Below the pieces are notes generated by a model. It searched no databases and had not been told where the DNA came from. It saw only the letters and a program-made list of their open reading frames with translations. The position numbers were made by a program, and so were the translations under genes. From Asterella californica (taxonomy: Eukaryota > Streptophyta > Marchantiopsida > Marchantiales > Aytoniaceae), in assembly GCA_036924285.1 (NCBI GenBank), contig JAYKYS010000004.1, positions 24,026,001 through 24,090,000 of the forward strand: 64,000 nt of DNA. Reading direction: 5' to 3'. Shown here one piece after another: positions 1 to 64,000 of the stretch; position 1 is the first letter of the stretch, and each line of letters begins with the position of its first letter.

Positions 1-3000
1 TCTCTCAACTTTGTGGAGGTAAATCCATACTGTGATGCCTTTGCAATAAACCAAGCTCTGTAGAGAAGTAAGGGCTAGAACTTGAGAATTTGGAATGTTG
101 TATATCAGTTGATCCACCCACATTCACTCGGCTTCCGTTCCTTCTTCAGTGGGTTGAGACCTACATTTATCATTTTCCTGATATTCTAGTATATATGCTG
201 CTGTCGTTGAAATACTGAAATGCTGAAACGCAAGGTTTTCATGTTCAGATCGAAACTCCAATACTGACGAGGTCAACTCCCGAAGGTGCCCGAGACTATC
301 TTGTCCCATCTCGAGTACAGGTTGTTATACTCTTTAAGTGACCTTAAGCGTATGTCGTTCTTGCGTCTCGCTGATAACCACATAAACCGGCATTTACTCT
401 TTGCCTCGTTCTGAATTAGGTTTCTTCCTCGCCTTACCACTACTCCCCTCTTGTCTAGCAAGGGTCAACCAGACCCGGGGCTGGAAATATGTCGCTGGAG
501 GAGGATGAGGATTCACAATTTCGCGTTGTAGTGGTTTCTAAGTCATTTTGTCTAGGTTTGGCAAAGAACCTATTCATCTGTAGTGCTCAAGAGGATATGA
601 CTTGTGGACCTGGACTAACGTAATCAGTTCGTTCTGAGTCTGAAATATAATCTGGTGCAGGCGGGACACTTCTATGCACTTCCCCAGAGTCCCCAACTTT
701 TCAAGCAGATGCTGATGGTTTCAGGATTCGATAGATACTATCAGATCGCTAGGTACGAACTTTGTCATTCCCGAGGGAAAAGCTGCGTAGCAGATGCTGG
801 CGAACCTATTTGTGGAAACCTCAAGAGAAACATCAAGAGAACCCGAAATCTTTCACTATTTCGTAGTGCATTTTTCAGTTGATTGAGTGAACTAACTTTC
901 GGTCCCGAACGAAACCGGCAGGTGCTTTCGCGATGAAGATTTACGGGCTGATCGTCAGCCAGAATTTACACAACTTGATATGGAATTGGCCTTTACACCA
1001 TTTGAGGACATGCTGAAGCTGAATGAGGACCTGATAAGACACGTATGAGACATGACTGTTGCTTTAAAATCCTAATATGGTCAGACACATTTGCTCTCTT
1101 GGAAAATACAAATACAGTACGGAAAAGATGTAGGCTCCTCATTGCGTGGAATTAGGGCTCTTGGAAATTTAGGTGCCGTAGCATCTACTTTCTCCGAATT
1201 ATTTTTGCTTTATTATCTCTTCACGCTGATCAGCTATAATCACCGCCTTCAAAGAATCTCGCTTGCTCATTTCATTTTTGTTGTTCGCTCAGGTATTCCT
1301 GGAGACACGGGGCATCGAGCTACCAAAACCTTTTCCCAGAATCACGTATGCTGATGCAATGGCTCGTTTTGGCTCTGACAAGCCTGATACCCGCTTCAGC
1401 ATGGAGCTCATCGAGGTAACACATGGCACCTCTTAGTTTTCATCGTTTAGACACATGGCATACCCTAATACTCTCGTACACATTTTCTCACCTCACCGCT
1501 TGCCCGACAGATCACCGATTTACTTGCACAATCCAGTCATCCTGCATTTGTGGAACCCTTGAAGTCCGGTTCAGTGGTGAAAGTACTTTGTGTGCCTGGG
1601 GGTTCTTCAAAGATATCTGCAACGCGGTTAAAGAAAGGTGATGTCTTCCAAGAAGCGAAGAAGGCTGGACTGAGAAACTTACCATTTGTTAAGGTTACTG
1701 AAGGAGGTAAGATTATCTGTCCAGTCCACGAAGAATTGTAAGTAATCACACCGTGGTGTATGTCTTCCTTGGCGTATATACTAAGATCGATACCATCGCC
1801 GTGGATGCTGCATAAAATACACGTTCAAGTTTGACTTCCAAATGTGTCTCTGTTCTGATTGTGAAGTTATCTGTCATATACCAGGGTCTCTGGATGAATC
1901 ATCTGCAATTGTTCAAAGCATTGACACACTTAAACAAAAGGAAGTGGAACGGAGACTCGGAGTACAAGCTGGGGACTTGGTTTTGTTTGGTGTGGAGTCG
2001 GTTGGCGCTGTTAACGGGGCCCTGGGTCGCCTTCGGACGTTTTTAGCCGAGACCTTGGACTTGGTTGACAAGGTTTGTTGCGCTCAACTTGATAAAGTAG
2101 TTGGATGTTCCCGAGTTAGATGCCGAGTTCACTTTCGGATCGGATGTTCCGGTGCCATGTAGAAATCTCATCTACTACAGTGTCTATGAAGCGAAACTAC
2201 CCGAAAGTTCTAACCAAGTTCAATAAACATGTTGGTACACACCTGAATCATTGGCAAGTTCTGACCTTGCAAGGCTAATCTATGGTGGTCACAGTCTGCC
2301 CATGCTATTCTGTGGATCACGGAATTCCCAATGTTTGAGTACAACGCTGATGAAGACAGACTTGAGGTATGTGTTATGGATGTAGCATGTAGCATAAACT
2401 AAAGAGTCTAGCTTTATGATCAGAGCCATGGGTGTTCATTCATGTGCGGAGTAGGTTCTCCAAGGATCTGAGTTATTGTTTCATCAATATATGCTGTAAG
2501 CATAGACGCTACCCTCGCGTTGAGGAATATACCTTCTTTGGAAATCTACTGAAGATAAGTCTCGGTTATCAGGCTCTGCATCATCCATTCACAGCACCGC
2601 ATCCAGATGATATGGAAGACCTAAAAACTGCGCGGGCCCTAGCATATGATATGGTCTACAATGGTGTAGAGGTGAGTTCTACGAAATTCATCTTGTGAGG
2701 CCTTCATGATTGTGCTCATTCAGTGTCCCACTTTATCTAGGACTTCTTGTGTGCTTTGTACTTTTCCAGTGTACCTTCCAGAGATGGCATCCTGTCCATC
2801 AAAACGTGATAGTCATGAACCGGGAAGGTGACCACATGGACAAAGCTTAGGGTTTAGCTGCGTGAGAAGATGTTTTTCCTGCCTCCTCTATTACGTGAAG
2901 TGATTCCAAGAAAACCGGGAATATGGGGCTTGGTGGAGCGTCTAGCACCACAATGAACCCTCATGGTGGAAGATGAGACTGGATCTTGTGATGGCTCCTC

Positions 3001-4370
3001 CTGAAAAAGCTAATGAATTGCCGTCCTTGCTATGACAGATCGGAGGTGGAAGTTTGAGAATGTATCGGCGGGATATTCAAGAGAAGGTGCTGGCAGCTGT
3101 TGGTTTGACCCCGGAGCAGGTGCTGTTCATCACAGCCTCTTCGAAAGAAAACCGATGCATTTCTCATGTTGTATATGTCTTCAGGACTTCGCTACATGGT
3201 TTATCGTAATCTCGATAATTGTATTGTTTCATGCACATTCCTGTGTATATGTATCTCGATATTCAAAGCTATTTGGGGGTTATCTTAAATGTGCGGGGGG
3301 AGTCACCGTTTTCACCGAAAATTGCTTTACCCGTGTTCCAGTGTATATTTCTCGATATTCCTTTCCTTTTCACCCTCCGCGATCCGGATAGAAATATCTT
3401 TTTCTTACTTCTTAATCCCCTTCGTACGTTGTCTTATGCCGGTCATACTCTTAGTTTTTCCGTTACCAATATGTGAAGAAACCTGTGTCGATCTTCGTAC
3501 GGGTACGTAATGGGTTTTATTCTAGTATGTTGAATGTAACCGACTTTTGGTTTGTTTTTGAAGTCTACTGAGGAAACGAAAATTTCATGGGTTCAGATTT
3601 GTCACCTGTGTTTGTCCTGAAGTCTCTTCTCTCCGTGCAGGCTGAGGAGAAGTTCGGATACCTGTTAGAAGCTTTCGATCTGGGAGCTCCTCCTCATGGT
3701 ACGTCAATTACTTTTACCCAAGCTATATGTAAGCGAGTCAGTAGGTCCCGTGAGAAGGTAGAAGGGAAGAGAATGAAGACCAATGCCTTCTGCAGGTCTC
3801 GCGCGAAGGTCCCGCGAGCTTTAGACTATTTTCTACTGCTTGAACCAAACTTTTCAAGGAAGTCTTAAACCGTTAATGAGTGATAGGTGGACTGAATTTC
3901 AAGCCGCGGAGGCGGTGAATAACTTACTGGTCCGCTTTCCTAAAGTCAATGTTAATCTCTCATTCAACGCTACGGCGCGTTGAACGAACCTGCCTGTGTA
4001 CAGAACAGCATCCATGAGATTCACTCACCATCTAGAAAAAACTATCACTACGTGGACGAGTTATTACGATCTAGCCTGCGTCTAAGATCACCTTTTCTTT
4101 ATTTCAAGTTTCATACTTCGCATTCCGCTTTGGTTTCGTAGGTTTCCGTAGTTATTTTTGAAAAATGTAGCTGTTTTTGCAGGAGGCATTGCGTATGGTT
4201 TGGACCGCCTAGTAATGCTGTTGGCAGGTGAGAGTTCGATCAGAGACGTGATAGCGTTCCCCAAGACGACTGCAGCACAGTGTGCCCTAACGAATGCTCC
4301 TGCTGTGGTCGACCAACAACAGCTAACCGATCTGTCACTTTCAATTCAAGAAAAGGTAGTCGTCCGGTGA
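1..4370 (+). CDS. Organellar (bacterial-type) aspartyl-tRNA synthetase, 3' part, 12 coding exons
   Basis: Class II synthetase that charges tRNA-Asp, expected in plastid and/or mitochondrion. Coding exons placed by GT-AG sites and frame: 1-18, 249-320, 661-752, 922-1042, 1293-1415, 1511-1706, 1885-2072, 2295-2366, 2573-2671, 3039-3119, 3641-3698, 4183-4370 (stop TGA 4368-4370). They join without a frame break into about 435 residues. Visible motifs in order: FVE-IETPILT and [27 protein letters not shown]; motif 2 with [35 protein letters not shown]; the inserted GAD domain of bacterial-type AspRS (exons 1511-2072); [10 protein letters not shown]; and motif 3 [16 protein letters not shown] with IRDVIAFPK. 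The GAD insertion separates it from the cytosolic enzyme. The N-terminal anticodon-binding domain lies before the window. The C-terminus after the QCALTNAP segment is short; an alternative donor at the last AAG-GT is possible but not needed. Confidence 0.93.
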
Positions 4371-7300
4371 ACATTAATAGAAACATTATACAGGGTCGAA
4401 CGAGAGTACACCCACCAGTCCCATGTCTTGGTCCGGATACGGTCATAGCACGGCATCATTTAGAAGTTACTACCTATGCCTGCACACGTTGTGAAAAGTA
4501 CTAAAACTTTACCAGCAATATTCTTTGGCTGTTTCCTGCCACGTGCTCAATATCCGTCCACCTTGCGAGACGTGAAAGTCTCCTTAAGAGTTTCGCTGGG
4601 GGTTGATGTGAATAGGTTCGTCACTTGACGTGCTTTTGGAACCTGAAATTTCTACGTTGCGGACGCGCCTAGTATCACACTGTCCTTCGTAAGGATTTTG
4701 AAGGACAAGAGGCTACTTGTGAAAACGAAGACTTAAGAGCCTCACTTGTACCCTGACCATGTTTGATCGGTGACAAACTGCTTGCACCTTCAGTTTTTTT
4801 CAGCATACCTGTCTAAGGTGAAGCGAAGGGTGTCAGAGTCGAAGGTAAGGTTCACAATCCTTCAAGAGTTTATCATGGCATAATCTTGACATGCTAACTC
4901 TGTGGCCTCATCTACTGTACCGATTGGAGGGATCTTTTTTGATGTATATCGAACTATCAGCCTAATTTTCTGAATGGCGATGCGTTTGTGCTTCGATAGT
5001 CCTTTTGACTTGTATGCGTGAGCTCTTGCGAGGAATGTTGTTACGTCACGTTCTTCGCCGTACGTCAAGTAAGCAGAGGTGCGAACAACCCCTGGACTTC
5101 ACCAGCCTCCTGTCAGTCAAAACAAACACATCTGTGCATGTGCTGTTGATCTGGTCTAGGCGCGTATCCCGCTGCGACACCATGAGGTACGCTCCAAGTC
5201 CAGTCCAGCAGTGGGCTAGGTTGGGCCCACACTCTCCTCCGGCTCTCGCGATGAGACAATCCTGGAAAATTTGCCGTTCGTGCGCGAGCATTTCTCCTGC
5301 TGTAACGCGTCAAAAGTTCCGTCAGATGGCCACCGAAGTAGGCTTTCTATCTTTCCCTGTCCTTGATATTCTATAGGATTCGAGGGCCAAGGCATCGAGG
5401 AAGGCGGCTCTTCCATCTTCAAAGAAACATCAGGGGAGCGAGGTTTCTCCCTCTCTCTTATACTTTCCGATCCAAAAGGTCAATGCTAAGGGGATTGGGT
5501 CATTTAACTCTCGTTGAAAGCACTAAAACTCCGTGGCGAAACAGGAGTTACGCTTTCTCCGCCACCGAGAGGAAAAGGGAATCGAAAGTCACTTACGCGG
5601 AGCAGGGTATCAAAAGTCACAGTTGTTAAAACTAAATATAGGGGCCGGCAGCGCACATCGTACTTCAACAGAAGTGTTGGCTATACGATTCTCGGTGATT
5701 TCAAGGACACAATGGTTTGTGATGGTGTCCAACTAGTATAGTCGTGAGTTTGCATCCGCACCGCGGCATACGACCTCTATATGAATCCAAACTTATTTTG
5801 GGGGATACCGGAGCAGACAACAGACAATAGACTTTGTCTGTCGACATCTGGGAATGATCCGATGAGTTGTCCTATAACTGATACTTGTTGCATGTAAGGC
5901 ATCTCACAAGACATGACCGTATACAGACCCTTTCTTCATAGAAATGGTAGATGGTAACAGTGGTGATCTCACACGCGACCATTCTCTGTTATATAGATGA
6001 AGTTTTCTCAGAGGAGTCTTTTTCTCTCAGAAGCTCGCACTTAGTCTCTGAAACTCCGAAAGGAAGGCTTGACCGCCGAAAGAACTTTAAAGCTTGAACG
6101 TTGTTATCCGCAAAAGAGGTTCAAAATTTGCAGCACTTAAAGATCTTGCTTACATTCGACAACACAAGCAATTGGCTCACGACAAGACAGTGTCAGTCGC
6201 CTAACAAATACTTAACATTGATTATGACTAGTTAGTCTAAAGACGGAAAAGCCAGTACCATTACTCAGCATTTGCCGCTAGGCCGAGAAGGGAGAGGAAT
6301 GTCTTTGATTCTTTTGCGCTTCTGATAAGGGATGTAAAGTCTAGAAATCAGGTGCAAGGTAAAGCATAGAAAAAGTGCAATAAGTCGAGATGATGCATAG
6401 AAATAGTTCATCGAACGTCGTCCTCGGAGAAGAAGATTGTAGCTATTGAAGTTGATCGAGCATGTTATTTTAGGCATGCATATTCACCCTCATCCTAAGT
6501 TTAATTTATTACCTATCCTTGTAGATTTCCTGATTCTTTGCTTCTTCCCACTTTCCTTCTTGCATGCGTTTATACTGCGGGGACCGCATTCGTCTTTCCT
6601 GCCTTATGGGTTATGTCCCGCATCTCCAGGTTCGCATAACATTTAATATTTAAAGATGTCTTGATTTTTCTTTCTAGTTTAGTATAAAATTTTCGCCTAA
6701 TATTTATTTATTTTCTTGATAACAGCAAACGAGCAAATTCTCAGAGGTGGATCTTGCATGCATATTATACTCGCAAAATAAGGTCTCCTGGAAGGATGTA
6801 TTATATTTAAGCTCTCTTCGTAAGTAAAGTCCTGCCCTTCCTATACTGAATGACCCTCGACTTTAATTACACGTCAGGAAAACCAAACTGGTCTCTCTAA
6901 TATATCCCGATGTACTCTTCCTTTACTCGCGAAACTTCTACGTCAAAATGTAGAGTTTCATCTCGATCCGGATGGCTCTACAGAATAGAGCCACAAAGAC
7001 GCAAGACCTCTCCTTAGTCCATCAACCTCTTCCTTCTTCAGGTACAATGAGGAGACTTGAGTACTACGGATTCAACCAAGGTTAGAAAGGTAAACGGAGA
7101 CTCAATAGTCCCCACGAGATCTCCGCACTTGGAAGCAAGACTGTAATTTGCAAAGCAGTCCTCAGTAAAATGAAGGGCCGCATGCAGTGTACCTGAGGAG
7201 GACAGGTGACAATCTAATGAAGCATCATATGCTATTCGACCGTGTTCTTTCAGCCGGACGGCAGAGGAAGTAAAAGATATCACTTGTCACTTGCTACTGG

Positions 7301-7440
7301 ACATTCCGTGGCATTTGGAGCGTCTTGGGAGGGAGTAGCGGTGCCACTACGGCAAAGAAGAATGGATGTTGGACGCTTTTCTGGAAACAGAGCAGGTGAT
7401 GTGTATTTGCCGTCGTCATGAAGGAAATAGGGCAAGCAAC
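4371..7440. other. Intergenic region, no gene recognised
   Basis: About 3 kb between the synthetase gene and the GC-rich start region of the next gene. It will contain the 3' UTR of the synthetase. Open frames here (for example at 5005-5376 on the plus strand) are short, lack recognisable motifs and have overlapping open frames on the other strand, so I do not call them. No repeat, RNA gene or transposon remnant was recognised. Confidence 0.5.
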
Positions 7441-7772
7441 CTGAAAGTTGAAGGGTGTGGGGGCGGGGCGGGGTGGGCCGCCCGGGAGGAAAATTTCGGT
7501 CCAGGCTAGGGCAGATAAACTCGCGGGTTGCGTCACAGAGGCTGCTCAGATGCTCACACGTTGCATACTGGGCCGTGATCTGCGCATGTCTGCCAGCTCG
7601 TTGCCCGCCCGCCCGGGCCGTCCTTCCATTTCTGTCTCGCCCAGGCCCGGCCCGGCCCGCTTTCCCAGGAAGCGAGGGGTTTAGAGATGTGTATGCCATG
7701 ATGGAATGAACGAGTGAAGGACCGGAAAGATGGATGGCTTCGGTCTGACGGCGGGCCGGGCAGGGGAGAGGA

Positions 7773-7792
7773 GGGCTGGGCTGGGCTGGGCT
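7773..7792 (+). repeat. GGGCT pentanucleotide repeat, four units
   Basis: Four perfect tandem copies of GGGCT inside the GC-rich leader of the R3H gene. Related GGGCC/GGGCT words recur at about 7756 and 7880. Confidence 0.8.
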
Positions 7793-7905
7793 AAGATGAA
7801 ATAGAGAAAGGCGGTGGAAGAAAGGTTTGGTGGCGGTAGGAGAGAGAAGACCCAGGCGATTCGGAGAGTGGCGGACCGGGGCCGGGCTGGGCCGAAGCGG
7901 CTATG

Positions 7906-7944
7906 GTCGTCGTCGTCGTTGTCACTGCTGCTGCTGCTGCTGCT
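7906..7944 (+). repeat. GTC/CTG trinucleotide microsatellite
   Basis: Five to six GTC units run into six to seven CTG units with one interruption. It lies in the probable 5' leader of the R3H gene and explains the polyserine/polyleucine appearance of open frames there. Confidence 0.8.
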
Positions 7945-8632
7945 CGGGCTCGCCGCGGAGAGAGAGAGGGAGGAGTGGAGCAGTAAAGAGCGCGGGAGAG
8001 CTTATGTGTTGACGATCTGGCTTGGTGATGGTGTTGGAAACCCTAAGTCGGAACACAGAGAGGGCGTTGAGGTCCAGCCATCGAGGTTCCGGGCGGTTTC
8101 AGGAGGGAGGTGCTCCGCCTGCGGACTTTGGTATGCTTGCCCGAGTTTTGGTCGATTGAACGAGCATGTTACCCGCGGGATCGGGGTTATCGACATTTCA
8201 TGGTTTCTGCTCGTTGGTTTCGGTTTGGAGATTGCGGACTTAGGTGTGCAGCATCAGCGCTTTTCGGATAGCGTGTGGTTCTGCACCTGTTATTCAGGGC
8301 TTTTCTCTGCGTTGAATTTCGCTGTGTTTCTCAACGTGCACGCAGTCACTCAGGAGCCGGCTACCTCTCCAAGTAGTTCAGGATATTGGTAGCAATTGCG
8401 GGTCGTGTCCGGGAAGCCTTCGACTTTTAGGCGGAGGCCCTGGGACGCTTGTGAGGAGACACACGACTCTAGGTCTTTCAGTTCTCCTCGGGACTCGTCG
8501 CTGTGTGTGGGGAATGTGCCGCTGTAGGGGCTAACACGGACCACCTTACGAGCATCATGTGTTTTATGGACTCAATGCACATCCACTCAGTTGGGTGGTC
8601 ATGCTGCAATAGGTGTTAACAGCGTGCGTTTA

Positions 8633-11372
8633 ATGGGTTTAAGGCTCCCAGAAGGGATGGAGACTTTAGGGGGTCCAACAAATGGAGGTGTGGAAGATGA
8701 GGGTGCCCCAGAGTCGTGGGAAATGGCTGATTTGGAGGAAAGCATGAAACATCTGATAGCTTCTTCCAAATGTTCGTCCGGGTCCCGCGGTGATGACTGT
8801 GAGGCTCTAGTGGAAAATATAGAAGGGGACGAGAGTGCATCATCGGAAAACGCATCCGGAGCTGCCAAGACCGTTGATCAAGTCGATGGCTTCTTGAGGG
8901 AAGCTCTTCAAAACCCTCGCGACCGCTTGACGAGTGAGTACCTAGCTCCCCCCAAACGAGGATGTGGTGACGCTTGTAATTCGCATGTTCCTTTTCCTTA
9001 TGATTCCCTTCCTGTCTTGGCCGCAGTTGGAAACCTGACCAGTATGTGTATTTTACGGCCATATTCTTATTCGAGATCGAAGAGCCATGATGCTTTTGTT
9101 CAATTGTAATATTCATCTTAACTTTGGTTCAGTCGAACCCCCGCTAGGAACTTTAGGAGCTGGATCCTCTTTCACAGCAGCTTTGGGAGATGCAGTTTTC
9201 ACCTTAGTTCTGCACTCATTAAGTTGGTGCGGTGTTCTAGCACTGTGCGGAGGTGTTCAACGCCATAGTCATTAGACTGACCGTGATGTTAAATTCCATT
9301 CGACAGGTGTCGTGGGGCCACACATATTTTTGCTTTCGTTTTCTTTTTCCGGCTCAAAATACCTTTCTGCCCGTTTCAGTTCCACGGGGAGCAAGTAGTG
9401 CTGTTTATGCTCTTTGGCTTTTATCTTTCTTCGAATATTGTGAACCGCGTTCACCTACGACACAACCCTTGTTCTTCCACTGCGCGTGGATAATTAGTGA
9501 GCCGTCGACGAATAGATTTTGATTGTTCGCTGACCATGAGCGAAAGCTTTCTGCGAGTTTCTCAGTGAAGGATAAGACCCTTGGACTTGCGTGGCTGGTT
9601 ATAGTTTGCTTTCTACGAGTGCTGAATTAGGTCAAGTTCCTAGAGTGTGACAGTTATACCATAGTCCGCGTGCCTCACTTGGATAATACCGTTATAAGGA
9701 AGACGAGCCAGTTTACTATGATGAGTGAAGCATTTCTCTGATGATGTGGAATTACTTTTCTCGCATCGTTTAATCATTAGAGTCGCTTGATGTGAACAAA
9801 CATCAGTTTTGAATGACTGTCTTGCATTTCCATGTGGACTGTCCGACCTTGGGCTTGAGGCTGATTCGCAATTTTGGTTAAGAATGAGTTCTCATTCCTC
9901 TTTACTCTTTATTGCTCACACTTGAACTTCGTGATGTGCCAGTTTTACGGTTGGAACAAGAGGTGGAGAGGTTCATGCGTAACCCGAAACAGCAGCAACT
10001 CGAGTTCCAGCCTATGCCATCATCTTATCTGAGGCTCGCAGCGCACCGGGTTGCGCAGCACTATTTCCTGCAATCCTTGGTCGTTGATAGCGGATCAACT
10101 GAAGGTAGTCGAATTGTTGCGCGGAAGAATGCCGAGAGTCGGTATCCAACTATTAGATTGGCGGATATTCCTGTAGAGTCTCAAGAAGAAGAAAAACCTG
10201 TGTTAGTTTCGATGCCCAAGGTTGCCATCAAACAAAGGCCCTCTAAAGGCGGCCGAGCTGGTGGTGAAGGTGGCGCAAATGGTTTTGGTAACAGACTGAA
10301 TCCTTCGAAGAGTGTGGAGGAAAGGAAAGAGGAGTACAACAAAGCCAGAGCAAGGATATTCAGCAATGAGTTGGGCGGTAAAGTTGGTGAACTAGATAGC
10401 CTCGATGATGTAAGTCTCGTGGAATGCTACAGCAGCGTAGACGAAGTCTTGAAAGTTGAGGAAAAATATAAAACAGAGGAATCACATGACCGAGATAGTC
10501 CCGTGCGCGTAATCAGTGACTACTCGGCGAGTGAAGGGAGAAGCACAGCAAACTTAGAGAAGGAAGGCTTCAGCAGGAATAAACTCGTCAATGGCAGCAA
10601 CAGTCGCGTGGCTATCTTTCGTGACCGGGAGAAAGACCGCAAGGACCCAGACTACGACCGGAGTTATGACAGGTGAGTCCTTTTTGCCCTCCAACCTTGA
10701 GCCGTGAGATTCTTTATCTCGGTGTAGCTGGTGGAGCTGGTTAACTTCTTTTTCACATTGTTTTGTTGTTTTCCCTTGTGACCAACAGAACTTCGTGTGT
10801 CGCAGGTACTCTCAGAGGTTCGATCCAGGCTTTGGTATGGGTTTGGGTCCGTTTGGAATGCAAGCGATTTACACTCCAGTCGTGAACTATAATACCGAGT
10901 TTCCTCAGTTGGCTGGTCCCCATCCACAAATTCACATGGAGCCCCCGCCCCCGCCTCCCATTCCTCAGCAGCGAATGCGACCCCCATGGGGAACTCCTGT
11001 GCCAGGAAACATGAGCTTCAGACCTCCTGATCCACTCATGGCTCCCTTTACCCCTGGCCCTATCGGTCCCCATTCAGCGATGTCGATGTACATGCATGCT
11101 CCGCAGTATGCCTATCCGGGCCATTCCCTGGCCTTCGTTCATCCTCATGACCGTTTCCAGCAATCTCTGTCTCAGGTACGCCTTCGTACTTGTGTGAACT
11201 GGTTTCGCATTTGAGTGGAAGGAATGGAAAAGTATGTGTTGATTTGGTTGGTATGCTGTCTTGCTGGAGTAAAGGTGTTGATCTTGTTTCCCGGCTGAGC
11301 ATCTTGTTTCATTTGCAGCCTCATCAACAGCAGCAGCCTGATACAAGTTTCAACCACGCCCGGCGCCGTTGA
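8633..11372 (+). CDS. R3H-domain single-stranded nucleic acid binding protein, four coding exons
   Basis: Plant R3H (probably R3H-SUZ) family protein, expected to bind single-stranded RNA or DNA in the cytoplasm or nucleus. Exons: 8633-8933, 9943-10672, 10806-11175, 11319-11372; all introns are GT-AG and the frame is kept, giving about 484 residues. Domain signs in order: an acidic, serine-rich N-terminus; VDGFLREALQNPRDRLT, split by intron 1 right before LRLEQEVERF; the R3H core with SSYLRLAAHRVAQHY; a basic linker; SVEERKEEYNKARARIF; and SRVAIFRDREKDRKDPDYDRSYDR, the SUZ-like conserved block; then a proline-, methionine- and glutamine-rich tail. This order matches the Arabidopsis R3H proteins as I remember them. 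The ATG at 8633 was chosen because the upstream frame has no ATG before the possible acceptor at 8590; 8657 is the alternative. Intron 1 is about 1 kb, the others are short. Confidence 0.9.
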
Positions 11373-14300
11373 GGACGCGGCCCGGCCTGCCCCTGCCAGC
11401 ACAGTACGCACGAAGTCGACATGAGAAATAGGGTACTAGATGTTAATGATTCGCGCAGAAAGGAGCTGAAAGAACATCATAAATTTCTGTGCTGGCAGGG
11501 AGTTTTGCAGGCAGACACTGAGGATAGTAGGCAGTATGAGTCGAATTGTACGTTCCACTAGCTTATCAGAGGTGAAGCTCATTGTAAAGGGTTCACCTTC
11601 TTAGCCTCTACTGTTAACGGCAGGGGATGTAGCGGGCTGCTCTGATCTACAAGTTGCAGCCTGTCCCGTAGATTTGATGGTCCCCCAGTGGTGCGGCAGT
11701 TCGCTCAGCTTCCTCAGTGAGGTTTTCTTTAGGTAGAATTGCAGATCTCTATCGCAGAGTAGCAGTAGGACTGCATATTCAGGGGTACGATGGTGAGGTG
11801 GGATGAGTTGCCCAAAGATCTTTGCGGATCTAGCGGTTAAATGCAGTTAACCCTGTATGGGCGCAATTTGCCTCTGCTCTCTAACAGATGGGGTGAGTTG
11901 CCTCAACCATGTTTCGTTCTTACGGTCATATGCTCGGCGATAGGGATATGCTTCTCTTTTAGTCGCTTTCATGTGTATACTGGAGTAGGTGTGTTCAGTG
12001 GGGATTATCTAGATAGCGATTAGCGATGGGAAGTATCAACGACGGACACCCTCCACCGTCTCTTGTTTTTTGGCCGGCTTACTTTAGTCACCTTCGTCAC
12101 TTACGCTTATTCACACGACCTGATGTACAAGTAACTACTTTGATGCAGGCCATCGATACTCTCAGAGGGATACGCAAGAGGCACTTGATCACAAAGGAGT
12201 ATCTTCGATTCGTTAGAGTAACGAGATATTCTAGTGCATCTCTTGGATGATTCATTGCCTCCGGAAGTTACCGACGCTGTTTCTTGTACTTGTCGCAACT
12301 GTACAAGACTGAGTTATCGCGAAGATTCTTGTTTCCAAAATGGGTCCATTTGTTGAGACGACGAGAGTTTCAGGTGATGTCCTGTTTGTGTGGTGTTTGT
12401 ATATTCATTCCTTAAGTGGTTAGAAAGGTTGTAGACTTTCCCTCTCGTTCTATCCGACCTTAAGAGTTCTCAGATTTCCTTTCTGTTTGCAGCTTGATCT
12501 GCAGCTCTGCACCTCGTGTTGGTCATGAAGTCGAGGAAGGGAGTGCGTTGTCCGCCGCCTTTGCATGACGCCTTTGCTTACACGACTGAAGAACATCCAA
12601 GGACAAGATGGCGTTTCCAGATTGTCGAGGAGTTTGACCTTTCTCTTAAGCTTCATTATCTCATGTAATTGCGTTGCGGGTCCTCTAAAGACTGTTGCAA
12701 TATGATAGTCCGGAACACAGTGCACAGGGACAGGCTTGGTAGTCCCTTCGTAGGAGTAAACTGAGGCATGTGTAACATGGTTATTATAGTGTAGTCCAGC
12801 CACTAAACACACTTTCGAGGCCCGTGTTTCTTTTTGAGTTCAGTTTTCATTTGAGATGTAGTTTTAGCTAAACAGGCTTAATTTCGCCTCCTTACATGTT
12901 GTAATCCACTTTAATGCTGTTGCACGTCAATGGATCTTAGCAGCGTGATCACGAGCGTTGCTAGCGGCCCTTTGGGCTAGGAAAACGTGTTGTCTAAGGT
13001 GGTTGGCGTGCCTTACTTGTTCAGAATTTTCTTTATGTCAGTGGCATCCTAGCGTTGTTGAACTCAACGTGAGATGGAAAGACTTTGTACCTTGTTTCAA
13101 AGGGGTGAGACTGGTGACTACACACGAGGTATCCTAAGCACTTCACTGTGGTCTGTAAGAGTCAATACTAGTATTTTCTGTGGAGTTGACACTGAGAGTT
13201 ATCCCAACCAATGGGATTTGTTGGTCTTGATAATCCTTTTCTGTTATTATGACAGCTGATGGGAAATTTTAGTGAACCTAGGTAGATCGGAACGTTTAGT
13301 GTACTGGGATCACCAAGTTAGATTCCAAAGACGTTAAGAGCGCAAGAAAAGAGTGTCGCTGAGGACTGAATGTTTAGTAGCATGTGCTGGCGAAAGTGGA
13401 TTTGCGGGGTTGAAGTCCCTCGTAATTCCACTTCTCGGCGAGCGCGATTATGGATCTAATTCTCACCCAGGAGAAGTTAAGATCTGTACAGGCTGCAGGA
13501 TAAGGAGCCGAGCTCTTCGAGCTTATAGGACATAGACGGTGCAGAGACGTACGAGAGATTACGAGAAAATGCAGACAAGGAGGGACAACCCTACTTCCGC
13601 ATGCGACATACCACGAAATATAGGAGTACGGAATATGTGTATAAACGTGGAAGTGGAGACTACACGGGAAGCATTTGGGAAACAGTGGAGAAAGTAAAAC
13701 TGCGTTTTGTAGCTCACCGAGGGAGGAGCCTGAAAGTAGCAGCAGTCAAGTCAACATCGCAAGTAAGATTAAAATGTAAGACAGGATGGCTCGTCTTGAC
13801 TACCGGGAGAATACACGGTTCTTTAAAGTGTAGTCATGAGATCGATGTTGAATAATCGGAAGCAGTCCGCGACGATCCAGACAGACAAACTCGATAACGG
13901 CTGATACGCAATGGCACATTCGAGGATAAATGAAGTGTGGTAATAAAGGAAATTGATAAGAGATAGGGGGAGACCCCCAGCAGATAAAACAGGGGAATTA
14001 GAAACATTAGACCAATATTACTTTCATGGATTAGAAAGAAAACACTTAAAATGCTAAGTAGGGTTAATTCAACCACTGAGAATATTCGCCAGATGATTCC
14101 AGTTGCTGGAATTTGTTCTAAAACATGAGAGCCATTTCCGTTCCAAATGAGTCTTGAAACTGAAAGCGAAAGAAAGATGTCCACTTGGTTTGTCCGTTAC
14201 TGTGTGAGATTTCCCGGTTCAGTAAAAAACCGTACAGAACTGGATAGATGCATCATGCCGTCTTTCTTTCGAAGTGATCCAGATATCATCATTTGAAAAG

Positions 14301-15860
14301 GAATACAACTTATAAAGGAATTCAAATGTCGGCGGTAACGCGAGAAAAAAGATAACGAGTCAAATTCTGTATAGTCAAAAGTTATGATCTTGCAAATAGC
14401 AAATTTTACGGTTCTGCGGACTCCATCGGAGTCGGCGCTCACGTAGCTTTTCGAAACGTCCGGGCATTTTCCGGATGTTATCATAAAGTGCCATATTTTG
14501 GAGAAAACCTCCCGCACATTTTCGGCTAGGGACTTTACTTTTCAAAAATATTTCCGATGCTCTTGAAAGAAAAGAGGTTATCTTTCCGTTTAGGATATTT
14601 TCCTATAAGTGTTTATTTTAGTCGGTTAGATTCCGAAAGCAAATCATTTGTAGTCAGTTTAGTTTCTAAAATAATGTAAAATTTTACAAGCATTGGTTTT
14701 GGAATAGAGGCAAGTTACAAATAAACCTAAAATGTGAAAATGATGGATAATCAGTCCTTTTTGAGAAAACTGATAAATCTACATAGAAATTCATTTCAAT
14801 TCATTTCTGAAATTAACATTTTGTTCCCCGGTGCATTTCTGAAATATGAACTCTGTAAACAAGAAAAGAGCATCCCACGAAGCGAATGCACTTCTACGAA
14901 CTTTGTCGATTACTTGGAGCTGTTCAACCACATGGCTAGCACATCATTTTAGTGCGTAATCCTTATAACTTAAAGTGAACTTAGTGAAGTCATCATCAGA
15001 TGGCTCTCAGTAAATGAAGCTCTCCTTCTCGGTATTGCACGAGAGTGCCATCTTTCACTCGCTACTATTTTAGTTAACTCCGTGAACTTTTCTTTCGATA
15101 ATATTGATACACATTTTGTGGTATTTTTGCTATTCTGCATTCAGAGAGGTCAAATTCGTCCGGTTACAATTTGGTTTCTTCATTGCAATGAAAATTAACT
15201 GTTATGGACTTAGTCAAGCAGGTGTTCTATTACTGTTATGCATAGCTTACAAGTTGATTTCAGAATAACACAAAACGAAAGGAAATATTTTGTTTGTTTT
15301 AGTGATGACTCAAGATAGTACATGTATGGTTCACCTTAAGTGTTAAACGTATCAGCAACCAAATGTCAGATTCTAGTTCAGAAAACCTAGAATCATGTAT
15401 AAGTCATGATTCTACGGAGTTTGCACAATTCTCAATCTGTCTTATGAGGAATAGAAACTTTCGCTTTTGTTCAAACTGGAGTAATTATTACTAATTGACG
15501 GTGAATTACTTGAATCGTCCATGTGAGACATTAAGTGTGTTAGTGAATCGATTACGTACGTGAGAAGAAACCTGTTGGACAACGAGAGTTTGAGACAACT
15601 AGAGAGCTCGGACATAGAGAGGGTTGGAACAAGGAGTGAAATGGGACGTACCAGCCAAAGAAGATATTAGAGTGATGGGTGACAGAACATGCATCAGACT
15701 AGTTTGTGTCTGATTTTTTGTCAAAGGACATGGAACTGTTAATAACTTGCCGAGTAACTAATCTTCTAACTCTGAAAGATCACACTCTAGATCTACAAAC
15801 CTAAGTTCTTGTCAAACTCTCTTAAAAGCATGTGTTTTTGTTCCTAACTAGACCCGAGAA

Positions 15861-15933
15861 GATGGATTGGATGTCCAAAAATATCTCTTACTTTTATTTT
15901 ACAAGATGTTTAGAGTTGATAGTGTTGAAGAAC
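15861..15933 (+). repeat. Dispersed repeat, copy 1
   Basis: About 73 bases that match 17534-17606 at roughly 80% by eye, both starting at an ATGGATTG word and ending with a TTGAAGAA/TTAAAGAA word. The family is unknown; decayed transposon sequence is the simplest explanation. Confidence 0.5.
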
Positions 15934-17533
15934 TGGTTACGAGCTTTGTGTGTAATCTTTTTCATAGTTCTTGATGAGCTTTACGCGATAATAAATCTTT
16001 TTGTATTGGAGCTAGTTGAATATATGCTCATTGTCAAATTATGTTACAGGAGAGAGGCACAACTTGTGAAAGAGACACAGCCGGATCACACTTACCTGAG
16101 ATAGAAAGAATATAATTTGCTAACTTAATCACGGACAATGGCAAGTTCTGATTTCAGTTTCAAGTTAATATGTTTGGATCTTGTTGTACTAGCTTTTTGA
16201 TTTGAAAATATATGATGGTATAGCTATATGATGTGACAGTCATAAAAAAGATTTTCTTTATTACGTCTAGCACTGTAGTGTTCGGTTATTCATGAGTTCT
16301 TTCAATGTTATCATATTTTGCGTGAACGTTATCCAAGAAAATGAGAGGTTTCTGGTTGTGGAGATATCATAGGTAAAAATAAGAAAAACAACCACCAGAA
16401 AAAGCTTCACAAGATATACCAGCTTTCACTTTATATAACTCTCGTTTCTTTTCTCTAAGAACAAAAAACTGAGAAACAAACATGAGAGGTCTATAATCTA
16501 AACCTAACCTCCTAAAACAAGTCTCTGAATCTCAACCTAGACCCAAAACTACCAAAGCATAGTCCAAAACAAAAGAATCATTTCTTTGCTAACAAAAAGC
16601 TTTGCACCAGTATCACACGATTCAAACCCAAATCCAAACATCTATGTATAATCTCTTAGCTAAAATTAATTACCACAAGCCGTACATAACCAACTAGAAC
16701 ACTAACGAATCCAAAAAAGATGAAAATCATAACAAAAAAACCAAAGAAGGCTTATCTAAGAACTTTATCTTTTCATCAAATGGTCTTCGTATACCAATAA
16801 GATCTTTCATCTTGACTCTATAAGCTCCAAGAACTCTCAGACCCACTCTCTACAGCCACGATCTTTCTAATTTGCAGTTGTAGGTGATCGAAACTCCAAA
16901 AACTCTTCTCTACTGCTTAAAACCACGTACACCAGCAAAATAGACTGCCTAATCTGAGAGTCATCTTCTCTGGTAGATAGATTTGGTTATCTTGAATCCA
17001 ACGATATTCAAAACAAGCCGTTTGACGTTCTTCTTGCAAAACCACGCAAAAATGTTGGTCGCAAGAATGAAGACTTGACATAAATAGTTCACCTGCGGAT
17101 CAACTTTGCAAAACACAACAATCCGATCTACGTACTATCTTCTCCTATGCGTAGATAATGACTCCACTAAAAACATCACAAACAAGACACCAAGAACAAA
17201 GAGCTTGGGTCATTGATCGCGAAGAACAACCCAACTTCAAGTTGTAGACAAATGAAAATTTGACGTACGCGTCTCCCTACGAGCCAATTTCTCTCACATC
17301 TCTTAAATCATCCAATGAAACTTCAGATTGTCTTCAATTTCTTAAAGAACTCTGTATTTTGATCCCGATGGATCCAAGAAAAGTAAGTTTAGACTCCAGA
17401 ATAGTCCAAACAATCCAACTCTATTTTGCATATCACTGAAGCACTCCAAATCTTTTTCCTTATGTCTCCATTTCTTCCTTATGTCCCCACGTGTTATCTG
17501 TTTCAAATTACGCTTCCTGCAATCGTGAGTAAA

Positions 17534-17606
17534 CATGGATTGCATATCCAGAAATATCTGTTATTTTTGTTTTGCAAGCTATTTGGAGTTGATTGTATTA
17601 AAGAAG
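17534..17606 (+). repeat. Dispersed repeat, copy 2
   Basis: Partner of the segment at 15861-15933, same orientation, about 1.67 kb downstream. Confidence 0.5.
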
Positions 17607-18116
17607 CTGTGATCCCAAACCATCATTTCAGTTGTATTGACTGCAGAAACAGCGAGTGTCTTTAAGTTATTTTCACCATGTCATACACCAGCTGGATCAT
17701 GCGAGATACCTATATCAGTCAAGAATATTTTCATTGACGAGCATCTCCTCAGAGACTGGATTCAATCCAACTACAACACCTGAAAACAAACCACTATTTC
17801 ACGCACGAGCATCTTCTAGATGAGAATGAGCTAAAAGATCAGCATAATCAATCATTTAGTTGATGTTGAGATCATTCCATTCATCCTTGTCGGATTTTCG
17901 ACATCAGGTCTTGTCTCGATGTTTCTACCGATTGATTAGGTGCTTCGCCGTTATTCTTCTATGATTCGACAGCTTGTGGTCTTTCGGTAAATTTTCAAGA
18001 ATCGTGAATAGTCAATCACCCAAAAGATCTATTTCTTTATCACTCTCTCCAAGATAGAGACATGATATTTTCAACATAATAGCTTCTTGCATCATAACAC
18101 AGTCGGAGAAATATTT

Positions 18117-19216
18117 TGCGCACCTACCGCCTTGTTGCGCCAGCGGAAGCTCTAGTTCAGTAGGTCGCAAACTTTACACCGCTAACATGCAAACACAATC
18201 ACAAGTTAGCGTCCATGCACCACTTATCTTAGTACAGTTTGGTCCGGACCGGAGCCGGACCGTCTCCCTAACCATCAAGCTCAGCAATCCTAAGTCCCGA
18301 CTTAGATCCGCCTAAGTCGGTCCCAAACATGAGCAAGTCACAAGATGACTTGGGCCGGACTTCCCATAAAGTCCAAGGTCCTAAACGGTACCTCCAGCAC
18401 ACCTAGCGGCCCAACCGCTCGTGATGCCCGTCTGGGTCTAGGCTCCCGAACGGTGGTCTAACCCGCCGACTCGTTCCCTAGTCTTGCCCCAGCCCTTACA
18501 TCGTTCCTAAATTCAGACGTCCAAGTCTGGATCGGAACGTGCCTTGGAACTGGCCCAGCCATCACCTCATGCCCCTAGAGTCCGCCCGCTGAACCCTGGG
18601 GTCGGGTGACTCGTCCTGGCCCACCCAGGCATCGAGGCCCCCTCATATATACTTCTGGGGATCGGCGGCTCCGCCCTCCTCTTTGGTCCCTGAAAATTAT
18701 ACCACAACCCGATTGTGGTTCGGCCATAACTTCCAGCTCAGAGGTCAGATCGAGGAGTGTTATATATCACTGGAAAGCTCTCGACGAGACCTTTCCAATG
18801 ATACCTCACTCGCCTCGAGATCTTACGTGGAGCTCCGTCCACGACCTAAAACGTCCCTGGAGCTCCAACACTTAGCAGTTTTTCCGAAAACCTATGGCCC
18901 AGACCCAGGATCGAACCCTGTGGTTCGTCTGCGTCTCGGACCCACGTCTCGGTCTCACGTCTCGGACCCACGTCTGAGACTCATGTTTCAGCCCATTCTC
19001 AGACTCGCCCCCTTAGGTCAGCGTTTGTCTGGGGTCCTCTTGGGGTAGGCCCTTATGTCCTCCAACCTTGGTTGAGAGAACCACTTAGGGTTCATCTGAT
19101 CCCGACTTGCCGGCCAAGCCATTAAGTCTTACTCGCAGCGTTCACAACCTAGCGCAAGTCTGCTAGGGTTCTGTTGTTCGAGTCTGCGTCCGATCTTGAG
19201 AATGAGGGGCGCGACA
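18117..19216 (-). repeat. Element 1, 3' LTR
   Basis: On the minus strand it begins TGTCGCGCCCC and ends GGTGCGCA. It is a direct repeat of 24641-25735. It carries a short stretch around 18898-18922 that is missing from the other copy. Confidence 0.92.
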
Positions 19217-19232
19217 CTCACCCCCACTTTGG
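19217..19232 (-). promoter_or_regulatory. Element 1 polypurine tract
   Basis: On the minus strand a purine-rich word (AAAGTGGGGGTGAG) directly precedes the TG that starts the 3' LTR. This is the expected plus-strand priming site. Confidence 0.8.
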
Positions 19233-19942
19233 AGGTTGATGCCCTCATCAACAATGATCCTTTAAGTTAACACCAAGTTCAAAATGGGTAGCCAACCCCT
19301 TGGCGTTAGAATTGCGTTCTGGTAGCTAACCCGCAATTCCCTTCTTGGCTTGAGTCTTAAGTTGTCGCTAGAACACTTAGAAAATTCCAACTAGTCTCGG
19401 GAAAAGCCTAACCTTTTTGGCTTACCCTAAACAAAACTAGTTGGCAACTTCTAAACATTCTACTTAAGACTCTAACTTGCTAACTATAAGTATTCACACC
19501 TACTTACAAGGTCCCCCGAAACTCACTTTCCGGTCGCAATCTGATTTGACTTAGACGCGCGACTAAGTTTACTTTGCAGTTAGAAAACCGCAAAGCAAGA
19601 TCACCCCAAGCCCCAAGACAAGTATGAAAGTTCATACTTGCTTTGCCAACGCTACGGCAAACCTAAGTCTTGACATCAAGACTTAGTCTTGATTTAGATG
19701 CTTATCCAAACCAGCTCGCTTCCTTTGAGTGTGCTTCGTTCCTCCTCTTGACAACATCCTAGGCATCTGATCAGAACTAGTCATAGCCATGCACTACCAA
19801 TACACTTAGACAAATTTTCAAGAAACAAAATCTTTATCTCCAAATTCAAGTACAAAGTCCATCGGCCCAAATCGCCTCAAGTTGCTACTCGTATGGTTCG
19901 TCGTTTCTTCACCCCTCGCTGGAAAGAGATGTCCTCATCTTG

Positions 19943-20392
19943 CTAACGCCCTTGTTGTCCTTGTCTCCGCTTGAAGAGGTCCAATGCTTCGCTCGCATGT
20001 GCGAGATCTTCCTCTGGCACCCAAGTTGCTTCCTTCAAATGGTAACCACGCCATTTGACCAAGTACTCCATCCGGTTTGATTTGCGCCGTGATCGCAAAA
20101 TGGACTCCACCTCATATTCAACTTCGCCTTGCACGACATCAGGTTGAGGCATGAGTACTTGTTTGCGTTCCGACCGCAAATCATCCTTGAAGTATTTCTT
20201 TAATAAAGAAACATGGAAAGTCGGATGCAACTGCCACTCGGGAGGAAGGTCTAACGTATAGACATCTTCGTGCGGATTCTTGACAATGACAAAAGGTCCC
20301 GCGAACTTCGATGAAAACTTCGCCGATGTTTCCTTCGGAAGTATGAAGTTTTTCGCACTTAACCATACTTCTTCGCCCACTTGAAACTTCAC
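19943..20392 (-). CDS. Element 1 chromodomain segment (C-terminal part of Pol)
   Basis: Frame of 149 codons that continues the pol frame after one in-frame TAA (20429-20431). The first half is the integrase C-terminal GPY/F-type region (GEEVWLSAKNF, FAGPFVIV, HPTFHVSLLK). The second half is a chromodomain with VESILRSRR, YLVKWRGY and ATWVPEEDL. Chromodomains bind methylated histone H3 tails and steer integration of chromoviruses toward heterochromatin. The codon before the stop is CAG and the stop is explained by CAA-to-TAA, so the domain was originally fused to integrase. Confidence 0.92.
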   Translation of the reverse strand: MKFQVGEEVWLSAKNFILPKETSAKFSSKFAGPFVIVKNPHEDVYTLDLPPEWQLHPTFHVSLLKKYFKDDLRSERKQVLMPQPDVVQGEVEYEVESILRSRRKSNRMEYLVKWRGYHLKEATWVPEEDLAHASEALDLFKRRQGQQGR

Positions 20393-20428
20393 TTGCCGCC
20401 GATGCTTGTTTACCTGCTTCGTGTATCG

Positions 20429-23419
20429 TTACTGCGCCTTCTCGAGGTTCTTCTTTACTTGCTCCTCGCGCCGCTGCATTGCCGTCACCAACTCTTCAGC
20501 TGATGTTTGCCGTGTTCTTGGTCGTGCTGATGTAGAACTCCCTGCAAGAGTCAAGTCAAGAGGCCCTTCTGGCTCACGTCCGTAAGTCAGCAAGAAAGGC
20601 GATTCACCGGTTGCCGAATGCTTCGTGGAATTGTAGCAATACTCCGCAAGACTGAGCCACTCCGCCCAATCACTTTGGTCCGCGCTCACATAATTCCTCA
20701 AGTATTGATTGAGAATCGAGTTAACTCGTTCCGTTTGCCCATCTGTTTCCAGGTGAAAGGCGGTACTAAATTTTAATTTAGTCCCCAATTTTTGAAACAA
20801 GTGTTTCCAAAAGGCACTTGTGAACTTAGAGTCTCTATTTGAAATAATACTCCGAGGTAATCCGTGTGAACGCCACCAAGTATCTAGGAACAACCGAGAA
20901 GTCGTGAACGCTGTTGCAGTGTCCAAGGTCGGAGCAAACTTCGCTAGTTTGCTAAACCGATCAACTATCACAAAAATCGCGTTGTATCCATTCGAGTCAG
21001 GCAGAGAGGTAATGAAGTCCATGCTAATGCTTTCCCAAGGTCTTGCTAGAATCGGCAAAGGATGAAGCAATCCTTGTTTCTTCTCAAAAGAAACGCGATT
21101 CGCTTGACAGGTTACGCATGTTTTCACAAAGTGGGAAACATCGTCTTTCATGTGGGACCAATAAAACTTTTTAGCGATTACTGCTAAAGTGGACTTTTCT
21201 CCTTTATGGCCTGATAAGGGCACATCGTGAGATTCTTTTAACAACTTGGTCCTAAGTTTTCCTTGTCTCACATAAACCCGACTTTGCTTGAACATGAGTA
21301 AACCATGTCTTAGCTGCATGTTCTGCAACTTCACCCCTCGCTTGAGTTGTTCCAAGTATTCCTTCGCTTGGTCATCGCCCATGTAACCTTCACGTATTCG
21401 TCTCTCCAAGTCTGACTCCTTAGGATACATAGCTCGCAAAATCTGTGTTGACGATGAGAGATGTTCTTCCTTGCGACTCAAGGCGTCAGGAACCACATTG
21501 TCCTTGTCCGCTTTGTGGATTAATTCCACGTTCATGAGCGCCAAGGTATCATGCCACCGTAGTTGCTTTGGCGTCACCCGATCTTGTGTTTCAAAGTACT
21601 TGAGCGAAATATTATCAGTATATACTTGGGTTTTGTGAAGTCCCAAGTAATGCCGCCATTTCCTCAAGCAATGAACCACCGCGAACAGTTCTTTCTCGTG
21701 AGTCGGCCAACGACTCTCCGTCCCAGATAACTTCTTGCTTTCGTATGCTACAGGTTTTCCATCCTGCACCAACACTCCGCCAATCGCATAGTCGCTCGCG
21801 TCCGTGTGCACCTCGAATGGTTTGTCGAACTCTAGCAGCTTCAATACTGGCGCCTTTGACAAAATAGCTTTGATCGTCTGAAACGCATCATCCACCTCCT
21901 TGGTCCAACTTACCTGTGCGTCTTTGCCCGTCCAGTCCGTCAGCGGCTTTGCGATCTTTGAAAACCCCTTCACATACTTGCGGTAGAACTGCGCCAATCC
22001 TAAGAATCGTCGCGTCCCCTTCACTGTAGTCGGAGGCTCCCAAGTCACAATCGCGTCCACCTTCTGCATATCCGGGCCGACTCCTTTTGCACTAATGACA
22101 TGTCCCAAGAAGTTAATGCGCTCCAAACCAAACTCACTCTTGTCAATGTTGGCAAACAGCTTATGTTCCCGCAGCTTCGTCAACACCACCCTTAGCTGCT
22201 CCGCGTGCGACTCCAAGGTTTTGGAGTAGATCAAGATGTCGTCGATGTAAACGATGACAAACTCATCCATCTCCTCACGAAAAATTGTGTTCATCAATGT
22301 AGTGAACGTCGAAGGGGCGTTGCAGAGTCCAAATGACATCACCACGAATTCAAACGATCCGTATCTGGTTCGACAAGCGGTCTTCTCAACATCTGGGTCA
22401 GCTATCCGGATTTGGTAATATCCTGACTTCAAGTCTATCATGCTGAAGTACTTTGCGCCCGCTAGCCTATCAAAGAGGTCGTCTATCCTTGGCAAGGGAT
22501 AGTTATTCTTCACCGTCACCTTATTGAGTGCACGATAATCTACACAGAGTCGTAACTTCCCATCCTTCTTCTTTGCAAAAAGAACTGAGGCTCCATAAGG
22601 TGATTTGCTGGTTCGAATATATCCCCGCGCTAATAGCTCACCGAGTTGTCTTTTCAACTCAAGGAGTTCCACCTGATTGAGTCGGTAAAGGACTTTGGAA
22701 GGTGGTTCCGATCCTGGCAAGACCTCGTTCTTGTGATCCACCACCCACCTTGGAGGTAACTCAGCAGGTAACTCATCCGTCAAGACATCCTCAAACTCCT
22801 TAATCACTTCGCGAAGCACCTTCGGAAGTTTAGTCGCGTCTCCTGATGTTTCCTCTTGCCTATCACCCGCCATCAAATCTACAACCTGTATCAAACACCT
22901 GACCCCGTCGTTGAAGTCCATCTGTTTGCCTTTGATCAAATTCACTGCAAAGTCATCAATCTTTCGCGCCTTCCAGATCAGCCTCACTCCCAGCTTCCGC
23001 CCTTTAACTCTAACGTTTAACCTTAAAGGTTTCCGCCTAAGTTCCACTTCAAACCTGTCCAAGAAAGTGTTCCCCAAAACCACATGGATATCATCCATCT
23101 CGCACACCGTGAAGTTCTCTGTGAACTCCAACTTCCCACACGCAAATCGTACGTCCAAGGCCACTTCAAAAGTTTGGTACATCTTGCCCTTGGCAAAGCG
23201 TACCTGAATAGGCTTGTCTGCCTTGGAGGTAGACAAGCCCAACTTCTTCACCAACTTTGCACTTATGAAGGAGTGAGTCGCTCCTGTGTCCACAAGAAAA
23301 ATAACATCACGGTTAGCAACCTTGGCTTGTAGATACATCAGTCCCGGCGTCTTCTTCGTGGTTCTCAAGGTCACAGTCATCTGACCCTCCAACAAGTCCT
23401 TTGCAACAAATGCATTCAT
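20429..23419 (-). CDS. Element 1 Pol polyprotein: protease, RT, RNase H, integrase
   Basis: 996 codons from the ATG shown, but the same frame is open upstream to about 23550 and includes a CCHC zinc knuckle ([14 protein letters not shown]), so this ATG is probably not the true start. Order: aspartic protease with [11 protein letters not shown] (DTG at residues 44-46); RT with [24 protein letters not shown] and YIDD at about residue 391; RNase H with [12 protein letters not shown] and a YTDN motif; integrase with HHCC zinc finger (GHKG...CVTCQ), SMDFITSLP, and TDGQTERVN. In the second catalytic block the usual SDRD reads SNRD, so the catalytic Asp is Asn. Stop TAA at 20429 cuts off the chromodomain. 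Confidence 0.95.
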
Positions 23420-23541
23420 GCTACAGTTACTAACCTTAGGTTTCGTGCACCCCTTAGCAATGTGGCCCGCCTCGCCACAGTTGTAGCAAGTAAACTTAGC
23501 GCCATTGCCCTTCTGAGGTGTCTGCCCCTTAGGTTTTACTC

Positions 23542-24516
23542 CTATTTGCTGCCGCTTTGCTGCCGGACAGAAGTATCCTTCCGATCCTTCTCACCCTCAT
23601 CCCATTGTCTCTTGAAGCCCTTGTTCTTCTTCTGGAACTTGTCCGTGCTGCGTGGTTCAAAGGGTTTCTGTTGCTGGACTTCGTCGTCCCCAATTCGCTC
23701 CGCTAGCTTCAAAAGTTCGGCACTTATCTCTGGTAGCTTTAGCATCCGAAAGAGAGCCTTCTCCGAGCTAGACTTGAGTCCCCCAATGAATATACATATT
23801 TTGGTCTCCTCAGTCCACTTGGAGAACGAATCCAGCTTGGCACTCAACTCGCGCACATAAGCGCTTAAGGTCCCCGTCTGCTTCAGTCTCACCAACTCAA
23901 CACCGTCCCGAATCCTTTGATATTCTGGAGTGAATCGTCCTGCGAGCAACTCCTTGAACTCTTTCCAACCAAGCGCCGAGACGGTTAAGGCATGCTCATC
24001 CCTGTATGCAGTCCACCAGAGAAGCGCATGATCCTTCAGGAACGTAACCGCCGCTCTCACTTTGTCTGAATCCTTAGTCTGTTGCGCCTCAAAGTATAGG
24101 TCCAACTCAGTTAAGAAATCCTTAACCTTGCGAGCTCGTCCTATACCTGAAAACGGGGTCGGCAAATTCGTCTTACAAAGCTTCCTGGTAGACGAGGAAC
24201 TTCCTTGGCCTGTCTCAAGCTCGGCGATACGTTTGTCCCTGGAGGTCATACCCTCCTGCATGGTCTTCATCATCTTGATGAGTTCCGCATACAGAGCTCC
24301 TTGACTTCCCGCGTCTGAATCGTTGGGCACCGCTGGCAAGACTCCATCTTGCTGCACCGGTGCCGCAGCTGGTACAGGGCTCCCTTGACGTTGGGGCGAA
24401 GGTTGTCGGTTGTCGTCCCCTGACTATGCCTCGGGGCTAGCTCGAGTCGATCTGTTCCCGTTAGTCGCTCCTCGTTTCTTGGTCTTCCTCCTGGAACTCT
24501 GTCCGTCCTCGGCCAT
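23542..24516 (-). CDS. Element 1 Gag
   Basis: Frame from ATG at 24516 (codons MAEDGQ) with one in-frame TAG at 24424-24426, then open to 23542. The core has the retrotransposon gag signature: [40 protein letters not shown] and [18 protein letters not shown]. Gag forms the particle that packages the element RNA. The zinc knuckle is in the pol frame downstream, separated by an 11-bp tandem duplication that changes frame. Removing that duplication in thought brings gag and pol into the same frame, so Gag-Pol was probably a single frame. Confidence 0.88.
23545..23566 (-). repeat. 11-bp tandem duplication at the gag/pol junction
   Basis: Two adjacent copies of TTTGCTGCCG(C/G) on the plus strand. 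Eleven is not a multiple of three and the shift equals the offset between the gag and pol frames. Confidence 0.75.
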
Positions 24517-24622
24517 CGCTCCAAGTGTTCACCTAGAAACGCTGATCCGCTTCGTGTCTTGCGTCCCTCCTCAAGCGTCCAGCCTTCAGCCGCTACCTCA
24601 AGTTTTTGCTCACCGAAGCGTC

Positions 24623-24635
24623 GGCTCTGATACCA
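24623..24635 (-). promoter_or_regulatory. Element 1 primer-binding site (tRNA-iMet type)
   Basis: On the minus strand TGGTATCAGAGCC, the common plant primer-binding site complementary to the 3' end of initiator tRNA-Met. It sits five bases inside the 5' LTR end, which fixes orientation and LTR border. Confidence 0.93.
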
Positions 24636-24640
24636 CTTTT

Positions 24641-25735
24641 CGCGCACCTACCGCCTTGTTGCGCCAGCGGAAGCTCTAGCTCAGTAGGTCGCAAACTTTA
24701 CACCGCTAACCTGCAAACACAATCACAAGTTAGCGTCCATGCACCACTTATCTTAGTACAGTTTGGTCCGGACCGGAGCCGGACCGTCTCCCTAACCATC
24801 AAGCTCAGCAATCCTAAGTCCCGACTTAGATCCGCCTAAGTCGGTCCCAAACATGAGCAAGTCACAAGATGACTTGGGGCGGACTTCCCATAAAGTCCAG
24901 GGTCCTAAACGGTACCTCCAGCACACCTAGCGGCCCAACCGCCCGTGATGTCCGTCTGGGTCTAGGCTCCCGAATGGTGGTCTAACCCGCCGACTCGTTC
25001 CCTAGTCTTGCCCCAGCCCTTACATCGTTCCTAAATTCAGACGTCCAAGTCTGGATCGGAACGTGCCTTGGAACTGGCCCAGCCATCACCTCATGCCCCT
25101 AGAGTCCGCCCGCCGAACCCTGGGGTCGGGTGACTCGTCCTGGCCCACCCAAGCATCGAGGCCCCCTCATATATACTTCTGGGGATCGGCGGCCCCGCCC
25201 TCCTCTTTGGTCCCTGAAAATTATACCACAACCCGATTGTGGTTCGGCCATAACTTCCAGCTCGTAGGTCAGATCGAGGAGTGTTATATATCACTGGAAA
25301 GCTCTTGACGAGACCTTTCCAATGATACCTCACTCGCCTCGAGATCTTACGTGGAGCTCCGTCCACGACCTAAAACGTCCATGGAGCTCCAACACTTAGC
25401 AGTTTTTCTGAAAACCTATGATAACCTGTGGTTCGTCTGCGTCTCGGACTCACGTCTCGGTCTCACGTCTCGGACCCACGTCTGAGACTCATGTTTCAGC
25501 CCATTCCCAGACTCGCCCCCTTAGGTCAGCGTTTGTATGGGGTCCTCTTGGGGTAGGCCCTTATGTCCTAACCCAAGGTTCCAACCTTGGTTCAGAGAAC
25601 CACTTAGGGTTCATCTGATCCCGACTTGCCGGCCAAGCCGTTAAGTCTTACTCACAGCGTTCACAACCTAGCGCAAGTCTGCTAGGGTTCTGTTGTTCGC
25701 GTCTGCGTCCGATCTTGAGAATGAGGGGCGCGACA
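24641..25735 (-). repeat. Element 1, 5' LTR
   Basis: Direct repeat of 18117-19216. On the minus strand it starts TGTCGCGCCCC. A TATATATGAG word at about 25168-25177 is a candidate TATA box for element transcription. The last base pair of the usual CA end is changed (CG here, CA in the other copy). Confidence 0.92.
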
Positions 25736-27046
25736 AATAATACATTATTGTCTCATTCCGTCATGTGAATAGGCGAAGAAGAAAAAGATACATGCGGCAT
25801 GATTTCATCTTTGGGTTAACTAATCTACCATGGATGTTAGCCAAGGAAACTTTGGGTGGTCCATAAAGATTGAGGTTTGATACGTCTTCGCAATCCTTTG
25901 TATTTATCCTCTTTTCTTTCAGAGGCACTTCCTCTTTAGGGTACCTCAGATCGATATATTCTTCTAGAATGAAGTGGAAATTATTTCAAATATGTTCTCT
26001 CCTCAACCTTTCCACGTTAGTCACAATTGCTTTTCACTTGTCGTCCGTATCTACACGAGAGCCGTTGACACATTCTTCGAACTCCAAGAATAAGAAAAAT
26101 AACAATATAGCATCTGGTTTTGTATACCATTGTCCTTTTGTCTAAGAGGAACTCGAACGATCTCCATAGTACTGCTACTTCATATCAGTCTGCAAAAGAA
26201 TCCTTGACTTTGAGAACAGTCAACACATCAGGTATGAGATACACAATGAATGAAAAAACTAACATCCCTTATTGTCTATAGGTATGGCCGTTCTCCAATA
26301 TCATCTTTGTCATCTCCAGATCACAAATCACAATCGATAGCTTTCGATTGTGAATGCAAAGAGAGCTTGTGCTTCGAACTTGAAAGTGCATGTATGTTAA
26401 TGGAACATTCTGCATTTAACGGCAAGATGGACCAAGGATAAAGACTTGATGGTCTTGATTCCTTCTTCGTAACATAGTACAAATAGTCAACATCTTTGTG
26501 CGAACTTCAACTCTTTGTCTTTTTCATTCTTTGTCTTCAAGATCTGCGAGATGTTACTATGTGTTTAGAAATAACATCATTTTCTTGATGATTTTCACAT
26601 CTTCTCTAATGTAGTTGGTCATCTCCTCAAAAGTAATTAACTTCTCTTTGTAATCTGGATCTCGTTTAAAGAAAAGAATTATGGCGATAATAGCTTTAAC
26701 TGCTATGATCTTCCATTGTCTTCAATGTCACAAAAACAACGCATCATGTTTTTTGTCACCTCTTTCGAGTGTGCATTTTCTCGGAGGTCTCTCTCATTCC
26801 ATCGGGACTCTCCTATTGCACCAATCATTAATCATTGATATCCACACGTCTGTGCTGACATCAGATGTACAACATATATATTGCACCTCTTTAATGTTGT
26901 TGGTCTTGAAAACATATCATAAATGAGTTTGAAACTCCTATAAAACTCGGTGGAAGAAAAGAAAAAATGGTGACCAACAAGAAAGTACTTGAGCCACCAC
27001 AGAGAAATCTTAAGCAACCAACAAACAAGTACGTGAAGATCCGCAC
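25736..27046. other. Region between element 1 and element 2, nothing firmly recognised
   Basis: About 1.3 kb of AT-rich sequence. Open frames are short; some weak protein-like stretches on the minus strand next to element 1 may be an older decayed transposon into which element 1 inserted, but no domain motif is clear enough to name. Confidence 0.4.
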
Positions 27047-27928
27047 TGTAATGACATATGTTACACATAGGAAGCTTATCTATTAGTCAGGTTTTTAGTT
27101 ATAACAAAGTGTGGAGAATGTTTATTTTCTGACCGAGTACTTTAAGGATGTATCAAGTTAGTCATGACTAGCTAAAGTTAGTTATGATTAAACTTAGCTG
27201 TACTTTTGGACAAAATTCAGATATTTCCTAAAGAGTGAGCACTACTATCTTGTCATCTTGTCAAAAAAGTACAAAGGAGGTGGAAAATATCCCTTCTCCT
27301 TTTGACTTGATGTTAGTGGTGGGATTAAAGTTGTGGACTTTGTGGGCATTAAAAACAATAAGAGATTTCACATGTCTCCTTTTTAGTGGGTCCTAGTGTA
27401 GAGAGGGGTGGAAATTTGAGATTCCTTGAGAATATTCTATAATCCTTCTAGAAGTTGTTGACTTTGAAAGAATAAGCCCATGTAAAAAGGTAAGAAGCCT
27501 ATATTATTAATACTTTTACCTTAAGTAATATCTTAGTAAAATCTGGTAAAAATAGTTACGACTGAGTTACCACATGGTACCAAAGTAAAAACATAGAATG
27601 TATAAATAGACGAGTAGAGAAGAGCTCATCATCATTGTTTTCAAATCGTCGTAATGACAACTTGAGCAATATAGAGAGAGAGTGATATTTTAGCATGTGA
27701 GAACTTGAGAAACGTCATTAGAATGGATAATTTTTGTTGTTGAGTTTATAGATATGTGAATGATTGAACTTAGCATTTTTCTCTTCAAGTATATGGTGTG
27801 CTTCCATCAAAGTCATCATAGGTGACCCCTAAGTGAGATACAAGTCCGACATGCTACAGATTCATCATGACTATCATGGAGGTTGAGAGATGGGGGTAGT
27901 TGTTCGATAAGACTGTAGAGGATTTACA
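27047..27928 (+). repeat. Element 2, 5' LTR
   Basis: Direct repeat of 34839-35682 with many substitutions. It starts TGTAATGACA and ends TTTACA. Confidence 0.88.
27601..27608 (+). promoter_or_regulatory. TATA box in element 2 5' LTR
   Basis: TATAAATA, conserved at the equivalent place (35386-35393) in the 3' LTR, and followed by the most conserved part of the LTR, as expected for the promoter at the U3/R border. Confidence 0.7.
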
Positions 27929-28189
27929 TTTTGATTTTGTTGCCAAGACCTCATCTGATTGTTGAAAAATGTTTAGAGTTCAATTCTATATTCGACAGAA
28001 GGAGCTCATGCGAGAGCACATGGAGAGAACATTGGGAGGAGCTAACACGATGTTAGTCACTTTATAACCTTTCGTGTATCTCGTAGTAATCTTTGACATG
28101 TTCGAGTTCATTCTCTATATCTTGTTCACTTAGTAAGAGTTGAGGGAAGTTGAAAGTGGATGCAACAAGAGTTGTAGAGAAAAAGGGAG

Positions 28190-28930
28190 AGAGAAGTTAT
28201 AAGAAGAGAAAAATTCGTGAGTTTAGAAATTCAACTCTCTGGAAATTGTGTATAGTTGCTGTAAGATTTTTTGTATTTTTTTCCTGTGACACTTTCGAGT
28301 ATTCTAGATTGGCTGATAAGCTATCTAAGACAACAGAAATCATAGGAGTAGGTGATATAGAGAGGGAGATATAAATTTTCAAAGTTGAGGGGGTTTATTC
28401 ACGAGAATTTAAGAATTCTGCTCTCTCGAAAATTTGTACAATCATTGTCAGATTTTTTGTGATTTTTATTTTTGTGAGAAATTCCAGTATTTTAGCTTGG
28501 ATGACAAGTTATATTGAAAAATAGAAATCATGGGAAGCTGAGGTCTAGAGAGAGAGATATAAATTTTCAGAGTTGAAGGGGTTTATTCGTGAAAGTTTAG
28601 ACATTCTGCTCTCTGAAAATTCTATACAGTCGCTGTCATCTTTTCTCTATTTTTATTTCTCTGTGAAAAATTCCAGGATTGTAGCTTGTCTAATAAGTTA
28701 TTATAAACAAAAATCATGAGAATATGATGCTTGGAGAGACACAGAATGTTTCAAAGTGGAGGGGGTTGACAATTATTAGTGAAGCAAAAATATAAAAACT
28801 TTAGTTCTTTGGAAATTTTTACAGTCAGCACCATTTCTTTTGATTAGGGAAGTTTTTGTTGAAACTTCATGAGTTTGTAGTTTCGAGGTTGAGATACTAG
28901 AAGCCACAAAAATCTTGGAGAGATCTCTTA
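28190..28930 (+). repeat. Tandem repeat of about 187 bp, nearly four copies
   Basis: Copies begin at an ATTC(G/A)(T/C)GAG-like word at about 28212, 28397, 28585 and 28774, giving periods of 185-189 bp. Each contains a TCTCTnGAAA word, a CAGTCGCTGTCA-like word and a GAGAGAGATATAAATTTTC-like join. It lies in the leader between the 5' LTR and the first reading frames of element 2. Confidence 0.75.
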
Positions 28931-29007
28931 CCGACTAAGAGATATACGTTTCGACATACAAAGAGATCTTTAAGATATTTCATGAGGAATCCATTTCGGT
29001 TACCGAG

Positions 29008-29289
29008 GTGGAAGAAGAGACTTTTGGGAGTTCGAATGGAGACGGAGAACCAAAGTTAAGTATAGATAAGTTGCGAATACACATCTATAGCACTTGGGGT
29101 GCTCTCTCTGCTCTATATCAAGAAGCTCTTGAAACCATTGGTGCAGATGTGAAGAAGGTTGAGTTGAAAGTATCATTCACTGTGGAGATCACGAATGCTC
29201 CTGGTGAAGTAGAGTTGGACGTGGAGTTTAAGATGTTTGCTGTGATTAGTACAGACAATGATCATGAGAATATTATCTTAGATAGTTAA
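29008..29289 (+). CDS. Small intact frame in element 2 leader, function unknown
   Basis: 93 codons beginning at a GTG, open until TAA at 29287-29289. The predicted product is acidic, with a helical-looking segment followed by regular beta-like alternation (KKVELKVSFTVEI, GEVELDVEFKMFAVI). I do not recognise a family. It is notable because the frames around it are full of stops. It may be the C-terminal part of an N-terminal extension of the element's gag frame rather than a free protein; no ATG supports a free start. Confidence 0.35.
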   Translation: MEEETFGSSNGDGEPKLSIDKLRIHIYSTWGALSALYQEALETIGADVKKVELKVSFTVEITNAPGEVELDVEFKMFAVISTDNDHENIILDS

Positions 29290-29412
29290 TTTTAGATTTG
29301 ATTTTATTTCGTGTATAATATGTATAGTACATGATTTCCAATATAAAACTCGAAAGAGTTAAGAAAGTGATGTAGAATTATTTTCCTCAAAGATATTTTG
29401 TCCACTTAATGA

Positions 29413-30650
29413 TTGAGAAGGCGTAACAACATGAGTGGAAGTTCAAAAGATTGGAAAGTTAGACTTAGAAATCTTCCTCAAGGTTTAAATTTCATAGTAA
29501 GTGTCGGAGAGAGCTCGAGAGAGATTATCGTTGAGTGTGAGAACACTAGTACAAAATCTCAAGTAGAATCTCTGAGGAGAAGAGTAGAAACCGACTTGTG
29601 ATGTTATTTCTATAGAGGAGTGAGACATAAAGTAGTGAATTGTCCAACTAGGATTAGAGCGGAGAGAGCAAAAGGAAAGCGGGAGTTTACTGATTTAAGT
29701 ATTCGAGTGGGTCCATTTTCACCAGCGTCAATTCATCTTCTAGGAGAGGATCCTTGTCCAAATTGAAGAGTGTGTGATATATCAAGAGGACACAAGTTTG
29801 TAGATGTGGTCGCTTTACTTACGTCAGTAGTCGAGAAGTTGGACGAGACACAGAGAGTTGAGACGGAGAAGTTGTTGATTTCAAAAGAAGACTCGGTTGA
29901 GTTGTGATGGAGTTTGTCATCCGGATAGTGGAGAAGAGCGATGATGCGACTCAGACTCATGATTACCTTGGGTGAAGAAATGACGCACGACGTGTTGTTA
30001 CAACCGTTTTCTTTTACTTTATCTATGGTAGATTATTCTCGAATGAAATTGGTGATGTTCATACTCTTTTAGCGAGTGTTATTGCACCAAGATTAGAAAA
30101 GTAGAAAGAGTAGTTACAAGATGAGGAAGCTACCAATGTTTCATGTGAAGGACAATGAAGATGTAGAGTCGTTTGTTCGAGACTTCAAAAGATGCTGCAT
30201 AGGAAAAAACGTGAGAAGGAAAGAAGAATGGGTGTTGTTACTGCTAGAGTTTTTAGAAGATTTTGCTTTTACGTGGTATGAAGACTGAGTGAAGAACAAG
30301 ACACCTGGTGGAGTTGAAGACACATGAAAGACTTTGAGTAACGCACTCATCGAAAAGTTTCTTCCATAATAGAGTTATGAGAAGCTCATGATGGAGCTCA
30401 CTCATTTGAAGCAACGGGACGATGAGAAAGTTCGGCAGTGTGCCGAAAAGGTGGATAAGTTGGACCGTCTTAAGAAAGAGTGGAGACAATGTCGAGCTAA
30501 CAATGGCAAGGATTGGAGCAGTGCTGATCAAGAATTTGGTGGGAGAGTTGAGGTCTTCAATTCGAACCCAAGTGAGGTACGAGAAGTCAGCAACCAAAGC
30601 GGAGACCGTCAGGATTGAGACAAATATGAAAGATAGTTTGGATGAAAGAG
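29413..30650 (+). pseudogene. Element 2 gag remnant
   Basis: Broken gag-like region. A degenerate zinc knuckle can be read just after 29600 (CYFYRGVRHKVVNCP, second Cys changed to Tyr). From 30121 a retrotransposon gag core is visible (LPMFHVKDNEDVESFVRDFKR, FLEDFAFTWYED), cut by TGA at about 30285 and further stops, then a helical segment around 30388-30618. The order knuckle before gag core is unusual. No intact product is possible. Confidence 0.7.
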
Positions 30651-31461
30651 ATATCATCCAACCTCATCATGCCGCTTTGGTGTCGACTCCGACTCTAGGT
30701 GTAACCACAACAATAGCATCTGCACCATCACAATTGATGATCGCTTCAATGTCAACTCCTACTCCAACTCCTACCCAATGCCGTTTGTCCCTACAAAATG
30801 GAGGAACAAAGAGGAGGAGGTCAAAGAGGTTACGACAACAATCCCGACCAAGAAAAGCAACCAAGGTAACTTTAGAGGAATCACATGTTGAACGTGTGGA
30901 GTATCTCATTTCCAACAAAATTTTCTGAACAACGAATGCTAAAATTGTCAGAATGAATGTTGGTGGAAGAAATCCATCACAAACACGAGACAAGAGAGTA
31001 ACTACTATCAATGTAATACGAGATCCCATCTATGAGAAGGGATAGAGTTTGAATTCTTCTCATGCATCGGTGGAGCTTTTAGCTCAAGAAAGAAAACAAA
31101 CTCGATTTTCTGACGAACCGGTTTTCATGGAGGAGTATCAAATAGAAGTACTCGCTCGAGTACTATTTCGAGTACACCAAGGGAGCCAAGAAGAAAGTTA
31201 GGGATGACGGATTTCATCATTTCATCTTCTCAAGCGAGATATGATGTGGCTGAAGATGTAGGTGCTCAAAATACCAACATCACGGTTGGGCAACTGATTG
31301 CGCTCAACCCCTCGTTTAAGAAGGGAACTCAGAGGAGGACTTAGTTCTAAGAGAAGCAAGAAGAAGAAACCCAAGAGAAAGACATCAAAATCTGTGGGAG
31401 TTGACGTGGTGGATGTGCATGCTTCAGAAGTATGCACTAGACTTCAAAGATTGAAGTCTGA

Positions 31462-31722
31462 TTGAATGGTCACTACGTCTCTAACGTATTGGTGGATAGA
31501 GGGTCAGCTATAAATGTCATATCGGAGAGGTTGACGAAGAAGTTGGAGATGGAACCAACTTGCCCGGCTAGCATTATTGTAGGAATGGCTAACAAGCAAC
31601 GAGTAAGACCTCTTGGTGTGTTAGAGAAGGTGGTTGTGTCTGTGATGAAAGTTCAAACATTGATGTCTTTTCAATTACTAAATGACTTTAGTTATGATTT
31701 GTTTCAAGTAGGCCCTGGTTGA
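31462..31722 (+). pseudogene. Element 2 aspartic protease remnant
   Basis: 87-codon open stretch with VLVDRGSAINVISE, the retropepsin-like active-site block in which the usual DSG has become DRG, followed by the expected IIVGMANKQRVRPLG flap-region pattern. Inactive by the loss of the active-site Ser. Confidence 0.75.
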
Positions 31723-32329
31723 GAGTTGTACGAACCACAGATAAGTGACACAAGAGCTATTTACGGATTAGGCCTAGAGATCACAAAGTGAGAATACCTC
31801 TCTCGGGTGTTAGAATTGTGAATTTTGACTCCTATAGACCCACTAGTGACTACTAAGAATCTGATACGGAAGATGATTGGAGTGTCTCATAGTAGACACG
31901 TGAGATTCTTATGATCAAGAATCCTCTTCTGATGACGAAAGATTTGGTCGAGATGAATCATTACATCAGCTTAGTGTTATTGACTTGTTGCTTCGATCAG
32001 CAATGAAGAAAGATCATGACAAAGAAAAGTTGAGTGGTGTAGAGATTGTGAGAGCACTCTCTACCTTGAAGTTTGATATCAATGTCACTCAAGATGAGAA
32101 AAGTAGATTCCTAGATATATTTCATAAATATATTGATATGTTTGCTTTCCGTTACAAGGATTTGAAGGAGGTGACTCTAGAGACTCATCAAATCGCAATG
32201 GAGGAAAACGCAAGACTAGTTCGACAGAAGCAGAGAAAGATCAATTCTACAACGATAATGATGATCAAAGAGGAGATAGACAAGTTGAAGGAGGCAAGTT
32301 TCATCTACGAGATGGAGAACTAAGAATGA

Positions 32330-32770
32330 GTTTCACCCATTGTGATTGTCAAGAGGAAGAATGGTAAGTTGCGAGTGTGCATAGACTATAAGAAGTTGAA
32401 TGCACTTACCAAAAAGGATGATTATCCTCTACCATTTATAGATGAGATTTTGGAGGAAGTTGCTGATCATTAGTGGCACAGCTTTGGTGATGGTTATAGT
32501 GGGTATAACCAGATCAAGATAGCACGGGAGTACCAGCAGTTGACTACATTCACTACTCCATGGAGTACATTTGCATTTCGAGTGATGTCATTTGGATTGT
32601 GTAATGCTCCTGTCACATTTTAGAGATTCATGAACAAGGTGTTTCAACCATTCATAGCGAAGTTTGTCCATGATTTCATTGACAATTTGTGTGTGCACGA
32701 AAGAAAGGAGGACCACTTTGATCATGTGATCAAAGTTTGCAGTGAAGCGAGCAAGCCAACGCTTCTCTAA
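32330..32770 (+). pseudogene. Element 2 reverse transcriptase remnant
   Basis: RT blocks in frame with stops between them: [59 protein letters not shown], and a catalytic box reading FIDN instead of F(L/I)DD. Two or more in-frame stops. A typical Ty3/gypsy RT, dead. Confidence 0.85.
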
Positions 32771-33064
32771 ATCCATAGAAGTGCATCTTTGGTTGCGAAG
32801 AAGATCTACTGTTGAGACACATCATTTCCAAGAATAGGATTGCGGTAGATCATGAGAATATGAAGACGATTGTGGATCTTCTATTTACGATCAACTTGAC
32901 AAAGTTGAGATAGTTTCTTGGCATGGTTGGATATTATCATAAGGTTTTTTTTCCTTCTCAAACAAAGCAATAGTGTTGACTATATACGTGAAGAAAGGAG
33001 TTGATTTTGACTTAATAGTGCATGCTCAAAGGCAAAAGAGTCATTAGAAGAGCTGAAAAAGACA

Positions 33065-33576
33065 TTGGTTATAACTCTTATACTTGCTAAACCTGAGTGG
33101 AATAAAACATTTATTTTGTATATGGATGCCTCCAATGTAGCGATCGGATGTACATTAAGTCAGTTAAATGAAGATGAGCATGATCATCCTTTAGCTTATG
33201 CTAGTAGGCAAATGATATCCGCTGAGAAGAATTACTCTGTGACGGAACAAGAAGGATTAGTCGTGATTTTTTATTGAATAAATTTCGACACTACTTGCTA
33301 GGAGGGAAATTTTCCATAGTCACAAATCACAAGACTTTAAAGTATATTTTTAATAAGCCTAATGCCGAAGGTCGTATTGCTCGTTGGAAGATCCTTCTAA
33401 CAGAGTATGATTATGTGATCAAAAATAGACTAAAGAAAAAGCATGCAGATGCTGATCTTTTGTCGAAGGCTTATGATGATGAGAGAGAAGAATCATTTGA
33501 TGATTCATTTTCAGATGAGCAAGTGATGACCATCTCAAGCATTGAAGAGGTACCTGACGAGTACAAGAAAATTTGA
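33065..33576 (+). pseudogene. Element 2 RNase H remnant
   Basis: Two adjacent open stretches with LYMDASNVAIGCTLSQL, YASRQMISAEKNYSVTEQE, then after a stop KFRHYLLGGKFSIVTNHKTLKYIF and a DADLLSKA end block. This is the standard Ty3/gypsy RNase H followed by the connector to integrase. Confidence 0.85.
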
Positions 33577-33649
33577 GTTTCCTTACAGATGGCTCTTTTC
33601 CAGAAGATATGCATACACGAGAACGTATTATGTTGATCAAGAGATGTAA

Positions 33650-34320
33650 ACTTTACACCATGGCGGAGGGAATTTTGTTTCATCAAGGAGCAGATGGATT
33701 ACTAAGGAGAGCAGTTGGTCAGAAATAAGCTTTCAAGCTAATGCACGAGTTTCACGACGACATTGTTTGCGGAGGTCACTTTGCTGGTAAGAAAATAGCA
33801 TTCAAGATTTTGGTTGGAGAGGTATTTTCAAGGAGTGTTTAGACTATTGCAAAACTTGTGACGTATGACATTTGCTCTAAAGTCTACTAGAACACCTCCG
33901 TTAAGATCAATTCCACTGTTAGGACCGTTTGAGAAGTAAGTATTGACTTTGTAGGTCCTCTTAATAAGACACCTAGAGACAATAGATATATTGTAGTCAC
34001 CATTGACTACTGTACCAAGTGGATAGAGGCTATACATTTGAGGAAGACTAATGAAACGAAAGTGGGTAGATTCCTACGAGAGAGGATCATCACAATAGAG
34101 TTGGTCTCAAATAGAGGAGGAGAGTTTGTAGAGAGCATGACTACTCCTATGTTGCAACACTTTTCTATCAAACCACGAGTAACGACGTCATACAAATCAA
34201 ATGCTAATGGTCTTGCGGAGAAGATCAATCTTACACTTTGTATGATGCTCGTCAAAGATGTTGGTGTTGAGACTGCGAAACATATTTGGAATAAGAGACT
34301 ACATATCATCTTATGAGAGT
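33650..34320 (+). pseudogene. Element 2 integrase remnant
   Basis: Recognisable pieces: HEFHDDIVCGGHFAGKK (zinc-finger His part), SIDFVGPL with first catalytic Asp, YCTKWIEA, LVSNRGGEFV where the second catalytic Asp is Asn, and SNANGLAEK with the catalytic Glu. Several in-frame stops. Confidence 0.85.
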
Positions 34321-34838
34321 ATCGAATGACAACAAAGACTTCTAATGGTATTCTCCATTTCGATTTGTTTATGGAGTGGAGTCCAAATTGCCGATCCAAT
34401 TCGAATTGGATATTTTTCAAACTATTCAACAAAAGTTGAAGAGGTCGAGGAGAGAAGACGTCGTCGGATCAAGAAAAGAGTAACTCATGGAGTTGGAAGA
34501 GATCTAGCGGTAGCAATGATCCGGATGGAACAAACTCAACCGTATCAAAAGAAGAGTTACGACAAACGATTGAGCAAGAGAGAGATACAACTTTTTCAAG
34601 TCAGAGATTGAGTAATGTTATATGATGCTATCATATTCAAGAGGTTCAGGAATAAGTTTTTTCTTAGATATTTTGGTCTTTTTGTGGTAGATAAAGTGTG
34701 GAGCAATTCACATATGACCTTCAAGAGCTCGGAGGAAGGAGATTGGATCGGATAAATCATAACAAGTTAAGGTTGTTTCATCAATGAAAGTTCTCTCTTC
34801 ACTCCGAGGACGGAGTAAAAAATTAGTCCGGGGTAAAA

Positions 34839-35682
34839 TGTAAAGACCTATGTTACACATATGAAGTTTGTCTATTATAAAGTTTTTAGTTATAACTAAG
34901 TGTGGAGAATGTTTATTTTTTGACCAAGTGCTTTAAGGATGTATCAAGTTAGTCATGATTAGCTAAAGTTAGTTATGGTTAAACTTTGATGTACTTTTGG
35001 ATATAATTCAGATATTTTTTAAAGAGTGAGCACTATTATCTTGTCTAAAAGATACAAAAGAGGTGGAAAATATCCATTATCTCATTTTTGACTTGACATT
35101 ATTGGTGGGATTAAAGTTGTAGACTTTGTGGACATTAAAAACAAGAAGAGATTCCACATGTCTCTTTTTTAGTGGGTCCTAGTGTAGAGAGGATGGAAAT
35201 TCGAGATTCCTTGAGAATATTCTAAAATCCTTCTACAAGTTGTTGACTTTGAAGAAATAAGCCCATGTGAAAAGGTAAGAAGCCCATGTGATTAATGCTT
35301 TTACCTTAAGTAATATCTTAGTAAAATCCGTTAAAAATAGTTACGATTGAGTAACCAAAGGGTACTAAAGTAAAAACCTATAATGTATAAATAGAGGAGT
35401 AAAGAAGATCTCATCATTCTTGTGTTCAGAGAGAATGATATTTTAGCATGGGAGAACTTGAGAGACGTCGTTAGAATAGATAATTATAGTTGATGAGTTT
35501 ATGGATGTGTGAATGAGTGAACTTAGCATTTTTCTGTTCAAGTTCATGGTGTGCTTCCATCAAAATCATCAGAGGTGACCTCTCAGTAAGAAACAGATCT
35601 GGCATGTTTTAGATTCATCGATGAGTATCGTGGAGGTTGAGGGATGGGGGTAGTTGTTCGATAGGACCGCGGAGAGTTTACA
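34839..35682 (+). repeat. Element 2, 3' LTR
   Basis: Starts TGTAAAGACC after a GGGGTAAAA purine tract and ends TTTACA. It carries the same TATAAATA at 35386-35393. Confidence 0.88.
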
Positions 35683-35739
35683 GCACAAAGTTAAGTTACA
35701 TTCGAACAAGTACATGAGGACACGTGTAGAGTTAAGTGG

Positions 35740-36350
35740 CAATCGAGCAAATACGTGAATGATGAAGGGCCAGCGAGTCCTCATGCATAATAGGTGAAAG
35801 GTTGACAAACCTTCACATAAAATAGGTGATGGACCGACAAGCCTTCGTGCATAATAGATTAAAGGTCGGTGAATCCTCACACATAATAGATGGACGACCG
35901 ACGAATCCTCGTGAAAAATAGATGGAGGACCAACAAGCGCTCGCACAGAATATGTAAAGGGACGGTGATCCAGCACTCGAGTCCTCACGCAAAATAGGTG
36001 AAAGACATGCGAGCCAGCATGTGAGTCCTCGTGCATAATATGTGAATGACCTACAAGTCAATACACGAGCCTTCGCATAGAAAGGTGAAAGACATATGAC
36101 CAAGTATATGAGTCCTCACGTAGAATAGATGAAGAGTCCGTGAGCAAGTACGCGAGCTTTCACACAGAATAGCTGAAGGACTGACGAGCAAATATGCGAG
36201 GGCTGGCAAGCTAACACTAGAGCTCACGTGCAGAATATGTGAAAGGTCTTCAAGTAAGTACACGATCCCACACACAAATAGGTGAAAGACCTTCAAGCAA
36301 GTATGCGAGCCCTCGCACGGAAGAGGTGAACGAGTCCTCCCACACAAACT
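35740..36350 (+). repeat. Degenerate tandem satellite, left block
   Basis: About fourteen imperfect units, spaced roughly 30-46 bp, built on the words GAGTCCTCGCGCA, (A)ATAGGTGAAAG and AAGCAAGTA. The CGAG-CTCG core also recurs in the block at 46850-48810, beyond element 3. Confidence 0.75.
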
Positions 36351-36412
36351 AAAACTTGAGCTCGGATGCGAGTTAAAAGAGATAGAGGAAAGAAGTATTA
36401 CCTCGTATTCCT

Positions 36413-36520
36413 TTGTCGTGCTCACACACATCGCTACACAACATACATCGCTGACAAAGGAACACCACATATACACATAACACATGGACGATGTCATACA
36501 CATACACGAGTGTACCACAA
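36413..36520 (+). repeat. 107-bp flanking repeat, copy A
   Basis: About 107 bp ending in GTGTACCACAA, immediately before the element 3 LTR. It matches 36803-36910 with a few changes and a small indel. Its ends TTCCTTTGTC and GACAAAGGAA can pair as a hairpin stem. Confidence 0.75.
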
Positions 36521-36801
36521 TGATAACAAGATATGTACTACTCCACCTGCCAACAGACACTAGACAATCACTACAGTCGAGTCAAATCCAGTTTGTGCTC
36601 GCAGAGAATCCAGATCTCACTCTCAAGACTACCCACCATAGTCAGGAGCTTGAAGGCTCAACTTGAAGAACTGAGGTCTCCAAGCCCCACCTGCGAAGTA
36701 TATCCCTTGTGGGCACTCTCACCAACTTGCCCTAACGGTCTTACCGGGGTCCGCCACTTCGCACTCGGTCAACCTAGCCGAGTCACCAAACTGACGTGAC
36801 A
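36521..36801 (-). repeat. Element 3, 3' LTR (281 bp)
   Basis: Plus-strand ends TGATAACAAG and TGACGTGACA; direct repeat of 46071-46353. It is flanked on both sides by copies of a 107-bp repeat. Confidence 0.85.
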
Positions 36802-36802
36802 G

Positions 36803-36910
36803 CTGTCGTGCGCATACACATCGCTACACAACATACATCGCTGACAAAGGAACACCACACATAACACATGGACGATGTCATAAACATACACGAGTGTACC
36901 ACAATCGCCC
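36803..36910 (+). repeat. 107-bp flanking repeat, copy B
   Basis: Begins directly after the LTR end and stops at GTACCACAA, like copy A at 36413-36520. Beyond it on the minus strand is a purine-rich word (AGGAGGGCGAT) that could be the real polypurine tract. Confidence 0.75.
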
Positions 36911-37085
36911 TCCTAACTGACGGTTAGGTCCCTCTAACTCCAGATAGCTCCATATCTCAACTACGTGATATACATCTTCATGGGTGCAAGGATCAGGAGG
37001 CCGGGTGCTACATTGCCCCATCGTTAGTCGCATGTCTGCAATCCATACCACGCAAAGATCTAATCGGCTATCCCTGCTATATACA

Positions 37086-38330
37086 TCAAGGACAAACCCA
37101 CCGTCCAATAGGAATGACAGTGAGAGGTGGAGTCAAACATGACATGTGCCAACCTCTCGAACAACCATCACACACCAACATACGGGCTGCTCCACCAGCA
37201 GATCCACACAACATACACCTTAAGCCTGCTCGTACAACTGCCAAGCTTGGGTCAACGGTACCATCGATGTTGGGAAGATGACATGACACGTAATTACGCA
37301 CATGGTCCTTCCAAACAACACCATCACGGCCCTCTAACATGAGTACTCCAGAAGGTAACACCTCACGCACTCGTAAAATAGTGCGTCTTGCGGTCACATC
37401 CAACGTCGTCGGTGCCGTCTGCTGCAGATAGATATAATCGTCAGGATGAAATCTGCGAATCAATGGCCGATAACCTCCTCCTCGGATAGTTGCATATCGT
37501 AACGTGTCTCTATGCTGAGCAATCGCTAGATTCTCAAAAGCCATGGGCATAACTCTTTGAAATGTCTCTACTCGTTGAGAACATGCTCTCACCCACATAT
37601 CCGGGTCATCAAGGTTCAGCACCTCAGTAGAATCACGACGAATGACCGAAGATAGATCTGGATCTCGACCGTATAATAGAAAATACGGTGAGAAGGAAGT
37701 CAAAGACGCTTGTCGGCTAAAACGGTAGCCCATAGCCAACCATGGTAACTGCACATCCTTGTCTCTCAAGTGACCCTTCTGCAAGCAATACTTACGCAAT
37801 CCTCTCTTCACCGTCTGAACTACCCTCTCCGCCAAACCATCCGCCTCAAGATGATCTCGAGATGTAGTTCGATGATCAATCAGCGCCTGATCACACAAGA
37901 TCTGAAACTCACCAAGGAACTCTGTACCTTGGTCTGTCAGCACTTCAACTGGTGCTCCAAAACGACTCAACACTCGATCTAAGAATGTATACGCTGTCCT
38001 TTCACTCGCCTTGTCTGGTAATGCCACCAACTCAATCCACTTGGAAAAGTGCTCCACCATCACCAACACATATCGATGATGACGTACAGTCAACGGTAAA
38101 GGTCCCGCAAAATCCAAACTCCAACGGTAACCCAACCTCATAATCGGTAAGGGGTGTAGTTGTGGAGTAGGAGCATTAAACGATGCTCGTACTCGATCAC
38201 AAACCACACATCGTGCAACAAACTTTTGCACATCGACGTGCATACCACGCCACCAATACTGTCCTTGGAGTAAGCTATGCGTGCGCTTCACTCCAAAATG
38301 TCCCAACTCCTCAGGAGCATGTCGTACTAA
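37086..38330 (-). CDS. Element 3 integrase with C-terminal PHD finger
   Basis: Continuous frame from just after a TAG at 38331-38333 down to TGA at 37086-37088, over 400 codons. Integrase parts: zinc-binding HHCC (RHAPEELGHFG...CVVCDRVR); catalytic core with RWSLDFAGPL, VLTDQGTEFLGEF and EADGLAERVVQT, so D, D and E are all present; then a GPY/F-like C-terminal region (RFHPDDYIYLQ, LRVREVLPSGVLMLEGRDG). The last 43 codons form a PHD finger: CMLC, MLVCDGC, GWHMSC, LTPPLTVIPIGRWVCP. The eighth ligand (Cys) is the codon right after the TGA, which is explained by CGA-to-TGA. PHD fingers read histone H3 tails; in chromoviruses a chromodomain occupies this place. Integrase would insert element cDNA, and the PHD could guide it to chromatin with a given H3 state (inference). 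Confidence 0.93.
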   Translation of the reverse strand, partial: LVRHAPEELGHFGVKRTHSLLQGQYWWRGMHVDVQKFVARCVVCDRVRASFNAPTPQLHPLPIMRLGYRWSLDFAGPLPLTVRHHRYVLVMVEHFSKWIELVALPDKASERTAYTFLDRVLSRFGAPVEVLTDQGTEFLGEFQILCDQALIDHRTTSRDHLEADGLAERVVQTVKRGLRKYCLQKGHLRDKDVQLPWLAMGYRFSRQASLTSFSPYFLLYGRDPDLSSVIRRDSTEVLNLDDPDMWVRACSQRVETFQRVMPMAFENLAIAQHRDTLRYATIRGGGYRPLIRRFHPDDYIYLQQTAPTTLDVTARRTILRVREVLPSGVLMLEGRDGVVWKDHVRNYVSCHLPNIDGTVDPSLAVVRAGLRCMLCGSAGGAARMLVCDGCSRGWHMSCLTPPLTVIPIGRWVCP

Positions 38331-38385
38331 CTATGCCCTCTGGGATGGATGTAGCACTATCCGTACTCTCCCATCATCTCACATG

Positions 38386-39174
38386 TCATCCTTCTCGTCG
38401 AAATCTCTTCGCTCGTTGAAAGACACGATCTCGCTCCTTGGCACTTACTGTGTCTACCACCACGTCAGTACGTAGATACTCCATCACGGTCACATCGTCA
38501 TGGATATCTCGCTGGTTTGGAACACCATCTCCACCCTCAGGATCTGGAGACTCGTCATCTACTCTCTCACTTGAGAAAGATACGACTTGGCCCTCCATAC
38601 TAGAGTTCATGACCAACACACAAAGAAAGGCAGATGTATGCCACTCCGGCACTATCTCCTCATCAACCTCGTCATGTCATCGAGCCCCAGTCTGATCCTG
38701 CTGACTCGTGCATGGGTTACGACTCAACCCATCAGCATCTAGGTTTGCAACTCCCGATCTATGCACTACCTGGAAGTCATACTCTTGTAAGATCAGAGCC
38801 CATCGTGCAAGCTTCCCTGCAAGCTTATCGGACTCCATCAACCACTTGAGCGGCTGGTGATCAGTGATGAGAGTAAAGGGGTTCCCAAACAGATAACATC
38901 GGAAGTGTGCAACAGTCCACACTGCAGCTAAACACTCCCCCTCGTACGAATTGTACCTCGCCTCCGCCGAATTGTTGGAGCGACTGGAATACGCCACCAC
39001 AAACTCCTTTTTCTCATCATCATGCTGAGTCAGCACTGCTCCAAGTCCCAACGTACTCCAATCAGTGTGCAGTTGGAAAGGACGTCCCCTAACGGGTCTC
39101 CTCAAGGTGAAAGCAGATGTCAACCTATCCTTGAGCTCCACGAAAGCTCGCTCTTGCTCATCTTCCCACTGTCA
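38386..39174 (-). pseudogene. Element 3 RNase H and connector
   Basis: RNase H frame 39141-38677 with FQLHTDWSTLGLGAVLTQ, VVAYSSRSNNSAEARYNSYEGECLAAVW, YLFGNPFTLITDHQPLKWLM and the end block VVHRSGVANLDADGLSRNP. It is preceded in frame by TAG (39178-39180) and TGA (39172-39174), and followed by TGA at 38677-38679, after which the same frame continues to 38386 as a low-complexity acidic connector (DDESPDPEGGDG). A frameshift lies between this connector and the integrase frame. Confidence 0.88.
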
Positions 39175-39177
39175 CTC

Positions 39178-40014
39178 CTAGTCCACCTTCATCAGCTTGG
39201 TCAATGGCTTCGCAATTGCACTAAATCCTTTCACGTATCGACGATAAAAATTTACCAAACTAACAAATGCTCGAACTCGACTCACATCTGTGGGACGTGG
39301 AATACGTGCAATGGCCTCGACCTTCGTCTGTTGAACACCCAACCCACCTGGGTAGATGGTGTGACCCAGATACTCTACCAACTCCTGGAAGAACTTGCAC
39401 TTCCCAAGGTGTAACTTCAACCCATGAGCTCTCAACCGCTCGAACACATCCCGTAAGTGTCTCTTGTGCTCCTCCACTGTAGCACTATAGACTAAGATGT
39501 CGTCAATATAGCATCTGACAAAATCCAATCCTGCTAGGATCCTATCCATCACTCTTTGGAATTCAGCAGGGGCGTTCTTCAACCCAAATGGTAAGAACCG
39601 CCACTGATACAAACAATCCTTGCCGTGAGAGTCAATCCCCCAGAATGTTGTCTTGGGTTTATCTTCCTCTCTCACCGGCAACTGATGATACCCTGCTCGA
39701 AGATCCAAAGTACTGAAGACCTTCACATGCCCCACTGCATCAAAGATCTCCTCAGGTGTCGGCATGGCATACTTATCGGACTTCGTCTGCCGATTGATAG
39801 GACGGTAGTCTCCACACATACGCCTATCCGTGTAGTTGTCATACATATCTTTCTTTGCTGGCATAATTGTGGCAGATGCATACTCTCCATGCGACATCTC
39901 CACCAACCCAGCTTCCACCAAGTCTTGAGTCCTACTCTGGATCAAGGTTCTCTCCATGTCACTGTACTTGTAAGGACGTCGAAAGATTGGCGTGTCATTA
40001 GTCAAGTCGATCAT
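39178..40014 (-). CDS. Element 3 reverse transcriptase
   Basis: 279-codon open frame (278 residues) from ATG at 40014. Blocks: RRPYKYSDMERTLIQ, LVEAGLVEMSHGEYAS, RMCGDYRPINRQT, FSTLDLRAGYHQLPV, LPFGLKNAPAEFQRVMDRIL, the catalytic box CYIDDILVYS, and KCKFFQELVEYLGHTI. All expected catalytic Asp residues are present. The upstream frame (with a segment encoding EDTWEPEIEPKLIGEERRR) ends by frameshift at about 40015-40030, so the ATG is inside what was one long polyprotein. Confidence 0.94.
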   Translation of the reverse strand: MIDLTNDTPIFRRPYKYSDMERTLIQSRTQDLVEAGLVEMSHGEYASATIMPAKKDMYDNYTDRRMCGDYRPINRQTKSDKYAMPTPEEIFDAVGHVKVFSTLDLRAGYHQLPVREEDKPKTTFWGIDSHGKDCLYQWRFLPFGLKNAPAEFQRVMDRILAGLDFVRCYIDDILVYSATVEEHKRHLRDVFERLRAHGLKLHLGKCKFFQELVEYLGHTIYPGGLGVQQTKVEAIARIPRPTDVSRVRAFVSLVNFYRRYVKGFSAIAKPLTKLMKVD

Positions 40015-40429
40015 GTATACCTGGTCCCTTCAAGGTATCCAAATCCTTCAAACTAAAGACAAAACAATTCCTGTAGGTCTTCAGGAATCTCTGAACTCTT
40101 CGTCTCTCCTCTCCTATAAGCTTGGGTTCGATCTCTGGCTCCCAAGTATCCTCTGTCACCATGCTAGAGGTAGAAGACGAAGTCGTTGACTGCTATCTTG
40201 CAGCCTCTAGAGCAGTTTCCTTCTGCTCACCACCAACAACCTCCACCGCTATTGTGCGAACAACATCTGCAGTTCTAGCTGCAAGCTCCATACTCTCTCC
40301 TATGACATCCCATGATGTCCAAGGATGACGAACTCCACGTGCCTCGCCCCCAGCCTTTGCCTCCACCGACTCGGTAGGCAAAGAGCTCAAGAGTGCTCGA
40401 GCAGTAACACCCGTCGATCGCATCCGACG

Positions 40430-41417
40430 CTGCTTAGCCAATCCAAGGTTAACAATCCATGTCAAGCAGTTCAAGTCCATTGCTTGACCCAACACTTGAC
40501 GACGTGAAGCCTCCGACACCGAAGCTACTGCCGTCGTACTCGTAGTGAAACCCATCGCTCGCTCTCTCTCATTGACATTGGGCTCCACCAATTGCCGTAA
40601 TTGAGCATCCCACACAAGCCCAGGTCCTATATCTCTGTAAGCATGTGACGCTGGAAAGCTTACCAAAGTGGGTAACGCTACCATGGGCCGTCCCACTAGG
40701 TTCACCACTGCCATGGGTGACCTATCGACGACTCTCACTACTTGAGATCGTCGTCCTGCATCCAAGATGCTATCAACCGTGAGATGCGTTGGTCGTCTCA
40801 CTCCATCGTGTGCGCGCTTAAGCACCTCTCTCGGTAACAAGTTCGTCCACCACAACCGTGGACGATGTGCACGAGATCCTACTCTCGCTGCATCCAACAA
40901 CACTGCTGGTCCAACCCAAGAACGAACCTGGTGCACACTCGTCATCATATGTGCACGAGCATCACCCAACAAAGGAACATTCTCCAAGATGTACGCTGGA
41001 GAAACCATCTGATGCATCTAGAGATGTCGTAAGATTCGTAACATCTCCCAAAACATCCTAGATCGTGGGTCATGCAAACCCTGACCTCTCCCAGCACGCG
41101 TGTGACCTTGACATGGCCACCCCGCTATCACCAAGTGAATGGTGCCAACAAACGTGAAATCATGCGCCCCCAGCAGTGAAATATCTGACGGCAATGCTTG
41201 CTGGTATCCTCTAACGGCTGATATAGACAACAACTCAGGATATCTCTGCACCAAACGTGCCACGTGCCACATGACGCAATGAGACGCGTCTTGCGACCTC
41301 ATCTCTCTCCACATACAAGTATCGCTTTACTTGTTTGCCTGCCTGCAATACCGCAGCCAAATCTGTGCTGATCCCTCCAAATAGCTCCAGCACACACACA
41401 CCCTCCTTTGGATACTG
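40430..41417 (-). pseudogene. Element 3 C5 cytosine DNA methyltransferase domain (DNMT3-like), broken
   Basis: Would transfer a methyl group from S-adenosylmethionine to cytosine C5 in DNA. Motifs on the minus strand: I (SAM binding) VLELFGGISTDLA at about 41390; II YLYVERDE; IV with the catalytic Cys, AGWPCQGHTRAGRGQGL at 41123-41102; VI SPAYILENVP at about 40980; VIII PAVLLDAARVGSRAHRPRLWW; a target-recognition region with LPTLVSFPASHAYRD; IX/X NERERAMGF at about 40570 and RRQVLGQAMDLN at about 40480. Linear order argues against permuted DRM enzymes and fits DNMT3-type. Breaks: TGA 41418-41420 upstream, a 7-bp tandem duplication (41257-41270) shifting frame between motifs II and III, and TAG 41018-41020 between IV and VI. 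It sits between protease and RT in the same orientation and initially the same frame as the protease. A bacterial DNMT insertion is unlikely given the position. Confidence 0.92.
41257..41270 (-). repeat. 7-bp tandem duplication inside the methyltransferase
   Basis: GTGCCAC twice in a row on the plus strand. Before it (minus strand) the motif I-II frame runs; after it the motif III-IV frame runs, one shifted frame away, so this duplication is the frameshift. Confidence 0.8.
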
Positions 41418-41420
41418 TCA

Positions 41421-42737
41421 TGCAATGAGAGTCGTATCCAACGGTGTTAAGGTCACAGGACCAGTAACAGGAACACCCCGATGTTCCTCTACTGACGGTA
41501 CGAAGACTTCACTCCAAGCCTGCTGCACCAACCGATCAGCATACTGCTGCAACTCTCCACTCGAACTCCAGAGTGGAACATCTAAAGCAGATGGTACTAA
41601 TGTAGACATGATAGACATGTCCTCCACCTTCTAAAAAACCGGAGTATCCTCCGCATGGACATTGCCCTCTAACAACTCGCCCGGCCAAGTGATCACCGAA
41701 CTGAAACCTACAACGGATGCCGTCGTCTTTGATGTAAGCTCCGTTGTCCCAATTCTAGCACTGAACCGCACTGGTAAGCGGCTCACTCGTCCCTCACCAG
41801 ACTGCCAACCTGGTCTGTAAGATGCTGTTTCTGCCCAATAGTCAATCACGAACCCCATAGGGTATAATACAGCACCTCCAACCAATACATCATGAGACTC
41901 CACGGCCGTAACGATAGCCTTGGTCCTCACCATGGAACCATCCGTGGGATGATCTGGTCTAACTCTCATCGTCAGCAACTCACGTGTCATGTGTAGAGTT
42001 GTACCTCCTGATCCCCCTAGAGATGTCTGTAGTTGGCATGGACATCTCTCTACTTCGGACTTCCTTAGACCCAAACCGATACACGCCGCCTTTCCCAACA
42101 TCAACGGTTGAGCTCCAGAGTCTAACAACACTTTCTGTGGTCGATACACCTTCCCTGAAGGTGCCACCAAACAGAAGATACCACTTCTGTTGTCCAACAA
42201 CACCACACCTAATGCCAATCCAGCACGGTCAATTGCCGGTCTAGCTGGTAACTCATCTAGCCTAGCAGCCGCCGCTTGCCAAGTACCACTAGTAGCTGTC
42301 CTGATCTTCGATTCCATGGACACATCTACCGTCTCTTGCTGAACCACCTCAGCACTAGAGGTAACCACATCCTCGCTCTCACTGAGCGTGGCTGCCAACT
42401 AGAACACTGGAGCCAAGCTGACTTCCAATGTCCTCATATCCGTGGCTGAAAATAGTGAGGCTCGCAAAACTACGGTAGCCGTCTCCAACATCGGGTTCGA
42501 CGTCGCATCCACAGACGTCGAGGGTTGACTCGCATTATCCTCACTCTTGGATGTCGATGTCTCAAACTCCACTGCATCTTCGGTAGGCCGTTTAGGAACC
42601 ATAGAAGTGGTACTCAATGCCTTTGATAGCGTGAACAATTGAGGAAGTCTGACCTGTCTACCAGCCTCTCCGCGTTGTGGATCCAACTCCACTGACGCAC
42701 CTCGTGGCTCGGAGATACGTACTGCACTCCGAATCAC
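41421..42737 (-). pseudogene. Element 3 aspartic protease with N-terminal linker
   Basis: One frame from 42737 to 41421 interrupted by TAG at 42399-42401 and TAG at 41631-41633. The core (42398-41631) has VLLDSGAQPLMLG, the retropepsin DSG active site, followed by DVLVGGAVLYPMGFVIDYW, which is the expected C-terminal protease block. The N-terminal part is a serine/threonine-rich linker. After the second stop the frame runs on through VEDMSIMSTL and into the methyltransferase motif I segment, showing that protease and methyltransferase were one polyprotein. The protease would cut the Gag-Pol precursor. Confidence 0.85.
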
Positions 42738-42739
42738 TA

Positions 42740-44215
42740 TCGATCAGATGTCTCAATCTGCGCCACACCAGCCATGAAGTCGAAGTCACCTCCTTCTCCT
42801 CCATAAGACGTGGAAGCTTCTGTTCGACCAGATCTCCGCTGAGCCATGACCATACTAGCTATCCTCTGCTCCAACTGCTCAATCCAAGCAGCCATACCTG
42901 CTTCTAACGTCGTAGCAGACGGTGGACCAACTGGTCCTCTCCCAGGTGCTGGACCTCTACCTCCAGCTCGACCACCACGGCTTCCCTAAGCTCTTTCATC
43001 TCGTCCACGATCAGCCTTTCCTTGCCGTAGCTCGAGATGGAGATCAAAACAGCGGTCACTACTGTGACCTGGTCATCCGCAGTGCTCACACTGCCTAGGC
43101 ACCGCTTGAGACGTCCCAGATGTCTCATAACTACCTCTCCTTTGTGGACAATCCTTCTGCTGATGAGGACCATCACACGTCCAGCAAGGACCTGCTTGCT
43201 GTTGACTAGAGAAAGACGGCATGGGCTTCTGCCCACTTGATCCTCCAGCACCTCCATGGGATCGTGAGTGCTCAGCATGATCCTTATCACCACCACCACC
43301 ACCACCACGCTGTTGCGTAGCCTGTGATCCTCGAGAAGAGGAGGTCGTCCCATGTGATGCGTCCTCCTATTGAACCCAGCAGTCACCACCCTCTCTTCTA
43401 TCATGTTGAGCTCAATCCGCTCAGCCAAACCAAAGACAACCGTCAATGTCGGAGCGGTGTCTCTAAAGAGAGTGGCATCTCTGACTCTCCTACGCAGCTC
43501 CCGGTCTAGTATCTCATACAAGAACTGGACTGCCTGTGCTTCCGTCACTCCTTGAGTAACGCTGATCAACCGCCTCATGCGAGTAAACACCTCGCGTAGG
43601 CTCTCTCCAGTCTTCCGCTGGAACTCCTGCAGACTCTTCAACTTGTCGATCCGCACACCCTGATAATTCTTCCTCAAACAGTGGAAGAACTAAACCACAG
43701 GGTTAAACTCTGGTGGTATCCCGCTCGCACTACCACCTGCTCCACTACTAGTGGACGCACCGCTGGTAGTAGGGACTCCGCCACCGTGGATGTACCACTA
43801 CTACCGGCACCTGACCTCGTAGGTGCTACGCCTCCTGAAATTGCATCAGTAGTGATAGAAACGTAGTTGGGAGACCAATGTTGTCTCCACAACTCAATCT
43901 CAACACCGTAGTCTCGTCTGAACTCGTGGTAATCGTCCATCGGCGGTCCCTCCAAGTGCTGAAACAAACTTTTCACGCCATGAAAGGTGTGAACGACTGT
44001 GGGTTCCGCATCTGCTGCAGATCGCACCAACTGTCGAACTCATGGATGAAGTCATCCAGCTCAATGGTACCCACCGTACCCGAGTAAAGTCGAGGCCCCT
44101 TCGTGGTCCCATAGATCTCGTCCATGTCCCACAACAACGATGTGGTGACACTAGACTCACCACCAGAAAATGCGCTGTCTGCGTCTGACTCGTCCTCTAG
44201 AACAACCAACGGCAA
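42740..44215 (-). pseudogene. Element 3 Gag with two zinc knuckles and RGG-rich tail
   Basis: Gag is spread over three frames. N-part from ATG at 44215: LYSGTVGTIELDDFIHEFDSW, then a one-base shift at about 43980 to SLFQHLEGPPMDDYHEFRRDYGVEIELWRQHW. The middle, 43677-43350, has LKSLQEFQRKTGESLREVFTRM and QAVQFLYEIL, a normal gag core. A GTG microsatellite (about 43288-43312) lies before a third frame, where two knuckles are readable: CWTCDGPHQQKDC (C-x2-C-x3-H-x4-C) and CEHCG-stop-PGHSSDRC, the stop TGA at 43073-43075. Then a TAG (42986-42988) and an RGG-rich tail (GSRGGRAGGRGPAPGRG). Gag would form the particle and bind RNA. Confidence 0.78.
43288..43312 (-). repeat. GTG/CAC trinucleotide microsatellite in element 3 gag
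   Basis: Seven or so CAC units on the plus strand. It encodes polyvaline in the shifted frame and lies close to where the gag reading frame changes. Confidence 0.7.
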
Positions 44216-46070
44216 TGGTGTAGGTCGTCAGTACCTCACCTCACTCCGTGTATACCCACTGTCCGAGAAGTCCCCACCAGAACCTCTCGAGAACTCCGTG
44301 GTGATAGAATCTCACGGATACACTCTCTAACCAGAATGTAGAAATCCTCGTCACCACCGTAACTACAACTTGCCTATCCTCGCTCCTACTGAGCTCACTT
44401 ATCTCCTACTAGGACGGTCAAGGAAAGAGCAACCTCTACCTGCCATCACCACGAGCAGCCTCTCACGATTTGTTGGTCGTCACTCCAACTGCACCGTGAG
44501 AGAAACAAAGATAGTCTGACTGGTCATCGCTCCAGCCTCACTACCGACAGCACACTAGAGTGAACTCACTCTGGAAATCAAGCGCCAACACAAGCAAACG
44601 CGGCGCACAAACAAGAAGCAGAATATGGAGGGGTTCCAACCACAAGAAGTCCAAATGATAACCCTCCTCACTCAAACATTCACATAAAGAGAAACCCAGT
44701 CCCACCTGGACTGACGCGTCTTCTTCGGTGACCACATGCACAATATATGGTCACCGACTATTATAACCTGTACCTAAGGTCACTAACTAGATGTCCATAC
44801 CTCTAGTAGCTCCAAAAATATCAAGGTGATAGCTCTACTAGCTCATCCAAGACAACTGCCACCAACTGCCTCCATACGTGTCTTTACGGTATAGGCAAAC
44901 ACTACCACAACAGCAGCTTCCTCTTAGTACTCTGGGGTCGCCCTACCACTCCTCTAGGAACATACGAGCAAGTCTCCTACTATCCTAAACCAGCCCCTAA
45001 GTACTTGCACGGATCCCTGTAAGACACCAAGAGCTATTGGTCTAGTGGTACAGCCAAAGTTGAGACTATAGAGTTAAGCGTCCAAGTCCAGAAATAGTGT
45101 TGGGATGGGTGACCTGTTGATTTTACACTTCTCACACAACTGAAACTTGGATATCTCTCTCACGCACGCCAGCAAGCTGGCTTGCGGCGAGCTCGGGCTC
45201 AGGCTCAAGCTCCGCTCCGCCTCCGCACTCTCGCACTCACGCACCTCTGCTCCTCGAAGCCTCTAAACGCCTCCTAACACGCACTCCACACCTCCACACT
45301 CCCCCTCACTCTCCGCTCCGCTCCGCCTGGAGAAGAGTAGAACCCACAAACAAGGACGAGTACGACGAGAAAACACCCGAAACAGCAACTCAGGGTCGAA
45401 ATTGCACCAAATTGTCGAAATCAGCCAATTTGGAACTCGCATACGGGATTTACCTCAGATTTTGACCAACCCGCGGCCTTCTTCAGCTTGTAACTTCGTC
45501 GATCCTTCACCAAATCGAACGATTTTGGTTGCGTTGGAATCGTCTTCCCGGTGCGCACCTACTGCACTCCTCAGATCCACAAATTATCGACCCATGCCAA
45601 CCTGACACACGCCGACGCACTTCGGCCGACCTAAAATCCGTCATCAAAATCCGTCACCAGAAATTCGATTTCCCATAACTCGCAAACGGCTCGACCAAAC
45701 TTCGTGAAACTTCGTGCACTAGGACCGTCTTCCCAGCGCGCTTCCAACGAGCCCACATTGACCTGACATTGTCGACTACTTCGTCTGCCACGCCCAAATG
45801 GACACTTCAGCTCGAAACAGGTCACTTCAACACATTCCGCAAAATTTCAGCAGCGCTTCCGCACTACCTCACCACCAAATCGACTGCGAACAAGTTCAGA
45901 CGACACCCATCCACACAGCGATCGATCACAACATCCAAAACGAACTACTCCACACACGTGCGCACCCGCAAATCGAAGATACCAACGATCTGCCAACTCC
46001 GGAGATACCACCGGCAGCAATCTGCGACCTGAAATCCCTAAATCAGACCTCTCAATCCGAGTTCTTCAAG
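44216..46070 (-). other. Element 3 leader between 5' LTR and gag
   Basis: About 1.85 kb without a credible coding frame. It holds a pyrimidine-rich (plus strand) block at about 45190-45345 with CCGCTCCG words, a 5S rRNA-like segment in plus orientation (45072-45114), and two partly similar stretches (about 45500-45560 and 45670-45740) each containing a GTCTTCCC(G/A)G(T/C)GCGC word. Long leaders are common in plant Ty3/gypsy elements. No tRNA-iMet primer site is seen at its start. Confidence 0.5.
45072..45114 (+). ncRNA. 5S rRNA-derived segment with box A and box C of the internal promoter
   Basis: Contains AGTTAAGCG (box A core) and GGATGGGTGACC (box C) separated by exactly 22 bases, the same spacing as in plant 5S rRNA as I remember it. 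The bases between are diverged and the 5S ends are absent, so it is not a 5S gene. 5S-derived promoters of this kind are known in Cassandra TRIM elements and in SINE3-type elements. Confidence 0.65.
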
Positions 46071-46353
46071 TGATAACAAGGTATGTACTCACTCCACTTA
46101 CCAACAGGCACTAGACAATCATTACAGTCGAGCCAAATCCACTCTGTGCTCGCAGAGAATCCAGATCTCACTCTCAAGACTACCCACCATAACCAGGAGC
46201 TTGAAGGCTCAACTTGAAGAACTGAGGTCTCCAAGCCCCTACCTGCGAAGTATACTCCTTGTGGGCACTCTCACCAACTTGTCCTAACGGTCTTACCGAG
46301 GTCCACCACTTCGCACTCGGTCAACCTAGCCGAGTCACCAAACTGACGTGACA
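46071..46353 (-). repeat. Element 3, 5' LTR (283 bp)
   Basis: Direct repeat of 36521-36801 with about 17 differences. No 107-bp repeat flanks it, unlike the other LTR. Confidence 0.88.
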
Positions 46354-46849
46354 CCTTAGACATGACACAATCGTGTCCTGGTCGAGCTTATCGATCAAAG
46401 ACGTTGTATTAGTTTCAACCGTAGAGAATTATTTCGACAAATGTGTTCTCGTAAAAATGATCTTACTCGGCATGTTTGTTAACTGAGAGATTTTAATCAA
46501 AATGTTCTCAGATGTACTTACGTGAATAAGTTGTCATCTTCGGCGATGCAGGTTTAATGACCGCTTATAGTACATGTGATATGTGATATGTGCAACTTCC
46601 ATTACAATCATTTTCATGGTGCGTGTTGAGTCTTGTCTTGATATCATCATAAGTAGTATTTCTGTTGCGTACACAAGGTGTTGCTATCGTCAAGCTAAAG
46701 TGTGCGATGTCCATCAGATTTTAGATATGCACATCTCAAACATGAACCTGTACGAGCACTCGCAAAGTTCTAGATCCAGACAACACTTGAAAATGATGCA
46801 TCTCAGTTTCGTCATCCAAGTTAAAGCTTCTGTTCACTTCTACCTAAAG
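46354..46849. other. Flank of element 3, nothing recognised
   Basis: About 500 bases to the right of element 3 without gene or transposon motifs. It passes into the satellite-like block. Confidence 0.4.
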
Positions 46850-48810
46850 TGTGCAAGGTCTCTAGCACTCAAGGTATACAAGATATCATAAGATGTCAAG
46901 TAATTATGCGAGACCTCCCACATTTATATGGTTAGAGAAGCCATAATGAAAACAACCCAAACCAACTCAAGTAAGTATATTGCCAACTAGGACTTTGCGA
47001 GATGACTCGCATCATTTACATATCAACAACATTAGTGATGATGTATCTATATTCCAACCTTTGTATACTTCTACTTAAACTATACGAGGTCTCGTGCACA
47101 ATAAGTAGACAATATCTCGTAAGACTCCAAGTAATTGTGTGAGACCTCGAACAGTTGCATGGTCACCGGAGTCAGTAGGTCGTCATCAGAAATTGGACAG
47201 CGATTCGCTCAATTCCATATAGAGTTTCGGTTACAAACCAAGAATGATATCTTTTAGGTGGTAAAATTAGACAAGAGGTAGCGCAGTTAATGGAGTTAAG
47301 AAGACATATGGCAAGCAGCTATTCGCTGAAGCTTTTCTCACAAGATGCATATCCAAAACAAAAGCTATGACTATAGCACTCTTCCTTATCTAATTCTGGC
47401 AATTCAAACTTATGATTTTGAACATAATGATCGGACATTTGGCAGCCAAAGAGCTGTACATGTGTCATTCAGCTGGTAGAAATAGATTGTTAAGGCTACA
47501 CATCCTCTAGTTTTAGGCAAGAAAACTGTTCTACCGAACAAAACAAGGAACATGAACTGGGTGAGATCTCGTGCATATCATGTATCTTTTACAAACAACT
47601 TAAACTCCATCCTGATAACAATAACCTGAAGGATACAACGAGGTCTCGTGCAGTTCAAGACGCAAGACTAGCTTGTCAGCTGCATAAAACTTATGAACTA
47701 CGTGAGGTCTCGTGAAGTGCATGTGCTTCGACAGTCAGTCTAGATTACATTGTTAAAAGAACAAGACAAGAACTGGGCGAGTTCCTGCATAGTTTAACTA
47801 GTGGAAGGACCATAGACCTAGTTTTGAAAGCAGGTATAAGTTTTAATAAGAACATTCATAGTCATGCACGCACGTTCTACTTCCTCTTCTTGCTTCTAAA
47901 CCACAAGAAATTGAGGACGGTGAGACTAGGAATAGAAATACGAATTCGATAAACCAAAGGACATATATAATCAAAGCATACGGATGTGAGGTTTCCTTCT
48001 TATTTCTTGTTCGAAGGATCTTAACCTAAGTAGAGCATTGGAACATCTATGAGAAAAGCAGTGGAAGGTTCAGAAAGTGACTGGATTCTTCTTGTAGTCT
48101 TGAACTCGACAATGACTCACACAACTCCCACTAGCTGGTTCTCTTCTTTCTCCTTTCTTCCTCCAAACCTGACTGTGTACTCGACGAGGTCTCATCCAGA
48201 TCTTCTACATGGAGCAAGTTCGTCTAAGCTGCGAGTAGCCTTACCTTTGCTAACTAAGCAAGACCTCGATAATACTCTGATTGCATTCGTCTCTTCTCTC
48301 TCAAAATTTGTGGAACTCAGCGAGCTCTCGCACATCGCATTCCAACTAACTCACTCTCTCGATGTTATTTTTCTGTCTTCATGAACTTGGCGAGTCCTCG
48401 CCAAGTGAACTCGAAGATTGTCTCTCGTGCAAGAGCACATCCCAACCTTGAAGAACGTGGCGAGCTTGAGTAAGTCTCTCCTTGTCAATCATACTCGTCG
48501 TTGGTTAACTTGGCGACCTCTCGCATCATATCTTGAGTTATAACTTTTCCTAATGCCGAGACTTGAATGACTGAGCGAGTCCTCGCAAAATTCCTCTAGA
48601 TATGATACACTCGCCTTGTTCTTAACTTATAACAACCTACACTAAGATCTATTAGTCGTTTACACTCGATTATGTCACATCTTAATATATATGCATATTC
48701 GATGCCGAGAAACTTGAGGAGCCCTCGCACAGTTCCCTTGAGTATGATGTCCTGGCCTACTTCAAACCTTTGAACAACCTATAGTAAGACCTACACGAAA
48801 GCTCGCACAT
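46850..48810 (+). repeat. Degenerate satellite, right block (GCGAG(N)CTCGCACA core)
   Basis: At least fifteen copies of a near-palindromic core such as CGAGGTCTCGTGCA or GCGAGTCCTCGCACA, for example at about 47086, 47639, 47702, 48318, 48388, 48509, 48573, 48717 and 48797. In the best part (48318-48800) spacing is close to 64-72 bp. Sequence between cores is strongly diverged. The same core is in the block at 35740-36350. Confidence 0.65.
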
Positions 48811-50189
48811 ATCTCATCTAGTTTGACGTCCTTATGACAAACGGATGGAGAGAGTTGGACGGAGATACCGACAGACAAATACTGACCACCAAATATATTG
48901 TCACAAGAAGGGCTGGATTCTTCTATATATAAATCTTGATCATGCAATATGTACTGCACTTATGGGTTTAATCCCATATCACATCTGCTCTATAATGAGT
49001 ATTGAAAACAAGGGTTGGACCTTCTTTATGTACATAATTCTGCTTTGCTTTTTACGATTCCCTTATGGATTAACGAAAGCTTTTACTCCTCAACGTCTCG
49101 CTCCTCCTTAGGCTACTCATACAACGTTTCTTCTATTACTCCCTCTTCCTTTAGCTCCTCTTTCCTTAGTCACCGATCCTTATACTACTTTCCCTCTTCA
49201 TCATTCTCATCCAACATTAGACTACTTGATGTATACTTTAACGAGTCTATTTTCCATAACTGTCTGAATTCAGCAGTTAGGAACAATTGCATGAGGAACA
49301 TATATTAATATTTTGCAACATAATAATCTTTGATGAACTTCAGAATCTATACTAGCTAACCTTCTTGGCGTAGCAAAATTAAATGGTTTAACAAACTGTT
49401 TGATACATTGAATTGTAATTTTCTTCAACAAATATCACAGATAGGTGATAAACTCAGTTAATGAGCCTTGCATATATAATCCATTTTGTTTGTCAATGTT
49501 TGCATTTCTATACAAAACATTTACTTATTGGTTTTCCAGTCATATAGTTTCCAAAGGAGAAATATATTTCCAGTTTGTTTTAAGTTTACTCGTTTCACTT
49601 GTTTTGATTAAAAATCTCTCAAGTCAGTAATATGCAACTTTGGCTTCGTAAGCATATTAATATTTATTTTCAGTCAGTTTCTAGTTTGTCTTAACAACTC
49701 ACAACAACTCATCATGTATTTTGATGTCTAATGTTGGATAAACGAGGTATATGCCAATCTGCTAGTAACGTTCAAGGTTAATAATCAGTTGATCGTTTCA
49801 GATAATATAATCATTGTGATATAGTTTAGAGTATAGTCCTCAATGCGAATTTTGTTACAGGCACATATCTGTTGTATATGTTTTGATCTAGTAACAGTAA
49901 AAACAAGGTTGAGTGTTTGTTAAAACTATTGTTACTCCACAATAGTTATGTTTGGGGTTTAGGGTTTATTGTTGGGTTCAAGGAATAGTCTAGAATTAAG
50001 GGATCACTGCTCATACAACATATCAGTTATTTATGTTTTGGTTACTAACTGTCAATTTGAAACTAGTGCAACTATACAACCTCTCAGTTGTAGTTAATCT
50101 GATGTATAGAAACTATACCAATTCAGTGTCTAGTGTTTGTCCGCATTAAGTTAATTTTAAAGTTTAAAGATTTATGGTATAGACGATAG
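48811..50189. other. AT-rich region without recognised genes
   Basis: Short open frames only. The first TTTAGGG-type word appears at about 49960, ahead of the denser array. Confidence 0.4.
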
Positions 50190-50960
50190 TTTAAAGTATA
50201 GGGTTCTGTTATTTTATTAAATTTATTTTTGGATTTACGGTTTGTGGGTTTAGGGTTTATGAGACAGTTGAGAGTTTAAGGTTCATTGTTGAATTTCTTT
50301 ATGTGCAATTTACCTACCAAACATTACTAAGTCTTGCGTTTAGGATATAGGAGAAAGGTTAGAGTTAGGGTTCAGTTATTTTATTGAATTTATGTTTGGG
50401 TCCGTACAGTTTACGGTTTAGGGTTTATGAGATAGTTGAGAGTTTAAGGTTCATTGTTAAATTTTTTCATGTGCAATTTACCTACCAAACAATACTTATT
50501 CTGATGTTTAGGATATAGGAGATAGATTCGAGTTTAAGATTTTTTTTTTTTATAACTTATTTTTGGATTTACGGTTTGTGGGTTCAGGATGCAGTTCTTT
50601 TATTATATTTATTATTGGATTTAGAATTTGTGGGTTTAGGGTTTATAAGATAGTTGAGATTTAAGGTTCATGGTTGAATTTATTTATGTGCAATTTATCT
50701 ACCAAACATTAATGAGTGTCATGTTTAGGATACACGAGATAGTTGAAAGTTTATGTTCTAGTTCTTTTAACATTGAATCTTTTGTCAAGATTACGCTATG
50801 TGGATTTATAGTACATGAGAGCTATTAGCGTTCAATTATTTTATTAAATTTATTTGTGTGTTTACAGTTTGCGGGTTTAGGGTTTAAGGGACAGTTGAGA
50901 GTTTAGGTCTCAATTCTTGAATTAAATATATTTTTTGGGTTCACAATTTGTGGAACTTTT
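50190..50960 (+). repeat. Tandem repeats with interstitial plant telomere motifs
   Basis: Three to four diverged units of about 170-240 bp. Each contains G(G)GTTTAGGGTTTA(T/A) (at about 50246, 50416, 50632 and 50873), followed by AGTTGAGAGTTTAAGGTTCA and, in three of them, TGTGCAATTTA(C/T)CTACCAAACA. Shorter TTTAGG words lie between. TTTAGGG is the land-plant and green-lineage telomere repeat. Confidence 0.75.
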
Positions 50961-53900
50961 CGGTCAATCATACTCTAAGGATAAGAATGATTCGTACATG
51001 ATAAACATATGATCTAGTTTAAAAAGCACATTTAAACAATCTTTTAGGCCGGCTAGTGTACTAACAATACTCTCTTCATTGTTTTTGCACAATAAATTAC
51101 TTAAAATGCACAATTATGACATTCTACATTTCGTTGATATGAGTTTCATTCAAGATGAATCTTACATAGTGGATAGCCTCATGTACAATCTCTCCAATGA
51201 TATTGACAACACATTTAGTTAATCAAGATAACTCTTACCACAATAGATCAGAATTGAGAATTTATAATAGTTATAATTCGAAACGTCTCAACCCTTCATT
51301 CTTATCCGCATGTTTGATATGAGTTTTGGGTTATCAAACAAGCTTCAAACTAGACATGTAGCATACCACTAGAAAGTTTGTCTTCTAGAGCTTTCAACAA
51401 TATAATGCATGCAAGCAGCAAGCAATCATTGAGCTCGAGGTATGGTGTAGAATACAATAATATCTTGTAGTTAGAGATTCTCAATCATCAACTTCAACCT
51501 AGTGTAACGCCTTCTCTGATTATGATTTTCATGTCAAATTCATAATATAGCTCTCGGGATTCATTTGAAGGACCTCTAGAAAGTTCCACCTCCAAAACCC
51601 AAGTCGTTTTTCAATGTCGTCCAAGAGATGTAGGTGAAATCACTATTTTTCTTTAAAATCCATCATGTTGTAATATGAACTTTGGTAACCTATTGCTCCC
51701 AACTCAAACTTCCAACTAGGCTCAAACATCATATGAAATCCCCCATGACCCCTTATTACTACTCTCTAAAATTTCAGCTTCAGACCTCAAACCAATTGCT
51801 CAAAATGGATCAAGCTGTTTATCTATGCTAACTTATGGGCTTTACAGATCCCAGTGGTCAAAATCCACAACCCAAACACATTCTATTAACCAAATGAGTT
51901 GAAATCTCACAAGTAGTAAGTTGATAGGGCATACTGCAGTCCTGGAAATGTTCACTCGAGATTCAACCTCATGTTCATGAAACACTCAACCCTTGAATCC
52001 AAGCAAGACGATTTTACTTTTGTCTTTCAACTGTTACAATCAACTTCAGTCAATCATTTCAAAGTCAAATTCAATCCAAACGTATGACTTAGCAGACTTA
52101 TTCAGCCACCAGAACGGCGTCAACTATCTGATTCCCTTGACAATACTGAAAGATCATCTCTCAAACTCTTGTGGCACTTAGAAACGTGAATTGGGAGTGC
52201 TGATTCGACCACCTTGACTTTTAAGGATCATAACTCTACACTCAAGACTCCAAATCGACAAATCTTCCCATCCATATTATAGCCCATAATGAGCACTTTC
52301 CAATGAGACCTCGCATTCCACAAATGACCTCCGAGAAACCTTCGTAATCCCAAAGTCGTTCATGGAACTTAGTTAAACTTGATTGAAAAAAATGGACCAA
52401 TGAGAACACAATTTGGAGATCACTTTATCTCCTACTTCCCACTTTACATCAAGTTGTAACTCTCTCACATCATCAAAGCTTGAACAAAAATACTTTGGAT
52501 CCCAAACTTAACACGAGATAATAATGAACGAAAAAACATGAGATTTAATACAAAGTCAAGATAATGACCTGGAATCAATCTATGATGAAAAGTATGACAA
52601 AAACAAATGAAGAAGCCATCACTTCATTATAGTATTCCTCACCAAAGTTCTTCACGATCCACACATGATGATTGTTCCGTCGGCAGTAACATCAGATATC
52701 AACCTAGACGATGAAAGGATCATTGGTTAGAAAGTTCAGGTCCATTCACCCGTTAAGTAAGATGTACATACGCAGGTCCCAAGTCTTTCCATACATGACG
52801 ATCGGTAGGATAACTAGAGTATGCAAATCCATCACCCTCTCCAAGAATTCTTCATCAAAGTACACAACAAACCACTGTCGAATGTGATCACGATGGATGT
52901 AGTGAAGTTTGATATGGAAGAGATTCGTGAATAGAAAATATGGAACTCAGATCAATCCTCCATCCATGAGTACAACTCTCGCATCACATCACTCTTCATG
53001 TAAGACATTAAAAAATACTCACCAAACACCACACAAGGAATAATACCTCCACGAACCCTCAACTCTCTATCTTATATTCAAATTTTAAGACAAAAGTCAC
53101 TCACTTGAATGCACCAGATCATTGAGCAAGCAGATGTCATTATCATGCAATCTCACATCTCAGATAATTGTGAATGTGGCACTTAATACGTCATTAAGCG
53201 AGTTACATGAAAAGGTTCAAGAAAATAAATACATCAACAATAAATCAACACAATCTATGTTTTATGCTAAATTCACATGTGAGTCTTGTCACAACACGAA
53301 AATGATAACAACATTTGATCATGTAGATGTATGGTTGAAATTGTTATGATGCAAACATTCGACTTGTCATACTACTTCATGACGTCCATATGTCAAAATT
53401 CCATGATAAAATGGACAAGTTGAAGACAATTGTTCCTCGTCTTGCTGAATTCATCAAGTCTTTGATGAGAAACATCTCTCTTTTACCTTTGACGTTAACA
53501 AGTAAGATTCTTATTATGTTTATTTATTCCAGTTTGAAAACAATAAAGTTGTCAATGAATCTTTATACGACATAACAACTACTATCATCTCTTAAATGAA
53601 ATTGACATATCTTTTTTTTGTGTTTCAACACGTATGATGTTGCACTACTATGATGCAAGTATATTTGCACATATTGCATATATTGCACACATGTCTTAGT
53701 GATCCCAACTTCACTATAACATCTCTTGCAAAACTTTTTGGTGATTGCGAATGATTTACATGTGACAGAAAGAAACACTTGATATTCAAAAAAGCACCAA
53801 AATATCTACTTTTCCAAGCTTTGTTTGATAAAGAGATGTTTGAGGTTTCCTATCTCATTCCTCAAGAAATTGATAGTGAAATATTCTTTGGAGTTCCGTG

Positions 53901-54735
53901 GATGAAAAACACAAGCAATAGTTCAGTTGAAGACTTTAATCTTCTACTACAAGTGGACAACTCTTCCAAAAATAACAAGAGTTAGTTGATGATAGAGTTC
54001 TATAGTGAATTGGTTGCTCGAGGATGTTTTGAAACTATGACCACGTCATCTTTATTATGGGATACACACACGAGGATGTGGATGTATTGTTCTAAAAAAT
54101 GAATGGTGCGTTGTCCCACAAGCATGTAGCATCTCTTTCATAATTCATGGTAGAGATTTTTGATACTAAAGAAGAGAGAGTTGTTCCATACTTGATACGA
54201 GAAGTGGCTGACTACATAGCTTATGTAGTCAAAGCTCTCATGTTTCATTTCTCTTCTCATGAGGAATAACATTTATATATATGAAGGAGACTTATGAAGG
54301 ATCATGGATTCTCACGCACGACATATCATTTTAAAAACGTGTGGATCTTGCATCGAAGACTGATTTCTTAGTTACATTGCATGTGGATGAACCAAAATCA
54401 GTTGACATGGTACTTGTGCGTGCAAAACAAAATGAAATCCTCTACTACCTTCTTAATTACTCTCGTTATTTGCAACCTCGAAGAAACAATAATGAGGAAA
54501 ATGGACAAGTTAACCAATTTGATGAATTCATGAATCAATACTAAGAAAAGTTCACTTACAACTAATTCAACATCATCATGTTGTGATTGATAAAAGAGTA
54601 CAAACAAAAATGGAACCAAAAAAAGTTAATCTGAATGGAAACTCTGTATTCACGACTTGCAAATATAGACATTTTTTTTATATACACATTAATTAATTTC
54701 TTAATATAATATTTCTTCTTAAACATCACTTGCAT
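50961..54735. other. AT-rich region, probable decayed transposon DNA
   Basis: No gene recognised. The stretches at about 51550-51800 and 52190-52400 have the style of plant gypsy LTRs (GATCATAACT..., then CCAATGAGACCTCGCATTCC, compare CCAATGATACCTCACTCGCC in the element 1 LTR), so they may be old LTR relics. Short open frames between 53122 and 54544 have no recognised domain. Confidence 0.35.
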
Positions 54736-54965
54736 AGACAGGATCGATACTTCTAGGAAGACACCAAGAAGAGAGAGCGAGTAGACAAAGAAGTAAAATA
54801 GGATTGATATGAAAGAGACTTCACCTTTTCATGTATATATAGAGAATGTGAGTACAAGGGAAATCTTAATTGTGGGTTAGTCATATAACTAACTATATGT
54901 AACTATCTTAACCACTCCGGCTAACATTGAGCGTCGATCTACTAGAGCTTGGGACTATATCAACA
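54736..54965 (-). repeat. Ty1/copia 3' LTR
   Basis: On the minus strand it begins TGTTGATATAG directly after AAGGGAG, a typical copia polypurine tract and LTR start. It has a TATATATA word (about 54834-54841) and TCTCTCT stretches. The far end is approximate. Confidence 0.7.
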
Positions 54966-57230
54966 CTCCCTTTCAAGCTCGACTCTACATCTTGTACTCC
55001 TAGACAATGTCTGAAAGCATCAAACTTATCTCTAGGCAATGCCTTAGTGAAGATATCGGCAACTTGATCTCTTATGCTCATATAACTGAGCTCAATCTCT
55101 CATGCAAGGACCTTCTCTCTAATGAAATCAGAATGCACCATAATGTACTCCGTCTTAGCATGGAAAACAAGATTACTAGCTAACTACATGTTGCTAATGT
55201 TGTCACTATATACAACAACAAGATCTGTACACTCCACATCAATATCAAATAGTAGACATCGAAGCCAAATGGATTCGCATGTTGCGCTTGTTGTTCCTCG
55301 GTACTCTGCTTATGTGGATGACAAAGCAACAATAGATTCATTCTTAGAAGTCCAACTTATAGCAGCGTCTCCAAGTCCAAAAACGCAACATGACAGGGAT
55401 CTCTTGTCGGCACTCCTTGCCAATCAGCATCATTGTACCCATGTAAACTACAATGGTCCACCGTATCGATAGTGAAGTCCGTACTGCATTGAGAACTTCA
55501 CGTAGCGGAGGATCCACTTGACAGTCTCCAAATATGGTATATGTGGTGCTTGCTTGAATTGACTGATCACACTGACAACATAGCTCAAGTCTAGTCTGGT
55601 GATAGTCAAGTAGATAAAACTCCTAACCATATGTCTATATATGCGTGGATCATCAACTAACTCACCATCTTCTGCTCTTAACTTTACCCCTTGCTCTAAT
55701 GACATAGCAATGAATTTGCAGTCAAGCATACCAAATCTCTCAAGCATACTGAGAGCATACTGTCGATGTACAAGTCAAACATCCTTCTCGTCTCGAATGA
55801 ACTCCACAACAAAGAAGTACTTGAGTTCTCCTAAACTCCATCATCTCGAACTCGGATTTCAAGTGATTCTTTATCTGAGAAATAAGCTCCTCATAGTTAT
55901 CAGTAATGATCAAGTCATCAACATAGATGGTGATCACAACAATCCGATCTCGTATTCTTAGTGAATACAAGGTAGAATATGAACTATATAGATGGAAACC
56001 AAGAGAATGCAAGTAAGAATTGATCTTTGCATACCATGCTCTTGGTGCTTGTTTCAGATCATAAATGACCTTCTGTAACTTACACACACGAGAAGAGAAC
56101 TCATGATCCTTGTAACCTGGAGGTTGCTGCATGTAGACCTCCTCCTCAAGATTGTCACTAAAGAAGGCGTTCTTGAAGTCCATATGGTGCATCTTCTAAC
56201 TTTTCTGAGTTGCAATTGCAACTACGGTTCGAATAGTCATCATCGTTGCAACTGGAGCAAAGGTCTCATCAAAATCCACTCCATGTTGCTGTGCGTAGTC
56301 CTTGGCTACCAATCTGACTTTGTATCGACACATGATATCATCCGAGTTGCGCTTGACCTGGAAGACTCATTTGCAATCAATCGCTTTCGTATCTTCAAGT
56401 AAGTCCACCAACTCCCAAGTCTGTTTGTGATGAAGCGCAACAAGTTCAGCTTCCATAACACTTACCCATTGGACTTTATGCATCGCCTCTCTCAAGTGAA
56501 CTCGGTTCTTATTCTTGAAGAACATTGGTCATATATGCATGATGTGCAACAATGAAACCTTCATGCATATACTTACTCTTTGGATATTTTGTCCGTTCAG
56601 ATTGTGAGAGATAATCAGTGCACTAGTCACCTCCCCTTGCAACTGATCTAACGTAGACGTCAAGGTATGAGACAAGATATTAAAGAGATGTGGAAGATTC
56701 ACATATCTAGACGAGTCAAACATACGTTGTATTAGCACTTGCTCGTCCTGTGTAGAAACTACACTAGTTTCACTAGTTGTGTTATGTGGACTCCAGCGTT
56801 AAGAGCAGCTCTATGTGAAACTGATCTTGATATGAAATCAGTAATTTCTCCATATAGTCCACTCAACGTACTACTTTGATGTACTATAGTGGATTGACTC
56901 CTTGGTTCTACAGTAAGTATAAGGATGGCTACGACTGGTACATGAGCAAACCAACACTTTAGCTCATCAAAGACAACATCTCTATTGATATAGAACTGCT
57001 TTGACGAAGGATTGTAACATCTATATCCTTTCGTATCTGAAGCTTATCAAAGAAAGATACATCTATCTACTTTCGGATCTAGCTTCTTATGTCTCTCGTC
57101 ATATATGTGCACATAACATATACATCCAAAAACTTCAAAGAAAGAATAATCAACCTTACTTGATTAATATTTCTTCTTCTCTTGTTAAGATCTCCATCAG
57201 TGTCTATATGTGGACTACCGCTATAGCATT
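54966..57230 (-). pseudogene. Ty1/copia pol remnant: integrase C-terminus, RT and start of RNase H
   Basis: Minus-strand pieces in copia order: FFEVFGCICYVHIYDERHKKLDP (about 57150) and KGYRCYNPSSKQFYINRDVVFDE (about 57010), integrase end; WVSVMEAELVALHHKQTWEL (about 56470), DCK-stop-VFQ, RYKVRLVAKDYAQQHGVDF and TFAPVATMM; RT with HHMDFKNAFF, EEVYMQQPPGYKD, YDLKQAPRAWYAKI and the catalytic box IYVDDLIIT; then LERFGMLDCKFIAMSLEQGVK, GSFIYLT-like and RLDLSYVVSVISQF, and a damaged NDADWQG RNase H start. Several stops and frameshifts. No 5' LTR was found, so the 5' half is missing. Confidence 0.88.
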
Positions 57231-57259
57231 CTAGTACCGCGGGCTCACTTGCCTAAACA

Positions 57260-57890
57260 TGTGGAGTTGCTGAAAGAAAAGATGCAGATGAAGATCTTGG
57301 AGCCATTATTTGCATCGTATTCGAGCAAATAGTTTATGGTGCCAAAGAAGAATGATTCGATGTGATTCATCCAAGACATGTAACAGGAGAACGCAGTAAC
57401 AATTAGAAATATTGAGGTGGGATCGATATGGATGAGTTTGCTGAGGCGTTTGCATGAAGAGCGATTTACTCAATGAGAGATCTTTACTCATGATATGATC
57501 ATTTTCAACTAGTAGAGGAGAGCAGAAGCTTTCGACAATGAGGATACCTTTGGGGTTGATTAAGATGTGTACCTTAGCAAAAGGAGCTACAAACTCGACG
57601 ACACACATGATGAACGAGATGAATAGAGTTCTAAGAGATTTCATCCATGAAAAGACGATGACGTTCTTGGATGACATTCTCATCAAAGGATGTGTGGAGG
57701 ATGAGAAGGATGGAGCATTAGATCACAGAAGGTGTCGATGATACATCATCGATCACATCGTAGATTGCGACAAGATCATATCTCGACTTGAAGAATTTCA
57801 TCTCATGCTGTCAGGTGCGAAATCTGGAGTTAGAAGAGCTCCAACACTTAGCTTTATTCTAGAAAATTGTGATCTAGTGCAAGAATGAGA
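57260..57890 (+). pseudogene. Ty3/gypsy RT fragment
   Basis: Broken RT pieces on the plus strand: VPKKNDSM-stop-FIQDM, a damaged region with EEIFTHDMI, IPLGLIKMCTLAKGATNS, MNRVLRDFIHEKTMTFLDDILIKGC with the FLDD catalytic box, and HIVDCDKIISRLEEF. It belongs to a different gypsy lineage from elements 1-3. Its continuation is lost; LTR-like sequence of the element 1 family follows. Confidence 0.8.
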
Positions 57891-58213
57891 TCTTGTAATT
57901 CAGATCATCATTCAGATCATCTTGAGATCTTGTGATTCAAATCATCATCATACCCACATCTCATACCTACATCTCGGACTTACATTTTGATCCGTTTTAG
58001 ACTTACCTCTTTAGGTCAGCATTCGTAAAGGATCCTCTTGGGATAGGTCCCTAAGTCCTAGCCCAATGTTTCAATTTTGGTTCAGAGAACCACTTAGGGT
58101 TCTTTTGTTCTCAACTTATGGTCAAGCCGTTAAGTCTTACTAGCAGCGTTCACAACCTAGCACAAGACCGATAGGGTTCTGTTGTTCACGTCTGTATCTA
58201 ATATTAACACTGA
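57820..58213 (+). repeat. Degraded LTR fragment of the element 1 family
   Basis: Shares with the element 1 LTR the words CTCCAACACTTAGC, TTAGGTCAGC, GATCCTCTTGGG, GGTTCAGAGAACCACTTAGGGTT, AAGCCGTTAAGTCTTACT, GCAGCGTTCACAACCTAGC and TAGGGTTCTGTTGTTC in the same order, ending at GGTCGCAACA (compare GGGGCGCGACA). Same plus-strand layout as in the element 1 LTRs; strongly diverged. Confidence 0.8.
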
Positions 58214-60553
58214 AGGTCGCAACACTTCAGTTGTTCACTTAGTGCAATTTACAATAGACATATGTTCTTGCATCGATGTACTTGGAGCAATCAATTGTAT
58301 GTTGAGTTCCACCACTTGCAAGGAAACAAACAAGATATTGCATTGTGCATATAGCAAATTGTGGAAAGATGGGAAGCGATATAGATTGTTCATGAAGAGG
58401 TTGATGTTGATGCAATAGATAAGAGTTTATTGAAGGTGTCGAGGAAACAGACTATGACTCTTTTGAATCCACCAACTCAGTATGAGATGGACGACATGCG
58501 ACAATGTGTGGTGCCCACAATTTACAGGATTCACGAATTTTTGAAATTTTTAAGAACTTGTTTGTATAACTGAAGAAGCGTTATTACTTAAGATTACAGC
58601 TTCTTTAGAAGGAAGATGATCTTACGATCTTTTTGTAATAAGAAGTTGACTTCTTCAGAAGATGACCGTCTTCCGAGAAGCGTCTTCTCGGTTGTGTCTT
58701 CCGAAGACGGAAGACGGTGGAAGACGAAAGACACGTATCTTCCGGAAGACGAAAGACACATATCTTCCGGAAGACGGCAACCGCGGAAGCCTAACCACGT
58801 ATTTCCAAGTAAAAAAATATGTGTACCCACCAGGTAACACCGAGTAGGTTAGGTAGGTCAAGTAAGTCATCTAGGTTGCGAACTCCTAAACTACGCGAGA
58901 AGATGCGAAGGAAACGCATTAGCACAGAACCTTATCCGCTTCCCGCATCAAGAGATTGTTTCGGACCTAGACGATCTAGTTGAAGATGATCGAGTTGAGT
59001 GAAGGCAGCAGAGTGGAATTGAGCAGAGTCAAGATCGATTAGTAGCTAGAGAAAAGGACGAAGGCGAATCGCTGAAGGTAGGAAGCACATCGAGCTGAAG
59101 GAGTCTTCTGAAGACTCCTGGAAGCAGAGATTGAAAGGCAGCTGCGAGGAATCAGAGGAGGAACCTTATTCGATTGAGGAGTGGCAAGGCATTGGCAGCA
59201 GCAGCAGCTTAGTGGGATCGCATTAGAGCTCGGGTCGAAGTCGTAAGTGCGCAGAAGATTGAAGGAAGGCCGGGAAGAAGACAGAAGACTGTAGAGATTC
59301 TTCTCATGTTCTCTTCCCTTCCCACTGCTTTTCGTCTTTTGTTTGGTATCCCCCGCACTTCCTCAGTTGTTTGCATGCAACCCGATCGATTGATACCCTC
59401 CCCACATTTTTCATTTTGAGACATTGGGTGCGGAAGCGCTGCCCAATTTCCGATAGCCATCTTCTTGCTTCTTCCCGAGTGCAATCCGAGCTTCCCTACC
59501 CATCGTTCTCAAATTAGAGATCACAGCTATCAATTTCCCTATCCTACCATCCCTCTACTCCCGAAACTTTAAACAGAAGACGCTTCGGAAGATCTGAACA
59601 TCTTCGAAGACGCCTCTAAAACCTGGACCTCTTCGGAAGACGCTTCGGAAGCCTATTGTCTTCGGAAGACGACTATATGCAATTCGTATCGAGAAGTGGA
59701 TTGGATTTGTTTTTGTGTTAAGAGAGGTTTGATACGAATCCCGAGTGGCTTGGTGAGTTGTTTGTTATTTCGAGAAGTTGGAAGTCGGGAACTAGGCCTG
59801 TGCCTCCTGGTCTTCCAAGCTTCTCAAATCCACATCTTCTTAGAGAGACTAGAAGATTGGAAAGGCTGGCAGAATGCTCGAGAAGAAGTGAGGGTCTGTT
59901 ACGGGTCTCTTCTGTCTGACCCATAGCAGCCTATTCCTTCTTCTTCCCGAACTTAGAAGAGAGTTGTGAGAAGTCTTGCTGGCAGAATCTGGAGAGAATG
60001 GTCGAGAGTCATGTCTTCCTATCATGCGGCAAGCTTCTCCCGAGTGTGTATGAGAGGTGAGAAGTCAGAAGAACAGACTGCAAATATCTTGAGTCTGTTG
60101 TGAGGATAGATTGCACGTAGGAAGCAGAAGACAGGTGAGACTAGTGAAGGGAAGTATGGCTTCGGGAGGTCTTCCGAGAAAGATATTGAATCGGAAGCTG
60201 TCTCGGGAGTCTTCCCAAAGACCACTGTCACCGCAGGAGCCCGCAACCATCTTCTGAACCTGTTACACACTCTACTTCTCGCAAATCTTGTATCTTCTGT
60301 TAGGAAATAGGATGTAATGTAAGGTGGGTTGTCTTCTTAGGAATCCATGCGAGACCTTGCTTAGTTAGAATTGTTTAGATATAGCTCGAAAGACGAGAAC
60401 TATTTAGGAAGCACTGTTAGAATCTCGGAAGACGGAGTAGCTGTCTTCTGGAAGACTAGATTCGTCTTCTAAGAGTGGAAGCTAGATTGTGAGAACTTGA
60501 GAAGGACTGAGCCTTCGTCTCTTCGGGTGGCTTAGTGCAACAGAGTTTCAAGT
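58214..60553. other. Non-coding region rich in GAAGAC/GTCTTC, possible LTR and leader of element 4
   Basis: No credible gene. From about 58600 the hexamer GAAGAC and its complement GTCTTC become very frequent and form palindromes. The region precedes a gag-like reading frame at 60554 that has the same motif bias, so it is likely the LTR and/or leader of one element. I found no second LTR copy because the window ends inside the element, and no tRNA-iMet primer site. Confidence 0.4.
58660..58795. repeat. Cluster of GAAGAC palindromes and hairpins
   Basis: At least three GTCTTC and five GAAGAC words in about 130 bases. Includes CCGAGAAG-CGT-CTTCTCGG (8-bp stem, 3-base loop), GTCTTC-C-GAAGAC, and TCTTCCGGAAGA twice. 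Confidence 0.8.
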
Positions 60554-61186
60554 ATGTCGATGCATCCTCGAGGGTTGGTGTTACCGGCAGCAGAACTGAC
60601 CGAGGTCAAACCCTTCATCAAGGAGTTGGGTCTTGACTTCTTCCTGTGGGATTGGAACCTCGTCGATCAGGATCTTCTGGAGGAGGTTTGGGTAGCCTTA
60701 CCGCCTCACAACCGTGTACTTGCGAAGGCAGGAATAGCTCGAGGAAGACCATCTTCTTGGACCGAAGATTGGTGGCGCAGGACCTTTCACAGGTTAGAAT
60801 CTGAGAACCGAGGTTATTGGCTCGAGAAGAAGATCCTACCCATGATCTCGGGTAAGTGGCATGTGCTTGGAAGCACAACTTGTCTCTTCCTAGAGGGCAG
60901 GCAAGGAAGAAATGACTGGAAGGTTGAATCTTACCGGGAGCCGCAGAAGCGTCTTCTTGCAAAGTTGTTCCTTCACCTCTTTCCTAAGGGGAAGGTGCAG
61001 AAGACGAGGTACCTTGGAGATCAGGACGTGGAGTTTCTGGAAACAGTGTGCGCGAGAGAGAATATCAACTAGGGTGCGTTCTTCCACGCTTATGTACAGA
61101 CAGAGCTGGTGTACTTAAGTACCTCGGTAGGAGGACATCTTACTCCATTCTTCTGTTATCTGTACGTGGCCAAGGGGGATCACTAA
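60554..61186 (+). CDS. Element 4 first frame, function unknown (gag-like N-terminal protein)
   Basis: ATG at 60554, open to TAG at 61070-61072 (172 residues), and the same frame continues after that stop to TAA at 61184-61186. Tryptophan- and leucine-rich, mixed charge, probably globular and helical (LEEVWVALPPHNRVLAKAG, WTEDWWRRTFHRLE, LFLHLFPKGKVQ, then HAYVQTELVYLS and FFCYLYVAKG after the stop). I do not recognise a domain. Position upstream of a coiled-coil frame and of a retrotransposon gag core suggests a structural protein of the same element. Confidence 0.5.
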
Positions 61187-61193
61187 AGATCAG

Positions 61194-61901
61194 TTGGCGA
61201 GATATGGACCAACAGGGCAGCATGAGACGAAGGAGGAGACCTCGGGAGAAGACGACCGAGCAGCAGCAATGACTCCCCCTCCCACTTTGATGCCGCAGAT
61301 GAGATCCGGTACTCATCAGGAGACGCTTCTGGTGAGGGAAGACGACTCCAGTGGATCAGAAGACGCGACATCACCAAGGAAGATGGGTCCTAGGAACGTG
61401 CCTAGGAAGACCACCTCCTTCCCGATCATTCACTCTAGATCGGAGTCCGACTCACCGGATGAGGCACTTAGTACCCGAGCTGCGTTGAAGACCGCTTCTG
61501 CAACACCGGGGAGTCTTCCGAATATTCCACAAGACGAAAGATGGATGGATACTCCTACTGCGATGCGAGGAAGCGCAGTAAAGAGGACCGTTTCTGCCAT
61601 GGGGAGAGATCTTCCACCCCGGAAGATGAGAAGAGTAGCTTCTTCTCATGCGCAGAAACAAAAGATCATAGTGGTGGAAGAGGCGTCCTTGTCTCGGGAA
61701 GACAAGGTCGACACCTCCGATCGGATTGTGGAGATGAACCAGTTCTTCCGTGAGAAGAAGACTGGAAGAGTTCAATGCCTTCTTCCACTCAGAGATCCAG
61801 CCAGCTATGGAGTTGCTGGAGAAGAGAGCGAAGGCTCAAGAGAAGCCATTACGGCTTGGATTCGGTCTGCGCACCCTGATGCGGCAGGAAGAAGGTCATA
61901 A
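61194..61901 (+). CDS. Element 4 low-complexity frame, unknown
   Basis: 235 codons, rich in Ser, Asp, Glu, Arg and Pro (DDSSGSEDATSPRK, RSESDSPDEALS), without a fold that I can name. It overlaps the start of the coiled-coil frame (61750), which begins in another frame, so a small frameshift joins the two and this is probably the disordered middle of one protein. Confidence 0.4.
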   Translation: MARYGPTGQHETKEETSGEDDRAAAMTPPPTLMPQMRSGTHQETLLVREDDSSGSEDATSPRKMGPRNVPRKTTSFPIIHSRSESDSPDEALSTRAALKTASATPGSLPNIPQDERWMDTPTAMRGSAVKRTVSAMGRDLPPRKMRRVASSHAQKQKIIVVEEASLSREDKVDTSDRIVEMNQFFREKKTGRVQCLLPLRDPASYGVAGEESEGSREAITAWIRSAHPDAAGRRS

Positions 61902-62610
61902 GAAGGCAGAAGCGCTAGAAGCCAACCTCCGCACCACGGAGAAGCTCGCAGCGAAGTATAAGACGGAAGCAGCCGCTTCTTCCAAGGAGCTAACGGAGCC
62001 GAGGAAGAGCAACCAGGAGTTGCAAACACGTTTACGGCAGCGTGACCAGGAGGTTCTGCGAGTGTGGGGTAAGATCACCTCCCTTGCAAAGGAGAAGACG
62101 ACATGAAAGACATTGCGGGAAGCCGCAGAAGCGTAGACTGCAGCCGAGAAGACGCAACGAGAAGCAGCTGAAGCTCGTGCGTAGGGGATGTTAGCTCAGT
62201 CGGCGGAAGCGCTTCGGAAGAAGTTCAACTTCACCGCGGATAGGAAGCTTCGTACCTTAGCTAGAGAATGGGACGACGAGTCCAGAGCGATGTTGGTAGA
62301 GTGCAAGGAGAGCATGAACAGATATTTGGATCGGCAGATAGAAGGAGTGAAGACACTCTTTGGTCTTCCTTTGATTCCGCCACCTGCAACTGTATCTTTC
62401 CAAGCTCCAGCACCATCGACCGGATCTGACTTGGAGAAGGAGGAGTTCGACCTCACTGTACACTTGGTAGTGACAGCGTTGGAAGCCGAGAAAACTCCGG
62501 AAGAAGCCCCGGAAGACAAGAAAAAGAGCTGTCTTCCCAGGTATTCCGAGTGGAGGAAGCGACTTCCCCGGACCCCTATGAGGTCACCATGGCTCCCAGG
62601 GTTGGACTAG
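61750..62610 (+). pseudogene. Element 4 coiled-coil frame, broken by three stops
   Basis: One frame with stops TGA (62104-62106), TAG (about 62134) and TAG (about 62182), all explainable by C-to-T. The reading is a long Ala/Glu/Lys/Arg-rich coiled coil (KKAEALEANLRTTEKLAAKY, LREAAEA, EKTQREAAEARA, QSAEALRKKF), then DRKLRTLAREWDDES and an acidic tail. Coiled coils support multimerisation in gag proteins. It passes by frameshift at about 62530 into the next frame. Confidence 0.5.
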
Positions 62611-62846
62611 TGCCTCAGAAGAGCGAGGAAGCACAAGTCGACCCTGCTTCTCAGAAGACGCTTCCGTCTTCCGAAGCAGAAGCCAAAGCCAAAGCAGCAG
62701 CAGCAGAGCCAGCGACGAATATCGAGGAGGAAGCCACCTCAGTGACACCCGAGGTAATTGGAGGGCTTCCCAACTTATCAGAAGCCGAGCTGGTAGTTCA
62801 GGTAGGAGTAAATCCAATGGAGATTGCATCCGAGCAATTAGAGTAA
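62550..62846 (+). CDS. Element 4 acidic Ala/Glu-rich frame
   Basis: 98 codons, likely the shifted continuation of the coiled-coil frame (EEATSPDPYEV, AEAKAKAAAAEPATNIEEEA). Disordered by composition. No domain recognised. Ends just before a weak 5S-like segment. Confidence 0.35.
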   Translation: MEEATSPDPYEVTMAPRVGLVPQKSEEAQVDPASQKTLPSSEAEAKAKAAAAEPATNIEEEATSVTPEVIGGLPNLSEAELVVQVGVNPMEIASEQLE

Positions 62847-62884
62847 GTAGCAAAGCGCATAAGACAAATTGACTTGTCCAAACT

Positions 62885-62940
62885 TAGTAGGAACCGAACA
62901 TGCTATCTTGGGAGGTGTATATTAGATAGGTGACCATGTG
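62885..62940 (+). repeat. Weak 5S rRNA-like segment
   Basis: TTGGGAGG-TGTATATTA-GATAGGTGACC resembles the 3' part of the 5S internal promoter (box C GGATGGGTGACC) and its preceding region. Box A is not convincing (GAACATGCT). It interrupts the element 4 coding region. Confidence 0.3.
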
Positions 62941-63269
62941 GCAGAGTAGACAGCACAGGAGTTGTAAGGTGGATGGCTAATTAGGAAGCCATAGAAGTTG
63001 ATAGAATTGGAAGCTGATAAGATACATCAGGGGGAACTGGAAGAAGCCGCTTCCCCGCTTCCAAGAGTTTCTTGGAAGACTGCAGTGAGTACAACAGGAA
63101 GCAGGATAAGAAGATGTTCCGAACCTGTGATCGGTTGTTCAGACGTTCAGTCTGCCGGATCTAGTATTAGAAGAAGAGAGACATCTCTTCTCAGCACTCT
63201 GGTGGATGTCTCCGACCAGAGTGGGTACATTCACTCCAACGAACCGCTTCTAGAGAGCAACGGATATCC

Positions 63270-64000
63270 GTGAGACACCAAAGGAAAGAAGAAGAGCTCA
63301 GGAAGATCCGATCAGTAGAGTTGGAAGAGCCTTCCATCTCGAGCATAATCTTTGAAGAAGACAGAAGTCAACCGGGTGATCACATGTATAAAGTAGATTT
63401 TGGTACTAATTACTCGGAAGACGTCTTCCCAAGTGCAGAAGAAGCTTCTCAAGGTGAAGAAAGACTAGAGGGGGTTGTTCCAGACGTCTCAAAAGGCTAC
63501 AACGACAATAATTCTGACTTAGAAAACGACCTTCTTGATTCAGACAGACCTGGACCTCCGAGAAGACCATCTCCACCACTTGGGTCTGAGAGAGGAAGAA
63601 GTTGGCAGTCGCACTAGTCGGCAGTCGACATGTCTTCCCACACTCGGCAGAAGTACCATCCGTACGACGATGATGCTGACACGGACGACTGCATCACGAT
63701 GTTCGAGACCATCACTCGATCCAACAAGGAAGAATTGGATGCTGACAGACTCCGTGTATTTCCCAGTTTGATCGTAGGGAAGGGAAGGAAATGGATGAGT
63801 AAAATGTTGGATGATGGGTTAGTAATGGCCGCTTGGGCTACCCTGAAGGCAGCTTTTTTGAAGAGGTTCAGAGGAGTGGGCTATGATCAGATGACCCTCA
63901 TAGAACTTCAGAGGCTCGAACGGAAGAAGAAGGAGACACTGCAGGATTACACAGAGAGGTTTGAAGACCTCCTGGATCACATCCCTCACAACCAAGGGAG
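63270..64000 (+). CDS. Element 4 gag core, partial, runs off the window
   Basis: One frame from 63270 to the window end with a single TAG at 63615-63617 and an ATG at 63630. The N-part is acidic (SIIFEEDRSQPGDHMYKVDF). From 63630 it has the retrotransposon gag pattern: MFETITRSN, LRVFPSLIVGKGRKWM, WATLKAAFLKRFRG, LIELQRLERKKKETLQDYTE, RFEDLLDHIP. The pol part should lie beyond the window. Confidence 0.75.

What the first reader, a model, noticed from the sequence alone, without database searches (positions are those of the whole stretch)
40430..41417. DNA methyltransferase captured inside a Ty3/gypsy retrotransposon
Motifs I (VLELFGG), IV (PCQG), VI (ENV), VIII and IX/X (ERERAMGF, RRQVLGQ) of C5 cytosine methyltransferases lie in linear order between the element's protease and RT, on the same strand, and motif I shares the protease frame. 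Linear order fits DNMT3-type and excludes permuted DRM. DNMT capture by retrotransposons has been reported in dinoflagellates and in a charophyte, where de novo CG methylation was shown; a copy here suggests the system is wider or that this genome is from that lineage. An element that methylates its own DNA could hide from, or exploit, host silencing.
Basis: partly seen in the sequence, partly recalled or inferred. Interest (0 to 1): 0.95.

Follow-up and report, generated by a model that had tools for sequence, protein, structure and literature searches.

The report
Retrotransposon carrying a DNA methyltransferase
A many-copy family of jumping genes in a plant genome, probably a moss or liverwort, carries its own DNA-methylating enzyme and a histone-reading type of finger on its integrase, so it may mark its own new copies chemically.

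Summary
At 36414-46353 (minus strand) lies a decayed 9,940-bp Gypsy element with TGTC...GACA ends, an AAGG/AAGG target duplication, and the order gag, protease, DNMT, RT, RNaseH, integrase, PHD finger.

The DNMT is DNMT3-type by profile, predicted fold and unpermuted motif order. It is a fixed part of the element: relatives named Marchantia, Riccia, Calypogeia and Sphagnum have it. The window's 516.7-Mb genome gives 123 PF00145 matches; of the 40 at ranks 3-42, 39 are this element type.

ORF1 (gag-protease-DNMT) ends at UAG CAG UCA, a tobacco-mosaic-type leaky context, in 18 of 18 distinct copies whose frame reached it. In 10 of 16 copies with a ~1,370-codon frame, ORF2 (RT to PHD) runs on in frame for 1,038-1,041 codons. 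The DNMT core is under purifying selection (pN/pS 0.20).

Closest known: KnitGypsy-Dnmt3 of a charophyte alga. New here, as far as the papers searched show: bryophyte hosts, many intact copies, DNMT at gag dosage before a probable readthrough stop, the PHD finger, two DNMT positions. What the methylation does is inferred.

The parts
36414..46353 (-). whole Gypsy/DNMT element, 9,940 bp, termini TGTCACG...CACGACA
   Evidence: ends, length; repeats
46354..46357 (.). 4-bp target-site duplication AAGG, 5' side of the element
   Evidence: the same arrangement in other copies
36410..36413 (.). 4-bp target-site duplication AAGG, 3' side of the element
46071..46353 (-). repeat A1 (5' end); BLAST 93.7% to A2
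36804..36905 (-). repeat B1
36521..36801 (-). repeat A2; the B1-A2 junction is the palindrome GACA-GC-TGTC (36798-36807)
36414..36520 (-). repeat B2 (3' end)
42907..43689 (-). gag piece, up to 74% identical to the gag region of Marchantia relatives; zinc-knuckle-like motifs near 43.2-43.1 kb seen by eye in another frame
   Evidence: collinear in relatives; Pfam found no family here
41634..42398 (-). protease piece (LLDSGA near 42128) and linker to the DNMT
   Evidence: relatives P0141, P0142, P0145 and P0146 score as aspartyl protease at the matching place; the window piece itself scores in no family
41238..41417 (-). DNMT piece 1, motif I (LELFGG)
   Evidence: matched by relatives
41021..41326 (-). 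DNMT piece 2, motif IV (WPCQG), PF00145 E=3.6e-7 (1e-7 for 41021-41191 alone)
40196..41017 (-). DNMT piece 3, motifs VI-X and a 91-residue tail
40187..40195 (-). conserved ORF1 stop TAG followed by CAGTCA (CARYYA-type readthrough context)
39181..40029 (-). reverse transcriptase (RVT_1 E=3.5e-33)
38680..39171 (-). RNase H (RT_RNaseH E=2.5e-36)
37089..38330 (-). integrase: H2C2 zinc finger (4.8e-13) and rve core (1.6e-13)
37089..37217 (-). PHD finger at the integrase C terminus (PF00628 E=1.4e-9), cut by a stop before its last cysteine in this copy
   Evidence: complete in relatives

Best explanation
Shown: this is a dead copy of a multi-copy Ty3/Gypsy-type element whose normal gene set includes a DNMT3-type cytosine-5 methyltransferase and an integrase with a C-terminal PHD finger. 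The layout in open copies is ORF1 gag-protease-DNMT, an in-frame UAG CAG UCA stop, then ORF2 RT-RNaseH-integrase-PHD. It is flanked by split direct repeats (A1 ... B1-A2-B2) and inserts with a 4-bp target duplication. Inferred: most ribosomes stop at the UAG, so the DNMT is made at gag dosage and packed into the particle, while a readthrough minority supplies RT and integrase. After processing by the protease, the DNMT methylates the element's own new cDNA before or at integration. The insert then arrives looking like methylated host repeat DNA, and the PHD finger helps choose the chromatin of the target.
Against: No enzyme activity, expression or methylation data were available here. KnitGypsy-Dnmt3, the nearest tested element, gave no de novo methylation in yeast, a result its authors call inconclusive. 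The element is not CpG-poor (observed/expected 0.79; other parts of the window 0.64-0.89). Its 14 A1/A2 transitions fall 1 in CG, 2 in CHG and 11 in CHH contexts, so nothing here points to heavy CG self-methylation. The DNMT core is somewhat less constrained than RT (0.20 against 0.07), and its last 91 codons look unconstrained. Readthrough is inferred from sequence context only, and the copies compared within this genome are related, so part of the stop's constancy may be descent. Some related proteins have DNMT and RT in one predicted frame without the stop (P0164, P0168).
Confidence: 0.6

Rival explanations
1. The DNMT acts mainly in trans on host chromatin: it disturbs or redirects host methylation (or silences competing copies) rather than marking the element's own cDNA.
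For: Catalytic motif strings are present in all 10 copies checked, and the DNMT lies in the more abundant product if the stop is leaky. The published authors also discuss effects on the host epigenome.
Against: The DNMT is fused to gag and protease, which favours packaging. In K. [quoted passage not shown]
Confidence: 0.2
2. The DNMT domain serves the particle without DNA methylation: it binds or methylates element RNA, or is a structural or nucleic-acid-binding part of gag.
For: The position is at the C terminus of the gag-protease ORF. The published authors raise RNA methylation for the LINE relatives.
Against: The motif IV cysteine (94 of 99 rows) and motif VI glutamate (127 of 138 rows) are conserved, and the profile is nearer to DNA-methylating DNMT3 than to the tRNA methyltransferase DNMT2.
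Confidence: 0.12
3. A passenger: the DNMT was captured and hitch-hikes without a role.
For: The last 91 codons show no constraint, and many copies are broken.
Against: Core pN/pS is 0.20 between 10 open copies. The DNMT is kept in Marchantia, Riccia, Calypogeia and Sphagnum relatives. Against ten M. polymorpha proteins (P0121, P0122, P0125-P0127, P0129-P0132, P0134) the window's DNMT piece 3 is 60-74% identical and the protease piece 45-58%.
Confidence: 0.05
4. A host DNMT gene, pseudogene or separate insertion that happens to lie between protease and RT of this one copy.
For: Only the broken window copy seen in isolation could suggest it.
Against: The same order recurs in other species' proteins. 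In all 16 fetched copies with a ~1,370-codon frame the stop string was found, and 14 of 16 show a Y-x-D-D reverse-transcriptase motif in the frame after it. A host DNMT3-like exon and a DRM-like exon lie elsewhere and differ.
Confidence: 0.01

Closest known systems
KnitGypsy-Dnmt3, Klebsormidium nitens (de Mendoza et al. 2018, PMC5890265; abstract, sections 9 and 11, and passages seen)
   Same: DNMT3-type, unpermuted DNMT inside a Gypsy-type element; the figure legend says its repeats are arranged as in a DIRS element, which fits A1...B1-A2-B2 here; purifying selection on the DNMT in both.
   Different: Bryophyte relatives rather than an alga. DNMT in the gag-protease ORF before a conserved stop, while the paper places it in the Pol polyprotein ORF. 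PHD finger on the integrase (the word PHD is not in the paper's main text). 123 genome matches with many open frames. No K. nitens sequence appeared by name among the listed hits, so direct kinship was not tested.
SymbioDIRS-Dnmt3 and SymbioLINE-Dnmt, Symbiodinium (same paper)
   Same: Retroelements that carry a cytosine methyltransferase; two domain orders coexist in the DIRS set, as two DNMT positions do here.
   Different: DIRS elements with a tyrosine recombinase, or LINEs. Here there is a DDE integrase and a 4-bp target duplication.
Chromoviruses (Gypsy elements with an integrase chromodomain)
   Same: A histone-reading type of module at the integrase C terminus, used for targeting in known cases (recalled; a reference with that title is listed).
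   Different: A PHD finger, not a chromodomain.
Ginger1 DNA transposons (PMC2836005, passages seen)
   Same: Gypsy-like integrase with a C-terminal PHD finger in one listed element, Ginger1-9_HM.
   Different: A cut-and-paste DNA transposon of Hydra; RT and DNMT are not among the domains named in the passages seen.

Membership tests
Ty3/Gypsy LTR retroelement | RT-RNaseH followed by a DDE integrase, in the order protease-RT-RNaseH-integrase | tested here: met
   the DNMT lies between protease and RT.
Ty3/Gypsy LTR retroelement | TG...CA ends and a short fixed-length target duplication | tested here: met
   exact 4-bp duplication in 7 of the 8 copies with both outer ends seen; the eighth matches in 3 of 4 letters.
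Ty3/Gypsy LTR retroelement | two complete terminal repeats | tested here: not met
   The 5' end has A only, the 3' end B-A-B. So it is Gypsy by genes and ends, not by repeat layout.
DNMT3 (C5 methyltransferase) | unpermuted motif order I-IV-VI-VIII-X | tested here: met
   contrast with the permuted DRM-like exon L002 (read by eye).
DNMT3 (C5 methyltransferase) | closest relation to DNMT3 among C5 methyltransferases | tested here: met
   PDB profile search and fold. No tree with host DNMT3 as outgroup was made.
DNMT3 (C5 methyltransferase) | DNA methylation activity | not testable with these tools
   Only conservation of catalytic residues.
KnitGypsy-Dnmt3 type | Gypsy genes plus DNMT3 plus DIRS-like repeat layout | tested here: met
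   compared with the paper's text and legend only, the figure was not seen.
KnitGypsy-Dnmt3 type | DNMT and RT in one Pol open frame | tested here: not met
   A conserved in-frame TAG separates them.
KnitGypsy-Dnmt3 type | sequence kinship with the K. nitens copies | not tested
   No entry named Klebsormidium among the proteins listed by the three searches (120 of 251, 30 of 30 and 51 of 51 listed).
DIRS retroelement | tyrosine recombinase instead of DDE integrase | tested here: not met
   rve integrase found, no recombinase family reported in the scanned pieces.
Chromovirus | chromodomain at the integrase C terminus | tested here: not met
   PHD finger found there instead.

The most novel reading that the evidence does not exclude
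A writer-reader retrotransposon lineage, old in streptophytes. A DNMT3 enzyme made at gag dosage through a leaky stop pre-methylates the cDNA, and a PHD finger on the integrase, of a kind that in hosts reads the histone H3 tail (recalled), places it. The element thus carries the two halves of a DNMT3 system (writer and histone reader) in separate proteins. It has kept the DNMT through the moss-liverwort split, and in different clades of the family the DNMT sits at two different positions in the polyprotein.
Probability: 0.35. Interest if true: 0.85.

Novelty: new variant of a known kind. Interest (0 to 1): 0.73.

Why it matters
In the papers found, DNMT-carrying retroelements are described from dinoflagellates and a charophyte. 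Finding the DNMT as a standard, selected part of a recently copied family in bryophytes, with relatives named Marchantia polymorpha, Riccia, Calypogeia and Sphagnum, brings it into genetically tractable models. It makes an open question directly testable: why would a parasite methylate DNA when methylation is what hosts use to silence it? The probable leaky stop and the PHD finger give concrete handles on dosage and on target choice.

Tried and rejected
Window copy only: Pfam finds nothing in the 274-codon DNMT piece, the motif I piece, the gag piece or the protease piece by themselves; they became clear only through relatives. Rfam found nothing in the window at its gathering thresholds. Scans of IMG/VR for related loci gave no relative. 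Literature searches found no report of bryophyte DNMT-elements or of a PHD finger on a Gypsy integrase in the listings of the open-access library; of the papers listed I looked inside only those cited in this report, and subscription journals and preprints are not covered. Copy counts and repeat counts by DNA query against the genome did not complete (see below).

Considered and dropped: host pseudogene or separate insertion; permuted DRM; DIRS element; passenger without selection. In one search the stop was located by searching for its own string, so the unbiased count is that, where it was found by translation.

A DNMT tree (50 rows) and an RT tree (23 rows) both separate the two DNMT positions, but with modest support (71/94 and 86/76). 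Three short rows (P0138, P0148, P0170) were left out of the DNMT tree, and of the 33 proteins typed by position 22 had enough RT for the RT tree. The 79-row tree took 78 of the 150 proteins then held, those covering most of DNMT piece 3. No host DNMT outgroup was included, so one capture against two is open.

Full report
What was checked. The minus-strand frames of 36.5-44.5 kb were read. Pfam gives DNA_methylase for 41021-41191 at 1e-7, RVT_1 3.5e-33, RT_RNaseH 2.5e-36, rve 1.6e-13, Integrase_H2C2 4.8e-13 and, at the integrase C terminus, PHD 1.4e-9. The PHD's nearest solved sequences include PHF12, KMT2D, DPF2/DPF3, CHD4, KDM5B and KAT6A fingers.

The element. Self-comparison found repeats. 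The element runs from 46353 to 36414 on the minus strand, 9,940 bp, with ends TGTCACG...CACGACA and AAGG on both flanks. The repeats are not two full LTRs: the 5' end has A only, the 3' end has B1-A2-B2, and the B1-A2 junction is the palindrome GACA-GC-TGTC. This is the layout of split direct repeats (term recalled). The published charophyte element is described in its legend as having DIRS-like repeats with Gypsy genes. A1 and A2 differ by 14 transitions, 1 transversion and 2 gap columns.

The same layout in other copies. Flanking stretches of 10 copies of the own genome were fetched. B-A-B was seen in 7 of the 8 whose 3' end fell in the stretch; the eighth has a single B. With the window copy, 8 copies show both outer ends: 7 have an exact 4-bp duplication and one matches in 3 of 4 letters. 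For the other 3 copies one end lay outside the stretch or was not recognised. Short duplications with TG...CA ends fit the DDE integrase. A circular or junction-bearing intermediate could explain the B1-A2 junction; this is inference.

Distribution. Three protein searches gave 251 (E<=0.01), 30 (E<=0.001) and 51 (E<=0.01) proteins, of which 120, 30 and 51 were listed. Mapping window pieces on them shows gag-protease-DNMT (P0121, M. polymorpha), protease-DNMT-RT-RNaseH (P0130) and gag-protease-DNMT-RT-integrase (P0133, S. fallax) in order. The annotated plant proteins are gene models and appear to skip the stop. A tree of 79 rows puts the window in a 36-row clade with these bryophyte sequences (98/95) but outside the Marchantia polymorpha and Sphagnum subclades.

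Two positions. Among 33 database proteins with DNMT and RT or RNaseH, 14 have the DNMT before RT, as here, and 19 have it between RNaseH and integrase. The RT tree separates the two (86/76), and so does the DNMT tree (71/94). A PHD of the C4HC3 pattern is found in 23 of 189 fetched proteins, in both groups. One predicted protein holds protease, DNMT, RT, RNaseH, integrase and PHD together (P0164, 2,358 aa).

The own genome. The window lies in an unnamed assembly of 516,715,530 bases. The PF00145 search scored 123 of 1,249 first-look candidates; every listed row is over the curated cut-off, 10 have a stop inside the match, and 16 lie in open frames of 1,367-1,381 codons. The top two matches are a DNMT3-like exon (PDB best DNMT3A 2.7e-14) and an exon with motifs IX-X before motif I, as in DRM (read by eye). 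DRM is reported as restricted to streptophytes (PMC12344493, section 5), so the host is probably a streptophyte, and by its element's place in the tree probably a bryophyte. Of the 40 matches at ranks 3-42, 39 hold an element-type DNMT; one (L025) gave no hit. The other 81 were not looked at one by one, save that stretches of 11 of them with long open frames were fetched later.

The conserved stop. Translating those stretches from the DNMT, the frame reached the homologous end in 17 distinct copies counted by the script (20 rows, three copies being held twice) and in one more (L024) whose motif pattern the script missed. All 18 end in TAG followed by CAGTCA. The other copies met an earlier stop, a frame change or a rearrangement. 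In the window the stop is TAG CAGTCA at 40187-40195; of 422 stop triplets of the element in any frame, 2 are followed by CARYYA, this one included. In other species' rows the protein ends 85-95 residues after the same motif in 26 of the 112 where the motif was found; others end earlier, later or continue. CARYYA after UAG is the tobacco mosaic virus readthrough context (passages of PMC2754532 and PMC4132726). Downstream, 16 copies with a ~1,370-codon frame were fetched: 10 of 16 have ORF2 open for 1,038-1,041 codons in the same frame, ending just after the PHD finger.

Selection. For the 10 copies with both frames open, pN/pS is 0.20 for the DNMT core (bootstrap 0.12-0.34), 0.29 with its tail (0.18-0.46), and 1.84 (0.59 to the cap) for the 91-codon tail alone. 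ORF2 gives 0.11, RT 0.07, RNaseH 0.14, integrase 0.13 and PHD 0.10. Among 9 copies with an open DNMT frame from the first sample, median Ka/Ks is 0.27, range 0.17-0.57 (33 of 36 pairs with Ks>0.02). Copies were chosen for open frames, which favours low values to some degree.

How it most likely works. Shown: anatomy, conservation, selection, and recent copying (the 10 open copies differ by 0.1-3.2% in the DNMT). Inferred: leaky termination puts the DNMT at gag dosage; the DNMT methylates the new cDNA; the PHD finger guides integration. Published activity exists for the dinoflagellate relative; the charophyte DNMT was inconclusive in yeast. Against a simple CG self-methylation story, the element is not CpG-poor, and its A1/A2 changes are mostly in CHH context.

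Known or new. The kind is known (DNMT-carrying retroelements, PMC5890265: abstract, sections 9 and 11 and passages seen). A 2025 survey repeats it for streptophytes and dinoflagellates, naming LTR Copia and DIRS families, without naming bryophyte elements in the section read (PMC12344493, section 5 and passages). Passages of PMC8616336, PMC9516144, PMC10952607 and PMC11244446 were also looked at and do not mention such elements in bryophytes. All ten literature searches were made; none of their listings showed a report of this element in bryophytes, of its PHD finger or of its leaky stop. None of the ten asked for a leaky stop in DNMT elements as such.

Noticed in passing
proteins P0162, P0164, P0168, P0170 and many RT-RNaseH-DNMT-integrase proteins: The proline of methyltransferase motif IV (PCQ) is replaced by glutamate (ECQ) in 15 to 19 element DNMTs, depending on the way of counting, from both position groups. 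That the proline is near-invariant in known enzymes is recalled.
   Followed up: partly
19 database proteins among P0166-P0186: In a second clade the DNMT sits between RNaseH and integrase instead of between protease and RT.
   Followed up: partly
copy on contig C526, loci L061 and L062: A copy with only one B repeat at its 3' end, still flanked by a 4-bp duplication (CCTC); it may reflect B1-B2 recombination or an insertion without the A2-B2 part.
   Followed up: no
window 18114-25735: Another Gypsy element, 1.1-kb end repeats 95.5% identical, with open pol (20432-23590, minus) and gag (23545-24423, minus) frames.
   Followed up: no
window 27047-35667 and 55743-56195: Remains of a further element with repeats 87-88% identical and an integrase-core match on the plus strand (33933-34313), and a Copia-type RT fragment (RVT_2).
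   Followed up: no
window 1469-1738 and 9888-10673, plus strand: Likely host gene exons: a GAD domain (7.9e-8) and an R3H plus SUZ protein.
   Followed up: no
window 36414-46353: TpG is raised in the element (observed/expected 1.36 against 1.04-1.08 elsewhere in the window) while CpG is not low.
   Followed up: partly
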